Assembly: GCA_003024785.1 (NCBI GenBank)
Contig: PUQB01000194.1
Coordinates: forward strand, 161,837-225,836
Length of the DNA: 64,000 nucleotides
From: Selaginella tamariscina
Lineage: Eukaryota > Streptophyta > Lycopodiopsida > Selaginellales > Selaginellaceae
Reading direction: 5' to 3'
Made by a program: the position numbers and the translations under genes. The notes beneath the pieces are model-generated. The model made no database searches and was not told the DNA's origin. It saw only the letters and a list, made by a program, of their open reading frames with translations. Shown here piece after piece: positions 1-64,000 of this stretch (its first letter is position 1; each line of letters starts with the position of its first letter).

Positions 1-24
1 CCTCAACGAACTCCGTGTCATTTA

Positions 25-1228
25 TTACTGCTCCAAATTTGATATCTCGTTCATCAACGACCGTACAGAATTAGGAGTCTTCAAAGGATGTAGACGGATC
101 CCGTGCCTGACAGCAAAATTCTTGTCGATGAAATTTGCGTTCGTTCCGCTATCCACCAAAGCTTTACCAGAGAACTCCACCTCTGGTGTCTTCAGCTGCA
201 CCAGAACATGGAACGGCTTGCACATCTTCGTGGATGGAATGGATCCAAGATGAGGAAGGGAAGATGTTATGAGTGAAGAGCCTTGAGGAACATGAGTTGT
301 TCCACGGCAATCCAGCCGGACGGCTTCTATTCGGGCTGGATCTTCTCGTTTCCCAGCAGCACAGCAAGGGCCACTTCATGAGCTTGTTTTGGACGTCGAT
401 GACAATTCTCCAACTTGTGGTACGGGTCCCCACAGTACAACAAAGCTTGTACTGAATCCGCTTCTGACGTTCGGTTGGCAAAAGTTTGCCTTGGCGTGAT
501 TGCCCTAATTCCATCGGGGATGGTTCTACTGAGGAAGATGATGAATCAGCAGATGAGGGAACAGGGACTGCAAAAATGGAAGAAGACGGCACCAAGAAGA
601 AAGAAGGATGCCGACGTTCTTGTTTCCGCTCGATCAACCGGTTGTCACAACGAATTGCCAACTTGATCATGCTGGTGAGGGTTTCCGGAACCACAAAATT
701 CAGCAACATGTCTTTGACCTCGTCCTACAACCCTGACCAGAAAACCTCCTTGAGAGCACGATCTCCCATGTGACATCACAAGCAAGAAGTTGAAACTTCG
801 ATGCGTACTCTGCTACCGACATACCCCCTTGGTAAAGCTGACGAAGTTTGGTGATGGCAGCACTCTCACGATCCACGTCACTAAACATCGCCGTGAACCG
901 TTCCACAAACTCGTCAAAATTTTCAAGGATCGATCATTGTTCTCCAGCAAGGCTGAGAACCATGAAAGAGCAGAACCAAAAAGCAGCGACCCGATCAATC
1001 CAACCTTAATGGGTTCTGTGTTGTAGCGCCTCGGCTGCATCACGATCCGCAAATGAACTTGATTGAGAAAACCTCGGAACTTCGATTAGGTACCATTGAA
1101 CTTTTTGGGCATGCTGATTTTTGGCTCTGGAGAATTGCACGCTGTCGGAGCTGATCATTCTCCAGGTGTAGTTGTTTGAGCTGCTGCTGGAGGGCAGCAA
1201 CTTGCTCATGAAGAGCATGCTCGGACAT
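25..1228 (-). pseudogene. Ty3/gypsy gag-protease, partial and frameshifted
   Basis: The reading starts MSEHALHEQVAALQQQLKQL, a coiled-coil-like gag N-terminus. Retrotransposon gag-like sequence follows at about 1050-700 (M-E-R-F-T-A-M-F then a Y-x2-G-M-S-V-A-E-Y-A motif typical of the gag helix bundle). The protease is at 225-25 with an intact aspartic-protease D-S-G (LVDSGTNANFID). The parts lie in different frames, so this copy cannot make one gag-pol product. The 3' end is outside the window. Assignment rests on motif order and on the matching gag at 63.1-63.98 kb. Confidence 0.75.
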
Positions 1229-2484
1229 GATGAGTCGAAGAAGAAAGAATCAGAAAGAAAAAAGAGAAGAAAATCAAAAAAAAAGAAAAGAAAAAATCAA
1301 AAAGAAAATTGAAAAGAGAGAAAGAAAGAAAATGGGATCGATGACAAGCGGAAATAGAAGCTTGTCACTACCCAGAATCATTCAAATTGTCACGACCTTG
1401 TGCAAAGGGCGAAACCTTTAGAACAAGGGTGGAACCTTGAAAGGAGGAGATTGTATTCAAGAAAGAAATGAATACAAAATGAAACACAAGGCCGAAGACT
1501 AGTGTTGAATGATTCTGAGAAACCTAGAACTGGAACCCTATTTATATATCTGAGGTCCTGAGGATTGTATGGTCCACAACTGGTTTGGAATGTGTGATCC
1601 ACAACTGGTCTGGAATGTGTGGTCCACACTGGTCTGGAACATGCGTATGAATATACGCCTTGCTGTTGATGGTGTAGTTCAGCATCCAGGATCATACGGA
1701 CCAGTTGGTGTAGTTGTTTGAGCTGTTGCTGGAGGGCAGCAACTTGCTCATGAAGAGCATGCTCAGACATGATGAGTCAAAGAAGAAAGAATCAAAAAGA
1801 AAAAAAGAGAAGAAAATCAAAAAAAGAAAAAGAAAAGAAAAAATCAAAAAGAAAATTGAAAAGAGAGAAAGAAAGAAAATGGGATCGATGACAAGCGGAA
1901 ATAGAAGCTTGTCACTACCCAGAATCATTCAAATTGTCACGACCTTGTGCAAAGGGCGAAACCTTTAGAACAAGGGTGGAACCTTGAAAGGAGGAGATTG
2001 TATTCAAGAAAGAAATGAATACAAAATGAAACACAAGGCCGAAGACTAGTGTTGAATGATTCTGAGAAACCTGGAACTGGAACCCTTTTATATATCTGAG
2101 GTCCTGAGGATTGTATGGTCCACAACTGGTTTGGAATGTGTGATCACAACTGGTCTGGAATGTGTGGTCCACACTGGTCTGGAACATGCGTATGAATATA
2201 CGCCTTGCTGTTGATGGTGTAGTTCAGCATCCAGGATCATACGGACCAGTTGGTGTAGTTGTTTGAGCTGCTTCTGGAGGGCAGCAACTTGCTCATGAAG
2301 AGCATGCTCGGACATGATGAGTCGAAGAAGAAAGAATCAAAAAGAAAAAAAGAGAAGAAAATCAAAAAAAGAAAAAGAGAAGAAAATCAAAAAAAGAAAA
2401 AGAAAAGAAAAAATTGAAAAGAAAATTGAAAAGAGAGAAAGAAAGAAAATGGGATCGATGACAAGCGGAAACAGAATCTTGTCA
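1167..2484. repeat. ~543-bp tandem repeat of truncated LTR, leader and gag start
   Basis: The word TGTAGTTGTTTGAGC recurs at 1167, 1709 and 2254. Each unit holds the first codons of gag, the purine-rich leader (GAAGAAAG/AAAAAG runs) and a piece of LTR, in antisense. Units 1 and 2 are nearly identical. The third stops at the junction with the plus-strand pol half. The LTR piece ends at GGACCAGTTGG and is fused directly to gag sequence, an abnormal junction suggesting unequal recombination or template switching. Confidence 0.85.
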
Positions 2485-2485
2485 C

Positions 2486-4713
2486 CATTCCAAATAAGTA
2501 TCCTCTCCCACTCTCTCCGACATGCTCGAACGTCTTTCTGGTGCCCGGTACTTCACAAAGATCGATTTAAGAGGAGCGTACAATCTCATCCGAATTCGAG
2601 AAGGGAACGAGTGGAAAACAGCTTTTCGTAAACGCTACGGACATTTCGAGTACGTAGTAATGCCGTTCGGCCTGACAAATGCACCTGTTGTGTTCCAGCA
2701 CATGGCTAACGATATTTTCCGGGACTTCTTGGATTTGTTTGTCATCATGTACTTAGACGACATCCTGATATTTTCTAAGACTCGAGAAGAACACGAACGG
2801 CATGTACGGTTAGTCTTGGAGAGGCTTAGAAGCACCACCTGTTTGCCAAGTTGGAGAAGTGCTCTTTCAGTCAGCAGTCTGTCGAGTTCCTGGGGTACAT
2901 CATTTCAGCTGAAGGTGTTCACATGGATCCTGCAAAAGTCCGGACTGTATTGGAGTGGGAGAGACCATCAAATGTTCATGATGTTCGATGTTTCCTCGGG
3001 TTTGCGAACTTCTATCGACGTTTCGTTTGGGATTTCTCCAAGATTGCATTGCCATTGATGAAGTTGACTGGCAAGGATGTTCCATTTGTCTGGTCCTCTG
3101 AGGCTGAGGAGGCGTTCGAGTTCCTAAAGAAGGCGTTCACCTCAGCACCTGTTCTTATCCATCCTGACTCTGCGAAATCATATTTCATGGAAGCTGATGC
3201 CTCTGACTTCGCCATTGGTGGAGTGTTGTCCCAGGAAGGTCCAGATCATCTTCTCCATCCCATTGCTTCCATTCCCGCAAGTTCACTACACCTGAGATCA
3301 ACTACGATGTTTACAACAAGGAGTTGCTGGCGATCGTCGATGCCTTTGAGGAGTGGCGCAGATTCCTTGAAGGTTCCCCGCATGTGGTTAAGGTGTATTG
3401 TGATCACAAGAACCTCCAGTACTGGGCAACAGCACAAGTTCTTAATCGACGTCAGGCGCGATGGGCACAATCTTTGTCCCGGTTCCGATACAAGATTATT
3501 CATCGTCCCGGTCATCTAAATAGCAAAGCAGATGCCTTATCTCGTCGCAGTTACCTAGCTCTAGTACCAGGTGAAATCCGATTTGATCAACAAGAACAAG
3601 TCATTCTGAGCTCCGACCAGTTGTTGGTGAACGCGCTTTCCCGTTCTTTTGCTCCAGTTTACACTTCGTTTTTGGATCTAATCCGAGAAAATCTCCCTCA
3701 AGACGAGTTTGCTCGTGATGTCCTTGCACATGTTCAACGAGTTCAGCCATTGTCTTCAGGGTCACAACTACGAGATTATGCTGCTTTCCATCTTCATAAT
3801 GGGTTGTTGTACCACCACATCCAAATCTATGTTCCGGACGGAGAACTGAGATTGCGAGTTGTCCAACACTGCCATGACAACACAGCTGCAGGACATTTTG
3901 GCATTTGAAAGATGATCGAGCTGGTACAACGGGTGTTCTGGTGGCCTCGGCTTTGCGTGTATGTTGAAAGATTTGTGCGATCTTGTGACACGTGCCAGCA
4001 TACAAAGCTTCCTCGTCATCGACCGATTGGACTACTACAGCCTGTTCCTATTGCTCAGCGGCCATGGTCATCCATCACCATGGATTTCCTCACGGATTTA
4101 CCGCCTTCTAGAGGGTTTGATGCTGTCCTAGTCATTGTTGACCGGTTCTCTAAGATGGCGCACTTTGTTCCCTACAACAAGACATGTTCGGGTCCTGATG
4201 TTGCAGATCTGGTGTACCGGGAGGTGTTCCGCCTTTATGGTCTTCCTGATGAACTTGTCACTGATCGAGGTCCCCAGTTCACTTCGGCATTCTGATGGAG
4301 ATTCCTAAATCGGCTACGTATCATTGGGAAGCTGTCTACTGCACATCATCCTGAAACAAATGGACAATTGAAGTGTACAATTCAGATTCTGGAACAATAT
4401 CTCCGGTGATTGGGTCGATCTCCTTCCTACTGCCGAGTTCGCGTACAACAACACGGCACACTCATCCATAGGTGTGTCACCATTTTTCGCATTCTCTGGT
4501 GTTCATCCTTGCTGGTCCTACAGCTTGCCCGTGGTTCCTGGTCTCACCACTGCTGCCGATGATCGTGTTGAGCATCTCCGACATGTCCATGAGGAAGTGC
4601 AAAAGCATCTTCAACGCGCTCGGGATTTGCAACAACAAGCTGCTAATCGTTCCCGTTCCTCTCTTCCAGCATTCACAATTGGTGACCAAGTGTGGCTCCT
4701 CCGGCGTCATTGA
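2486..4713 (+). pseudogene. Ty3/gypsy pol: reverse transcriptase, RNase H, integrase
   Basis: Reverse transcriptase at 2486-2840 shows MPFGLTNAP and the catalytic YLDDILIFS (about 2750-2776). The frame changes near 2830, then 2851-3520 holds the RT thumb and RNase H. 3324-3908 continues RNase H (V-Y-C-D-H-K-N-L) into the integrase zinc region, and an in-frame stop follows at about 3906. 3912-4295 holds S-C-D-T-C and the DDE core aspartates (D-F-L-T-D-L, D-R-G-P-Q-F). Another break near 4290 precedes the C-terminal part. At least three frame breaks make it non-functional as read. Confidence 0.85.
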
Positions 4714-4759
4714 CCAACCACACGTCCCTGTGACAAGCTGGACTATCAACGCTTGGGAC

Positions 4760-5230
4760 CATTTCGCATCATCGACCATTTCGTCTCGAGCTCCTGCCAA
4801 CCATCCGGATCCATGTTTCTTTGTTGGAGCCTTATCATGCTCCTTCTGAACCTGGCCGACTTCTTCCATCGACCATTTCGTCTCGAGCTTCTGCCAACCA
4901 TCTGGATCCATCCCGTGTTCCATGTTTCTTTGTTGGAGCCTTATCATGCTCCTTCTGAACCTGGCCGACTTCTTCCCACCTCCTCCAGTTACAGTTGTTG
5001 GTGAACCTGAGTTCAAGGGTGCTGCAATTCTTGACTCCAAAGGGTGCTACAGCCAACCATCCGGATCCATCCCGTGTTCCATGTTTCTTTGTTGGAGCCT
5101 TATATGCTCCTTCTGAACCTAGCCGACTTCTTCCACCACCTCCTCCAGTTACAGTTGTTGGTGAACCTGAGTTCAAGGGTGCTGCAATTCTTGACTCCAA
5201 AGGGTGTTGCAATTCTTGACTCCAAACCAT
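4760..5230 (+). repeat. Imperfect tandem duplications in the 3' pol region of element A
   Basis: A block containing CCATTTCGTCTCGAGCT, CCAACCATC(C/T)GGATCCAT, GTTTCTTTGTTGGAGCCTTA and CTGAACCTGGCCGACTTCTT is repeated about three times with partial deletions. It corresponds to the segment after integrase (a chromodomain-like F-H-V-S-L-L-E-P-Y motif). The duplications break the frame. Confidence 0.75.
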
Positions 5231-5299
5231 TTCGTGGATTGGATCGGTTATCCACCTGGTCCAAACTATTTCGTGGACTAGATCGGTTATCCACCTGGC

Positions 5300-5515
5300 A
5301 AATGCACTTGGGAGCCTGCTGCTCATCTTGTTCATGCTCCTGGATCTTGATGGAACTCGGCAAGAACAAATGCACTTGGGAGCCTGCTGCTCATCTTGTT
5401 CATGCTCCTGGATCTTGATGGAACTCAGCAAGAACAAATGCACTTGGGAGCCTGCTGCTCATCTTGTTCATGCTCCTGGATCTTGATGGAACTCGGCAAG
5501 AAGATCTTGTTGCCG
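5300..5515 (+). repeat. 68-bp tandem repeat, about 3 copies
   Basis: AATGCACTTGGGAGCCTGCT starts at 5301, 5369 and 5437, a period of 68 bp, followed each time by CTCATCTTGTTCATGCTCC and GGATCTTGATGGAACTC. Copies are almost identical. The array lies just before the 3' polypurine tract of element A. Confidence 0.9.
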
Positions 5516-5586
5516 AGTTCCATCAACGATATCCTGCAAAACCGGGACCAGTGACGCGCGGTGCTCGTCATCGAAGGGGGAGATAG

Positions 5587-5985
5587 TGTAAGGATCATGG
5601 GTCATTTTTTACCTTTCACAGGACTTGAACCCAAGACCTTTTGGCTAACACACACATATGTTAACCAACTGGTCCGTATGATCCTAGATGCTGAACTACA
5701 CCATCAATAGCAAGGCATATATTCATACGCATGTTCCAGACCAGTGTGGACCACACATTCCAGACCAGTTGTGGATCACACATTCCAGACCAGTTGTGGA
5801 CCATACAATCCTCAAGACCTCAGATATATAAACAGGGTTCCAGTTCCAGGTTTCTCAGAATCATTCAACACCAGTCTTCGGCCTTGTGTTTCATTTTGTA
5901 TTTATTTCTTTCTTGAATACAATCTTCTCCTTTCAAAGTTCCACCCTTGTTCTAAAGGTTTCGCCCTTTGCACAAGGTCGTGACA
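5587..5985 (+). repeat. 3' LTR of gypsy element A
   Basis: It begins TGTAAGGATCATGGG right after a purine tract and ends CACAAGGTCGTGACA, giving TG...CA termini and 399 bp. A TATA-like TATATAAA at about 5825 marks the likely promoter. Degenerate CCAGACCAGT(T)GTGGA units repeat at about 5735-5795. Antisense pieces of the same LTR occur at 1388-1710 and 1932-2252. Confidence 0.85.
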
Positions 5986-6039
5986 TCGCTCATATTTAGC
6001 ACCACTTTCAAATTAATAAATGTGGTCCATTGGACTTCC

Positions 6040-6590
6040 CCAAACTCCCTGTTGACAAAGTGCCATGTCAGTAAGCAATCGCAAACCGAGATCATCCGGC
6101 ATATACTGTTTTTTGATCTTCTTTTTCATGTGTTTCCAATTGTTTCAATATCCACGTTCACCTTCAATAATCTGCCACCAAGTCTTAACTTCTCCTTTAA
6201 GAAACTGTTTGGCACATGCTACCTTTTCTGTCTTTCTCATGGAAGCAGCCTCGAAATAGCTTTCCATATCATACAACAAGTCATCCAAAACCTTGTAATC
6301 CTTTGAACCCATAAAATCCGAAGGCTTTATCGGCTTGAATTTACTGAGACTTCCACCACCTACTTCTATCGAAGAATTTGATTTAGAAGAACCTGACTCT
6401 GAGTCATGCTTCTTTTCTTTTTTCATGTGTCTGGTTGCGTAACATCTGGCATTGCAGTATTCGTCGGAATCCGAACATCAACATTATTGATTCGGTCGTT
6501 CAACCCCAAAACATCCCCTCAAAGTTTGTTTAGGGCATCCATCATTATTTCTCGCCAACCAGGTCGTTGTCTAACTCTAGGAGGCTCATC
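6040..6590 (-). pseudogene. Retrotransposon gag, N-terminal and core region, broken
   Basis: The minus-strand reading has R-P-G-W-R-E-I-M-M-D-A-L-N, then a stop, then L-G-L-N-D-R-I-N-N-V-D-V-R, another stop, then an open stretch (6426-6145). That stretch holds a Ser/Lys-rich linker and the gag core motif M-R-K-T-E-K-V-A-C-A-K-Q-F-L-K-G-E-V-K-T (the helix before the usual W-W). At least three stops interrupt it. It is a different gag from elements A and D. Confidence 0.65.
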
Positions 6591-6900
6591 GTATTAAACC
6601 CTAGTTTCAACACTCGGAGAATATGTTTGAAATATCTCATATGAAGTTGGAAACACCCTGCATAGGTTATACACCCACACACATCAACTTAAACCAGCAT
6701 AAGACTTCTGGACATACCTAAAATCTCACGCCGACTCATTGAACAAGTGTTTTCCGAAGTTTGACAACTCACAAGATCAAACTCTCTGCATAAAATACAG
6801 ACATGTCAATTGAAAGCGATAGAATATATCAAGAATTTAGAGTTATTTAAACACTGAAACACTTATGACTTAAGGCAATCCTACTGACCGCAAATAACTT

Positions 6901-6912
6901 GCTCCGATACCA
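6901..6912 (-). other. Primer binding site of element B (tRNA-iMet type)
   Basis: The minus strand reads TGGTATCGGAGC, one base from the common plant iMet site TGGTATCAGAGC. It lies two bases from an LTR end (CTCTGACA). Confidence 0.75.
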
Positions 6913-6914
6913 AT

Positions 6915-7510
6915 TGTCAGAGTTTTTACCTGGTGCCACAAAGGCAACTTGCCAGGTGCCAACCCTAGAAACCCCACGGAATCTAGTAAAGTAACCCAAA
7001 TTAGGAACCCAACCCTTAAGAACTTAAGCCCTAGCTAACCAAGTCCACGAACGAGGCTTACCTTGTGAATTAGGATATGCGAACGAGCCAAGCTATAGGT
7101 GTTGTTTCTAGCTTGGCATGGTTAAGGTAGTCGAAACAAGGCCTCAACCACTAATTCTGCGGAACGTGGACTCGGGCAACGCCTTTGAGCTTGCGAGCAG
7201 GTTTTCGGCCCAAGGAATTGACTAACTCCTTGGAAGTAACATACCCCTGTCTTAAAGGTGAGATCCTGCCAATGATAAGGATAGTCTAACCCAAAGGTGG
7301 GACGTACCCCTGTCATGTGAAAGTTTGGGCGGCACAATAGAGAGTTGCACCTTGACAACACAAGCTTAACTTGCACCAGTAGGAGGTTAACGAGCTCTCT
7401 TTTAAACCCAAGAAGCCTCACTACATATACTCTACCTTATTTATGTGACGGACCCCCCCATGTTTTCCTACATGAGTAAGTGGGCTGGCACGGAAATGCC
7501 AGTCCTTACA
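6915..7510 (-). repeat. Putative 5' LTR of element B
   Basis: On the minus strand it starts TGTAAGGACTGGCATTTCC and ends AACTCTGACA next to the PBS, giving TG...CA ends and about 596 bp. A TATA-like CATAAATAAGG lies near 7437 (minus). The distal boundary is chosen from TG/CA logic only. Confidence 0.5.
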
Positions 7511-7921
7511 AAAAAGAGATGCTTAACCTAACCCTAAACCTAACCCCTAGGGGGGTATTAGGGTGTGGGGTTAGGTCAACCCTAGGGGTGTCCCTAACGC
7601 TTATTTTGACAAGCTATACTTTGCAAAAAACCCTAACCTAAAACATTAAAACGAGAGAGAGTTTTTTAAATGGAAGTGCTAGCTTCGCCTAGAGTTTCTT
7701 ACAAATACTTAACGACACCCAATCGGACCATCACTAGATACCCAAGTGCACTATGCGGGCTTTTTTCTTCTACATCTAGGGTTCATTACATAATCCAGTA
7801 GGTAAACCCCAAAAGTAAAGGTCGAGTCATAGTAAAAACTATGACAGTCACCTCTACCTTTTTGTTAATCCAATCAAACCATGGATTGTACTTCTCCATC
7901 TAAGTCATTTCAATGATGATA
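7511..7921. other. Junction region without a recognisable gene
   Basis: This holds degenerate CCCTAA-rich sequence (about 7530-7610) with inverted CCCTAGGGG words, then unassigned sequence up to the protease relic of element C. No supported gene is seen. Confidence 0.5.
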
Positions 7922-8599
7922 TTATAACACCTTAGCTTCGCTAAAAAAAAATTGCTCCTTGAAAGACACATCTCCAACTTTTAGTGTAAGCTCTACACAT
8001 GCACTTTGCTTTTGTGACGATGTAGCAACTTCTTCCACTGTGTATGGATCAGTCTTCTTAGTTGGTAAGTTCAATCTCTCCACCAGTGCCAAAAAGATGA
8101 ACTCATCACTATTACCAGGATTAAATATAACTAACACCGAAACTCAGTTGACCGTTTCTTCAAAGCGAATCAAATTGCTAGGATTAGCCTTAGAGACAAC
8201 TGCAGCAATGTTCCCAAATACATAGCTTAGCTCTCTAGCCACCATAGACAACACCTTGAAGCTTAGAGTTTTCTAATCCTTCAAAGTCACTTCCTCCCTT
8301 CCCATCTCCTTCACATGCTTTTCATTCTTGGCTTTCCTAGCCTTGAAGATGGGACAATCTTTGATGTAATGATTCGAATCATTACACTCAAGGCATCCAT
8401 GATTGTCAAGACTCCGACTAACTCCCTTGTGGTCTTTGTCCTTCTGGTACTTCTTGCTACCTCCATGATGCTTGCAATTCTTAGCATCGTTATCGTACCT
8501 CTTCTAGAACTTGGTTCAAGACTCCTTAGTCTTAGAGTCCTCCCAAACCTTTTGCTTTCTAACTACCAATGCACTATTTTAGGATCATAGTTAGTCATG

Positions 8600-9330
8600 T
8601 AGGTGATTTATAGTTATGTTTCTTTCTTTGGACATATAATGGGAAAAACACCAACAACAATATATATTGTGAAAATACGAGAGTCGATTAAGAACACAGG
8701 AAATAGACTACCACCATAATATGAAATCTTAAACAATATACACATTAGCAAGGACCAATAGAATATGGCTTGCACAAAAGTTATCATAACGACAACGAGG
8801 AAGTTATGTAACTAGTTTGATAAGGTTGAGAAGAAGTTACAATAATTGCTAATATTGGATCGGGAGTACGGGTATAAATAGACCAAAATAGGATTAGGAA
8901 GGGATCTCGAGTATACTGATTATTGTACTACGTGCCTTGTGTGGACATAATATAAGCTCTCGTCTTACTCTTACTTCATCTTACTGCTTGTTTTACTTTT
9001 TCCTAGTATACTTTTCTCTCTTTGCTACCGCGATGAGATCTACAGTACTACTACTTACTACATACCTTACCATCTTTACTCTATTATGACCTTCTAAGCA
9101 CATCTCTATTCTCTTATATTTTCCTTATTCCACTCGACCCTTATTACGAGTTGACGATAACGACCACAACTATGTTTTAGTCTTGGGAAATTCTTAACTT
9201 AACAACTTCTTACCATCCGCATTGCAACCACACATGCCTCCTACACTACTCATTAAAAGTCTTAAACTCTTTCTTCCAACTCTTTAATACATTCACCAAC
9301 TGTGCACTCTTGAGTACATCAATGAAGTAG
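8600..9330. repeat. Possible solo LTR or other insertion inside element C
   Basis: Non-coding sequence separates the gag core from the zinc knuckle of element C. It contains a TATA-like GGGTATAAATAGACC near 8870 followed by a C/T-rich stretch, as in an LTR promoter. I could not find paired ends or a target duplication, so the identity is tentative. Confidence 0.3.
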
Positions 9331-9867
9331 TCACGCTAGAAAGTGAATGACATCTTCAGATTGCAAACGATAATGGTCTCACCTTGCTAATGTAGTTTAT
9401 AAATGAGAGATTCCCTTGCTTGAAATCTCTAAGCTTGAGACAAACATTATGTGCGTTGTATGTAGGTGCATACTCCTTGGAAGCATCCATGAAGTGAGTC
9501 CAAGTAGTCAAATACTCATTTACACGATTCCACCATGAGTTTGCTTTTACTTTTAATGCCAAAGATGTAATTAGGAGCTTGCTTTCATCACTCTAATGAG
9601 TAGTCCTCAACAATTTGTCCACTTTGTTTAACCACGAGATGTATTGATCTGCTATGCCACGGCCATCAAACTCAGGAAGAATCTTTTTTTAAAGAATCAT
9701 CACTCGGCTCTACTCATACGATGATGATCACTGCTCCTAGAGCATCGTGTTCCATTCGGGCTTTGCTCCCGACTCCTCTCATGCTTGAGGAGCTCCTTAA
9801 TCTTTCCTAGTTCATCTTTGAGAGCATAAACACTATCTCCAATCCTCCCAAACTCCTCTTGGTACTC

Positions 9868-9872
9868 AACAT
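9868..9872. repeat. Left target-site duplication of element D (AACAT)
   Basis: AACAT directly precedes the 5' LTR and recurs right after the 3' LTR at 15548-15552, a perfect 5-bp duplication. Confidence 0.9.
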
Positions 9873-10271
9873 TGTCATGACCCAATATAGAATATAGGAT
9901 ATGACCTACAGGATATAAGATACAGGATATGAGATACAGGATATACCAATAGAATATACCTACAGGATATATCAACAGGATATGCCTACATGATATGCTT
10001 ACAAGATATACCTACAGGATAAGGAACATATTTTTAGCTCATGCCTAGATTAGGTCCTAGAATATTATTTTTAGCTTATGCCTAAATTAGCTCTTGGAGT
10101 TATGAGTATAAAAGCTCTGACATAATTCTTGTATAATCAGTTACTATCAGCACCAGTTATTCTAAGATCATTCTTGTCATGTTCTTCAATTTTGTTTTGT
10201 TCCTTGCTCTTGCCTTGCTTTTGAAGTCAAGCTTCCTTGTTCTTATCATGCTCTTAAGTCGTGGTTTGACA
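9873..10271 (+). repeat. 5' LTR of element D
   Basis: It runs from TGTCATGACCC to GTCGTGGTTTGACA (399 bp). The first ~150 bp is a run of diverged CAGGATAT/CCTACAGGATAT words. A TATA-like GAGTATAAAAGC lies at about 10107. Confidence 0.9.
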
Positions 10272-10379
10272 GTTTGATAGTAATTGATTTCATATCTCTC
10301 TGATTTTCAGTTACTTTTTTTTTTTTTTTGGTTCTTCTCCCTTGTTTTCCTTCTTAATTTTTCTTTCACAGATCATAAC

Positions 10380-11710
10380 AGATTTTAAGCAATTTCAACG
10401 TGAGCACCAAATGTTGCTTTATGAGCTGGCCACTTTGCGCTAAGTAGTCACAGATCTGCAAGGTTCCATCAGCGCAACGCATGCAGCTACTGATGCATCC
10501 TCCAAGGTTGCTGCACAAGCTCTCTCTTAAGCATCCATGGTTTCTTCTCCATCAAACTCTTCTTCAGAGCTAAGATTAGCATGCCGGAGAAGTTTGGTGG
10601 CAATCGCGCAGATTTCCAAGGTTTCCTAAATTCAGATTAAGCTTTGATCCGCATACAACCACGCCGCTACTCGACTAATGGATAAAAGGTTGGCCTTTTG
10701 GCATCCTTACTAGTTGGATCCCCACGGATTTGGGTTACCCCTTTACTGGAGCATGACGACCCATTAATGGAAGACTTTGAAGGATTCATAACTGCCTTTA
10801 AAGCCTACTTTGGAGATCCAATAAGTATCGTTTCACATGCACAAAATTAAGGAAGCTCGCACAAGGATCTTGACTAATTTCCGTTTATGCATCCAAATTT
10901 CAGCAACTTTGCACAAACATTCCATGAGACGAGACTGCATTGATCAACACTTCCGTTTTGGGTTGAGGATGATGTGAAGGACCTTCTCCTTACATTACCG
11001 GATGCCCAAACCTTAATGGAGATCATGCAACATGCCGTTTGCTGTGACAACCATTTATTCGAACGTCGTCAGGAAAAATCCCGTCAATAGTTCATGTAAG
11101 CCAATCTTGTAGCTGTAGCACATGTTCCTATGACATCTTCTGGAGTAGTTCTTATGGAGGTCGACAAATACAAGTGTGGCCCACTTTCAGCTACTGAGAA
11201 GCAACGTCGTCGTGGTGAGAACTATGCGTGTATTGTGGTGAAGTAGAACACAAGGTGGCAGAATGTCATGTTAAAGCTAGGAAGTTCAAGACACATGAAG
11301 TTGAAGTTGAAGTTTAGTAAAAAAATTTCAATGTCCACTTCGTATAGGAGCCACGAAGTTAGACATAGGCGCATGTTCCATTGGTGCTACTCACACCATT
11401 TCATCACTCAATTTTCCTATACACATTCACTTCAATGATCGAAAGCTGAAGAAGTCTACCTTGTTAGACATTTGTGCAAATGCATGCTTCATGGATGACA
11501 CTTTTGCAGCTCAGCATGGCATTCCGGTGGTAAAGTTGAAGCGTGCAATTCTTATAGAGGTCGCAGATGGTTGTCTGATTGCTTATGGTGCAGTTACCCA
11601 TATTACCACACCTCTCTCTTGCACCCATAGCGCATTTAATTGTTCGATTTCCTTCAACTTAATCAAGACTCGGATGACTCCCATTGTTTTGGGCATGCCA
11701 TGATTCGTGG
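10380..11710 (+). pseudogene. Element D gag and aspartic protease, broken
   Basis: A decayed gag (10380-11340) contains a zinc-knuckle remnant (Y-C-G-E-x2-H-K-V-A-E-C) near 11230. The protease at about 11395-11703 retains the flanks of the family (V-V-K-L-K-R-A, S-I-S-F-N-L-I-K-T-R) and ends L-G-M-P then a stop. Its active-site stretch reads LLDICANACFMDD rather than a D-T/S-G motif, so it is inactive as read. Compare 62740-63102, where the same position reads L-N-T-G. Confidence 0.75.
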
Positions 11711-11859
11711 TTGCAAATCCTCAAATTGGCTAGAGGTCTAAGATGCTCATGTTTTTCTCTCTGGTAGCCAAGATTAATCCTGTACCTTCCCATGTGTAGG
11801 ATATGACCTTAGTGTCTGAGGCAGTACAAGCTATAAGATTGACCGTGCCTATTCCTGTA

Positions 11860-13587
11860 TCAGTGTCAAAGGTTCTTCCTCAACATGATCCACCTCTTGT
11901 CAGTTCATCAGCACATTCGCAGGCTCTCCTCACTCCTGTGCATTCACGAACTTTCTTTCAATCTTATACACTCGTCAACATCAGTACAGGTTTTCCCTAA
12001 TCTTGCCTCTTTTCATTACTCTGCTTTTGTTCCATCCCCCAAGATCCTTCATCTTTTTCATTCACAACTCCCTCCTCCTCTCTGTGTTCTTACCACTACT
12101 ATGTATAAACTTGCCACTGATCCTGCTCCTTTTCATCATTTTGCTTTTCAAGTAACTCCTACATTCTCTTCTACCTCTCATATATCTGACTCTCCTGTTT
12201 TTCAATCTCCTTCTCCTTCTCAAACTTCTTCCTTGCCATCCAAGTATCACTCCTTTCAGGACGTTTTTGATAAGCACAAGGCTGCAGTTCTTCCTATTCA
12301 CAAGTCTTACGATTATCCTATCGATCTTGTGAAAGGAAAGACTCCACCGTTTGGACTGATTTATGCACTGTCACCTACAAAATTGGAGGTTCTTCGCCAA
12401 TACATCGAGGACAAGTTGGCATCCGACTTCATTTGTCACTCAAAGTCCCCTACAGGAGCACCTATCTTCTTTGTCAAGAAGAAAGATGGGAGTTTGTGTT
12501 TGGTTGTGAACTATAGGGGTTTGAATCAAGTCACCATCCCAAATCAGTACCCATTGCCATTAATCCCGGAACTTCGCGATTGGTTACGAGGAGCAAAAGT
12601 GTTCATGAAGATCGACTTACGAGGGGCTTACAATCTTGTATGGATTCGTCCAGGCGATGAGTGGAAGATTGCCTTTCGTACAAGGTATGGACACTTCGAG
12701 TATACGGTGATGCCTTTCGGACTTACAAATGCCCCAGTCGTGTTCCAACACATGGTGAACGACATCTTTCACAACTTCTTGGATCAATTTGTGGTGATCT
12801 AACTTGATGACATCCTGATTTTCTCTAAGGACCAGGCGGCACATGACAAGCATGTACGACTAGTTCTACAGAAGCTTTGTGAGCATAGCCTGTATGTGAA
12901 GTTGATGAAGTGTTTTTTCGACAGGGATACTGTGAAATTCTTGGGTTACATCGTCTCTCTTACCGGTGTCTCAATGGACATGCACAAGGTGAAGACTGTC
13001 ATGGACTGGGAGAGGCCTAAGTCTGTACGAGACGTACAATATTTCCTTGGTTTCGCAAATTTCTACAGGTGATTTATACATGACTTCTCCAAGTGCGTAC
13101 TTCCACTAACAAACTTGCCAAGTGCACAAGGGATTTATTTTGGTTTGACAAGGCGGAACATGCATTCACAGCACTTAAGGACGCCTTCATAACAGCTTCG
13201 ATTTTAGTACATCATGATCCTTCTCGTCCCTTCTTCGGAGAAGATAAGTTACTCCATCATGTAGCCTTTTACTCTCATAAGTTCCTTTCAGCAGAGATCA
13301 ATTATGAGATTTATGATAAGGTACTCAAGGTTATTGTGGATTTATTTGAGGAGTGGCGGCACTTCCTGAAAGGTGCTGTGCATCCTGTACAAGTTCTTAT
13401 GAATCACAAGAACTTGGAGTTTTTTCAAACAGCTCGAGTTCTCAAATGGCGACAGGCTAAGTGGGTGGAATTCCTATCACGTTTTTATTTTGTCATCGTT
13501 TATAGGCTTGGTTTTCGAAATGGCAAAGCGGATGCATTGTCTAGGCGCTTTGACCTTGCACCGACCCCGGGCGATCCTCTAAAGTAA
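11860..13587 (+). pseudogene. Element D reverse transcriptase and RNase H
   Basis: The open stretch 11885-12802 runs through a Pro/Ser-rich linker, then RT ([22 protein letters not shown]). A TAA falls two residues before the catalytic L-D-D-I-L-I-F-S at about 12802. RNase H follows at 13093-13587 (L-M-N-H-K-N-L-E-F, then R-N-G-K-A-D-A-L-S-R), in a shifted frame and with an internal deletion (the usual D-A-S-D-F-A-V-G stretch is missing). Confidence 0.85.
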
Positions 13588-13674
13588 GTGTTGTTGGGTC
13601 CTAATCGATTTCAGCTTGCAGCACTACAAGTTCATCAGGCTCCAGCAAATTCAACACTTTTATAGGGCATCCAT

Positions 13675-15008
13675 TTGCAATTGGCTACAGCGACTTGGCA
13701 AAAAATGTGTTCTCACACATTAGTTCTGACATCGCAAGCTCCTCTTCCTCTAGTTCTCGTACAGATTACAAATTGTTTGCCATACAAGACAGACTCTTGT
13801 ACCAAGAAGGTCTTATGTACATTCCTATTGGTGTTTACAGGACTCGTGTGGTACATGATTGTTATGATACCTTGGCTATAGGACATTCTGGTGTGGCCAA
13901 GACAGTTGAGTTGGTGACTCGCAACTATTGGTGGCCTGGGTTGCGAGGTTTTGTAGAAAAGTTTGTATGGAGTTGTGACACATATAATAGGTCAAAGATG
14001 CCTTGTCATGCGCCCTCTAGTCTTCTTCGTCCTCTTCTTATTCCCTCTGCTCCTTAGAGATCTATTTCTATGGATTTCCTCATAGATCTTCCTCCTTGTG
14101 GATTTGATGCAATTCTTGTGGTGGTTGACCGTTTCACCAAATAAGCTCATTTCGTACCATGTAACAAGACGGCTACAAGCCAGACAACTGCTGAGTTGGT
14201 GATCTGCGAAGTGTTCCAACATCATGGTCTTCTTAAGTGCATTGTTTTTTATCGAGGCCCACAATTCATGTCCAGATTTTGGTGAGAATTTCTCCAAAGT
14301 TTACAAATTAAAGTGGATCTTTCTTCAAAATATCATCCGCAAACTAATGGACAGTTAGAACACACGATTTAGACCTTGGAGTAATATTTTCATTACTTCA
14401 TCAGTTATCAACATGACAACTAGTTGGACCTTTTTCATATGGCGGAGTTTGCTTACAACAACTCCGTTCACGCATCTACAAACCAAACACCTTTTCTTTA
14501 CTCTTATAGGCTACCATTCACGTTTTGACTTTGCTTTTCATGCTTCTCCTTCTTCCGCTCTTGCAATACAGGATCGTTTCCAGCATTTTCGTCAGGTATA
14601 GGATAATCTTCGAATTTATCTTCAGCAGGCACAAGAACGGTATAAGCATCATGCTGATGCTCATCGTCAATCGCACCTGCATACAAGATTGGTGATCTCG
14701 TGTGGCTTCTTCATCGGCATATTCGCACCAACATGCCTTCTTTTAAGTTGAATTTTCAACGATTGGGCCCTTACAGGATTGCGATTGAGGTCAATCCTGT
14801 AGCTTTCCAACTAGAGTTACCATTTAATATGAAACTTCATCATGTATTTCACACCTCTTTGTTGGAAGCGTATCATCCTTCTTTTTTTCTTGGTCGTGCT
14901 TCTTCTCCTCCCTCTTATGTGGTCATTGACAATGAACCTGAGTACGAAGTTATAGCCATCCTTGATTCTCATCTTCATTGCCACCAGCTTCAATACTTGA
15001 TAGATTGA
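13675..15008 (+). pseudogene. Element D integrase and chromodomain-like C-terminus
   Basis: 13695-14057 has the integrase HHCC region (G-H-S-G, N-Y-W-W-P-G, S-C-D-T). The catalytic core follows with stops (D-F-L-I-D-L-P near 14075). 14700-15008 carries the C-terminal module (G-P-Y-R-I, H-H-V-F-H-T-S-L-L-E-A-Y-H and a V-x-A-I-L-D-S motif), the usual gypsy chromodomain position. Several frame breaks occur. Confidence 0.8.
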
Positions 15009-15152
15009 AAAGGTTATTTGTTTATCGATCGCACTTAGGAACCTGCATTCAATTTATTCTATGCTTTTTCCAAAGTTGCTGCCTTTCCATTGACGTTATC
15101 CTGCTAAACCAAGTCCCAGGACTCGTGGAACTCGTCCTTAAGGAGGAGGTGC

Positions 15153-15547
15153 TATCACAACTCGATACAGAATACATGATACAACCTACATGATACAAAA
15201 TACAAGATACGGGATACAGGATATGCCTATAAGATATACTTACAGGATATACCAACAGGATATACCAATAGGATATGATAACATGATATGCTTACAAGAT
15301 ATACCTACAGGATAAAGGACATTATTTTTAGCTCATGCCTAGATTAGCTCCTAGAGTATTATTTTTAACTTATGCCTAGATTAGCTCTTGGAGTTGTGAG
15401 TATAAAAGTTCTGACTTAATTGTTGTATAATCAATTACTATCAACACCAGTCATTCTATAATCATTATTGTTATGTTCCTTGCTCTTACCTTGCTTTTGA
15501 AGTTAAGCCTCCTTGTTCTTATTATGCTCTTAGGTCGTGGCTTGACA
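15153..15547 (+). repeat. 3' LTR of element D
   Basis: It follows the purine tract AAGGAGGAGGTGC, starts TATCACAACTCG (the first G apparently mutated, compare TGTCACAACCCG in the element at 59215) and ends GGTCGTGGCTTGACA, 395 bp. It carries the same CAGGATAT-type internal repeats as the 5' LTR. Confidence 0.88.
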
Positions 15548-15552
15548 AACAT
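15548..15552. repeat. Right target-site duplication of element D (AACAT)
   Basis: A perfect copy of the 9868-9872 pentamer. Confidence 0.9.
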
Positions 15553-15682
15553 CATAGTCCACTTGCCTATGGAAAAGAGTTTGCAGTTCCTTCGTGAGAG
15601 CTGCCTGATTCCACACAGGTGCATCCTCATCAACTCCACAATTCTCCCACCAATACTTTGGATTAGGCACATAATCTGACAT
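15548..15682 (-). pseudogene. Element C gag N-terminus
   Basis: The minus strand starts ATG at 15682: M-S-D-Y-V-P-N-P-K-Y-W-W-E-N-C, ending H-R-Q-V-D-Y-D-V at the insertion point. Removing element D and one AACAT copy continues in frame into E-Y-Q-E-E-F-G-R at 9867. This proves the nesting order. Confidence 0.8.
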
Positions 15683-15724
15683 GATATTTACTCAACATAG
15701 TAAAATAAGGTTATCTTAACCCAA

Positions 15725-15736
15725 GCTCTAATACCA
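15725..15736 (-). other. Primer binding site of element C (tRNA-iMet type)
   Basis: The minus strand reads TGGTATTAGAGC, one base from TGGTATCAGAGC. It lies three bases from an LTR terminus (GTGTAACA) and about 40 bp upstream of the gag ATG. Confidence 0.8.
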
Positions 15737-15739
15737 AGC

Positions 15740-16450
15740 TGTTACACTCCTATGACACCGTACCTGGATGCTACCTAACTCATTGCCCAACCTTAGAGCA
15801 CTTTAGCTCACCCCCAAGTTGCAACAAGTTGGACTCCACTCCCAAAAACACGCAACTTCAACTGCTTTTTAAAATTAGGGTCTCCCTAATTAAGGCCTCT
15901 TTAAAACATGATTAACTTAAGCACAAGATCAATCACAGTCAACTTTTGACAAGACAGTGTACCAACGTCCAAGTGTAACAAGATTAGAATACACTAATGA
16001 TAATTTAATTTTAAAATTATATATATACTTCAAACTATATGTGAAGTACAAAATATCAAGGGTACTATGTAACTTAATTTGAAGTTTAAATCATGTTAAC
16101 AGTGATGATGTTTATATTTACATTAATAACACATATATACTAAGTATGTTCCACTCTATTTATAAGTCTATCTAGTACCTTTAGGACCTAATTAACTTAT
16201 CTCTAAGCTCTTAGGTTTACCCATGCAAATTTATTTACTTAATAACATTTTTAATAAAATAACCTTTTATTTATTTAATAATTTTTGTTAAATAACCTTT
16301 TTAACTAAATAACGTTACTTAACCGTCGGATATGAATTTAAGATTTAAGTGGCTGTTGATTTAGGATTTAAGGTGACCGTCGATTTAGAATTTACATTTA
16401 CATTGGATATGAGTTCCATAGGGCGTCCATTCGTTCGTGACACAGACACA
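15740..16450 (-). repeat. 5' LTR of element C, outer boundary unresolved
   Basis: The inner end is defined by the PBS at 15725-15736. The sequence to the right is non-coding. No matching second LTR is in the window, so the outer end is a guess. Confidence 0.35.
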
Positions 16451-17594
16451 AACACACAATAAACTTATTATATAATATTATGTTTCTGTATATACTGGAC
16501 TCCAAATAAATTATGCTGCATAATGATATAAGCTGGTATCTAATATAAAATTTAATAAATTATATGACACATTGAGAATGAGGATAAAAATGCCAATATC
16601 ATTTAGATTAGTAAATAAGTTCCTCCTGCTTGTTTAGCAATGATACAGGCAGAAATAATGCCATTGGCACTGTCATCTCAAGAATAAAATGTTCATAAGA
16701 TGACAACTGCAGTTTCTACTTCTAAATACTGCAAGCAGTTCCCAACATTGTATATATGTAAGGAGTACCCCTGCAAGTTGAAATGGATTTTGATTTGTAT
16801 ATATGCAAGGACCTTGAGCCCGACTTCCACAACCATAGGTAAGTAATTTCCCTTGTTAACCTTCTTCTACAACGTAAGTGATATAACACCGCACATATTC
16901 ACGTGTATGTGATTTAAGGCAGTTAAGATATATTTTAATAAAATTTATTTAAAAAATTCTGTTATATACACACCTTTATATGTCTGATTAAGTTACTTAC
17001 CTTTGGTGAATGGTAATATTGGTATTGGTTATTGTACTAAATTTTAAATGACCTACGAGAGGGTTAAAATTAGACTTTCTAGATGACCCTAATTAAAAAA
17101 AAACGAACAGTCCAACAAACAAACGAGCAACCTGGATTCCTTTTATTTTAAATATAAGATATTATAAAATATTTTAAAGTTTTAATATTATTTCTTTAAC
17201 ATGAGTTTTATTATTATTTTACTTTAAATAAAAAATCTAAGGGTATAATTTGATAATGCACTATGAGGCATAAATTTTAGATTGTAAGTCTATTCATATT
17301 AAATAATAAACATAGTTTCTATTCATTCATTTGATAGTAAGAATTTAAATATTTAAGTAATAATTTATATTTATGGTGGATATTAATGATGAAATAAATC
17401 CTGTAAATATACTTCAATTAGATTTTATTTTAAACTTAAACTTTATTTAATAGTAAAATAATTAAAATATCTTAATAGTATTTTATGATTTAAATACCGA
17501 TGATAAAATAGGATATGTGTTAATTGGATGGTTTAGATTTATTTGAATGTTAAAGCCAGTTACAAAAATTTAATTATAAAAAATAAAATATTCA
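16451..17594. other. AT-rich non-coding stretch
   Basis: High A+T with no sustained reading frame, no recognisable domain and no clear repeat ends. I see nothing to annotate. Confidence 0.5.
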
Positions 17595-18330
17595 TTAAAG
17601 TACCACTTGTCTTCATTTAAGGTGTTAGCCCTAGACATACACGCACGCATACTCCCTTGTTTACTATACCAAACTTCAAAAATTGTGTATATAATACAGA
17701 ATACACAGGTGTAAATATTCTGGTTACTATGACATTTCATATTTTATGGTGGTGAATGACTCATTCAATTTTCTTACAAAATCAGTAAAGATAACAATGA
17801 ATGTCTTCTTACTATAACAATGACAATGTCTTTCTCTCTCCCTCCCTCTCTCTCTACAAGGGCACAGACACATGTGTATGTTTATATATCTACATGCACA
17901 CATAAATATACCAATCACAAAACAATACTTCAAGCATTTGTATGCTGTTATCAACCCAACACGTTGATGACTTATCATTTCTACACACTGCATGTATGTT
18001 AGTTATACATCCATATATAATAGACACGCACACATAACACTAATGACTTCAAATTTTATTCGACACATACGTGTTTATTTTAAATATGCATATTAAAATG
18101 GAATTACGTAAATCTAATATAATAGACATATATGTGCATTAAATAGTGCATAAATTCTATTTAAAGATGATTATTATATGAGACCAAAATATACTAATAT
18201 TCTAATATATTATATATTAATTTAATGTACAATATAAAATATGTACGTATACAATTTAAATTAAGTGTGAAAACGTGGAACTTTCAACAATCAATATAGG
18301 TTAATAAATTAAAAAATAAAATGAGCAATG
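17595..18330 (+). repeat. Duplicated block, inverted copy at 31100-31890
   Basis: The stretch ATTAAAGTACCACTT, ACACGCACGCATACTCCC, CATTTGTATGCTGTTATCA and AAACGTGGAACTTTCAACAA matches the reverse complement of 31100-31890. Its right part also matches 24150-24560 directly. It includes CT and CA microsatellite patches. The copy at 31.8 kb continues into a thaumatin-like relic; this one does not. Confidence 0.8.
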
Positions 18331-19004
18331 GATTGGAAGCCAAGTCCCGTGTGTACGAAGGACATTATGGTTTAGCACTGTGGGATTCTTGTAAAGTTTG
18401 TAATAAGCCTAATCGATATATTTGCCGGGAATGAACAATAAAAAAATATACTTTAAAAGTTGGTAATGAATACGACACTCATGCAGCCAAAATATGAGAC
18501 CTTCCTAAGATAAGTTAAATAGGATGAATTATCAACATTGAGGTTAAATATGTGCAGCAAGTATATTTCATTTAAGGACATAAGTATGAATGGGATATTT
18601 AAAATATTAGGAGATGCAAGTGATAAAGATAAAGCATACTCCCCTTTAATAAATAGTCCCGCCAAGGACTTAGAATATACTTAATTTTACACTACACATG
18701 TAATCAAATATAAATATTTTAGTACATATGTAACTACAGCAGCGTGAGATGGGATGCCCTCTATTCCACAAAATTGTAAACCGTCCTATGTTAATTTTAA
18801 TTACATTTACTAATTTCACACAAAGAAAAGAAAACCCAACGGAGTCGAAGGAAGGGTGACTTGTTGGTTATCCCTAAGGACATTAAAGTTCAGTAATGTA
18901 GGTTCGATTTTTGTGAAGTTTTTAAATATACTTCATTGCCCATGTTTTCCATTAAATTCAAATTATTTATTTAGCATGATGATAAAAAGCAGTCTTGGTA
19001 ATAC
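18331..19004. other. Non-coding 3' flank of the LRR gene
   Basis: 18640-18800 matches 24945-25060 (shared CTACAGCAGCGTG(A/G)GATGGGAT). 18860-19004 matches the downstream flank of the second LRR copy at 28010-28170. No gene is seen. Confidence 0.6.
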
Positions 19005-21698
19005 TTAACGACCCTGTTCCCAGTTGTTGAGAACACTTGGGGATGCACTTGATTCAGATGACCACCATTTGAGCCTCTTTGACCGCCATTGGAGCCTCGT
19101 TGAACCAAGCATATTTCTGTAACCATTCCGTACGTGTATAAAGAAGAGTCTCCAGTCCATGAAAACAATCCCTGAAAATCCCAGAACGAACCCCACAACA
19201 GCTCCTATGCAAATTCCCCATGGAGAGGCATTACGGATCAACCATGTATCTCGCTTCTCTTCATTCTTGGGTTCAACACTAACGGAACAAGTTGGTAACG
19301 GATTTGATCCACAAAGATTGTTACCTTGAAACGATGAGGCTGGGAACCTGGAGATAAATGTGGGGTTCAATACCACGTTCCCACTCAAATGATTATTTGA
19401 TACATTGAAGCTACTAAGACGATCCAAGTTTGCTATATCTCCCGGAAGATTGCCTTGAAGGGCATTGCTGGACAAGTCAAGCGATTCAAGGTTAACAAGA
19501 TTATCAAATCCAGAAGGTATGTTCCCAGTAAACTTGTTGAACGACAGATTCAGATACTTCATGAGCACGAGTTCCCCAAGCACTCGAGGAATACCACCCT
19601 CCAGGAAATTTTTAGAAACGTCAAAGACAGTCAGGTCATTGATGAACTCGGAATAGTTCAGCGTGGTGCCTTTCACAGTAATCTGAAACTCCGTACCCCC
19701 GGGACATTCAGGACACTCTAGTCCAGGAATGTTGTGCCACCCTTCACCATCTTTTGTACTGTTCTTGAAGCCTGTCAGTTGCCCAACACTCTCTGGGATG
19801 CCACCAACTAAGACGTTATCGGACATATCAGCTACCTTGAGCTTTTTCAAGTTGGAAATGCAGCTGGGGATTCTGCCTCCAAGCTTGTTGTGTGCTACCG
19901 ACATGAGTATTAAGGAAGTCCAGTTGCATATACTCTCAGGAAAATTACCAGAGAATGCGTTTCCCCTAAAGTTGGCAATCTTAACATTCATCATGTTTGA
20001 GCTCAACATTTTTGATAAATCTCCTTCAAACCTGTTGTTAGAAACATCCAAGTGAACAAACCTTGGAAGGCGACCAAAATCCATATTGAGACTGCGAAGT
20101 CCATTGTGTGCAACTTTCAGAATGGAAAGACTCGAACAGTTGTTAAGAGCGGCAGGCACTTCACCGGTCAACTTATTGTATGACAAGTCCATGTAGTAGA
20201 GCTGGGAGGCATTACCAAGAGCAGGAATTTCACCAGAGAATTCATTTCTTGACAGGTCCAGCGTCCAAAGCTCGGGTGAGCTCTCGAGACACTTCGTGAT
20301 TCCTCCAGTCAACAAGTTGCTAGACAGGTCCAACTTGTATATGGATGTGAGTGTGCAGTTAGGAGGAAGAGAACCTGAGAGATTGTTTCTTGCAAGATCT
20401 AGAGTGGAAAGGTGGCCCATCTGAAAATACTCTGGGGGTATCGAACCGGTCAGCTTGTTGGTGGAGGCCATCAAATTCTCCAATTTGTTAAGCTTTGATA
20501 ATTCTGGAGGCAAGCTGCCTGTGAGATTGTTCACTCCTAGATCAACGTGAGTTAAGTTGACGCAAGAAGATAACGAGCTGGGAACCTGTCCTCCTATGTG
20601 GTTGAATGCAATATCAAGGAACGTCAGGGCTTGCATAGACTCACCAATGCTTGCCGGTAGGGTACCATCAAGATTATTCTTGTAAATATCCAACTGAGTC
20701 GCATGTGAACATTGAAGAATGGATTCTGGGATTCTATTGCTTAAGCTGTTCTCTCCAAGCAATATATTAAGCAATGAACATGTGCTTTCAAACTCGGGAA
20801 TCACACCGCTGATGTTGTTCCCATGTACGTTAAATCTGGTCAAGGATGGCAATTGCTTGAAAGTCTCTACAGGAAGCTGACCAATTATGTTATTGAACTC
20901 TAAGTTGAGCTCAAGCAGTTTCTCAGTCGCCACAAAACCTGTTCCAAATTCAAAAGAGATCAAAGAGTTACTCTGCATGAACAAGTGCGTGAGGTTGTTC
21001 TTCATGAGGAAAGTAGGAACACCTCCAGTCAACTCGTTTGCTCGTAAGTCCACTGCTTCTAAACTTGTACAATCTTCCAAGCCTGTTGGGACTGGCCCCT
21101 CCAAGAGGTTGTAGCTGAGATCCAATTGTTTCAGCCTCGTGAGTTTTCCCAAAGAAGCCGGAATTGTGCCAATTAGACGATTCCAGGAAAGACTCAGTGT
21201 CTCCAGACTTGTACAGTTGCCTAAGCTTGGTGGAATGTTCCCAGTGAGCAGGTTGTCACTTGCATCAAAGAAATTGAGCTTCTGCAGTCGGCCAAGCGAG
21301 TCAGGAATGTTCCCTCCAAGGAGGAGATTTCCCATGAGATTCAGTCTTTGCAACCTCTGGCAGTTGCTGAGTGTTTCTGGTATCTCTCCAGCAAACAAGT
21401 TGCTTGATAAGTCGAGCTCTTCGAGGGAAAAGAGGGACCCCAAAGAGGAAGTTATTGTGCCCTTCAACACCAAATCGTTACCTTGGAGACGAATAGATGT
21501 GATATGGCTTTCTTTGTCACACGTTATCCCTGTCCAGTTGCACAAGTTAGTATTTGAGTTCCAATTTGCCAATACATCCGTGGTGCTTCTGTTCCATGGA
21601 GGAGAGTAAGTCTTCACGTTTCTCTTGAATTCCAGGAGCACATCAAGTTCTTCGCAAGCTGCTAAAACAAAATGTAAAATGAGAAAGAGGAACTTCAT
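19005..21698 (-). CDS. LRR receptor-like protein (RLP), no kinase domain
   Basis: The predicted 897-residue single-exon protein probably acts as a plasma-membrane receptor with an extracellular leucine-rich-repeat ectodomain. I place the start at the ATG at 21698 because it begins a signal peptide (MKFLFLILHFVLAA). An in-frame upstream extension to 21809 lacks one. The N-terminal cap has the usual paired-cysteine pattern (N-L-C-N-W-T-G-I-T-C). About two dozen plant-type repeats (L-x2-L-x-L-x2-N-x-L-x-G-x-I-P) follow, broken near residue 680 by an island-like segment with E-C-P-E-C-P-G-G-T. A membrane helix (I-C-I-G-A-V-V-G-F-V-L-G-F) precedes a basic tail of about 50 residues without kinase motifs. 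RLPs usually signal through partner kinases; the ligand is unknown. A broken duplicate lies at 28170-30769. Confidence 0.9.
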   Translation of the reverse strand: MKFLFLILHFVLAACEELDVLLEFKRNVKTYSPPWNRSTTDVLANWNSNTNLCNWTGITCDKESHITSIRLQGNDLVLKGTITSSLGSLFSLEELDLSSNLFAGEIPETLSNCQRLQRLNLMGNLLLGGNIPDSLGRLQKLNFFDASDNLLTGNIPPSLGNCTSLETLSLSWNRLIGTIPASLGKLTRLKQLDLSYNLLEGPVPTGLEDCTSLEAVDLRANELTGGVPTFLMKNNLTHLFMQSNSLISFEFGTGFVATEKLLELNLEFNNIIGQLPVETFKQLPSLTRFNVHGNNISGVIPEFESTCSLLNILLGENSLSNRIPESILQCSHATQLDIYKNNLDGTLPASIGESMQALTFLDIAFNHIGGQVPSSLSSCVNLTHVDLGVNNLTGSLPPELSKLNKLENLMASTNKLTGSIPPEYFQMGHLSTLDLARNNLSGSLPPNCTLTSIYKLDLSSNLLTGGITKCLESSPELWTLDLSRNEFSGEIPALGNASQLYYMDLSYNKLTGEVPAALNNCSSLSILKVAHNGLRSLNMDFGRLPRFVHLDVSNNRFEGDLSKMLSSNMMNVKIANFRGNAFSGNFPESICNWTSLILMSVAHNKLGGRIPSCISNLKKLKVADMSDNVLVGGIPESVGQLTGFKNSTKDGEGWHNIPGLECPECPGGTEFQITVKGTTLNYSEFINDLTVFDVSKNFLEGGIPRVLGELVLMKYLNLSFNKFTGNIPSGFDNLVNLESLDLSSNALQGNLPGDIANLDRLSSFNVSNNHLSGNVVLNPTFISRFPASSFQGNNLCGSNPLPTCSVSVEPKNEEKRDTWLIRNASPWGICIGAVVGFVLGFSGIVFMDWRLFFIHVRNGYRNMLGSTRLQWRSKRLKWWSSESSASPSVLNNWEQGR

Positions 21699-22674
21699 CT
21701 TGGAGAATGTATGCCCGATTGAATCTTCCCTACTGCAAATAGTAGTCAACATGCATGTAGGTGGTGTGTTGGCACACACACAATCAAGTTTGAAGCATTG
21801 AATTTGCACATTAGTGTTTGCCGTGTCTTATGCTCAGGAGACTTAAAAAGTATGTCCATGAGCCATATGGTTTTATAAACCATAAATTAAAATAAAATCA
21901 GGTGGGTCATGCACGTGAGCATAATCTTGTTGATCCATCTTTAAATAGACTTAAAAGTTAATACATGTAAGAAGGTTACAGTATGAGACTGAAATGACGT
22001 TTATAGTCCACATATATACATTAATGTTTGCCGTGTCTTGTGCTCCGAGGAGTCTTGGGAGACTTGAAAAGTATTTCCCTTGACTTGACATATTTGCAAA
22101 GAGAGAGTCGTGCAAGTTTATAAACTATAAAATAAAATAAAATCAGGTGGGTCACGCACGTATATTAGTACATCTAATAACAGGAGATGGATTCTCCATG
22201 TATTTCAAATGTGAGACTTAACACACCCCACTCGTATATACGTATGCCAGATAAATGGGATTTAGAAGCTCTGTATCCATGCTCCACCATTCCTCGTCTA
22301 AACTACGGAGTATGAGAAGAGGCTGATAGACTGACCAAGTATTTTCTTACTTCTAGAATAGTTGAATATTCAGTATGTGTTAAAAAACCTAAAAAAAGAA
22401 AAGAAAAACAAATTGCTTTTCAATAATGTTGGTTGAAAACTGCAAATATCACCTCTTAAACAAACAAGGTGATTACATAATTTAAAACATGATTTGTTAT
22501 GTTTTTTGAAGTCCTCCCACATCCAAAAATCATAAATATGTACCATATATACTATCATACCTGACTGAACACTTCCTCACCTTTGCCCCTATTAATGCAT
22601 GAAACATGAACAACCTCTATAATCAATTAATATGGTTGGTTCATGTGCTCTTTGACGATTGTAAATGAAGTCTT
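21699..22674. promoter_or_regulatory. Upstream region of the LRR gene with internal repeats
   Basis: This non-coding region contains two related blocks at about 21820-21920 and 22019-22160. Both have TTTGCCGTGTCTT(A/G)TGCTC, GGAGACTT and AAATCAGGTGGGTCA. A third relative lies at 30895-31060 upstream of the broken LRR copy. Promoter role is inferred from position only. Confidence 0.4.
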
Positions 22675-23850
22675 CCGTGCGTGTGTGCATAAATTGATTC
22701 ATGTATCTTTTGCTTGTTAGTCTGAGGATTGGGGCGTGGATGAGCTGATCGTGGAGGCAATTAGAATGGAGGTCAATCGTTAAGGCAAGAGTGTCTACTT
22801 AACCACAGGCTTTAACATTATTGTAATGAAGTTTGTCTACAAAGGCAAAATCTCTCTCTCTCTCTCTCTCACACACACAACCTGTACATACGTATATATG
22901 TGAAGTTACTTGAGTGATTACACTAAAGATGAGAACTGATATGTGAATGAATCGAGTTTTGTCCAATATCCATAGACTGCCCAGTTCTGCCAGCCATACC
23001 ATCCATCGGTCTTGAAAAAACCTTCGCCATCGAAGCTCACGCCTGTAAACTCCACACCATTGATAACTGTACTGTTGCATATTGTAACAGATGCATTTCG
23101 GTCGTACTCTTTTTTTTCCCACCCGTTAGTTGTCCTCCAGACAACAACATTCCCATGTACATTGCATTTGTGCGCAAACTTCAAAACGGGCTCGTCCCAA
23201 TAGGGTTTACCTGTATAACATGTTACTGTATGTATACATATGATATCTTGTTAAAGCTACACAAATATCTGGCAGTGGAAGTAAACACTATGGGTTAAAG
23301 TTATATATACACACTCGTATTTTTCACACATACTCTCTCTTTAAAACAATATGACATGTTACTGTATGCTGTACGCATACACAATGTAAAAATGAATTAT
23401 ATGAAGATTATAAATTTTACCATTACAAGTCAAGCAAAGGATCGATGCAACTGCAAACTTGATCCAGATTGAGATTTTCCCCATTTGAACACTCTGTTGC
23501 ATGAACAGTGCTTACCCTTGAAACGCCCTCTCTTTCACGTCCAAAATTGACAAATAATACGAATATGCACGTCTGTATCGAAGAAAACAAGTCAAGAATC
23601 AAAAGGTGATACCGTGATACTATTCCGCTTCAAGAAGTCTGTCTGACTGATGTGGCAGCATAAAAGCATTTCAAGTATTATCTTCATAACGAAGAAAATA
23701 AGTTAAGAATCAAAATGTGATACTTTTCCGCTTCAAAAAGTCTGTTTGACTGACGTGATAACATAAAATGTTCTAAATATTGTTTTGAAAATTCCTTCTT
23801 TGTAATAAGTCTGATAAACAATTTTACTTGTAATAAATAATAAAACCTTT
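22675..23850. repeat. Duplicated block, inverted copy at 32520-33715
   Basis: This ~1.1-kb block containing the small secreted-protein gene is the reverse complement of 32520-33715, including flanking words such as GATTGGGGCGTGGATGAGCT. Its upstream part has an internal ~115-bp duplication (CCGCTTCAAGAAGTCTGT at about 23626, CCGCTTCAAAAAGTCTGT at about 23728), also seen in the other copy. Confidence 0.85.
22918..23484 (-). CDS. Small secreted protein of unknown family, two exons
   Basis: Exon 1 is 23484-23421, encoding MGKISIWIKFAVASILCLTC plus N-G, a signal peptide. The intron is 23420-23211 (GT...CAG, 210 bp, phase 1). Exon 2 is 23210-22918. The joined product is about 118 residues, of which roughly 96 would be mature. 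It has few cysteines (H-K-C-N-V-H-G, T-I-C-N-S-T) and many aromatic residues and glycines (F-F-K-T-D-G-W-Y-G-W-Q-N-W). I do not recognise the family. The inverted copy at 32.9-33.4 kb is frameshifted in both exons, so this is the only potentially functional copy here. Its signal peptide, small size and neighbours (a receptor-like gene and a thaumatin-like relic) fit a secreted or apoplastic role, an inference only. Confidence 0.65.
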
Positions 23851-25064
23851 TATTATATAATAACAATCATAATCCATGATGAAGATTAAACATACATTAT
23901 AAAAAAGTGTCAAATCTATAATACATAGTATATACACAGAACACACATTTATATATATAAGTAAGATCACGACAAACAACGTTCCTGTGTTTGTCATTGG
24001 ACCTTAACAAATGGGAAATGGGGCTTGTTATAAAGAGGTTGGAAAATACGTTTCTTGGCTGGGGGGAAAGCTAAAGAGATTCCTCTTGCATTTGTCATGT
24101 GGTAGTAAAGAAGTGCTTGAGGATAAGGAAAGACCAGCTTTGATTCAGATGCGCATGTATATATATCTACATGTGCACATAAATATACCAATTATAAAAC
24201 AATACTTCAAGCATTTGTATGCTGTTATCATTTCTACACACTGCATGCATGTTAGTTATACATTCATCTATAACAGACACACACACACTTAAAATTTTAT
24301 TCGACACACACGTATTTTGGAATTACGTAAATCTAATATAATAGACATATATGTGCATTATAAATTCTATTTAAAAACGATTATTATACGAGACCAAAAT
24401 ATACTAATATTCTAATATATTATATATTAATTTTAATGTACAATATAAATATACGTATGTATACAATTTAAATTAAGTATGAAAACGTGGAACTTTCAAC
24501 AATCTTGTTAAAATATAGGTTAACTTGTTATAAAAACCAAATTATTAAAAGTTAAAATGAGGTCTTCCATATAAAATGCAAAGCTGTTTTATCACATAAA
24601 TTAAAAACGCGGGTGCATGATAGATAACATAGCCCTAAGGACATTAAGGTTGAGCACTGTGTGTTCGACTCTTGTAAAGTTTATAATAAGTCTAATTGAT
24701 ATATTTGAGAAATAAAGTTGTATTATTAATGTCTAAAGTCTCCTCTTCAATATGTAGTTAACTGTATATATTCAATATAACGTAAAATCTTTCATAAAGA
24801 TTATACATTGATGTCATCTGAATCACACAAGCTCCAGTCCACAAGTGCGGATGGACTATATGGATTTACCGTGGCAATAAAGGAACGCTGGAAGCCATAA
24901 TGGGACAGGGCGGCTGGACTTATCAGATATAAATATTGTAGTACGTCTGGACTTATCAGATATAAATATTGTAGTACGTATGTACTTAAATTTGATATTT
25001 CACTACAGCAGCGTGGGATGGGATACCCTCTACGCCACACAATTGTCAACCGTCTTATGTAAAC
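23851..25064. repeat. Non-coding region with duplicated blocks
   Basis: 24150-24560 repeats 17870-18320 directly and 31130-31620 inverted (shared ATACTTCAAGCATTTGTATG, AACGTGGAACTTTCAACAA). 24945-25060 repeats 18690-18800. No gene supported. Confidence 0.7.
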
Positions 25065-25175
25065 ACGGTTGAGAGCCATGTTAACACGGATTGTGTGCAT
25101 TGACCCGTCAATGCTCCAAAAACGGTTGAGAGCCATGTTAACACGGATTGTGTGCATTGACCCGGTCAATGCTCC
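25065..25175. repeat. 57-bp tandem duplication
   Basis: ACGGTTGAGAGCCATGTTAA starts at 25065 and 25122. Both copies continue with ACACGGATTGTGTGCATTGA and differ by one inserted G. Confidence 0.85.
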
Positions 25176-25484
25176 AAAAAACAGTTTGAAACATAGTCAA
25201 ACACTGTGTTATTATGGATTGGTTTGACTGTGTTCAAGGAGGGTTGGGCCGCTTGGGATTGTAGCGTGCTTGTGCTTGGAGCAACAACAGTAGCATGGTG
25301 TTTGCATCGTCGCCCTTGAGCAATTGCATGCCAAATTTTGGAGGAAGGGCTGGAAAATATTGGGCAATGACATATGGGAGCCAGAGCCGAAGGACTACAT
25401 CAACAGGGCAACATCCATCATCCCATTGGTGGGGAGAGGTGATCCTTAGTGATCAAACAAAATGTTGTGGGTATCAACACTAGT

Positions 25485-25830
25485 CTTGTAAGTGGTGTTC
25501 ATTGAGAGACAAGGTTTTAGATGTAGAACGTGTTAGGGGGCATCTCACAGGGGAAGTTAGTTATGACATTGGTCTTGTAAGTGGTGTTCATTAAGAGACA
25601 AAGTTTTAGGTGTAGAACATGTTAGGGGACATCTCACATGGGAAGCTAGTTATGACATTGGTTTTGTAAGTGGTGTTCATTAAGAGACAAGGTTTTAGGT
25701 GTAGAACGGCATCTCATATGGGAAGCTAGTTATGACACTGGTCTTGTAAGTGGTGTTCATTGAGAGACAAGGTTTTAAGTGTAGAACTTGTTAGGGCATC
25801 TCACAGGGGAAGCTAGTTATGACATCTTAA
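25485..25830 (+). repeat. Four tandem copies of a BED-finger-coding segment
   Basis: TGTAAGTGGTGTTCATT recurs with spacings of 89, 89 and 80 bp. Each copy can encode C-K-W-C-S-L-R-D-K-V-L then R-G-H-L-T, a C-x2-C...H pattern typical of BED zinc fingers. Only the last copy continues into D-I-L-S-C-N-V, which would supply the final cysteine. The 89-bp period is not a multiple of three, so the copies cannot be read through. Confidence 0.75.
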
Positions 25831-26411
25831 GTTGCAATGTCATTTTGATAGAGAAAAGACAACAACTCAGGGAGATGGCTAAAACCATTGATGACTATGT
25901 TTTTATTGGAAGACACTAGAATAGTTTCTACATGTGTTGAAGGTGTCCAAAGCAATGGGGGTGATAATTTCAACTTCCCAGAGTTCTACACCATGTAGCA
26001 ATTCTATAGAAGGGATTTCTAGTATGTTTTTTTTTTTTTTTTTTGCAATGATAGGAGGGAATTAGGGATTCCCTTGATCCAAAAAGAAAGGAAGTAGTGG
26101 ATATGGTCATAGGCTAATTTTTTTGGAATGAACACATACCTTTTGTGAAAGCTCATTCTTATCATTTCAAGGAGATGGTGCAAACAAATTGTGAAGCATG
26201 TGATTCCCTATGACTCGACAACATTGCGAGAGCAATTGTTGCAAGTGGAGAAAGTTAGTTTCAAAGTTCAACTTACCAAGGTGAAGGCATGCCAAAAGAA
26301 TTGTGGGGTTACTCTTGTTGCTAATGTCTGAAACGACATAAGGAATTGTCATATCATGGGGTTTGTTGCATATAGTAAAGGACAATCGATTGTCCTTGAG
26401 GCAATTCTAAT

Positions 26412-27000
26412 ATGAAGACTGCTAATAGTGTCTTTGTAACATGGGAGCAAAGTATCAAGATTGTTAAAGAGGAGAATGTTCTTCTTATTGTCATGGATGG
26501 CAAGGCTTCAAACATGGTTGCTGCCAAGATTCTAGAGGCGAGGAGGCCAAAGATTGTGTGGGTTCCTTGCTTCGCTCATTGCTTGAACAACATTCTCAAG
26601 GATTTTCCCATGGATGGTTGGGTTGGGCAAGGCTCTTGTTGGCTTCCTCCATAACCATTCACATATGGTGGTGATTTTAGCATCCTTCTCTTCATGACGA
26701 GTGCTAAAGTTTAGCAAAACATGATTTAGCAACAACTTTCTTATGATGAAGAGATTGGTGGAGCTAAGGCCAAAGCTACAGTAAATGTTTGTCAGTGACG
26801 CTTACAATGCAAGGCTAGAGTCAACGATAAATGCTAGGAAAGAATGTCGAGGAACTATGTTCAACTACAAATATTGGGATGAGATTGAACACATGCTTGT
26901 TGTATTAAGGAGGAGGATGTATTTGCTACGGATGGTTGACAGGATGTGCTTGTGGTTGGGGAGGTTTATGAGGGGATGGACCAGATGAGCGAGAACATTT
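26412..27000 (+). pseudogene. DUF659-like hAT transposase fragment
   Basis: 26412-26654 encodes L-L-I-V-M-D-G-K-A-S-N-M-V-A-A-K-I-L-E and then P-K-I-V-W-V-P-C-F-A-H-C-L-N. This matches the familiar plant pattern of a D-N-A-S-N-x3-A stretch followed by P-C-x-A-H-C-L. The expected D-N is D-G here. 26785-26988 resembles the following region (N-Y-K-Y-W-D-E-I, L-V-V-L-R, M-V-D). No complete frame survives. Confidence 0.65.
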
Positions 27001-27150
27001 GTCAACTAGAGGGAGATATCTTAGGTACGACGAACTGAACCAACTGATTTCAAATAAGTGGTGGAATTATCATAGCACTTTTCACTCTGCGGTATATGTG
27101 ATTGATACGGAGTTTTAAGGTCAAGGACAAGAAAAAATCCAAGGAGGTAT

Positions 27151-28009
27151 TGGAATACATATTTGGAGATGTAGTTCCCTGGTTATCAATAGAGGCCAAC
27201 TATAAAAAATCAACTTTGCTAGTACAAGAACTTTGAGGGCAGTTTTGGCATTGAGGACTCTCATATGGAGCATACAACAAAGGATTATGTGCAATGATGG
27301 AAAGACAACCAGGGTCATCGGGTTTGGTGTTCCAGGGCTTGGGAGCACATTTTTAGAATGGTACGCTGTGCCCCACTGGGACAATAATGCACCATGGCCC
27401 ATGGCCATTGGCCACATATGAACTTAGTTAATATACGACTTTTATTATGGAATATTATATTTTATGGGCCATACCCCTATGGAATATTTTATTTTATGGG
27501 CCATGCTCCTTGCTCCCAACTTTTGAGATGCCGTCTTAATACAACCACTCCGCATTGATCGTTCTCAGATGGGAACGTTCTTGGTGACTCTAAAGACAAT
27601 GGATACTTTGGTCTAGACTTGTAAAGGGTTGGCAATTGAAGTGCTTAATTAAGCAAGTTCTTTCTCATATGTGGAGTGATTGTTTAACATTTTTGGGCAC
27701 GTCTCTTTGAAGAAGATGAATTGCTTGGTAATGAGCTGGACCATAGACTTGGTATTTGCGGCCAATAATGCCAAGTTGATAGTCAGCCACACTTTCTACG
27801 ACAAGTTCGTGAGATTGAACCAAGTGGGAAGTATTCCTTAAATTGGCTATTTGAAGAAGATGATGATGATTCTAGACGAGACCAGTGATGAATAGAATAC
27901 TATAAAAATTTTGTGTTTTGATCTATGTTTATTCATGCTCATTTCCGTGTTTCATGCTCGTGTCTAAAAAATTGAATGCCATTTTCCCAAATGATGTTAA
28001 TTTTAATTA
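27151..28009. other. Unassigned sequence between hAT relic and second LRR copy
   Basis: No convincing gene. Short frames here lack recognisable motifs. It may include further hAT remnants. Confidence 0.4.
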
Positions 28010-31000
28010 CATTCCCACTTGTTGGTCAGCCATGAGGACATTAACGTTCAGTAATGTAGGTTCGATTTTGTAAAGTTTTTAAATATACTAACTTTGCATC
28101 ATTGCCCATGTTTTCCATATTCAAATTATTTCTTTACTATATGATAAAAGCTGTCTTGGTAATACCTAACATCCTGTTCCCAACTGTTGAGGATGCACTT
28201 GACTCAGATGATCACCATTTGAGCCTCTTTGAACCAAGCGTACTTGTATAAAGAAGAGTCTCCAGTCCATGAAAACAATCCCTGAAAATCCCAGAACGAA
28301 CCCACAATAGCTCCTATGCAAATTTCCCATGGAGAGGCATTACGGATCAACCATGTATCTCGCTCCTCTTCATTATTGGGTTCAACTCTTTGGGAACAAG
28401 TTGGTAACGGATTTGATCCACAAAGATTGTTACCTTGAAACGATGAAGCTGGGAACCTGGAGATAAATGTGGGGTTCAATACCACGTTCCCACTCAAATG
28501 ATTATTTGACACATTGAAGCTCCCAAGACGATCCAAGGCTGCTATATCTCCCGGAAGATTGCCTTGAAGGGCATTGCTGGACAAGTCAAGCGATTCAAGG
28601 TTAACAAGATTATCAAATCCAGAGGGTATGTTCCCAGTAAACTTGTTGAACGATAGATTCAGATACTTCATGAGCACGAGTTCCCCAAGCACTCGAGGAA
28701 TACCACCCTCCAGGAAATTTTTAGAAACGTCAAAGACAGTCAGTTCATTGATGAACTCGGAATAGATCAGCGTGGTGCCTTTCACAATAATCTGAAACTC
28801 CATACCCCCAGGACAGTCAGGACACTCTAGTCCAGGAATGTTGTGCCACCTTCACCATCTTTTGTATTGTTCTGGAAGCCTGTCAGTTGCCCAACACTCT
28901 CTGGGATGCCACCACCAAGACGTTATCAGACATATCACTACCGGGATTCTGCCTCCAAGTTTGTTGTGTGCTACCGACATGAGTATTAAGGAAGTCCAGT
29001 TGCATATATCTCAGGAAAATTACCAGAGAATGCGTTTCCCCTAAAGTTGGCAATCTTAACATTCATCATGTTTGGCTCAACATTTTTGATAAATCTCCTT
29101 CAAACCTGTTGTTAGAAACATCCAAGTGAACGAACCTTGGAAGGCGACCAAAATCCATATTGAGACTGCGAAGTCCATTGTGTGCAACTTTCAGAATGGA
29201 AAGACTCGAACAGTTGTTAAGAGCAGCAGGCAGTTCACCGGTCAACTTATTGTATGACAAGTCCATGTAGTAGAGCTGGGAGGCATTACCAAGAGCAGGA
29301 ATTTCACCAGAGAATTCATTTCTTGACAGGTCCAGCGTCCAAAGCTCGGGTGCGCTCTTGAGACACTTCGTGATTCCTCCAGTCAACAAGTTGCTAGACA
29401 GGTCCAACTTGGATATGGATGTGAGTGTGCAGTTAGGAGGAAGAGAACCTGAGAGATTGTTTCTTGCAAGATCTAGAGTGGAAAGGGCCCATCTGAAAAT
29501 ACTCTGGGGGTATCGAACCGGTCAGCTTGTTGGTGTAGGCCATCAAATTCTCCAATTTGTTAAGCTTTGATAATTCTGGAGGCAAGCTGCCTGTGAGATT
29601 GTTCACTCCTAGATCAACGTGAGTTAAGTTGACGCAAGAAGATAACGAGCTGGGAACCTGTCCTCCTATGTGGTTGAATGCAATATCAAGGAACGTCAGG
29701 GCTTGCATAGACTCACCAATGCTTGCCGGTAGGGTACCATCAAGATTATTCTTGTAAATATCCAACCGAGTCGCATGTGAACATTGAAGAATGGATTCTG
29801 GGATTCTATTGCTTAAGCTGTTCTCTCCAAGCAATATATTAATCAATGAACATGTGCTTTCAAACTCGGGAATCACACCGCTGATGTTGTTCCCATGTAC
29901 GTTAAAGCTGGTCAAGGATGGCAATTGCTTGAAAGTCTCTACAGGAAGCTGACCAATTATGTTATTGAACTCTAAGTTGAGCTCAAGCAGTTTCTCAGTC
30001 GCCACAAAACCTGTTCCAAATTCAAAAGAGATCAAAGAGTTACTCTGCATGAACAAGTGCGTGAGGTTGTTCTTCATGAGGAAAGTAGGAACACCTCCAG
30101 TCAACTCGTTTGCTCGTAAGTCCACTGCTTCTAAACTTGTACAATCTTCCAAGCCTGTTGGGACTGGCCCCTCAAGAGGTTGTAGCTGAGATCCAATTGT
30201 TTCAGCCTCGTGAGTTTTCCCAAAGAAGCCGGAATTGTGCCAATTAGACGATTCCAGGAAAGACTCAGTGTCTCCAGACTTGTACAGTTGCCTAAGCTTG
30301 GTGGAATGTTCCCAGTGAGCAGGTTGTCACTTGCATCAAAGAAATTGAGCTTCTGCAGTCGGCCAAGCGAGTCAGGAATGTTCCCTCCAAGGAGGAGATT
30401 TCCCATGAGATTCAGTCTTTGCAACCTCTGGCAGTTGCTGAGTGTTTCTGGTATCTCTCCAGCAAACAAGTTGCTTGATAAGTCGAGCTCTTCGAGGGAA
30501 AAGAGGGACCCCAAAGAAGAAGTTATTGTGCCCTTCAACACCAAATCGTTACCTTGGAGACGAATAGATGTGATATGGCTTTCTTTGTCACACGTTATCC
30601 CTGTCCAGTTGCACATGTTAGTATTTGAGTTCCAATTTGCCAATACATCCGTGGTGCTTCTGTTCCATGGAGGAGAGTAAGTCTTCACGTTTCTCTTGAA
30701 TTCCAGGAGCACATCAAGTTCTTCGCAAGCTGCTAAAACAAAATGTAAAATGAGAAAGAGGAACTTCATCTTGGAGAATGTATGCCCGATTGAATCTTCC
30801 CTACTGCAAATAGTATGTTTATAGTCAACGTGCATGTAGGTGGTCTGTTGGCACACACACACACACAATCAAGTTTAAAGCATAGACTTTGGACATTAGT
30901 GTTTACCGTGTCTTATGCTCGGGAGACTTGACATGAGTCATGCAAGGAATATGGTAATGTTTGCCACGTGGGAGACTTGAAGAGTATGTACCTTGACTTG

Positions 31001-31060
31001 ACATAAGCCGTGCAAGGATAAAATTAAATAAAATTAGGTGGGTCATGCACGTTTGTTTTG
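28010..31060 (-). repeat. Direct segmental duplicate of the LRR gene region (18860-21990)
   Basis: Both flanks and the whole LRR gene are repeated in the same orientation. The 3' flank shares CAGTAATGTAGGTTCGATTT and the 5' flank shares the GGAGACTT/GGTGGGTCATGCACG block. Identity is visibly high, with scattered small indels. Confidence 0.9.
28170..30769 (-). pseudogene. Broken copy of the LRR receptor-like protein gene
   Basis: It starts at the ATG at 30769 with the same signal peptide and repeats as 19005-21698. The frame breaks near 30171 (one C lost in CCCCTC-AAGAGG), near 29487 (two bases lost before GCCCATCTG), near 29070 (one base lost in TGTTTGGCTC) and near 28940 (a deletion of roughly 30 bases or more). 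Three longer open pieces remain (30868-30131, 30152-29433, 28803-28204). No full-length product is possible as read. Confidence 0.9.
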
Positions 31061-31890
31061 TATGTACTGTTGTTAAGTATGATCCACCTTTAAATAGTAA
31101 TTTTGACTAATATATATGAAAGACCTTGTTTTAACTTTTACTAATTTGATCTTTATAACAAGTTAACCTATATTTTAACAAGGTTGTTGAAAGTTCCACG
31201 TTTTCACACTTAATTTAAATTACATACATACATATGTTTATATTGTACATTAAAATTAATATATAATGTATAAGAATATTAACATATTTTGGTCTCATAT
31301 AATAATCATTTTTAAATAGAATTTATGCACTATTTAATGCACATATGTCTATTATATTAGATTTACGTAATTCCATTTTAATATGCATATTTAGAATAAA
31401 AACACGTGTGTGTCGAATAAAATTTTAAACCATTCGTGTCATGTGTGTGTGTGTGTGTCTGTTATAGATGGATGTATAACTAACTACATGCAGTGTGTAG
31501 AAATGATAAGTCATCAACGTGTTGGGTTGACAAATGCTTGAAGTATTGTTTTGTGATTGGTATGTTTATGTGTGCATTAGATATACAAACATGCACGTGC
31601 CTGTGCCCTTGTGCAAAGAGAGAGAGAGAGAGAGGAGAGAGGCATCTGCGCATATAAAACATTTTCAATGAGTCTATGCACCACCATAAAAATATGGAAT
31701 GTCATAATATTAACGTGTGAAATTGTACAATATTCTGACCAGAATATTTACATCTGTGTATTGTGTATTATATACACAATAATGTTAATGAGGAAGTTTG
31801 GTATAGTAAACAAGGGAGTATGCGTGCGTGTATGTCTAGGGTTAACACCTTAAATGTGCGGATGAGATCAAAGTGGTACTTTAATGTGCG
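31061..31890 (-). repeat. Inverted copy of 17595-18330
   Basis: The reverse complement matches 17595-18330 over its length, and also 24150-24560. It contains TG (31445-31460) and AG (31617-31640) microsatellites. The homology ends inside the start of the thaumatin-like relic (AAAGTGGTACTTTAAT). Confidence 0.8.
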
Positions 31891-32447
31891 ATTGTAATGG
31901 TAAACTACATTGCGACACTTCTGGACAAACTCCTGCTACAATTGTACAGTTCGCATTTCACATAAACAATGTGAACAGCTACAGTGTCTCCGTTGTAGAC
32001 GGATACAACCTGCCAATAACAAGCCATCCTGGATGCGGGGTTCAAGAGTGACGTCAATATGAACTGCCTGAACTTGCAGTCCGTAATAGAGATGGATATG
32101 TTATTGCTTGGGATTAGCCTTCAGTGAAGATAGGTATGCAAAGTTTTGCCCTTCAAGTCCTCTCTCTCTACACACACACAGTGTTTTTTTTTATCTTTTC
32201 TTTTCTTTTCTTTTTCTTTCTTTCTTTCAGATACTTATGTAGCAATGAGTTTGATAATCGAGGGTGTTCAGCCAACTATTTCGCTGACAAGTTTAAGGAG
32301 TCTTGCCCTGCTGCTGCAACTTATAAGTACGATAAGATAAACTCAAGCTTCACATGTGCATCGGGAGCGGAATTCACAGTTACATTCTGTCCCGGTGGTA
32401 ACGCGCTAGCTAGCTTGCTCGATCTCAAGGTCTTTGAAATCACATAA
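31864..32447 (+). pseudogene. Thaumatin-like protein (PR-5 type) relic
   Basis: 31864-32050 encodes C-D-C-N-G-K-L-H-C, then P-A-T-I-V-Q-F and S-V-V-D-G-Y-N-L-P-I, matching the thaumatin-like order (G-D-C-G-G-x-L-x-C, P-A-T-L-A-E-F, V-D-G-x-N-x-P). The frame then breaks: V-Q-E-stop, with C-x-D-V-N-M-N-C- and R-N-R-D-G-Y-V-I-A-like pieces in other frames. After an apparent intron (GTATGCAAAG at about 32132 to a T-rich tract and CAG at 32230) an exon encodes S-A-N-Y-F-A-D-K-F-K-E-S-C-P and S-F-T-C-A-S-G-A-E-F-T-V-T-F-C-P, the typical C-terminal half. The N-terminus is absent. Thaumatin-like proteins are secreted defence or wall proteins; this copy is dead. Confidence 0.75.
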
Positions 32448-32519
32448 AACTCCTGCGTTTGTGTTTCTGGCTTAAATAAACAGTACTTCATTCATTATTG
32501 TATGTTTAATCTTGATCAT

Positions 32520-33715
32520 GGACTATTACATAAAATAAAAGATTTTATTGTTTATTACGAATATATTTAGAACATTTTATGTTATTAAGTCTGTCAAACA
32601 GACTGTTTGAAGCGGAAAAGTATACACACTTTGTACACGGTGCTTCTTAACTTATTTTCTTCGTTATCAAAACAATATTTGAAATGCTTTATGCTGCCAC
32701 GTCAGTCAAACAGACTTTTTGAAGCGGAATAGTATACACGGACCACCTTCTGATTCTAAACTTGTTTTCTTCGATGCAGACATGCATAACTATTAAAGTA
32801 TTTTAATGGTATCATGTAAATTTTGGACGTGAAAGAAAGGGCGCTTCAGGGTAAGCGCTGTTCACGCGTGTTCAAATGGGGAAATTCTCAATCTGGATCA
32901 AGTTTGCAGTTGCATCGATCCTTTGCCTTGACTTGTAATGGTATAATTTATAATCTTCAAATAATTCATTTTGGTATCACTTGCATGCTTACAAGATACT
33001 ATGTGTATGCGTACACATGCACATATCATGTGATATACATACAATAACATGTATATATAACATTAACCCATAATGTTTACTTTCACTAGCAGATATTTGT
33101 GTAGCTTTAACAAGATATCATGTGTATACATAGAGTAACAGGTTATACAGGTAAACCCTATTGGGACGGGCCCCTTTTGAAGTTTGTACACAAATGCAAT
33201 GTACATGGGAATGCTATTGTGTGGAGGGCAACTAACGGGTGGAAAAAAAAAAGTACGACCGAAATGCATCTGTTACAATATGCAACAGTACAGTTATCAA
33301 TGGTGTGGAATTTACAGGCGTGAGCTTCGATGGGGAAGGTTTTTTCAAGACCGATGGATGGTATGGCTGGCAGAACTGGGCATTCTATGGATATTGGAAA
33401 GACTCGATTCAGTCGCATTTCAGTTCTCATCTTTAGTGTAATCACATATAAGCACTCAAATAACTTCACATATATACGTATGTACAGGTTGTGTGTGTGT
33501 GTGAGAGAGAGAGATTTTGCCTTTTAAGACAAACTTCATTACAATAAAGTTAAAAACTGTGGTTAAATAGACACTCTTGCCTTAACGATTGACCTCCATT
33601 CTAATGGCCAACCTGCCTCTTCCAAGAATCCTCCACGATCAGCTCATCCACGCCCCAATCCTCAAAGTAACAAACAAAATATACATGAATCAATTTACAC
33701 ACACATGCATGCCCT
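32520..33715 (+). repeat. Inverted copy of 22675-23850
   Basis: Carries the second secreted-protein copy and the same ~115-bp upstream duplication (GTCTGTCAAACAGACT region at about 32590 and GTCAGTCAAACAGACTTTTT at about 32702). Confidence 0.85.
32876..33436 (+). pseudogene. Broken copy of the small secreted-protein gene
   Basis: Exon 1 starts ATG at 32876 (MGKFSIWIKFAVASILCL). A C inserted in TTTGCCTTGAC shifts it to a stop (D-L-stop). Exon 2 (about 33152-33436) lost one base in the A-run after AACGGGTGG, so the frame shifts after N-G-W-K-K-K. Its C-terminus also differs (Y-W-K-D-S-I-Q-S). The counterpart at 22918-23484 is intact. Confidence 0.8.
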
Positions 33716-33841
33716 TCCATCAGGCAGGTATTGCCTGATAATGAAAGAGATTTTTCGCTCACCAAGCTCTTTCATGGCAATCTACATTATTCCCAGTTAG
33801 CCTCAGAGACATGATATATATGTATGCATGTGTACATACCT
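33716..33841. other. Short non-coding flank of the copia insertion
   Basis: Ends in TACCT (33837-33841), the left target duplication of the copia element. Confidence 0.8.
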
Positions 33842-33904
33842 TGTTGAGACATAAACTGATGCTCCATTGTAACAGAGATAGGGTTTTATGTTAAATTCTG
33901 AATA
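33842..33904 (+). repeat. 5' LTR of the copia element (63 bp)
   Basis: Starts TGTTGAGACATAAACTG and ends ATTCTGAATA. It differs from the 3' LTR at only about two positions (AAATTCTGAATA versus AGATTCTGAACA). Exceptionally short for copia. Confidence 0.9.
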
Positions 33905-33916
33905 TGGTATTAGAGC
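33905..33916 (+). other. Primer binding site of the copia element
   Basis: TGGTATTAGAGC abuts the 5' LTR directly, a tRNA-iMet-type site with one mismatch to TGGTATCAGAGC. Confidence 0.9.
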
Positions 33917-33967
33917 TGCTTCCGATTTGGGCAAGGAGTAATATGTAATGTAGCCTAGTGGGAGGCC

Positions 33968-34760
33968 ATGGCTGAATCTGGTGAGGATTCCTCTTGAAGC
34001 TCGTGTGGGAGCAAGCCCTTTGTGTTCAAGAGGTAGAACTTTCTATTGTGGAAGAAGTTGATGGAGACTCGACTATGTGTCAAAGGAGTTTTTGGGCTTG
34101 TCTGTGGGATTGACCCGAAGCCGTTGGAGGGCAACTCCAATGAGACCCTTAAAATCCACCAGGAGTGGAAAGTGTGGGCTGAGCATGTTGTGGGCTGCAT
34201 CTGCACTTACCTCAGCCCGGGGATTATGCTCAAGGTGGATACTGATAAGTCCCTTGCTGAAGTCTGGAAGTGGTTGTTGGACACCTACGGGAAAAAGACC
34301 GACATGGAAGTCATGCAGATCCACTCGGAGCTTGAGGCTTGTATCTACGAAGATGGAGACATGCAGGAGCATGCAGACAAGTTGAGTCAACTCTTTGCTG
34401 AACTTGCTGCCCAAGGGGACGAGCATATCATCCCGGATTTCATGCAAAAGGTGAAGCTCTACCGGTCCCTCCCTGCTCAATGGGACAGGGATGTCGAGGC
34501 TCTCGATCGTGAGGACAATCTCACATTTGAAACGGCGGTGGCCAAGCTTGTGGCCACAGCCTTGCTTCGCAAGGAGAAGGTCAAAACCAACGCTTTGCAT
34601 GAAGTCATGTATGCCAAACGATGAGTTCCTGAGCATGAGCTAGCCGGGCTTGATGCTGTTGCACCCTTGCCGCCTCCAGCCCACGATCCAGGCAATGCCT
34701 GGGCTGGCCGAGGAGCTCAAGATGGTGGTTGGGCTGGCCGAGGTGGACATGGACGAGCAA
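33968..34760 (+). pseudogene. Copia gag
   Basis: The ATG at 33968 (M-A-E-S-G-E) is followed by an early stop. From 34046 a 192-residue open stretch matches the copia gag fold (W-K-K-L-M-E, A-W/V-W-K-W-L-L-D-T-Y, Q-I-H-S-E-L-E, L-Y-R-S-L-P-A-Q-W-D), ending at 34624. A Gly/Arg-rich tail lies in another frame up to about 34760. No CCHC knuckle is visible and the sequence jumps to the protease end, so an internal deletion is likely. Confidence 0.75.
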
Positions 34761-34789
34761 CTTTTGGAGGGGTTTAGGATTCAAGACAG

Positions 34790-35474
34790 TGAGGAGATGA
34801 CGTTCAAAGACGCCTTGCATGTCCCAAGCATGTAGAAAACCTTATGTCGGTGGCGAGGTTGTGTAACGACGGGAAGTCGATCATGTTTACTAGTCATGGT
34901 GTGGATTTATATGACAAGTTGGATTTCCGTGTGACTGGGAGGAAAGTTCTCCATGCCAGGCGATGTGGAAACTTGTATAAGATTCTCTCACACCCTCATC
35001 TTGTTGCAGCCGCTGAGAACGTCATTGGTGCAGATGCCTATTTGTGGCATTGCCGGTTGGGTCATGCAAATCACAAGGCACTGCACGGGCTTTGTCCAAC
35101 TACATGGTGGAAGGGCTGGATCTGAGGCTTGGTTTTTCACATGCATTTTGTGAGTCATGTGTGTTGGGCAAACATCATTGCTGAAGTTTTGGATCTTCAA
35201 AGCACCGCTCTTCAGAGCTCTTGGAGCTGGTGCACTCCAACCTGTGTGGGCCCATGGACATCCCGAGTCATTTTGGCGCATGTTATGTTCTTACATTCAT
35301 TGATGACTTCAATCGCCTCACCAAACTTTTCTTCCTACGTCGTAAAAGTGAGATGATGGAGGCCTTCCGTGTGTACAGAGCTATGGTGGAAACTCAAGTT
35401 GGCAAGAAGCTTAAGGCTTTGCGCACGGACGGCGGCAAGGAATACCTTAACTCCACCATGCAAGAGTTATGCAA
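34790..35474 (+). pseudogene. Copia protease end, GAG-pre-integrase and first part of integrase
   Basis: F-K-D-A-L-H-V-P-S-M is the typical end of copia protease, with a stop before N-L-M-S-V-A-R-L. The GAG-pre-integrase follows with W-H-C-R-L-G-H-A and C-E-S-C-V-L-G-K-H-H (the HHCC finger, in two frames). The integrase core at 35221-35474 has L-V-H-S-N-L-C-G-P-M (first catalytic Asp position is N), F-I-D-D-F-N-R and L-R-T-D-G-G-K-E-Y. It is cut after Q-E-L-C by the DNA transposon and resumes at about 50203. Confidence 0.8.
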
Positions 35475-35495
35475 GTTGTAACTAAAATGGGCATG
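35475..35495 (+). repeat. Left terminal inverted repeat
   Basis: Matches the reverse complement of 50172-50192 at 20 of 21 positions. The similarity weakens further in, apart from shared AT-rich GGAATATTC words. Confidence 0.92.
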
Positions 35496-35887
35496 GCTAT
35501 AGTCCCATTTCCTAATAATTAGCAATTTTAGCTATTTAATTAGCATTTTCTAATATTAAAGGAATATTCTTTAGAATATATGTTTGAAAAGAGAATATTC
35601 TTTAGAATATTCTATTTTGTATTCTACCCTTTAATAAATTATAGCATACATTGAACAAAAATTAATAACATTATAAAAGTAGAATGTATTAAATTATATA
35701 ATATATTGCCTAATATAACAATTAAGGAAGAGCATAAGAGGTACATTATATAAATATTGATGTTGTTATTAAAATATTAATATTTAAATATAACATTATT
35801 AATTAAAAATTTGTAGTAGTAATAATATATATATAAATCCTATAATAATATAGTCAATCTTCCATATCATTTTTTAAATTTATATAG
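35496..35887. other. AT-rich left subterminal region of the transposon
   Basis: Contains repeated GGAATATTCTTTAGAATAT words. It is similar to the relic at 56029-56260. No gene seen. Confidence 0.6.
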
Positions 35888-38800
35888 TTAAGTATACAAT
35901 TTGGTACTATTATTAAAGAGTTTATAATAATTATGAATATTAATATATGATATTTTATAATTTGTAATTGCTTTAAGCTTCAGAAAACATACATTCCTTG
36001 CAGTTTTGTTAATCGTGACTTTATCAACGCTTCTTGACATCCACCCATATCGAATGGATTTAACATTTATAAAACATGCTGGGTCTTTTTGATTGGGAGA
36101 CCATGTTTTCTCTAGGCATCCATTATATCTTTCGCTCTCCTTCTCGTGTCGCCTTTTTTGTGGTTTGAACCATGCAACCTTAACAATACTATTTTTTGTG
36201 ATTACTTCAGGTGTGTCGATAATTTGACCCATCCAAATAGGCTGATTATATGACGCATCTGGAGTAATGAGAACCATCATTAGTTTTTGAAGATCCTTGC
36301 AGCAATCAAAGTATGCTTTAGGTTTTTGGTTCCTTTGTCCAACAAAGTGTGGGGTTTGCACTTCCACATCACTACTGGCTTCTATGTCGTCTATGCTCAG
36401 TGATGTCATTTCAATCTCCTCTCGCCACCTTGTTTTAGGCCAGAAAGGGTGTTGCAATTCTGTACTTGTGACAGTAGGCCCTTCCAACTCTCGAACAACA
36501 GTCTCCCAATAGTTGACCACATGCTTATATAGTTCTGAGTAACCAGTTGCCTTATCAGAATTCTTTGGCATCGATTTTTGAACCCATGCCACATATTTTT
36601 TGATGCCATCAATAATAACCTCTTGTTCCTTGAGCTGGGCACTCAATGGAATAGGGTCTGGTTGTCCTTCTGGGAGAAGTGGCTTTCCATCCTCTCCACT
36701 TTTGAAGAGCATTAAGCCCTCTTTCGGTAACCACTCCTGCTCTGATGGCCGTAACTTGTACTGCATAATAGGTATACCATCTCGTATGGAGAAAAAGAAT
36801 TGTAGCGGCACAAGGTGACCAACTAAAGAATCACTCCCTTCTTTTATATACTCCTTGAGAAATTTTTTGAAGTCTGGCACCTCAGTCACAAGCAAAGCAC
36901 AACTTTTTTTGGAGATGCAATTTTCAAAAAGATTCATCATATGCGGTAAGGTAAGTGCACTTGTCCTTTTTGTAGAGTTGGAGACCTTGCTGAAGAACGC
37001 ATCAATATCTTCATGAGTGTGACCAACCATAAGGAAACTGAGCGTGATTGTTTCAAACACACCTTTGGCAACAAGCATTGACAAGTATGCTAGCACATAT
37101 CTAGAAAATAAAAGTAAGTATGAGCTTGAGAAACCCTTAAGTAAAATGATTTACCTATTTTTGTTCTCGCCTGCACAATTATCCATCTGTAAAAGCAAAT
37201 GACGAGGAAGCTTATTTGATGTTGAGGACACATGTACACTATTTGAGCTAGATCCCTCCACTGAACCAACTCTCAACAGGGCCATCTGTTTTTTGTGCAG
37301 GTGTGACAATGCCTCTCATATTCCCAAGTAGCCTCAAGTGCAGACGTGTTCATGAGAGCATTATGTAAAGGTTGAAGGTGTTGTTTCTTCACTTTGAGAT
37401 CACTGATAGGACTTGTCTGTGAGTGGGCTTCAAGGTTTCTGAAACACATGGCTAACGACCCAATAGTGAAATTGGAGTCGCTAGACCAATGTGGAAGTGA
37501 AAAGTGTCCATATGACTCACAACCGTGTCCATGTGTTAGCACACCTGTCAATGAAATCGGAAGTTTCATGACATTTCCAAGGCACTTTGGTGTTGCAAAG
37601 AGCTTTGGAATGCTGGTCTTTGAATGATCCATCTTGTCATGGATCAAGCACAGGTACTCTGATGGGCGTGACACAGAAAGCATGCGGTGTGCATAGTACT
37701 GAGACCGGCAAGTTTGTTGTGCAATCATGTGGGCCTCCATCTTCCTTTGAATGGTAGTGATCTCCACCAAGGTTTTTGCACAAGCCTCTGCAGCCTTCAA
37801 TGATGTACAAGTGTCACACTTGAAAAGCTAGAGTGTTTTGCAATCTCCACATCCTTAAAATGAGTATTCCATATGTTGTTGAAGGTACCAGTGCAGATTG
37901 CTTGGAGCCCCATCAAACTGAGGCACTTGTTCACATGTTCACACAGTTTCAATTGAGTGTAGATTGAAGGCAAAACCTTGAGATTTTCCCTGACCCCTGC
38001 ATTTGTGGTTCGGCATTTGTGAGGCATCCTGTCTGCATTTGCTTCCACAAAAGCCTTGAGTATCTCTATGGCTGCCAATGATGTGAGAGCGGGTTTTGAC
38101 CAAGCGAGTGTTCCCATGAACTGAGGTTCGCGCTCCATCTAGCCACTCATCCCTCCGACGGTAGAACGTGGTCTTTGGGATCCCGTATATACTGTACCAA
38201 GCTTTGAAGCAGATGGCCACCTTATTAAATACCATGGATGTACTCTGATAACCTGTGTCCGAGGCCATTCCATCAATACACCCAGTTAGTGCAGCATATA
38301 CAAACTCATGCCTTTGCTTTTGGGTGAGCATACGAAAGACATGTCTACATTGGGTAATTTCATTCCGGTCTGCCATCTGACAACACTTCTTCTTGCAACA
38401 GTCAATCGTGGAAATGCTCGTAACACTTTCGGAAGATGTAGGATCCATCTTTACCCTCTTGCTGAAACTTGCAGGGGAAGATCTACAACCCATGAATCGC
38501 CTTTTTCTTACAATAGGACCAATGCAAGGAACCTCTTCAAATATGAGTTGTTCTTCCGGGTTGTTATTATTGAAATCCAACCCAGAATATGTTGAACCAT
38601 CTTGCCGTCTTAATTCAGATGTTCGCCACCTCACGAGGGATCCAGGATACAATGTGCCATTAGGTGAAACCTCTGTCACAACTACACCCACGAAGTCGGA
38701 CCCTAGTTTCTCTTCTGACACTGCTTCCATTGGATTTATAGCTGTGATGATGCCTCTTCCGACTTCAATCTCACGAAGAAAGAGAATCACCTCATCCATC

Positions 38801-39088
38801 ACAGCAGGCAAGCCATCATCTGGTAAACTCGTGCTACTATTTGTTTGTGACTCTGCATATTCTGTGTCAGCCTTGACTTCATCAAATTCCNNACAATACA
38901 GGAGAACCCTCCTCAAATTCCATTCCCAGAACCTCAACATGCTTGAAAATGGTGTTCACCCATACGTACACACAAGATCCTTGGGAAATATTGTGACATG
39001 ATGCATTATTATCTCGAACTTCCACAGTTCCAGTGCCAACTATCTCGTTGTTCCGAAGAAGACATACTTTATCTCCAGTATTAAACAT
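35888..39088 (-). pseudogene. Transposase candidate (DUF7869-like) with an N-terminal En/Spm-like module, frameshifted
   Basis: I start it at the ATG at 39088 (M-F-N-T-G-D-K-V-C-L-L); a CAG acceptor just upstream allows an earlier exon. Two small beta-rich modules follow (V-G-T-G-T-V-E; G-R-G-I-I-T-A-I-N-P...L-G), then a Cys-rich stretch, a helix-turn-helix-like Y-G-I-P-K-T-T-F-Y-R-R-R and R-T-S-V-H-G-N-T. Further on come M-D-N-C-A-G-E-N-K-N-R, a small intron at about 37100-37160 (GTAAAT...TTTTCTAG) and M-V-G-H-T-H-E-D-I-D-A-F-F-S. The acidic D and D-x-D residues fit a DDE/RNase H-like nuclease, as I recall for DUF7869-type transposon proteins; this needs a profile search. Frame changes near 38115, 37810 and 37320 and two N at 38891-38892 break the frame as read. 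Confidence 0.6.
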
Positions 39089-39242
39089 ATTGTCCTGCAC
39101 ATAAATAATTGTATTATTTATGATATCTGTTTATGCAATATTTTTAAGAAATCTGAATTACGGTTACTTAATAATATGCATATGCAATAATACATAATTA
39201 TGTTTAGAGATAATATCTCATGTTTGATTAATACAACTGATG

Positions 39243-40045
39243 GGCGGGATTAATCCCGCCACGAATCCTCCGACGAGGAACGGTCGGCGGGATTAATCCC
39301 GCCGCCGACTCAACCCCTTCGGAGAGAGTCGGCGGGATTAATCCCGCCTTGGACTTCCGACAAGGAGAGCCGGCGGGATTAATCCCGCCGCCTCTCCCCT
39401 TCGGGGAGTCGGCGGGATTAATCCCGCCGACTCCTCCGACAAGGAAGAGCCGGCGGGATTAATCCCGCCGCCCTCCCCTCGGGAGTCGGCGGGATTAATC
39501 CCGCCGACTCCTCCGACGAGGAAGAGTCCGGCGGGATTAATCCCGCCGACTCATCCTCCCGGAGAGAGTCGGCGGGATTAATCCCGCCGGACTCCCTTCC
39601 TCGTCGGAGGAAGAGGCGGCGGGATTAATCCCGCCGGCTCTTCCTTGTCGGAGGGAGTCCAAGGCGGGATTAATCCCGCCCACAATTCTTACGACGGGGA
39701 ATGGGTGGCGGGATTAAATCCGCACATAACTCTCTCCAAAACTATGATTTCAAAGAGATCTCGGGATAAATCCTGTCCCCAAATCTTTAAAACAGGAAGT
39801 GGTGGCGAGATTAATCCCGCCACCCCTTCCCTGCCTCCTAAAATGGTTGGCGGGATTAATCCCGCCGACAACTCTTTCTAATAAATTCTGGTAACTCTTC
39901 ATCAGTTGAGAAGGTTATCGACGGGATTAATCCCGCCACTCTTTTTCAGTGGCGGAGAAGCATTGCCCGGGAGATGGTGGCGGGATTAATCCCGCCACTT
40001 CTTCAAAGAGGCGAAAAAGAAATGGCCGGATTAATCCCGCCGCCC
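39243..40045. repeat. Palindrome array 1: about 17 units of GGCGGGATTAATCCCGCC
   Basis: The 18-bp unit is its own reverse complement. About a dozen copies are exact; the rest differ by 1-4 bases (for example GGCGAGATTAATCCCGCC at 39803). Spacing is 35-65 bp, tightest at 39243-39690, loosening toward 40045. Many spacers are themselves hairpin-like (TCCTCCGAC-GAGGA). The array starts about 155 bp upstream of the leftward gene's start. High GC here contrasts with AT-rich DNA on both sides. Confidence 0.97.
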
Positions 40046-40609
40046 CGGTTAACCTAGAATATTAAGTTAAAAGGATATTTAAACGGATAAATCCCTAACG
40101 GAATATATTATAATCCTAATGCATTTCTAAACCCCTAAATTGTAATTTTAAGAGAGAATGTAAGAGAGTGAATCTTAATAAGTATTTTTAAATTTGTTTA
40201 TAATACTTACTTGTAAACAGCACTGAAGGCGCCGTGCTTTCCTATAAAGAATAGCACCCAATTTAATCTCGCTCCTGAGATGATCACTATGAAGAAAAAA
40301 GAAGATCTAAAGAGTGAAAAATACAGAAATGAAGAAACCCTTGCCGGAGAAAGAACCAGATCTGAATTTGAGTGGGAAATTAAATGCATTTTCAAATTTA
40401 CATGTCAGACCGACAATACATATGTCAGAAATTCAAATTTTTAAAAAGAACAGAAAATAAAATTTAAGATGAGTTGACACAAATATCCGACACTCTGACA
40501 TATATACTCTCCAGTTCCAATGAGTATTTTAAAATTGCATTTAATGTTATTCAAGTGATTCAAGCTGTTTAATATTACGAAATTTTAGACTATATTCTAC
40601 ATTCTTAGT
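40046..40609. other. AT-rich non-coding sequence inside the transposon
   Basis: No gene or strong repeat is visible. It is a transition between palindrome array 1 and the AT repeat block. Confidence 0.4.
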
Positions 40610-41400
40610 ATTCAAGTATATTTATATATATATATATATAAATATATACTTATACAATAAATAAATTGATATATTATTATGTATCATTTAAAATATATTC
40701 ATAGTCTGTTTATTATTATTATTTTCTTAATTATCGAGTATTTAGTTTTCATTTCCTAGTATCAATGGGATATTCTTTATTTTTATTAATATTTGAAGAA
40801 TATTCTAATATTAAACCTGATTATCATAATTAAATTAGTCTTGTTCTTAATTATTGCAGTAATTATTCTACATTTGTATATATTAATGGGATTTTCTCAA
40901 TTAATTTGTTATTATTTCAAGAATATTCATGTGTTAAACCTTATTATCAATATTAAATTAATACACACTATGAACATATTTTAAATTATACATAATAATA
41001 CATCATTTTATCTAATATATAGTCATATATAGTTTTAATAATATATATATTAATATCATTTCCTTAATACTTGAGTAATTAATCTTCTTTATATTAATGG
41101 GATATTCTTTATTATTTTCTTATTATTCCAAGAATATTCCAATATTAAACATGATTATGATAATTAATTTAGTTAATTATTTGAGTACTTAATTTACATT
41201 TGTATATATTAATGGGATTTTCTCAATTAATTTCTTATTATTTCAAGAATATTTCAATGTTAAACCTTTTTATCAATATTAAATTAATATATATTATTAA
41301 AACTATATATGGCTATATATTAGATAAAATCATATATTATTATGTATAATTTAAAATATGTTCATAGTGTGTTTATTAATATTATTTTCTTAATTATTCG
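40610..41400. repeat. AT-rich direct and inverted repeats
   Basis: TATATTAATGGGATTTTCTC recurs at about 40878 and 41208 with the following ~80 bp. Related units with GGGATATTCTTTAT lie at about 40768 and 41100. An ~80-bp stretch at 40970-41049 (ATGAACATATTTTAAATTAT) is inverted at 41290-41375. Confidence 0.7.
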
Positions 41401-41485
41401 ATGTTTTTTTGCACACATATATAAACACAATCATAAATTTACACACGCATTACAAGAACTTACAAAAACACATATGCACACACAT

Positions 41486-42190
41486 GCACAACCCTAAACC
41501 AAACTGAAGAAATATGTTGCTTCTTTATTGAAAACATCATGTTCAACGCATGTATGATATATGTACTCAATCTGTGTGTATGTAACACATTGAATTTACA
41601 TGTGTAATATTTATATTAAGCTTGTTGGGAGCAAAACCCTAAACCCTAAACCCTGTGTATACATGTGTGTACAAAAATAATTTTTCAACACTCTCTCTTC
41701 ACACCATGCATGATCCATCCTAAACCCTAAACCCTAAACCCTAATATGTAACACAATGAATTTACTCATGTAATATGTATGTATGTCTGTGTGTATACAC
41801 GTGTATGTATATATGTGTACTCTGTATGTATATATGTGTACTTTCTGTCTTCTCTCATACATACACACCATGCATGATCCATGTTAATATGTACTGTCTC
41901 TTCTCTCAAACATACACACATGCATGATCTATAATATGTACTCGGTCTCTCTAAATATTATGTATGTCTGTGTGTATAATACACACCATGCATGATCCAT
42001 AATATGTACTGTCTCTCTTCTCTCATATACTATGTATGTATATCTGTGTATAATATGTGTAAGTATATATGTGTACTAATAATATGCAATGTGTACAAAA
42101 TAATTTTTCAACACTCTCTCTTCTCTCATACATACACACCATGCATGATCCATCCTAAATCCAAAACCCTAAACCCTAAACCCTAAACCC
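41486..42190 (+). repeat. Interstitial telomere-like CCCTAAA tracts with microsatellites
   Basis: Short runs of CCCTAAACCCTAAA occur at 41635-41654, 41719-41742 and 42155-42190, plus single units (41491). They are separated by TGTATGTATA and CTCTCTTCTCTCATACATAC type sequence that repeats around them (CACCATGCATGATCCAT several times). Confidence 0.85.
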
Positions 42191-42429
42191 ATGTAATATG
42201 TATGTATGTCTGTGTGTATACACGTGTGTATGTATATATTATGTGTATTAATATATGCAATGTGTATGTATGTATTGATACACATGAAACTTTAACACTC
42301 TCATGGACACACAATGTTAAATCCCTGCATGATTTATATTTTTGGGGTGTATGTGATACACCCACACACACGCGCGCTAATAATATAATGAAAGAATATT
42401 CGTTTAGGGCGAATCTATATTTTATTCTT

Positions 42430-42520
42430 TTTAGGGTTTAAGTATATTCTCAGAAGGAATATTCTATTAGGGTTAATATATATATTTAATTCATTTAGGG
42501 TTAGGTATATTCTTAGGGTT
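42430..42520 (-). repeat. Telomere-like TTAGGGTT words in the opposite orientation
   Basis: TTTAGGGTTTAAG, TTAGGGTTAATA, TTTAGGGTTAGG and CTTAGGGTTTC occur within 90 bp, opposite in orientation to the CCCTAAA runs just to the left. Confidence 0.75.
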
Positions 42521-42539
42521 TCAAGAGGCGGCGGCTGTG

Positions 42540-42822
42540 CACACAGGTGAGATGTGTGTGTGTGTGTGGTGTGTGTGTGTATATAGTATAGGAGTGTGCG
42601 TATAAATTTTTTTAGTTTTATCTCTGTGTGTGTTTGTTTATCTGTATGATTTTATTTGTTTCGCTCACACACGCATACACACGATATACATATACACATA
42701 TATATATTACCTTATACATATATACATACATATATTATGTGTACCAGTATCTGTAAAATTTTTTTTATTGATCTATCTCTCCCACACACGCACACTGCTT
42801 TAACACACACACACACAACACA

Positions 42823-42896
<74 letters not shown>

Positions 42897-43524
42897 TATA
42901 TATATATAATCAATGCATATTAAGAAATAGTATACAACACTAGTTTATATATATGCTTATATATTCATATGGGTTATATATCTATACACACATATATATA
43001 TGTGTGTGTTTTCTGTATAATTTTATTTATTTATTAGTTTTATCTCTCGCACACACACGCACACTCCTGTGTATGTATATGTGTGTGTGTGTGTGTGTTT
43101 GTTTATCTGTATGATTTATTTGTTTCGCTCACACACGCATACACACAATATACATATCACATATATATACTATATACATATATACATACATACAACACTA
43201 GTTATATATATGCTTATATATTCACAGACTCTCTCTCTTTCTCTATGGATTATATATCTATATACACACATATATATGTGTGTGTTTATCTGTATAATTT
43301 TATTTATTATTAGTTTTATCTTTCGCACACACACGCACACTCCTGTGTATATATATGTTTGTGTGTGTTTGTTTATCTGTATGATTTATTTGTTTCGCTC
43401 ACACGCATACACACGATATACATATACACACATATATATACCTATGTACACACATATATTATGTGTACCAGTACTGTATAATTTTATTTATTTATCTATC
43501 TCTTGCACACACACGTACACTCCT

Positions 43525-43573
<49 letters not shown>

Positions 43574-43640
43574 CAACACCACACATATATGTGTGTGTGT
43601 TTTTATCTGTATAATTTTTTTATTTATTAATTTTATCTCT
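42540..43640. repeat. CA/TG and TA microsatellite block
   Basis: Long TG/CA runs and (TA)n (for example 42855-42905 and 43550-43572) alternate with a repeated module (TCTGTATGATTTATTTGTTTCGCTCACACACGC, given here as key words TTTGTTTCGCTCACAC and TATCTCTCGCACACAC). The longer frames here are low-complexity and not genes. Confidence 0.85.
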
Positions 43641-43663
43641 CGCACACACGCTAAGCCCCTCGA

Positions 43664-45030
43664 GCGTGGGATTAATCCCGCCGCTATAGGTTTATGGCCT
43701 CGGCGGCGGGATTAATCCCGCTATATGGTTGGGCCATGGCGGCGGGATTAATCCCGCTGCTCACCCATGCCCTGCGCGGAATGCGGCGGGATTTATCTCG
43801 CCGGCAATGGCTGTGTGAAGGCCCTAATGGGCGGGATTAATCCCGCCGGATTCCGTGCAGGGCATTTACAGGGGATGGGCGGCGGGATTAATCCCGCCGC
43901 TCATGAGGCTAATCGAAGAGCCTGCATGAAAGATCCTGCACGGAAGGCTAACCGAAGAGCCTACATGACATGTCCTGCGCGTAAGGCGGCGGGATTAATC
44001 CCGCCGCCCAGGAAATTCACGCAGGACATGAACGGCGGGATTAATCCCGCCCCACGCTCATGCCCTTCGCGGAGGGCGGCGGGATTAATCCCGCCGCTCA
44101 GGGCACTTCCGCAGGATATAAGCGGCATGATTAATTCCGCCCCCACCCATCCCTGTTCAAAATGCCGCAGCCAATATATGTGTGAGCGCATGATTTACGA
44201 GAGGGCGGCGGGATTAATCTCTCCGAACCTTCATTGCCCGGTGGCGGGATTAATCCCGCACCCTTTTTTCCTCCATTGGTATGTTGAATCAATCCCAACT
44301 AATCTGTCTGAGACGGAGAAGGTTTACAAAATACCAATGGAGGGAACTGAGAAGGGTGGTGGGATTAATTTCACCATCCCTTACATGGTGGGCCGGATTA
44401 ATCCCGCCGCGTACGCATTCCCTGCGCGGAATCGGGCAGGATTTATCCCGCCGCCATTGGCCTGCCTGAAGGGCTTAGGCGGCGGGATTAATCCCGCAAG
44501 ATTTCGCACAGGGCATTGGCGTTCGGCGGGATTAATCCCGCCGTAGGCCCGAGTGAAGGGCCTGGGAGCGGATTAATCCGCCGCGTACGCATGCCCTGCC
44601 GGAATTGGGCGAGATTTATCCGCCGCCATTGGCCTACCTGAAGTGCCTAGGCGGCGGGATTAATCCCGCCGAGTCTTCAATGCCTGTTGGAGAATGAATC
44701 CCGCCACCCTTCTTTTTTCTCCATTGGTGAGTCGGACCAATCCTAAACGTTTCTGTTGAGACGTAGAAGGTTTACAACATACCAATGGAGAGAATTGGGA
44801 AGGGTGGGGAAATTCATTTAACCATCCCTTACATGGTGGGCGAGATTAATCCCGCCTCCTTTCTGGAGTCACTGAAGGGTGTGAGAAATAAATCCTGCCC
44901 AGTTCTCTCTGAGACCGAGAAGGTGGCAAGATTAATTCCGCACTCCCGTTCAAGGCCTCCAGAAAGGTGGCGAGATTAATCCCCCCACTCTTTCAGGAGG
45001 CATTGAAGGGGTGGCGAGATTAATCCCGCC
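43664..45030. repeat. Palindrome array 2: about 25 units of the same 18-bp palindrome
   Basis: Exact GGCGGGATTAATCCCGCC occurs at about seven places (for example near 43830, 43881, 43987, 44078, 44524, 44653). The others carry changes, often symmetric (GGTGGGATTAATTTCACC) or in the centre (GGATTTATC). Spacers share GCATGCCCTGCGCGGAAT and AGGGCCT words distinct from array 1. It is more diverged than array 1 and ends about 340 bp before the ATG of the rightward gene. Confidence 0.96.
44271..45030. repeat. ~448-bp higher-order repeat within array 2
   Basis: The word CTCCATTGGT at 44271 and 44719, its inverted partner ATACCAATGGAG at 44331 and 44779, and CCATCCCTTACATGGTGGGC at about 44375 and 44824 repeat with a period near 448 bp. 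Each 12-bp pair forms an inverted repeat around a ~48-bp loop. Confidence 0.85.
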
Positions 45031-45144
45031 GCACCTTCCATGTGAATATATATGTGTATTAGTATATATAAGTTGCATATCTCATTTTATTTACTTTTAT
45101 CATCTTATCATAATATTTCGAGTAAAAGCTAGGAATCTATGTAA

Positions 45145-45231
45145 AACTGTCCAGAGCTCACATTTGTGGTGGTTCTAAAACGAAATGTTATCTTTCTTTT
45201 GCACTAACACAAATGTGAGCTTCGGACAGTT
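45145..45231. promoter_or_regulatory. Long stem-loop upstream of the ParB-methyltransferase-like gene
   Basis: 24-bp arms at 45145-45168 (AACTGTCCAGAGCTCACATT...) and 45208-45231 pair at 22 of 24 positions around a ~39-base loop. It lies between array 2 and the gene's ATG, so it could be a promoter, transcript or replication structure. Confidence 0.8.
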
Positions 45232-45369
45232 AATTACGTCTACTTCTCTCTGTGTATTATTTTTGTATATTCGGTTTATACAAGTGTGTGTGCGTTTTTA
45301 TATATTTGTATTCATAGTGTATTTTTGCAGAAGGACGATTTGATCAAACAAGGAGATCGAGTCATTAGT

Positions 45370-48300
45370 ATGGAGTCGTCGTCAAATTCTGGGTAAGAAT
45401 TAAAATAAAATCTGTTATACTCGGATACTTGAACTAATCATTTTTGTATTCAGATGTGGAATTGAGGTGACATTAAAGACAAGAGCAGGAGAAGAGATGG
45501 GCAGGGGGATTCTGGAATCAACTTGGCCATATTTTAAGATAAATGGGAAGCGCATTGGAGCAACCATGGCTGCTGTCAAATTAACCTCTGTCACATCTCA
45601 TGGACAAGCAAAACAATGGAAAGTAGATTCGCTAGTCAAGCACCCGAAAGCAGGCTGCGAACCCAGATTGGACGATTCTCGACACATATGCCTTGTTCCA
45701 TCCAATGTCACGTTCTCGGATCCAGAGGTCGTCAGTTACAACATTAATTTCGGGTGGTTTTGTCGACTTGTGGATAATGACGTTCACGTGTTCACTAATG
45801 ATGTTGACCTTGGAGTTCTTCTTCAACTCAACGAAAGCCCATCTATGGAGGGGATCCATCTGGATGTCTACTTCGAAAATCTTCAGACTCATCGAGTAGG
45901 TGTATTGTCAGGAGATATTGCTTCACAATACAGAAAATCAGCAAGTGAAGCAATCTTCCCTCTTCACATTGAAGAAGAACACAGCGACATCATAATGGAG
46001 ATTGAGAGGGTGGCTCGGTCTCAGGTTCTCTACAGATCACGTTCAATTTGCTTAGGGAGCTTTGGGAGCTGGAAGAGTGTGCCGAGAACACTAGAACAGC
46101 TGCAGTCGGGGATCACACATGTTGATTCGGATCGCAAAAGAAAATCATCAATCGTTTTGTCAGCTGCACCTGTGGCATCTCATGCTGCAATAAGTCACAA
46201 GGAAATGATGTTGGATGATAAGATTTATCCTTGTAGGGTTAAATATTGCAGCGTCAACCCAAACTTCAATTACAGGCCACTCAACCAGGAACGTGTAGCT
46301 GAGCTCATGGAGAAGATGAAGGACGACAATTCTTATACCGTTCCACATAATGCTGTTTTGTGTCCATACTATGAAAGAAGGAAGGGCGCTGACAAAGTCT
46401 GGATCACAACACCAGAACAACTCATGAAGATTCAGACGGAGAATAAAAATCTATCAAGTACTACATCATTAGTGGCCAGCACACAATAACGGCAGCCCAA
46501 CGACTTCTCGAGAACACAACAAAGGAACGATGGCAACAAAACTTTCCGAGCATACCCGTGAGAAGCTGACAAAAAGATCGGCGTTTTTAGCTAAGCCGAA
46601 TCTCACAATCGAGCAGTACCATAAGTTATCGGCGGAATGGGACGCTGCCGACACCAACCACTACAACAGCAAAATATGGGAGAAGTTTAAACACACGCGA
46701 GCCGTGTGGGAATCTCTTCAGCGACCACAAAGAGCTACCGCAGGGAATACACAATCTGCGGAATACCGGGTAAGCAAATTGTTTGGGCGGGATTTATCTC
46801 GCCGGTATATTAATCTGTCTTTTTCCTCAGAGAGTTGAAGAAATTGCAGCAGTTGATTTTGCCCAGGTGGGCGGGAAGGAAACATCCTTTCTGATGATGT
46901 TGATTTCTTGCCCCGAAGATAGGATCTTTGCCAAATGGTTGGGGATTATGGAATCCTTTTCAAAAGGAACACTGAAGAAGAAGCAGACAAGTGAAGGGGA
47001 GCCCTCAGAAAAGTCTGCAAAGAAACCCAGTAAGACGCCGAAGGCTAAGTCTGTTCAATCTACAAAGGATGTAGACAACGATTTCAAGCTCACATGGTTG
47101 AAGCCTTTAAATGGAACAACGATGGAGGAGATGGAAGTCTTGGCTGATTTGGTGATCGATGGCAAACTACAAATTAATAACAGCAGCCCAACCTCTCCTT
47201 TTCATCTCAAGGCAATGGAGTTGAAGACGGTCAGGCATTTCAAGGAGTGGTTGGGAATACACTGCCACAAACTGGGTTGGACCTCGACTTCAACATATGA
47301 AGAGGTCAGCAAATATTTGCATGTGACGAACGATGATATGCTTGTCGAATGGGTGAACCAATCGGAAGATCTAGGCAAGAATCTATTGCACGCCAACGCC
47401 AAAAAGGAGAACATTGGGATGACGCCTTCTCTTATGGCAGTCCTTCAGCAGCGGAGAACCGAATTGAACCTTATAAAGGAGGATGCTACGAATCACGACA
47501 AGCCCTACAGATGTTTGTTGTTAGATTCGGAGACTTTATGGGGTAACATCACTGCTTGTAGGAAACCGTTTCAATTGTTCGTGATGGATCGGCGGGTGTC
47601 AAAAAATCTTTCGACAGATAGGGCACTAGAGGATCTGGTGGAGAAACTTAGCCGTGCAAGCATATACATAGAAGGTATTTATTATTGAATTCATGCTTGC
47701 GCTCTTCACTGATACCTACTTTTTCAGGTATTTATTTCTTGATTCTTGCTCATGTCACCGATACTTTTGCCTTCGCCTTCGCCAAGAAGAATAGACATCG
47801 TTGGACAGGATTTTATATGAACGATGCTAATCCCAAGTGCATTGATACCGTTGTTCACTTGGTTGTTAGGAATGCGCCAAACAATTTCAAGCTTCCAAAT
47901 GACTGGCCAGGCATCTGTTTGCACTCCAACGGCCCTGAACCTCCATCCGATACACCGATAGGTATGAGTGACGTATTCGGCAATGTACGTTATCCAAACA
48001 TTACAAGTCAAGCGGCACGGAGCATCGTCAACTTGATCAGGGGTCCTCACAGTGATGCGTGGGTTTTTGACTACTGCACTAGGGGGTCCGTCTTGAAGGA
48101 GTGTTACCTTCGGCATACATGTGTGTTTGCCGTTGAAAAGGATAAGACCATGGTTGAGGACCTGAACAAGTGGATAGATTGGGTCTCAACTGAGTACCCC
48201 AACGATCCATAAAGGCGTATTTGAGAAAGTTCCCTCCAGATAAGTGCGATAGCTCTGAAGGTGAATCTGGTTCAATCTCGGAGTCTGAGAACGAACTTCA

Positions 48301-48472
48301 ATCAGATATTAGACCGGAAGTTATCTCGAGGAGTACAGAACATTCGCACACTCCAGGACCCATGGAAACATCAATAGAAGATGCAGAAGATCTTGAACCA
48401 TCTCACAAGCGGCTTAGACCTTCTTCGCCTCACTCAGAAGGTAATAGCGAAGAAGAATTGATAATGAATTGA
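45370..48472 (+). pseudogene. En/Spm-like module + ParB-like domain + N4/N6 DNA methyltransferase-like domain, frameshifted
   Basis: Exons: 45370-45392 (M-E-S-S-S-N-S-G), 45454 onward, up to 46769, 46831-47674 and 47728-48212. The introns 45393-45453, 46770-46830 and 47675-47727 are 61, 61 and 53 bp, all GT-AG and frame-compatible. The N-terminal module (M-G-R-G-I-L-E-S...R-I-G) echoes that in the leftward gene. The ParB/sulfiredoxin-like part reads Y-R-P-L-N-Q-E-R-V-A-E-L then I-I-S-G-Q-H-T-I-T-A-A-Q. The methyltransferase-like part is in permuted order: L-D-S-E-T-L-W-G-N-I then F-V-M-D-R-R-V (canonical D-P-P-Y) and later V-F-D-Y-C-T-R-G-S-V (canonical D-x-F-x-G-x-G) with A-V-E-K-D. The altered motifs suggest lost or changed catalysis. 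Frameshifts near 46455, 46560 and 48200 break it; an acidic, NLS-like tail (K-R-L-R-P) follows at 48221-48472. Confidence 0.6.
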
Positions 48473-48743
48473 TAGAGTGATGAATAGTTGTAAATGAGTG
48501 TAACATAAGGCATTTTTGTATATTTCTTTTATATTTGTACAGAAAATAAATTCTCAAGGATTAATGAAGCTTTTAGTTCAAACATGGGTCACACATTAAC
48601 AAGGTAAATAATATACCTTGATAATTTTAAGGTCAGCTAATTATCATTTTGCAGATGTAATGAAATAATTGAGAACATGGATTTTCAGCATTGGCATGAG
48701 GTAAGAGAGGGTTTGGCGACAATTTCTTGTGCCACATGTCAGA

Positions 48744-49909
48744 ATGACAGAGTTCATGCAGGAAATGGATAATAATGCAGCTCAAAACATCGTTACCATG
48801 GGGGCCACTTCATCATCATTTTTATTGGCTTCAATTCCGAAATCAATTTCTTCAGCGCATGCAATATCTGAATCTTGTAAGGATGATGTACAATTAAATG
48901 ATGAAGGGATAGGCAACGAGATAGTGGCAACGGATAAATGTGAAAGGGAGCAAACAAGTGATTTGCAAAGTATTCAAGAGGCAACGCTATCTCATGTTAC
49001 TCATGGCCATATTGTGTTGTTGGATGTCAATGGTGTTCTGCTTCATCGACAAAGGCCCGAGGATAGAAAAAAGAAATCAAACAAGGAGATTTCATTCCTT
49101 GTCATGGTAAATTTCGATATGATATTATTTTTCGTCCAGGGTTGGATCGTCTCTTTCAAAAGCTTAAGGAGATGGGTGCGCTTGTGGGGATTTGGTCATG
49201 CATGCAGATTCATAACTTAACACCGCTGTTGAATTTACTTAAGAAACATTGTAGTGTTGCAGAAGAGGTGATTCGTAAAGATTGGATTTTTGACCAGCGA
49301 ATGTGTCATAAACCTCTCGAATTTCACAATATAAGAAAGGAAAGCAAGCCATACTTCTTCAAGAATGAAAGAATAATTGGGACTCATGGGGAGATCAGTC
49401 GCTTAAGGATAATGAAGAACGCACAGATGTTAGTAGTAGACGACTCTCCTCAGAAGGCTATGCTCAACCAAAACATTGCTTGTATTCATCCAATCACTTT
49501 CGATCCATATTCTGATACCGATATCATGGATGAGCTAGTGAACTACTTGGATACGTGCCTCAGAAAGAAGAATCTCGAAAATTTTTGTGAGCAGTATCCA
49601 CCGTATCATACATTTCCTGAAGCTTTTCTTTCTCGTGATATTGAATTTTATAAAATGAAGGATAGCAACCGGGCGCTTTATAATATTATTCTTAAGGAAC
49701 GTCAGTTTTTAGATGAGCCTTTATGCAGACCTTCTCTTATCACATCTTATGTATTAACAAGGATGGCAACTCCCAATTGCATTCGTGAGAGTGTTAAGTG
49801 GTGGCAACAACATCAAGATATTGACCAAAATGATTTGATTAATCCGGAGAGTGATGATTTAGACAAAATGAAAAGATTTCTTTGTATGATAGAAAGAAAG
49901 TATTTATAA
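48744..49909 (+). pseudogene. FCP1/NIF-type HAD phosphatase-like protein, one frameshift
   Basis: I start at ATG 48744 (M-T-E-F-M-Q-E-M); an upstream exon is possible. An acidic, low-complexity N-terminus leads to HAD motif I, V-L-L-D-V-N-G-V-L-L-H-R. The frame shifts near 49095-49120: the expected F-R-Y-D-I-I-F-R-P-G-L-D-R-L-F is in another frame, leading into the open stretch 49142-49909. That stretch has V-G-I-W-S-C-M and the motif IV-like M-L-V-V-D-D-S-P-Q-K-A, as in NLI-interacting-factor (FCP1 homology) proteins. D-x-N replaces the usual second acid of motif I, as I recall for a plant subgroup of this family. A Lys/Asp-rich C-terminus of unknown role follows. Its place inside the transposon suggests captured cargo. 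Confidence 0.65.
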
Positions 49910-50171
49910 AAAAATTAACATGTTGATAAGAAAATGATTTCATTTGTAATTATGTTTGATAGTATTTCTTCATTATTGTAAACTATTTTTAGAATAATAT
50001 GAATATTCTAAGATATTTTAGGAATATTCCTTACTAAGTAAGGTTATTGAAGGATTAATTAATTAATTAATTAATATTTAAGGCTTAATTACATATTAAT
50101 TAAATGATTAATTAATAATTAAAACTTAAGTATTAATTAGTAATTTATTTTATATTCCCATTTTCACGTAT
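49910..50171. other. AT-rich right subterminal region of the transposon
   Basis: Contains (TTAA/ATTAAT) runs and GGAATATTCC words related to those at the left end. No gene seen. Confidence 0.6.
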
Positions 50172-50192
50172 CATGCCCACTTTAGTTACAAC
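50172..50192 (-). repeat. Right terminal inverted repeat
   Basis: Reverse complement of 35475-35495 with one mismatch. Confidence 0.92.
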
Positions 50193-50202
50193 GTGCATAG
50201 TT

Positions 50203-52480
50203 GTGTCGGAATGCCGGTATTCAACACCACGTCACCACCTGGTACACCTCCCAACAGAATGGCATGGCTGAGAGGAAGAACCGGACACTGGTGAATGCAG
50301 CGCGTAGCCTTCTTGCTCATGCACATTTGGGCAAGGAGTTCTAACAGGAGGCTATTGCAGTAGCCATGCATGTTCAGAACTGGTTGCCAATTGTGGCATT
50401 GAAAGGCAAGACGCCTGAGGAAGCATGGACGAGTCTGAAGCCTGATGTATCCCACCTCAGGGTGTTTGGTTGCACAGCGTATGCCCATATTCCTGACCAG
50501 CTGCGGAAGAAGCTGGACCCCAAGAGCCAGAAGTTGATCTTTGTTGATTATGCACAAGATGATGAACGGCGTCGGAAAGCATACAGGTTGTGGAACCCGG
50601 TGGACAAATGCACCATCATCAGCACGGATGTGGTGTTTGCTGAGGATGACCTCACATGGTGTTGTTCCACGAAACAACTTGTGGACTCCTTCATTGACGA
50701 TGACTTGTTGGCTCCTAATCCCAGTTGGTTTTGTGGATGTAAGGGAAGACCATGGCCTTGATGCCCCGGGGGAGCTACCAGGTGATGCTCAAGGTGATCA
50801 AGGTGATGCTGATGTCATGAGCAGCTGGCACCTAAACAGCCTAAGCGGCAAGTGTAGCCGAAGCAACCAATTGATGTCCATGAGAGCTGGCACCTGAGCA
50901 GCCAAAGCAGCAGGTTGATCGGCCTCCTCATGTCCCTCGCCGGCGGGGCATGCCGAATCTTGTGGTAGCTTCAGACAGACCACCACAAGAGTGCCTTCTC
51001 GCAAGGTGTTGGAAGATGCCACTTCTCTACTTGATGAGGAAGCCGAGATGTGCATGTTTGTGGATGAGAAGGTTCCCTCCACCTTTGAAGATGCGGTGAC
51101 CGGAGCGGAGTCTCTTGAGTGGAAGCAGGCCATTCAGGACGAAGTGGATGCACAAGTGCAAAATTGCACATTCAAGGAGTGTGCTGCCACATCGACGTCA
51201 ACTTGTTGACTACAAGTGGGTCTTCAAGTGGACAGTGGATCCCCTGACTGGGAATGTCAGACACAAAGCCAGACTCATGGCAAAAGGCTTCACCCATGTG
51301 CGAGGAGTTGACTATGAGGAGACATTTTTGCCTATGGTGAAGTTGCCTAGTGTCCGTGCACTCTTGGCACTTGCTAACGCCAGGAGGTGGCAAGTGCACC
51401 AGATGGATGTGAAGACCGCGTTCTTGCATGGGGATTTGCATGAGGAGATCTTCATGTGCATTCCTCTAGGCTTTCCCAGGCATGGGGACACAGCTCGATC
51501 CTGGCGCCTTAACAAGGCCTTATATGGTCTCAAGCAAGCTTCTCGGGTGTGGTACCAGAAGTTTGATGAAGCTTTGTGTTGACAAGGCTTTCGGAGAACA
51601 CACAGTGATTCCAATGTCTCTATGTGCGGGGTTGGTCGTGGACGGATCATTGTTGCCTTGTATGTGAATCTCTTCATCACTGGAGGTGATGAAGACGGGA
51701 TTGGCAAGTTGAAAGTAAGCTTGACACAACGGTTTCAAATGAAGGACATGGGAGAGGTGAAGACGTTCTTGGGCCTGCAAATTGAGCGGGATATGCAGGC
51801 TGGGACTTTGAAGATTCACCAGCAGCACTATGTGCAATCTCTTATCTCTCGGTTTGGCATGCAGAACTGTCGTCCAGTTGAAACTCCCATGCTCATCGGT
51901 GCTGTCAATCCGAACGCGCCTCAGACGGGAGGAGAGATATGTGATTCTGAGATTTCGTATTGCAGCCTAATAGGTTGTTTGATGTTTCTGGCGTTTTTCT
52001 CTAGACCGGACATAGCATATGCCACTGTGCTGCTTATCCAGTTTGGATCTCTCCGAGTTTGTGCCATTGGAAGGCTGACAAACATGTACTCAAGTACCTA
52101 AAGGGAACGCCTCACCACGGCCTATGCTTCTCAAGCCGTGACACTCAGCTGGTCACTTACACTGATGCAAGTTGGGGACAAACAAAGGAGCTCGGTCCAC
52201 CATTGGCTACTCTTTGGAATTGTGCGGGCCTCGATTGCGTGGGGGAGCAAGAGGCAGAGTGTGGTGGCCCTTTCGTTTGCAGAGGCTAAGTACATTGTCT
52301 TCACTTCTGGATACAAGGAGCTTATATGGATGCGGGGACTCTTACAGGAGCTTGAGCGGTGCAACGAACCCCCATGCTCAGCTGGTGTGACAATCACAGT
52401 AGCATTGCTATGAGCAAGAACCCCACTATCATGGACAGACCAAGCATGTGCTCATTCAATTTCACTACATTCGAGAGCTT
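50203..52480 (+). pseudogene. Copia integrase end, reverse transcriptase and RNase H
   Basis: The integrase resumes with A-G-I-Q-H-H-V-T-T and Q-Q-N-G-M-A-E-R-K-N-R-T-L (catalytic E present), then R-V-F-G-C-T-A-Y-A-H. RT at 51190-51960 has W-K-W-T-V-D-P, H-Q-M-D-V-K-T-A-F-L-H-G and L-N-K-A-L-Y-G-L-K-Q-A. The catalytic Y-V-D-D is degraded to Y-V-N-L-F-I-T-G. RNase H near 52060-52400 shows K-Y-L-K-G-T, Y-T-D-A-S-W-G. Frames change several times, so it is dead as read. Confidence 0.85.
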
Positions 52481-52618
52481 GTAAAAGGCGGTTTGGTGAA
52501 GGTGACTCATTCTTTTGTGGATGAGATGGTGGCGGACGTGCTCATCAAACCGTTGGCCGACCAAGTTCGCTTTGTTATGGGGGCCTCAAAGTCTTTTGAG
52601 CATCAATTTACAGGGGAG

Positions 52619-52681
52619 TGTTGAGACATAAACTGATGCTCCATTGTAACAGAGATAGGGTTTTATGTTAGATTCTGAACA
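52619..52681 (+). repeat. 3' LTR of the copia element (63 bp)
   Basis: Starts TGTTGAGACATAAACTG after CAGGGGAG and ends AGATTCTGAACA, followed by the TACCT target duplication (52682-52686). Confidence 0.92.
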
Positions 52682-52686
52682 TACCT

Positions 52687-52776
52687 ACCTCTGCAGTTTC
52701 CCTTCGAGTTCAACCATCACCAGAGTATTCATTAACAACATCACATACACGTGTGTGTATGCATGTGGTCATAGAG

Positions 52777-52808
<32 letters not shown>

Positions 52809-55800
52809 CAACTGTGAAAAAGCATAAGTATACATACATAAAAGGGATATTTAATGCCATTTACCTGATCATACTAAATTCCGGTTCTTGCTTTCTCAAA
52901 CTCACTAGATAAGCTCCCTAGATCTTCTCTTGGTAGCTGCACATACAAAAATTGAAAAATATACTCGTCGCCAGTCGTTGTAGTTATAGCTCAGCCTCAT
53001 AGCACAAAACCTAATCTTAACCCCACATTATACATTTATTCAGTGTTAAATTTTAATGATAAACAAAATTAAAAATATGATAAATAATAATTATGAAATG
53101 TTAAAATAAGGTCTGCTTTTATAAATGTAAACAAAATTAACATTTCAGTTTTATATTCACTGTATATATTAAGTTAAAAATCATACTTTATAAGCATTTG
53201 TTAATTATTCTATACAGTAATATAAAAGAGAAAATTATGAAACTGACTCTCTAGTTTTTGTAATTATCAAACTAACACTTTAGTTTGCCTTATTGTTTAA
53301 AGCTAAAATATAACACAATTTCTAAATACCTTTGCTTTTATAATTAAAATGATTATTATGATTACGATTTGGTACATGTATTTACACTTTGCACTACGAA
53401 CTAGTTCCTATTATCTCAGATTAAAACTAATTAATCTTAGTTGCCAAGTCCTGACAAAGAGAACAAAGTCCTTGGTTGGTGTGTGCGTGTAATCTTTTAA
53501 AAGCTGAAATAAAATTTAAACCAGTCAATTAAAATGTATCGCCTTTAAACATAAGATATTTAATATATGAGATGTGTGTATTTAGAGCATATTAACTTAA
53601 TTTCATTTTAATACACACTTTAAAGATGTTATAAACACATATGTATTCATATTAAATATTGACATCGTAAATAAACACAAGTAAAAACCTATACAATTTA
53701 TGAAACTTTGAATGAGCTTGTTTTATACGTTTTGAATGAGTTTATTATATATAATTGCTTGTTATATGTATTTAGTATTAAAGACTTTCACAGGGCACCC
53801 CCATTTTGAGACTACACCAAAATCAACATACATGTATGTTTCAACAATATTTTTTATGTAATCTGTACGAATGACTATGGTAATTTTTTTAGGATTTAAT
53901 TATGTTTCAACCTATACATCTAAAGTAAACTGTATATTTTTGTTGTCATATGGATCTTGTACAACAGTTGTCACTAATCATGATTAAGTTTAATATAAAT
54001 ATCTTAAATATGTTTATTGCCTTGTATCTAAATTCCGGAGGATGTATTTTATATATGTTTAGATAATCATTAAATGCATGTCAAAGTAATAGATACATTT
54101 ATATATGTTTATCAAAATGTATTTAAAAGTAATAGATACATTTGCATTGCCATCTCTCGCACATTTGCACATAATCATACAAACTATGCAACTTCACGGT
54201 TGTCTCTTTCTTTAATTGGTCGGAGGGCTTGTTCTCCTCTTTTTTCATCACATAAGCTGTATTTATCTTTCCTACAAAACTTTTAACATTTTAACATAGG
54301 AAATTCCATGCCTTGATGGTTTATGACATGTACATCAACCACATTATTCACAAGGGCCAAACAAGGTGCCATAGAATAGTTACAACTCTTAATTTGAGTC
54401 ATGTATAGCTTAAGTTTATTTAATATTTTAACTATTTAAGTTTAAAATTATATAAATTTAAACTATGTATATGTATAATTTATGTATAAATTAACCTATG
54501 TATAATCATATATCACACTATATTAAATTTAATTTTATGTAATGTAAACTTATATTTTATATAGTATAAATTTATATTTAATATATATATATATATATTG
54601 AAACTATGTATAAATTACAAATATAAATTTAAACTTTTAAACTACATATAAATTATACATTAAATTATTTTAGCTTTATATTTTATATAAGTTTAACTTT
54701 TATAGTTTTAGATGCCAAATCATTTTTTATTTAATATTTAAATATTAAATATTTCTGTATAATTTATTACAAATTTGTGTATAATTTCCTTAAAAAACTT
54801 CCATATGTATGCCCAACCAAGTGAAGTCTTAATATCATCTACAATGTTTGTTTACATATTCATATAGAACATCATGCAAAATATAATAATGCTTAAAACT
54901 TATATTAATTTTAATTTAACCTTAAATTATTTATTATTATTAATTTTAACACAATAATCAAATAAGCATACTAAGTTCTTGAGTCTTACATGGCCTATAC
55001 TCTCCACTTTTACACATAACTCCTTAGCATGTCCACTAACATAATAGAAATACTTAACAATAATATTTATTAAAATAAATAATTAATACACACCATATCA
55101 AAAATATATACACCAATGTATATATATTTTCACATGTGTAGCATATATGTGTACACTTATGTATTACATATATAACATAAATTCATGAATATAAACACAT
55201 ACATCTTCTTATCTTGTCTAATAGTGTGTTTGTAAACTACTTGTTCATGCAAATAATCAAAATGTTAATTCATATATTATATACATGCAATCGTATCATA
55301 TAATGTTTCTTGCCATTATTTAAAATCTTAATTAGTCCCAATGTCAAGGGTATTGTCCTCGTGCCAATCTTCATGGCCTAAAACTATTTTATACATTTTA
55401 ATTACTATGCTATACATAATTCTCATATGTCTTTGGCATTGAGGATGACCCTTTTTGAGTAAAAACACATAGTGAGTGCATGACAACTATAGTGTTGCTT
55501 TTTACATAAAAGAAGAAAATATCATTAGAGGTTTATTTTCATGAAATGAGCAGTTTTTTTTCTAGTTTGTCACATAAAATAGTAAATCTAACTAATCCTA
55601 ATTTATTGGAAGCCAATTAGATACTTGTATTATTTTAAGTTCCTAGTTTTTATACAAGTTTTCCTTCACATGAATTAGCTTTAAAAACTAACATTTAAAA
55701 CTATGTATCATAAACTAGGGAGCTTAAACTTAAGTAAGGTGATATAACTAATTAAGATTAGGGTAAATATTATTTAATTAATCATAAAACAATCAGACAA

Positions 55801-56028
55801 TCATTCTCAGAGTTGAACTCCAATACTCATTCCAAACTCGAACTCTAGAATCATGGACCAGTACTTAGTTTGAAGCTTGAACACTATTGAACTCTCGAAC
55901 ACCAAACTATTTGGACCTCATTTTGGACTTTTTATACATACTTCAATTATACTATGAACCATTTGTGTCTAATCATCTTCCATGTTGGTACTTTCCACCT
56001 ATTCAAATTACAAAGCACTCTTAAACAA
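52687..56028. other. AT-rich non-coding region
   Basis: About 3.3 kb of AT-rich sequence with a (TA)n run at 52783-52808, AT-rich near-palindromic stretches (54430-54680) and no supported gene. Short frames (for example 54074-54286) lack any motif. Confidence 0.55.
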
Positions 56029-56410
56029 AAATGGGGATCTCTATAGTCCTAATTCTTAATAATTAACAGTTTTAATTATTTAATTAGTATTTTAAATAAT
56101 TATATATATTCTTTATTAAGGAATATTATTTAGAATATTCTATTTTTAAAAAAAGATGATTAATTGTCAAAAAAGATGATTAATTGTCAAAAATCTCTTT
56201 AATTCTAAGGAATATATTATATTATTTATTGCTTTCAACCTCAAAAAACATGCATTCTTTTGCAACTTTGCTACTTCTGGGCATCTGCCCATATCGAATT
56301 AATTTAATGTGTACTCTTTCTTACTAGAACACTATTTTTTATCTAGGTATTCATTGTATATTTAGCTTTCATATTTGTGTTGTCTTCTTTATGGTTGAAA
56401 TTGTTAGGTC
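56029..56410 (+). mobile_element. Decayed relative of the left end of the 14.7-kb transposon
   Basis: AAAATGGGGATCTCTATAGTC and the following TAATAATTAACAGTTTTAATTATTTAATTAG track 35481-35560. GGAATATTATTTAGAATATTC tracks 35571-35610. CCCATATCGAAT and GG(T/C)ATTCATT(G/A)TAT words at 56290-56360 track the C-terminal coding region of the transposase candidate at 36040-36130. Most of the AT-rich stretch between is deleted. No right end was found. Confidence 0.7.
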
Positions 56411-57506
56411 ACTAGCAAAGCAACTAAATTTGGAAAGAAATTGGATCAAAAATTAAATTGAAGCAAAACTTTAATTAAGACAAACCAACAATGACTGGTG
56501 TTGATTGTTTTTGTTGAATATTAGCAGAAGCCTAACTTATGTAAAAATTATCTTGTCTTGCCCAAATATAAACATGGTGGCATAAGTCGCTCTGAACTTT
56601 AAGCTGGCCATCGAATTCTCCAAAAGGCCAGAGTTCAAAAATGTTGGAGTTCGGAACACCCAAAGTACTAGAGGCTCAGAGGTTTGAAGTTTGAAAGGGC
56701 CAGAGTTCTGTGAGTTTGAAGTGAGTCCTCCCACTCTCTGCCCCCCCCAAACCCCCAAATAGGATGAGCTCTACATGGCTGAGGACCATGCTTAGATGAA
56801 AAGAGATGGTGATATGTAGCAACCAAATCCTGAACATGAGCGAGGTTCCAAAGTGCAATCGTTTGGAGTATATCCAACCCAATCGATGAGGTAGTGTGGT
56901 TGTGATAGTATTTAAAGTCCAAAACATCAACAACTTCAAATTCTTGTTCTCCTACAAGAATAATTGGTGGTGGTGGTAAAACAATTCAAGCTGGATCTTG
57001 CAAAGCATGATATGGCTCGAGTAGTGACACATGAAAAACCAGATGTAATTAGAGTGTTGACAATAGATAAAGATGATATGTGACCTTGAACAAGCATTGA
57101 AGCACTAAAAATGGACCTTAGACATTGATAGTTGAGCTTGTCAAAGGGCCAAATGGACAACTAGTGGCGATGAAGAAGCCAAACCTAGTTGGGATGGTAG
57201 ATTGGTATAGTAATGTGGGAGCGATCGCCGGCATGGCAGTGGAACTCATGGGTGCATGTCAAGTGGTGAGTGACATCATCATGAATGGCTTGGAGCTCTC
57301 AAAGATGATCTTTTGCAGCAAGGTTGATGGTCAGAATTGCTTAAGTTCATATGACCAATGTGGATGAGCCTCAATCAATACATGAATGGAGAATGCCCAA
57401 TGAAAGAGTGTTGGGAGTTGTTGTTTGCAAATTTAATGATGCAAAAAAGATCAACTCAATCATCCTGCTAATGAGAGATGAAGCATCAGAGGTATTAGTC
57501 TAGAGT
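56411..57506. other. Unassigned sequence, probably decayed gypsy
   Basis: No clear domain is readable. It lies next to the minus-strand integrase relic, and decayed pol or chromodomain sequence is likely but not shown. Confidence 0.35.
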
Positions 57507-57737
57507 CTAAATGATGAGTTCACTTTGTTCATCTATTTGTGGATGATGAGTAGTAGATGGCTTCCACTTGATGTGGAGGCACATGAGGAACCATCGCAAA
57601 AACCTAAAGATAAATTGCAGACCTATATCACTGGTGACTTCATTTGGAAGACCATGCAAACAGAAAATATCACGGTACACGAAATTGGCCACTCCCAAGC
57701 CTATGATGGTCTTGTGACATGTAAAAAATTGTGCCAT
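57507..57737 (-). pseudogene. Gypsy integrase core fragment
   Basis: The minus strand encodes F-V-Y-R-D-I-F-C-L-H-G-L-P-N-E-V-T-S-D-I-G-L-Q-F, the second-Asp segment of the integrase core (usual D-R-G-x-Q-F). It continues to the H-P-Q-I-D-E-Q-S-E region (usual H-P-Q-T-D-G-Q-T-E). 77 residues are open; the neighbours are decayed. Confidence 0.7.
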
Positions 57738-58733
57738 CTTTGAAAAATCTATCCACCATGACCAAAATTATATAAAACTCATGTGACGATGGGAAATTAG
57801 TGAGAAAGTCCAAAATGATGGAAGACTAAGGTCATGCAACAACCAGAAAAGGCTATAGTAAACATGAGGGACAATATAGTGGCAGCTTCATACGTTGACA
57901 TAGATCACATGTGCAGATAGATTGCTCAACATCTTGTCATATGCATGGCCACTAGAAGGTGCATTGAACAATCTCCAAGGCATAAGGAGACGACAAGTGG
58001 TTTTTTTTTTCTTGGTATGGTTAATCACACATTTCACCATATAATCATGATAACTTTTTGTCTAGTTTTGTTAAAATGTGGCTTTTTATTGTGATGAATG
58101 GGGATTGTAGTTTTTGTAGTGGTTTGTAATGTAACTAGTTGATGATGGTTTGACCATTGTCAAACTGCCAGCTAGCATGAATGAACGACGAGACAAAGCG
58201 GCCAAGCGGGGAAGGTACAGTAGGTACTGAACGATGACGACAGTTGTTAGGTGGTGGTTAACAAAGGCCTAGATCCAATCGTTCAGATCAACTATCAAGG
58301 TACTCGGGACAACACACGTGAAGGAGGCACATAAATACTATAGGGCAGTACTCTGTCACAGGGTGGCATACTAGTAGGAGAGTGCCACTTGGACCTAGGG
58401 TCTAGCACTAGTCAACCCACTATATAAGCAGGAAGGTTGATAGTGGGTCGAGGTCCTTCTAGTCCGTCTTGTTCCACCTTCTCTGGGGCCACATTGTATC
58501 CAGACAAGCAATATATGTATATCTCTAGATTCCTTCTGTCCACCACCTCTCTCGATTACTCTCCTCTTGCTCCGCTCCTAGTCCAATGCTATACAAACAA
58601 GGGGGCAGCAACATTGCAAATAGAGGAACTCTTACTCACTTGTACATGGGCCCTTGTGGCGTCCGGGTAAAAGCCATCACAGCACCTTCCAGTGCTCCTA
58701 AGGTAAAGGCGGCTCACCGGTGTAGACCCCTAG
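57738..58733. repeat. Non-coding stretch, possible LTR
   Basis: A TATA-like CTATATAAGCAGG at 58420 followed by a C/T-rich run (58460-58590) resembles an LTR promoter. No paired copy or ends are identifiable. Confidence 0.3.
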
Positions 58734-59215
58734 TGTCAAGCCACGATCCAGGAACAAGGAAGTGAACAGGATTCCGAGAATAAAGAAGTTTGACTTAGAA
58801 ACAGTAGGACAAGGAGCAGGACAGGAACTAGGAACCAGGAACAAGACAAGACCAGGAGGCAAGGAGCAAGACAAGACAAGATTGATCGTAGAAAGACTGG
58901 TGTTGATAGTAACTGATTGTACAACAATTAGGTTGGAGCTTTTATACTCACAACTCCAAGCTAATCTGGTCATGAGTCTAATCTGGTCATAAGCTAAAAA
59001 TAGTGACCCTTATCCTCTAGGCATATCTTGTAGTATATCCTATAGGAATATCCTGTAGGTATATCCTGCAGGCATATCCTGTAGGTATATCCTATAGGCA
59101 TATCCTGTAGGTATATTCTGTAGGAATATCCTGCAGGCATATCCTGTAGGTATATCCTATAAACATATCCTGTAACCCGTATCCTGTATCCTACATCCTG
59201 TATCGGGTTGTGACA
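58734..59215 (-). repeat. 3' LTR of element E with internal tandem repeat
   Basis: On + it runs from TGTCAAGCCACGATCC to GTATCGGGTTGTGACA (482 bp), next to the purine tract CTTAAGGAGGAGGTGC (minus). 59020-59200 is an array of TATCCTGTAGG(T/C)ATATCCTG units, longer than in element D's 399- and 395-bp LTRs. Confidence 0.88.
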
Positions 59216-59370
59216 GCACCTCCTCCTTAAGGACGAGTTCCACGAGTCTTGGGACCTGGTTTAGCAGGATAACGCCGATGGAAAGCAGCAACTTTGAAAG
59301 AAGCATGGAGTAAGTTGGATGCAGGTTCCCAAGTGCGATCAGTAGGCAAATAACCTTTCCAATCCACCAA

Positions 59371-60420
59371 CTATTGAAGTTGGCGGCGATGAAGACGAGA
59401 ATCAAGGATGGCTGCAACTTCGTACTCAAGTTCACCGTCAATGACCACATGAGGGGGAGGAGAAGAAGCATGATTAGGAAGAGAAGAAGGATGATATGGC
59501 TCCAACAAAGAGGTGTGAAACATAGGATGAAGTTTCACCATAGATGGTAACTCGAGTCGGAAAGCTACAGGATTGACCTCAGCCGCAATCCTGTAAGGGC
59601 CCAATCGTTGAAAATCCAACTTAGAAGAAGGCATGTTGGTGCGAATATGCCGACAAAGAAGCCACACGAGATCACCAATTTTGTATGCAGGTGTCGGTTG
59701 ACAATGAGCATCAGCATAACACTTGTACTGTTCCTGTGCCTGCTAAAGATGAACCCAGAGATCCTCATGTACCTGACGAAGATACTGGAGATGATCCTGT
59801 ACTACAGGAGTGGAAGAAGAGAAGCAGGAGGAGCAAAGTCAAAACGTGGATGGTAGCCTGTAAGAGCAAAGAAAGGTGTCTGGCATGTAAATGCATGAAC
59901 GGAGTTGTTGTAGGCAAACTCCGAATCGTGCATTCTGACTGCCCATCAGTTTGTGGATGGTATCCTGAAGAAAGTTTCGCTTTAACCTGTAGACTCCAAA
60001 GAAGTTCTCGCCAAAACTTGGATATGAATTGTGGGCCTCGATTAGAAACAATGCTCTTAGGAAGACCATGGTGTTGGAATACTTCACGGATCACCAGTTC
60101 AACGGTTGTCTGGCCTGTAACAATCTTGTGACATGGTAGGAAATGAGCCTGTTTGGTGACACCACAAGAGCTGCATCAAATCCACGAGAAGGAAGATCTG
60201 TGATGAAATCCATAGAAATGGATCTCCAAGGAACAGGAAGAGGACGAAAAGACCAGAGGGCGCGTGACGAGGCATCTTCGACCTATTGCAGGTGTCATAA
60301 CTTCGTACAAACTTGTCCACAAAACCTCGCAATCTAGGCCACCAATAGTTGCGAGTCACTAACTCAACTGTCTTGGCCACACCAAAATGTCATGTAGCCG
60401 GGGTATCATGACAATCCTAT
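59371..60420 (-). pseudogene. Element E integrase and chromodomain-like tail
   Basis: The zinc region at 60380-60250 has N-Y-W-W-P-R and S-Y-D-T-C (first Cys changed to Tyr). The core is at 60094-59900, where the second catalytic Asp reads N (V-S-N-R-G-P-Q-F), while G-Y-H-P-Q-T-D-G-Q-S-E keeps the Glu. The tail at 59667-59371 has G-P-Y-R-I-A-A-E-V and M-F-H-T-S-L-L-E-P-Y-H, then V-A-A-I-L-D-S-R. Confidence 0.8.
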
Positions 60421-60429
60421 ACCACACGA

Positions 60430-62160
60430 GTCCTGCAAACACCAACAAGAACATACAGGAGACCTTCCCAGTACAAGAGTCCGTCCTGTATGGCAAACAA
60501 CTTATAGTCTGTGGGAACTGGAGGAAAAGGAACTTGCGATGTCAGGACTAATGTGTGAAGACATATTCCTTGCCAAGTCGTCTGTAGCCAACTGCAAACG
60601 GATGTCCTATAGGAGTGTGGAATCTGATGGAGCTTGATGAACTTGTAATGCTGCAAGCCGAAGTCGATCAGGACCCAACAACACTTGCTTTTGACAGTCA
60701 TATGTAGGATCGCCCAGGGTCGGTGCAAGGTAAGAGTGCCTAGACAATGCATCCGCCTTGCCATTTCGAAAACCAGGCCTGTAGATGATGATGAAATCAA
60801 AACATGATAGGAACTCCGCTCACCTAGCCTGTCGCCAACTGAGAACTTGAGCCGTTTGAAAATACTCCAGGTTTTTGTGATCTGTAAGAACTTGTACAGG
60901 ATGCGCAGCACCTTCCAGGAAATGCCACCACTCCTCGAACGAATCCACAATGGCCTTGAGTTCCTTGTCATGAATCTCGTAATTGATCTCTGCCGAAAGG
61001 AACTTATGAGAGTGAAAAGCTACAGGATAAAGCAACTTGTCTTTTCCAACTTGTGATAGAACAAATCCTACTGCAAAATCCGAGGCATCTGCTTCAACGA
61101 AGAAGGGACAAGAAGGATCAGGATGTGCTAAAATTGGAGCTGTCGTGAAGGCGTCCTTGAGTGTTGTGAATGCATGTTCCGCCTTGTCGGACCAAGAGAA
61201 CACTCCTATGCATTTGGTGAGTTCCGTGAGTGGAAGTACACGCTTGGAGAAGTCTTGTATGAAATGCCTGTAGAAGTTTGCAAAGCCAAGGAAACATTGT
61301 ACGTCTCGTACAACTTGAGCCTCTCCCACTCCGCGATAGTCTTCACCTTGTGCATGTCCATGGAAATGCCAGCATGAGAGACGATGTAGCCCAAGAACTC
61401 CACAGTATCCCTGTCGAAGAAACACTTCTCCAACTTCGCATACAGGCCATGCTCGCGAAGCCTCTGTAGGACTAGTTGTACATGCTTGTCATGAGCCGCC
61501 TGGTCCTTGGAGAAAATCAAAATGTCATGAGGTAGATTACCACAAACTGGTCCAAGAAGTCACGAAAGATGTCGTTCATCATATGTTGGAACACGGCTGG
61601 GGCATTGGTAGGTCCGAAAGGCATCACCGTGTACTCGAAGTGTCCATACCTTGTACGAAAGGCAGTCTTCCACTCATCGCTGGATGAATCTGTACAAGAT
61701 TGTAAGCCCCTCGTAAGTTGATCTTCATGAACACCTTTGCTCCTTGCAGCCAATCGAGAAGTTCCGGGATCAATGGCAACGGGTACCGATTCCGAATGGT
61801 GACTTGATTCAAACCTCTGTAGTTCACAATCAAACGTAAACTCTCATCTTTCTTCTTAACAAAGAAGATAGGTGCTCCTGCAGGGGACTTTGAGTGACGA
61901 ATGAAGCCGGATGCCAAGTTTTCCTCGATGTACTGACGAAGAACTTCCAATTCTGTAGGTGATAGTGCATAAATTGGTTTGAATGGTGGAGTCTTTCCTT
62001 CCACAAGATCGATAGGACAGTCGTAGGACCTGTGAACAAGAAGAACTGCAGCCTTGTGCTTGTCAAAAACGTTCTGAAAGGAGTGATACTTGGATGGCAG
62101 GGAAGAAGGAGGAGAAGAAGAAGGAACAGGAGAAGGAGATTGAAAAATAGGGGAGTCAAA
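60430..62160 (-). pseudogene. Element E reverse transcriptase and RNase H
   Basis: RT at 62004-61520 ([29 protein letters not shown]) shifts frame at the catalytic Y-L-D-D (reads Y-L-M-T-F) and resumes M-I-F-S-K-D. Connection and RNase H at 61425-60820 read V-E-A-D-A-S-D-F-A-V-G-F-V-L-S-Q and V-L-T-D-H-K-N-L-E-Y-F. Confidence 0.85.
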
Positions 62161-62739
62161 TACAGAAAAGGTAAAAGAGGACGTAGGAGTTACTTGGAAG
62201 GCAAAAAGCTAAAAAGGAGCAGATCAGTGGCAAGTTCATGCATGGTAGTGGTAATAACTCAGAGAGGAGAAGGAGGGAGCTGTGATTGAAAAAAAGGAAG
62301 AATCTTGGGGGGTGGAACAAAAGAAGAGTAATGAAAAGAGGCAGGATTGGGAAAAACATGTGTGGATATTGACAAGTGTACAGGATTGGAAGAATCCTAT
62401 ACAGAAGTCCGTGAATGCACAGGAGTGAGGAGAGCCTGTGAGTGTGCTGACGAACCAATAGGAGGTGAATCTTGTTGAGGAGGAACCTTCGACACTGATA
62501 TAGGATTGGAAGAACCCTGTACAGGAATCCGCAAACTTACAGGAGTGGAGAGAGCCTGCGGATGTGCTGAGGAACTGACATGAGGTGAATCCTGTCGAGG
62601 AGGAGTCTTCAACACTATAGGAACAGGCACGGTCAATCTTGTAGCTTGTACTCCTCAAACACTAAGGATGTATCCTGCACACAAAAAGGTACAGGATTGA
62701 TCCTAGTTGCCGGAGAGGAAAACGTGAGTGTCCTAGATC

Positions 62740-63102
62740 TCAGTCGATCTGAGGATTTGCAACAACGAACCATGGCATGCCCAAAATGATGGGAGTCAAC
62801 CGAGTCTTGATCAAGTTGAAGGAAATAGAACAGTTGAATGCACCATGACTGCAAGAGAGAGTTTTGGTAACATGGATAACTGTACCAGAAGCAATCAGAC
62901 GACCATCGGCCACCTCTACAGGAACTGCACGCTTCAACTTCATCACCAGAATGCCATGATGAGTTGTAAAAGTGTCATCCTTTGTACCAGTGTTTAACAG
63001 GGCAAATTCCTTGAGCTCTCGATTATTGAGATGAATGTGTATAGAAAACTTGAGTGATGGAATGGTATGAGCAGCACCAATGGAGCCTGCACCTACGTCC
63101 AA
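62740..63102 (-). pseudogene. Element E aspartic protease, active-site Asp changed
   Basis: 120-residue open stretch with flap and hydrophobic-core segments of the family. The active site reads A-L-L-N-T-G-T-K-D where D-T/S-G is expected, so it is probably inactive. It ends L-G-M-P-W-F-V-V-A-N-P-Q-I, continuous with the linker to RT. Confidence 0.75.
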
Positions 63103-63113
63103 CTTCGTGGCTC

Positions 63114-63980
63114 CTAGACAAAGTGAACATTGAAGTTTTCTGACTGAACTTCAGCTTCAACTTCACGCGTCTTGAACTTCTTGGCTTTAATAAGACATTC
63201 CGCTGCCTTGTGTCCTGCTTCACCACAATACAAACATAGATTCTCACTGTGGCGACGTTGTTTCTCAGCAGCGGAAAGTGAGCCACGCTTGTATTTCTCA
63301 ACCTCCATAGGAACTACTCTAGAAGGTGTCGCAAGAGTATGTACCACAACTACAGGATTAGTTTGCAGAACTGCTGACGGGATTTTTTCTGACGACGCTC
63401 GAACAAGCGGTTGTCGCAGTGAACGTCCTGTTGCATGATCTTTGCTAATGTTTGGGCATCCGGTAACGTAAGAGAAGGTCCTTCATGTTATCCCTCAACC
63501 CAAAACGGAAGTGTTCAATCAATGCAGTCTCGTTCCATGGAATGTTCGTGCAAAGTTGCTGAAATTCGGATGCATAGACGGAAGCTAGTCAAGATCCTTG
63601 TGTGAGCTTTCGTAACTTCGTGCATGAAACGGTACTTATCGGGATCTCCAAAGCAAGCTTCAAAGGCAGCCACAAAACCTTCGAAGTCTTCCATCAATGG
63701 ATCGTCACGCTCCAGCAAAGGGGCAACCCAAGCCCGTGGAGATCCAACTAGTAGGGATGCCAAAAGGCCAACCTTTTGTGCATCAATCGAGTAACGGCGT
63801 GGTTGCATGCGGATCAAAAGCCTGATCTAATTCAGAAACCCTTGGAAATTGGCATAATTGCCATTGAACTTTTCTAGCATGCTGATCTTCGGTTCTGAAG
63901 AAGTGTTCGATGGAGAGGAAACCACGGATGCTTGAGAGAGAGCCTGGCAGCAGCCTTAGAGGATGCATTAGCAGCTGCAT
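63114..63980 (-). pseudogene. Element E gag, frameshifted
   Basis: A gag core at 63817-63515 (Q-P-R-R-Y-S-I-D, A-F-E-A-C-F-G-D-P-D-K) is followed, after a frame break, by the zinc knuckle C-L-Y-C-G-E-A-G-H-K-A-A-E-C at about 63235. The leader and N-terminus continue toward 63980 and beyond. Confidence 0.8.
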
Positions 63981-64000
63981 GTGCCACGTTGGTGGAACCT

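Follow-up and report, generated by a model that had tools for sequence, protein, structure and literature searches.

Repeated motifs are read by TNPA in the En/Spm (CACTA) transposons, which have a 3-bp target-site duplication (TSD), and VANDAL21 of Arabidopsis is a Mutator-like element. The VANC21 motifs are described as tandem repeats upstream of VANA21 that also occur in the introns of VANC21 and VANB21, with a density that matters for VANC21 localisation (PMC5735166). Sola1-1_Ec32 of Ectocarpus is described as a 21.5 kb element with a ParB-like and methyltransferase accessory gene (PMC12477816); the main text of that paper has no word starting with 'palindrom'.

The DNA analysed here (the window) is a stretch of 64,000 nt from Selaginella tamariscina, and nt 35469–50198 are almost certainly one copy of a transposon. 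The family to which it belongs is a high-copy, recently active DNA transposon with 27-bp terminal inverted repeats (TIRs) and a 4-bp TSD. In layout it resembles VANDAL21, the motifs of which are read by VANC (PMC5735166), in carrying element-specific motif arrays upstream of a gene and a motif in a putative intron. It differs in that its transposase pieces match DUF7869 only and not a Mutator-like transposase, and in that its motif is an 18-bp palindrome whereas that of VANDAL21 is YAGTATTAY. Like Sola1-1_Ec32 it is large and has its accessory gene and transposase on opposite strands; a ParB-like region would be a further parallel but is weakly supported here, and the methyltransferase is unsupported (PMC12477816). 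The initial annotation knew of no named plant family with this gene set and saw in it a candidate for an undescribed element, a view that has to be narrowed: the brown alga element already pairs a ParB-like/methyltransferase gene with a transposase on the opposite strand, but that transposase is Sola1 and the present one DUF7869 (PMC12477816). An N-terminal module weakly like TNP1/En-Spm (PF03017) recalls En/Spm, from which the element departs in its ends (ATGCA, not CACTA), its 4-bp TSD and its DUF7869 transposase domain. DUF7869 (PF25273) is unnamed in Pfam, and the term was not found in the literature searched. Homologues of the present transposase occur in moss, liverwort, molluscs, corals and echinoderms, the closest sharing about 50% identity along most of its length, and an element context was seen only for two contigs, L001 and L002. 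With this family the domain gains a defined element, for which the exact ends, the TSD and the gene set are established and whose ends occur in the genome in thousands of copies.

Ends, target site and copies

The element is 14,730 bp long, and its TIRs (25/27 match) lie at nt 35469–35495 on the forward strand (ATGCAAGTTGTAACTAAAATGGGCATG) and at nt 50172–50198 on the reverse strand. The 21-bp inverted ends of the initial annotation (nt 35475–35495 and 50172–50192, 20/21 match) were found as described, but the true ends lie 6 bp further out, since copies elsewhere extend to that point; the repeat with this outward extension reads ATGCAMGTTGTAACTAAARTGGGCATG. Both TIRs are supported by window search, simulation, genome matches and junctions. 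At ≤3 mismatches TAACTAAARTGGGCATG has two matches in the window, both exact (shuffles, mean 0.58), and five simulated 64-kb windows contained no non-local inverted pair matching at 26/28 or better. Among 11 junctions (copies elsewhere and the window copy), the left end starts with ATGCA in all and the right end closes with TGCAT in nine.

The element is flanked on both sides by the 4-bp TSD AGTT (nt 35465–35468, equal to 50199–50202). An attempt to read the TSD from the window alone failed, and its length was settled by the junctions of other copies; in the 11 junction pairs, window included, a 4-bp TSD is clear in eight, ambiguous in one and absent from two.

The insertion splits a copia retrotransposon (nt 33842–52681, forward strand) that was recognised by its long terminal repeats, TSD and integrase profile matches. 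Its terminal repeats are very short (63 bp; nt 33842–33904 and 52619–52681) and its 5-bp TSD is TACCT. The left flank of the insertion covers positions 15–88 of 102 of Pfam rve, and the right flank matches positions 2–29 of rve_3 (copia integrase). Removal of the insert leaves the integrase frame uninterrupted at the join, where the copia codons joined with the TSD AGTT read, by eye, MQELCRNAGIQHH in frame.

A search of the 300.7 Mb source genome with the ends, allowing up to two mismatches, gave 4,674 matches (2,383 forward, 2,291 reverse; control, 0), so the ends are multi-copy and not single-copy. Together with the TIRs, the TSD and the in-frame join between rve and rve_3 flanks, these matches bear out the earlier proposal that a large TIR DNA transposon has inserted into, and interrupts, a copia integrase. 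Ten other copies were chosen by paired ends about 12–15 kb apart, a sample that is uninformative on the frequency of gene loss; copy C69 was taken instead of the junction pair C1:312123, a swap made before any result. Comparison of the copies yielded the exact ends, the length of the TSD and a common gene set (see below). Some copies appear mosaic, in that dS varies gene by gene (e.g., 0.011, 0.130 and 0.033 in C2a), and this suggests recombination.

Gene content and constraint

The same three genes are present in the same order and orientation in 10/10 other copies, with the transposase on one strand and the accessory and HAD/NIF genes on the other (11/11 copies with the window). The transposase-like gene (nt 35890–39130, reverse strand) is identified by profile and homologue matches. 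Its frame is broken at several places in the window, with two N at nt 38891–38892, and its pieces match DUF7869 (E = 3e-25), the sole Pfam match above cut-off. Two N-terminal modules are weakly like TNP1/En-Spm, the PF03017 matches being below cut-off in 3/10 proteins scanned (E = 0.03 for the window piece, 0.043 for P0009 and 6.6e-4 for P0007). The P0007 match is just short of the cut-off. In 15 aligned DUF7869 sequences, D252/D255 and E440/D441/D443 are invariant and D401 is nearly so; a PDB sequence match for the protein was not found. Linkage to TIRs, multi-copy status and the D...D...E/D pattern point to the DUF7869 protein as the putative transposase of the element, possibly of the RNase H-like DDE/D kind. 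A viral contig collection returned no confirmed match to DUF7869, and a prokaryote collection returned only L001 and L002, which are taken for eukaryotic contamination.

The accessory gene (nt 45370–48209, forward strand), the frame of which is broken by indels in the window copy, comprises an N-terminal module, a ParB-like region and a C-terminal region. The N-terminal module is common to the DUF7869 transposases (17.7 bits); none of 20,000 shuffles reached this score and the best of 153 natural windows scored 0.3. When the 339 ORFs of the window were ranked for the shared module, the accessory ORF and both pieces of the transposase took the top three places. A Pfam scan (PF03017) of the accessory piece did not detect the module, and homologue searches with the accessory protein found none. 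PDB matches of the C-terminal region were rejected, as they were to a designed repeat protein and had single-domain scores of a few bits.

The third gene (nt 48729–49909, forward strand) specifies a NIF-like (CTD-phosphatase-like) protein of the HAD superfamily, as indicated by profile matches and by the other copies. It is broken in the window but has an uninterrupted frame of 375 aa in another copy, and the profile match is E = 9e-12 with the window pieces joined and 1.5e-12 in the uninterrupted copy. The NIF domain (PF03031) scored 47.9 bits against a gathering score of 21.8. Of the gene content first proposed, the transposase-like and HAD phosphatase-like genes stand, the ParB part is weak and the methyltransferase part was not upheld.

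Comparison of the window with the ten copies gave dN/dS values of 0.34 (transposase), 0.29 (accessory) and 0.46 (HAD) that hinge on a local-identity filter, the unfiltered values, with out-of-frame matches included, being 0.70, 0.55 and 0.66. In-frame stops numbered 4 in 8,001 codons, 1 in 7,521 and 4 in 2,674 after filtering, and 61, 44 and 32 before. Ratios between near-identical copies are noisy, and several exceed 1. Because of the filtered values the three genes appear to form a fixed set under constraint rather than cargo, and the initial description of the element as cargo-carrying does not hold for a gene set that recurs in every copy fetched.

Palindrome arrays

An 18-bp palindrome, GGCGGGATTAATCCCGCC, has 27,128 exact copies genome-wide (control, 0). 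The window contains 38 at ≤3 mismatches, every one inside the element (0.01 expected by chance), in agreement with the repeat-rich control region noted initially. At ≤5 mismatches, a left array of 18 sites (nt 39243–40041) lies directly upstream of the transposase gene and a right array of 24 sites (nt 43665–45030) upstream of the accessory gene, and the site search placed a single palindrome (nt 46786–46803) in a putative intron of the latter, promoter and intron positions being inferred from gene models. Both arrays are found upstream of the divergent genes in 11/11 copies, and exactly one palindrome falls within the accessory-gene span in 11/11, as placed by distance rather than by alignment. 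Of 319 spacings of ≤120 bp, 210 are 42–46 bp. Helical phasing was rejected because periods between 8 and 12.75 bp fit about equally. In the AT-rich central spacer (nt 40042–43664) no gene is supported; the sequence there includes microsatellites, telomere-like runs of CCCTAAA and imperfect repeats. Neither Rfam nor tRNA models had a match anywhere in the window.

On L001, a different palindrome flanks the DUF7869 ORF, with five matches at ≤3 mismatches (expected, 0.00) to a pattern derived from L001 itself. The repeated palindromes of L002 are no evidence on their own because they sit in an 89-bp tandem duplication and 4/17 control segments also have one repeated palindrome.

Possible roles of the palindromes

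The best overall explanation, and on balance a probable one, is a cut-and-paste transposon with a fixed three-gene set and palindrome-based self-recognition. Cut and paste would be the simplest mode of movement, with the transposase cutting at the TIRs. The palindromes are most likely candidate binding sites of the transposase, the accessory protein or both, the two proteins having the N-terminal module in common. Self-recognition may keep the promoters of the element open, by analogy with VANC and VANDAL21, and the HAD/NIF phosphatase, at a guess, probably adjusts host transcription or chromatin. For the self-recognition or anti-silencing role itself, the chances appear evenly balanced. More tentatively, a transposon with an unnamed domain may have evolved its own self-recognition code, a palindrome array of ~45-bp spacing read by the transposase and the accessory protein via one common module, that counters silencing independently of Arabidopsis VANC and aided spread through a 300-Mb genome. 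The abundance of exact palindromes and their placement before both genes in every copy read would then represent a second, apparently independent case of transposon self-reading and escape from plant silencing.

Alternatively, the palindromes could be sites for the transposase only (promoter/enhancer or transpososome assembly), the accessory protein being a TNPA/TNP1-like transposition helper. Such a role would suit L001, which has its own palindrome beside the DUF7869 ORF and no accessory gene visible on the 4.3-kb contig, and the resemblance of the shared module to PF03017, under cut-off even in P0007. However, the arrays are not beside the TIRs, being separated in the window from the left end by ~3.8 kb and from the right end by ~5.2 kb, and the accessory gene is in 11/11 copies and looks constrained, so that we consider this unlikely.

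Slightly less likely again is a ParB-methyltransferase role for the accessory protein, which would bind the palindromes and chemically mark the DNA of the element (4mC/6mA), as proposed for Sola1-1_Ec32, which has a similar layout (PMC12477816). The ParB-like region (nt ~46200–46545) was picked by eye; its score was equalled by 9/20,000 shuffles and 0/153 natural windows (8/20,000 shuffles for a copy whose frame is unbroken), and its sole PHROG match is a ParB family (E = 0.19). In an earlier test among 2,000 longer shuffles, however, the whole accessory protein ranked 35 and a 170-residue cut ranked 3, hhalign gave a probability of 9.7% over 14 columns, and Pfam, NCBIfam, PDB and phage records returned no ParB match for the protein. 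With the ParB profile, the accessory ORFs fell outside the six best of the 339 window ORFs, the frame break splitting the region there. A ParB-like region is thus weakly supported. The methyltransferase is not: profiles were matched as well by 678/5,000 and 1,291/5,000 shuffles, the longest piece gave no alignment, and motif I alone was equalled by 565/20,000 shuffles and exceeded by natural windows.

It is improbable that the arrays lack a dedicated reader and have a structural or silencing role (as a hairpin source of small RNAs or as insulators) or arose as a side effect of repeat expansion. Two stretches tested fold as single strands into strong hairpins (z -9.8 and -9.4), and such repeats can grow by slippage, but the palindrome core is nearly invariant while the spacers vary, spacing clusters at 44–46 bp, and array positions agree in 11/11 copies. 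Ordinary, non-mobile chromosomal sequence, in favour of which no evidence was found, can be dismissed with near certainty, given the TIRs, the TSDs, the in-frame empty copia site and, decisively, the thousands of end copies.

Elsewhere in the window, at nt 56022–56400 (forward strand), a related element has left a diverged relic of its left end together with the transposase C-terminus, and this relic matches the present element at 75% over 139 bp (blastn) and 33% over 70 residues (tblastn, E = 0.017).

Ends, insertion site and gene content

The terminal sequence TAACTAAARTGGGCATG occurs at two sites in the window when up to three mismatches are allowed, both of them exact and in inverted orientation, so the inverted ends reported in the initial annotation are real. 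Without gaps, the inverted match reaches 26 identities over 28 bases; 27 of those 28 lie within the element, and no non-local inverted pair of that quality was present in five simulated windows. A search of the S. tamariscina assembly (300.7 Mb, 1,391 contigs) with GTTGTAACTAAARTGGGCATG at up to two mismatches returned 2,383 forward and 2,291 reverse matches (4,674, against 0 for the reversed control), showing that the ends are not single copy. Ten opposite-end pairs about 12–15 kb apart were chosen from 100 listed places, and both junctions of each were read. With the window included, the conserved end sequence extends 6 bp farther out: all 11 left ends carry ATGCA (in one case beside an additional base), and nine of the 11 right ends carry TGCAT. 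Just outside lies a 4-bp duplication, clear by reading in eight of the 11 junction pairs (AGTT in the window, then ATGT, ATTA, ATTA, AAGA, TAGA, CTAT and ATAC); one pair was ambiguous and two carried no duplication. Given the conserved 6 bp and the duplication, the window element is therefore placed at nt 35469–50198 (14,730 bp), and the previously proposed span, 35475..50192, fell 6 bp short on each side.

The element splits a copia integrase, as had been claimed: its left flank matches Pfam rve (positions 15–88 of 102) and its right flank rve_3 (positions 2–29). Removal of one AGTT gives, by eye, the in-frame copia codons ATG CAA GAG TTG TGT CGG AAT GCC GGT ATT. The LTRs of the host copia (nt 33842–33904 and 52619–52681), flanked by a TACCT target site duplication, are unusually short at 63 bp each. 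A diverged relic of a related element's left end, with a transposase C-terminus, lies 6 kb from the full copy (nt 56022–56400), and an LRR-containing stretch occurs twice in the window (nt 18859–21844 and 28017–30929, 94% identity).

Ten further copies were fetched whole, nine from the junction pairs and the tenth being C69. The transposase, accessory and HAD genes are present in all ten, with gene order and orientation matching the window copy and query coverages of 95–100%, 97–100% and 98–100%, respectively. Copy lengths are 13.8–15.0 kb, in a sample picked for paired ends at this distance and so uninformative on deleted copies. No description of the element was found among the open-access papers retrieved on DUF7869, on ParB with transposons, or on novel or bryophyte/lycophyte DNA transposons; a giant-transposon review (PMC6431247) was among the sources consulted.

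Probable transposase and accessory protein

The Pfam match of the gene on the minus strand is DUF7869 (PF25273, E = 3e-25). At E ≤ 0.001 a protein search recovered 150 relatives, and among the 120 listed are Physcomitrium, Riccia, Mytilus, corals and echinoderms. The motifs IxDxMD, LQxDNx(5)KN and VGHTHEDID are invariant or nearly so in 15 aligned sequences, a pattern that fits a DDE/D enzyme; a PDB sequence search returned no match. On the simplest reading, the DUF7869 enzyme would act at the TIRs in cut-and-paste transposition.

The 38 N-terminal modules used to make a profile were taken from DUF7869 transposases, many of which carry two per protein. The accessory N-terminus scored 17.7 bits against it (best of 20,000 shuffles, 9.3; best of 153 natural windows, 0.3). 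With the profile run against the 339 stop-to-stop ORFs of the window that are 60 residues or longer, the top scores were those of the two pieces of the transposase (31.4 and 16.3 bits), followed by the accessory ORF with 15.1 bits (E = 3.7e-4); the fourth-ranked ORF scored 6.7 bits. In a scan of ten proteins, three matched PF03017 (TNP1/En-Spm) weakly, all below cut-off, and the accessory piece was not among them. The transposase and the accessory protein thus have this module in common, and a shared DNA target or partner is suggested.

The accessory gene had been called ParB/methyltransferase-like. The methyltransferase half of that claim was not supported, as the C-terminal part matched no phage methyltransferase profile, and the ParB half is weak. 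The middle region has two ParB anchors in the right order, with scores equalled by 9 of 20,000 shuffles (8 of 20,000 when a copy whose frame is unbroken was used), for a region picked by eye and after an earlier, less local test that came out poorer. The hhalign probability was 9.7%, the sole PHROG match was a ParB family (E = 0.19), and searches of Pfam, NCBIfam, PDB and phage proteins returned no ParB match. No accessory homologue was found in 5.8 billion proteins, in a search able to pick up only relatives that have short exact words in common. About 100 bp carrying the ParB-like signature (nt ~46455–46560) are almost identical in 11 copies, silent sites included, even beside diverged neighbouring sequence.

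Palindrome arrays

The palindrome GGCGGGATTAATCCCGCC occurs 38 times in the window at up to three mismatches, always inside the element; exact copies in the assembly number 27,128 (control, 0). All 11 copies read have their left array upstream of the transposase and their right array upstream of the accessory gene. A single additional palindrome sits within the latter gene, in a putative intron in the window copy; positions were assigned by distance rather than by alignment. Of 319 spacings of up to 120 bp, 210 are 42–46 bp, and the core columns are near invariant while the spacers vary. Short telomere-like CCCTAAA runs occur in the central spacer of the element (nt 41634–41744 and 42154–42190).

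The arrays stand ahead of each of the two genes, with one more site inside the accessory gene, and are best read as addresses that the accessory protein, the transposase, or both, may bind. The closest functional parallel would be VANC21 of Arabidopsis VANDAL21, which causes loss of DNA methylation; its motifs are located within tandem repeats that precede VANA21 and also in VANC21 and VANB21 introns (PMC5735166). The alternative, a palindrome-reading ParB-methyltransferase that would mark the element's own DNA, as proposed for Sola1-1_Ec32 of Ectocarpus (PMC12477816), is less preferred than a VANC-like role since a methyltransferase was not found in the element.

Two DUF7869 contigs from a prokaryote collection also carry palindromes. 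On L001, filed as cyanobacterial and probably eukaryotic contamination of a MAG, a different palindrome, TTTAGCTCGANTCGAGCTAAA, lies on both sides of the DUF7869 ORF (nt 34–54, 114–134, 489–509, 3573–3593 and 4071–4091; five hits, expected 0.00; three copies by a stricter count). On L002, filed as Bacteroidetes, four related palindromes at 44–45 bp spacing (nt 4989–5146, within an 89-bp tandem duplication) adjoin an apparently spliced DUF7869-like gene.

Signs of constraint and recent activity

Pooled dN/dS against the window copy, with codons confined to locally well-aligned stretches, was 0.34 for the transposase (8,001 codons, 4 in-frame stops), 0.29 for the accessory gene (7,521, 1) and 0.46 for HAD (2,674, 4); single ratios are noisy for near-identical copies, some exceeding 1. 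Unfiltered values, which take in out-of-frame matches after frameshifts, were 0.70, 0.55 and 0.66, with 61, 44 and 32 stops. Frame breaks vary among copies, the one compared across copies being a length variation at a short run, and some copies are uninterrupted (C7 through the ParB-like region; C65, among others, through the HAD gene), a pattern that points to assembly errors as the source of at least some of the breaks. Against copy C2c, the window copy shows a filtered dS of no more than 0.002 in each of the three genes, and recent activity of the family is therefore probable. Within single copies, e.g., C2a, dS differs from gene to gene (L039–L058, the ten copies), suggesting mosaics made by recombination.
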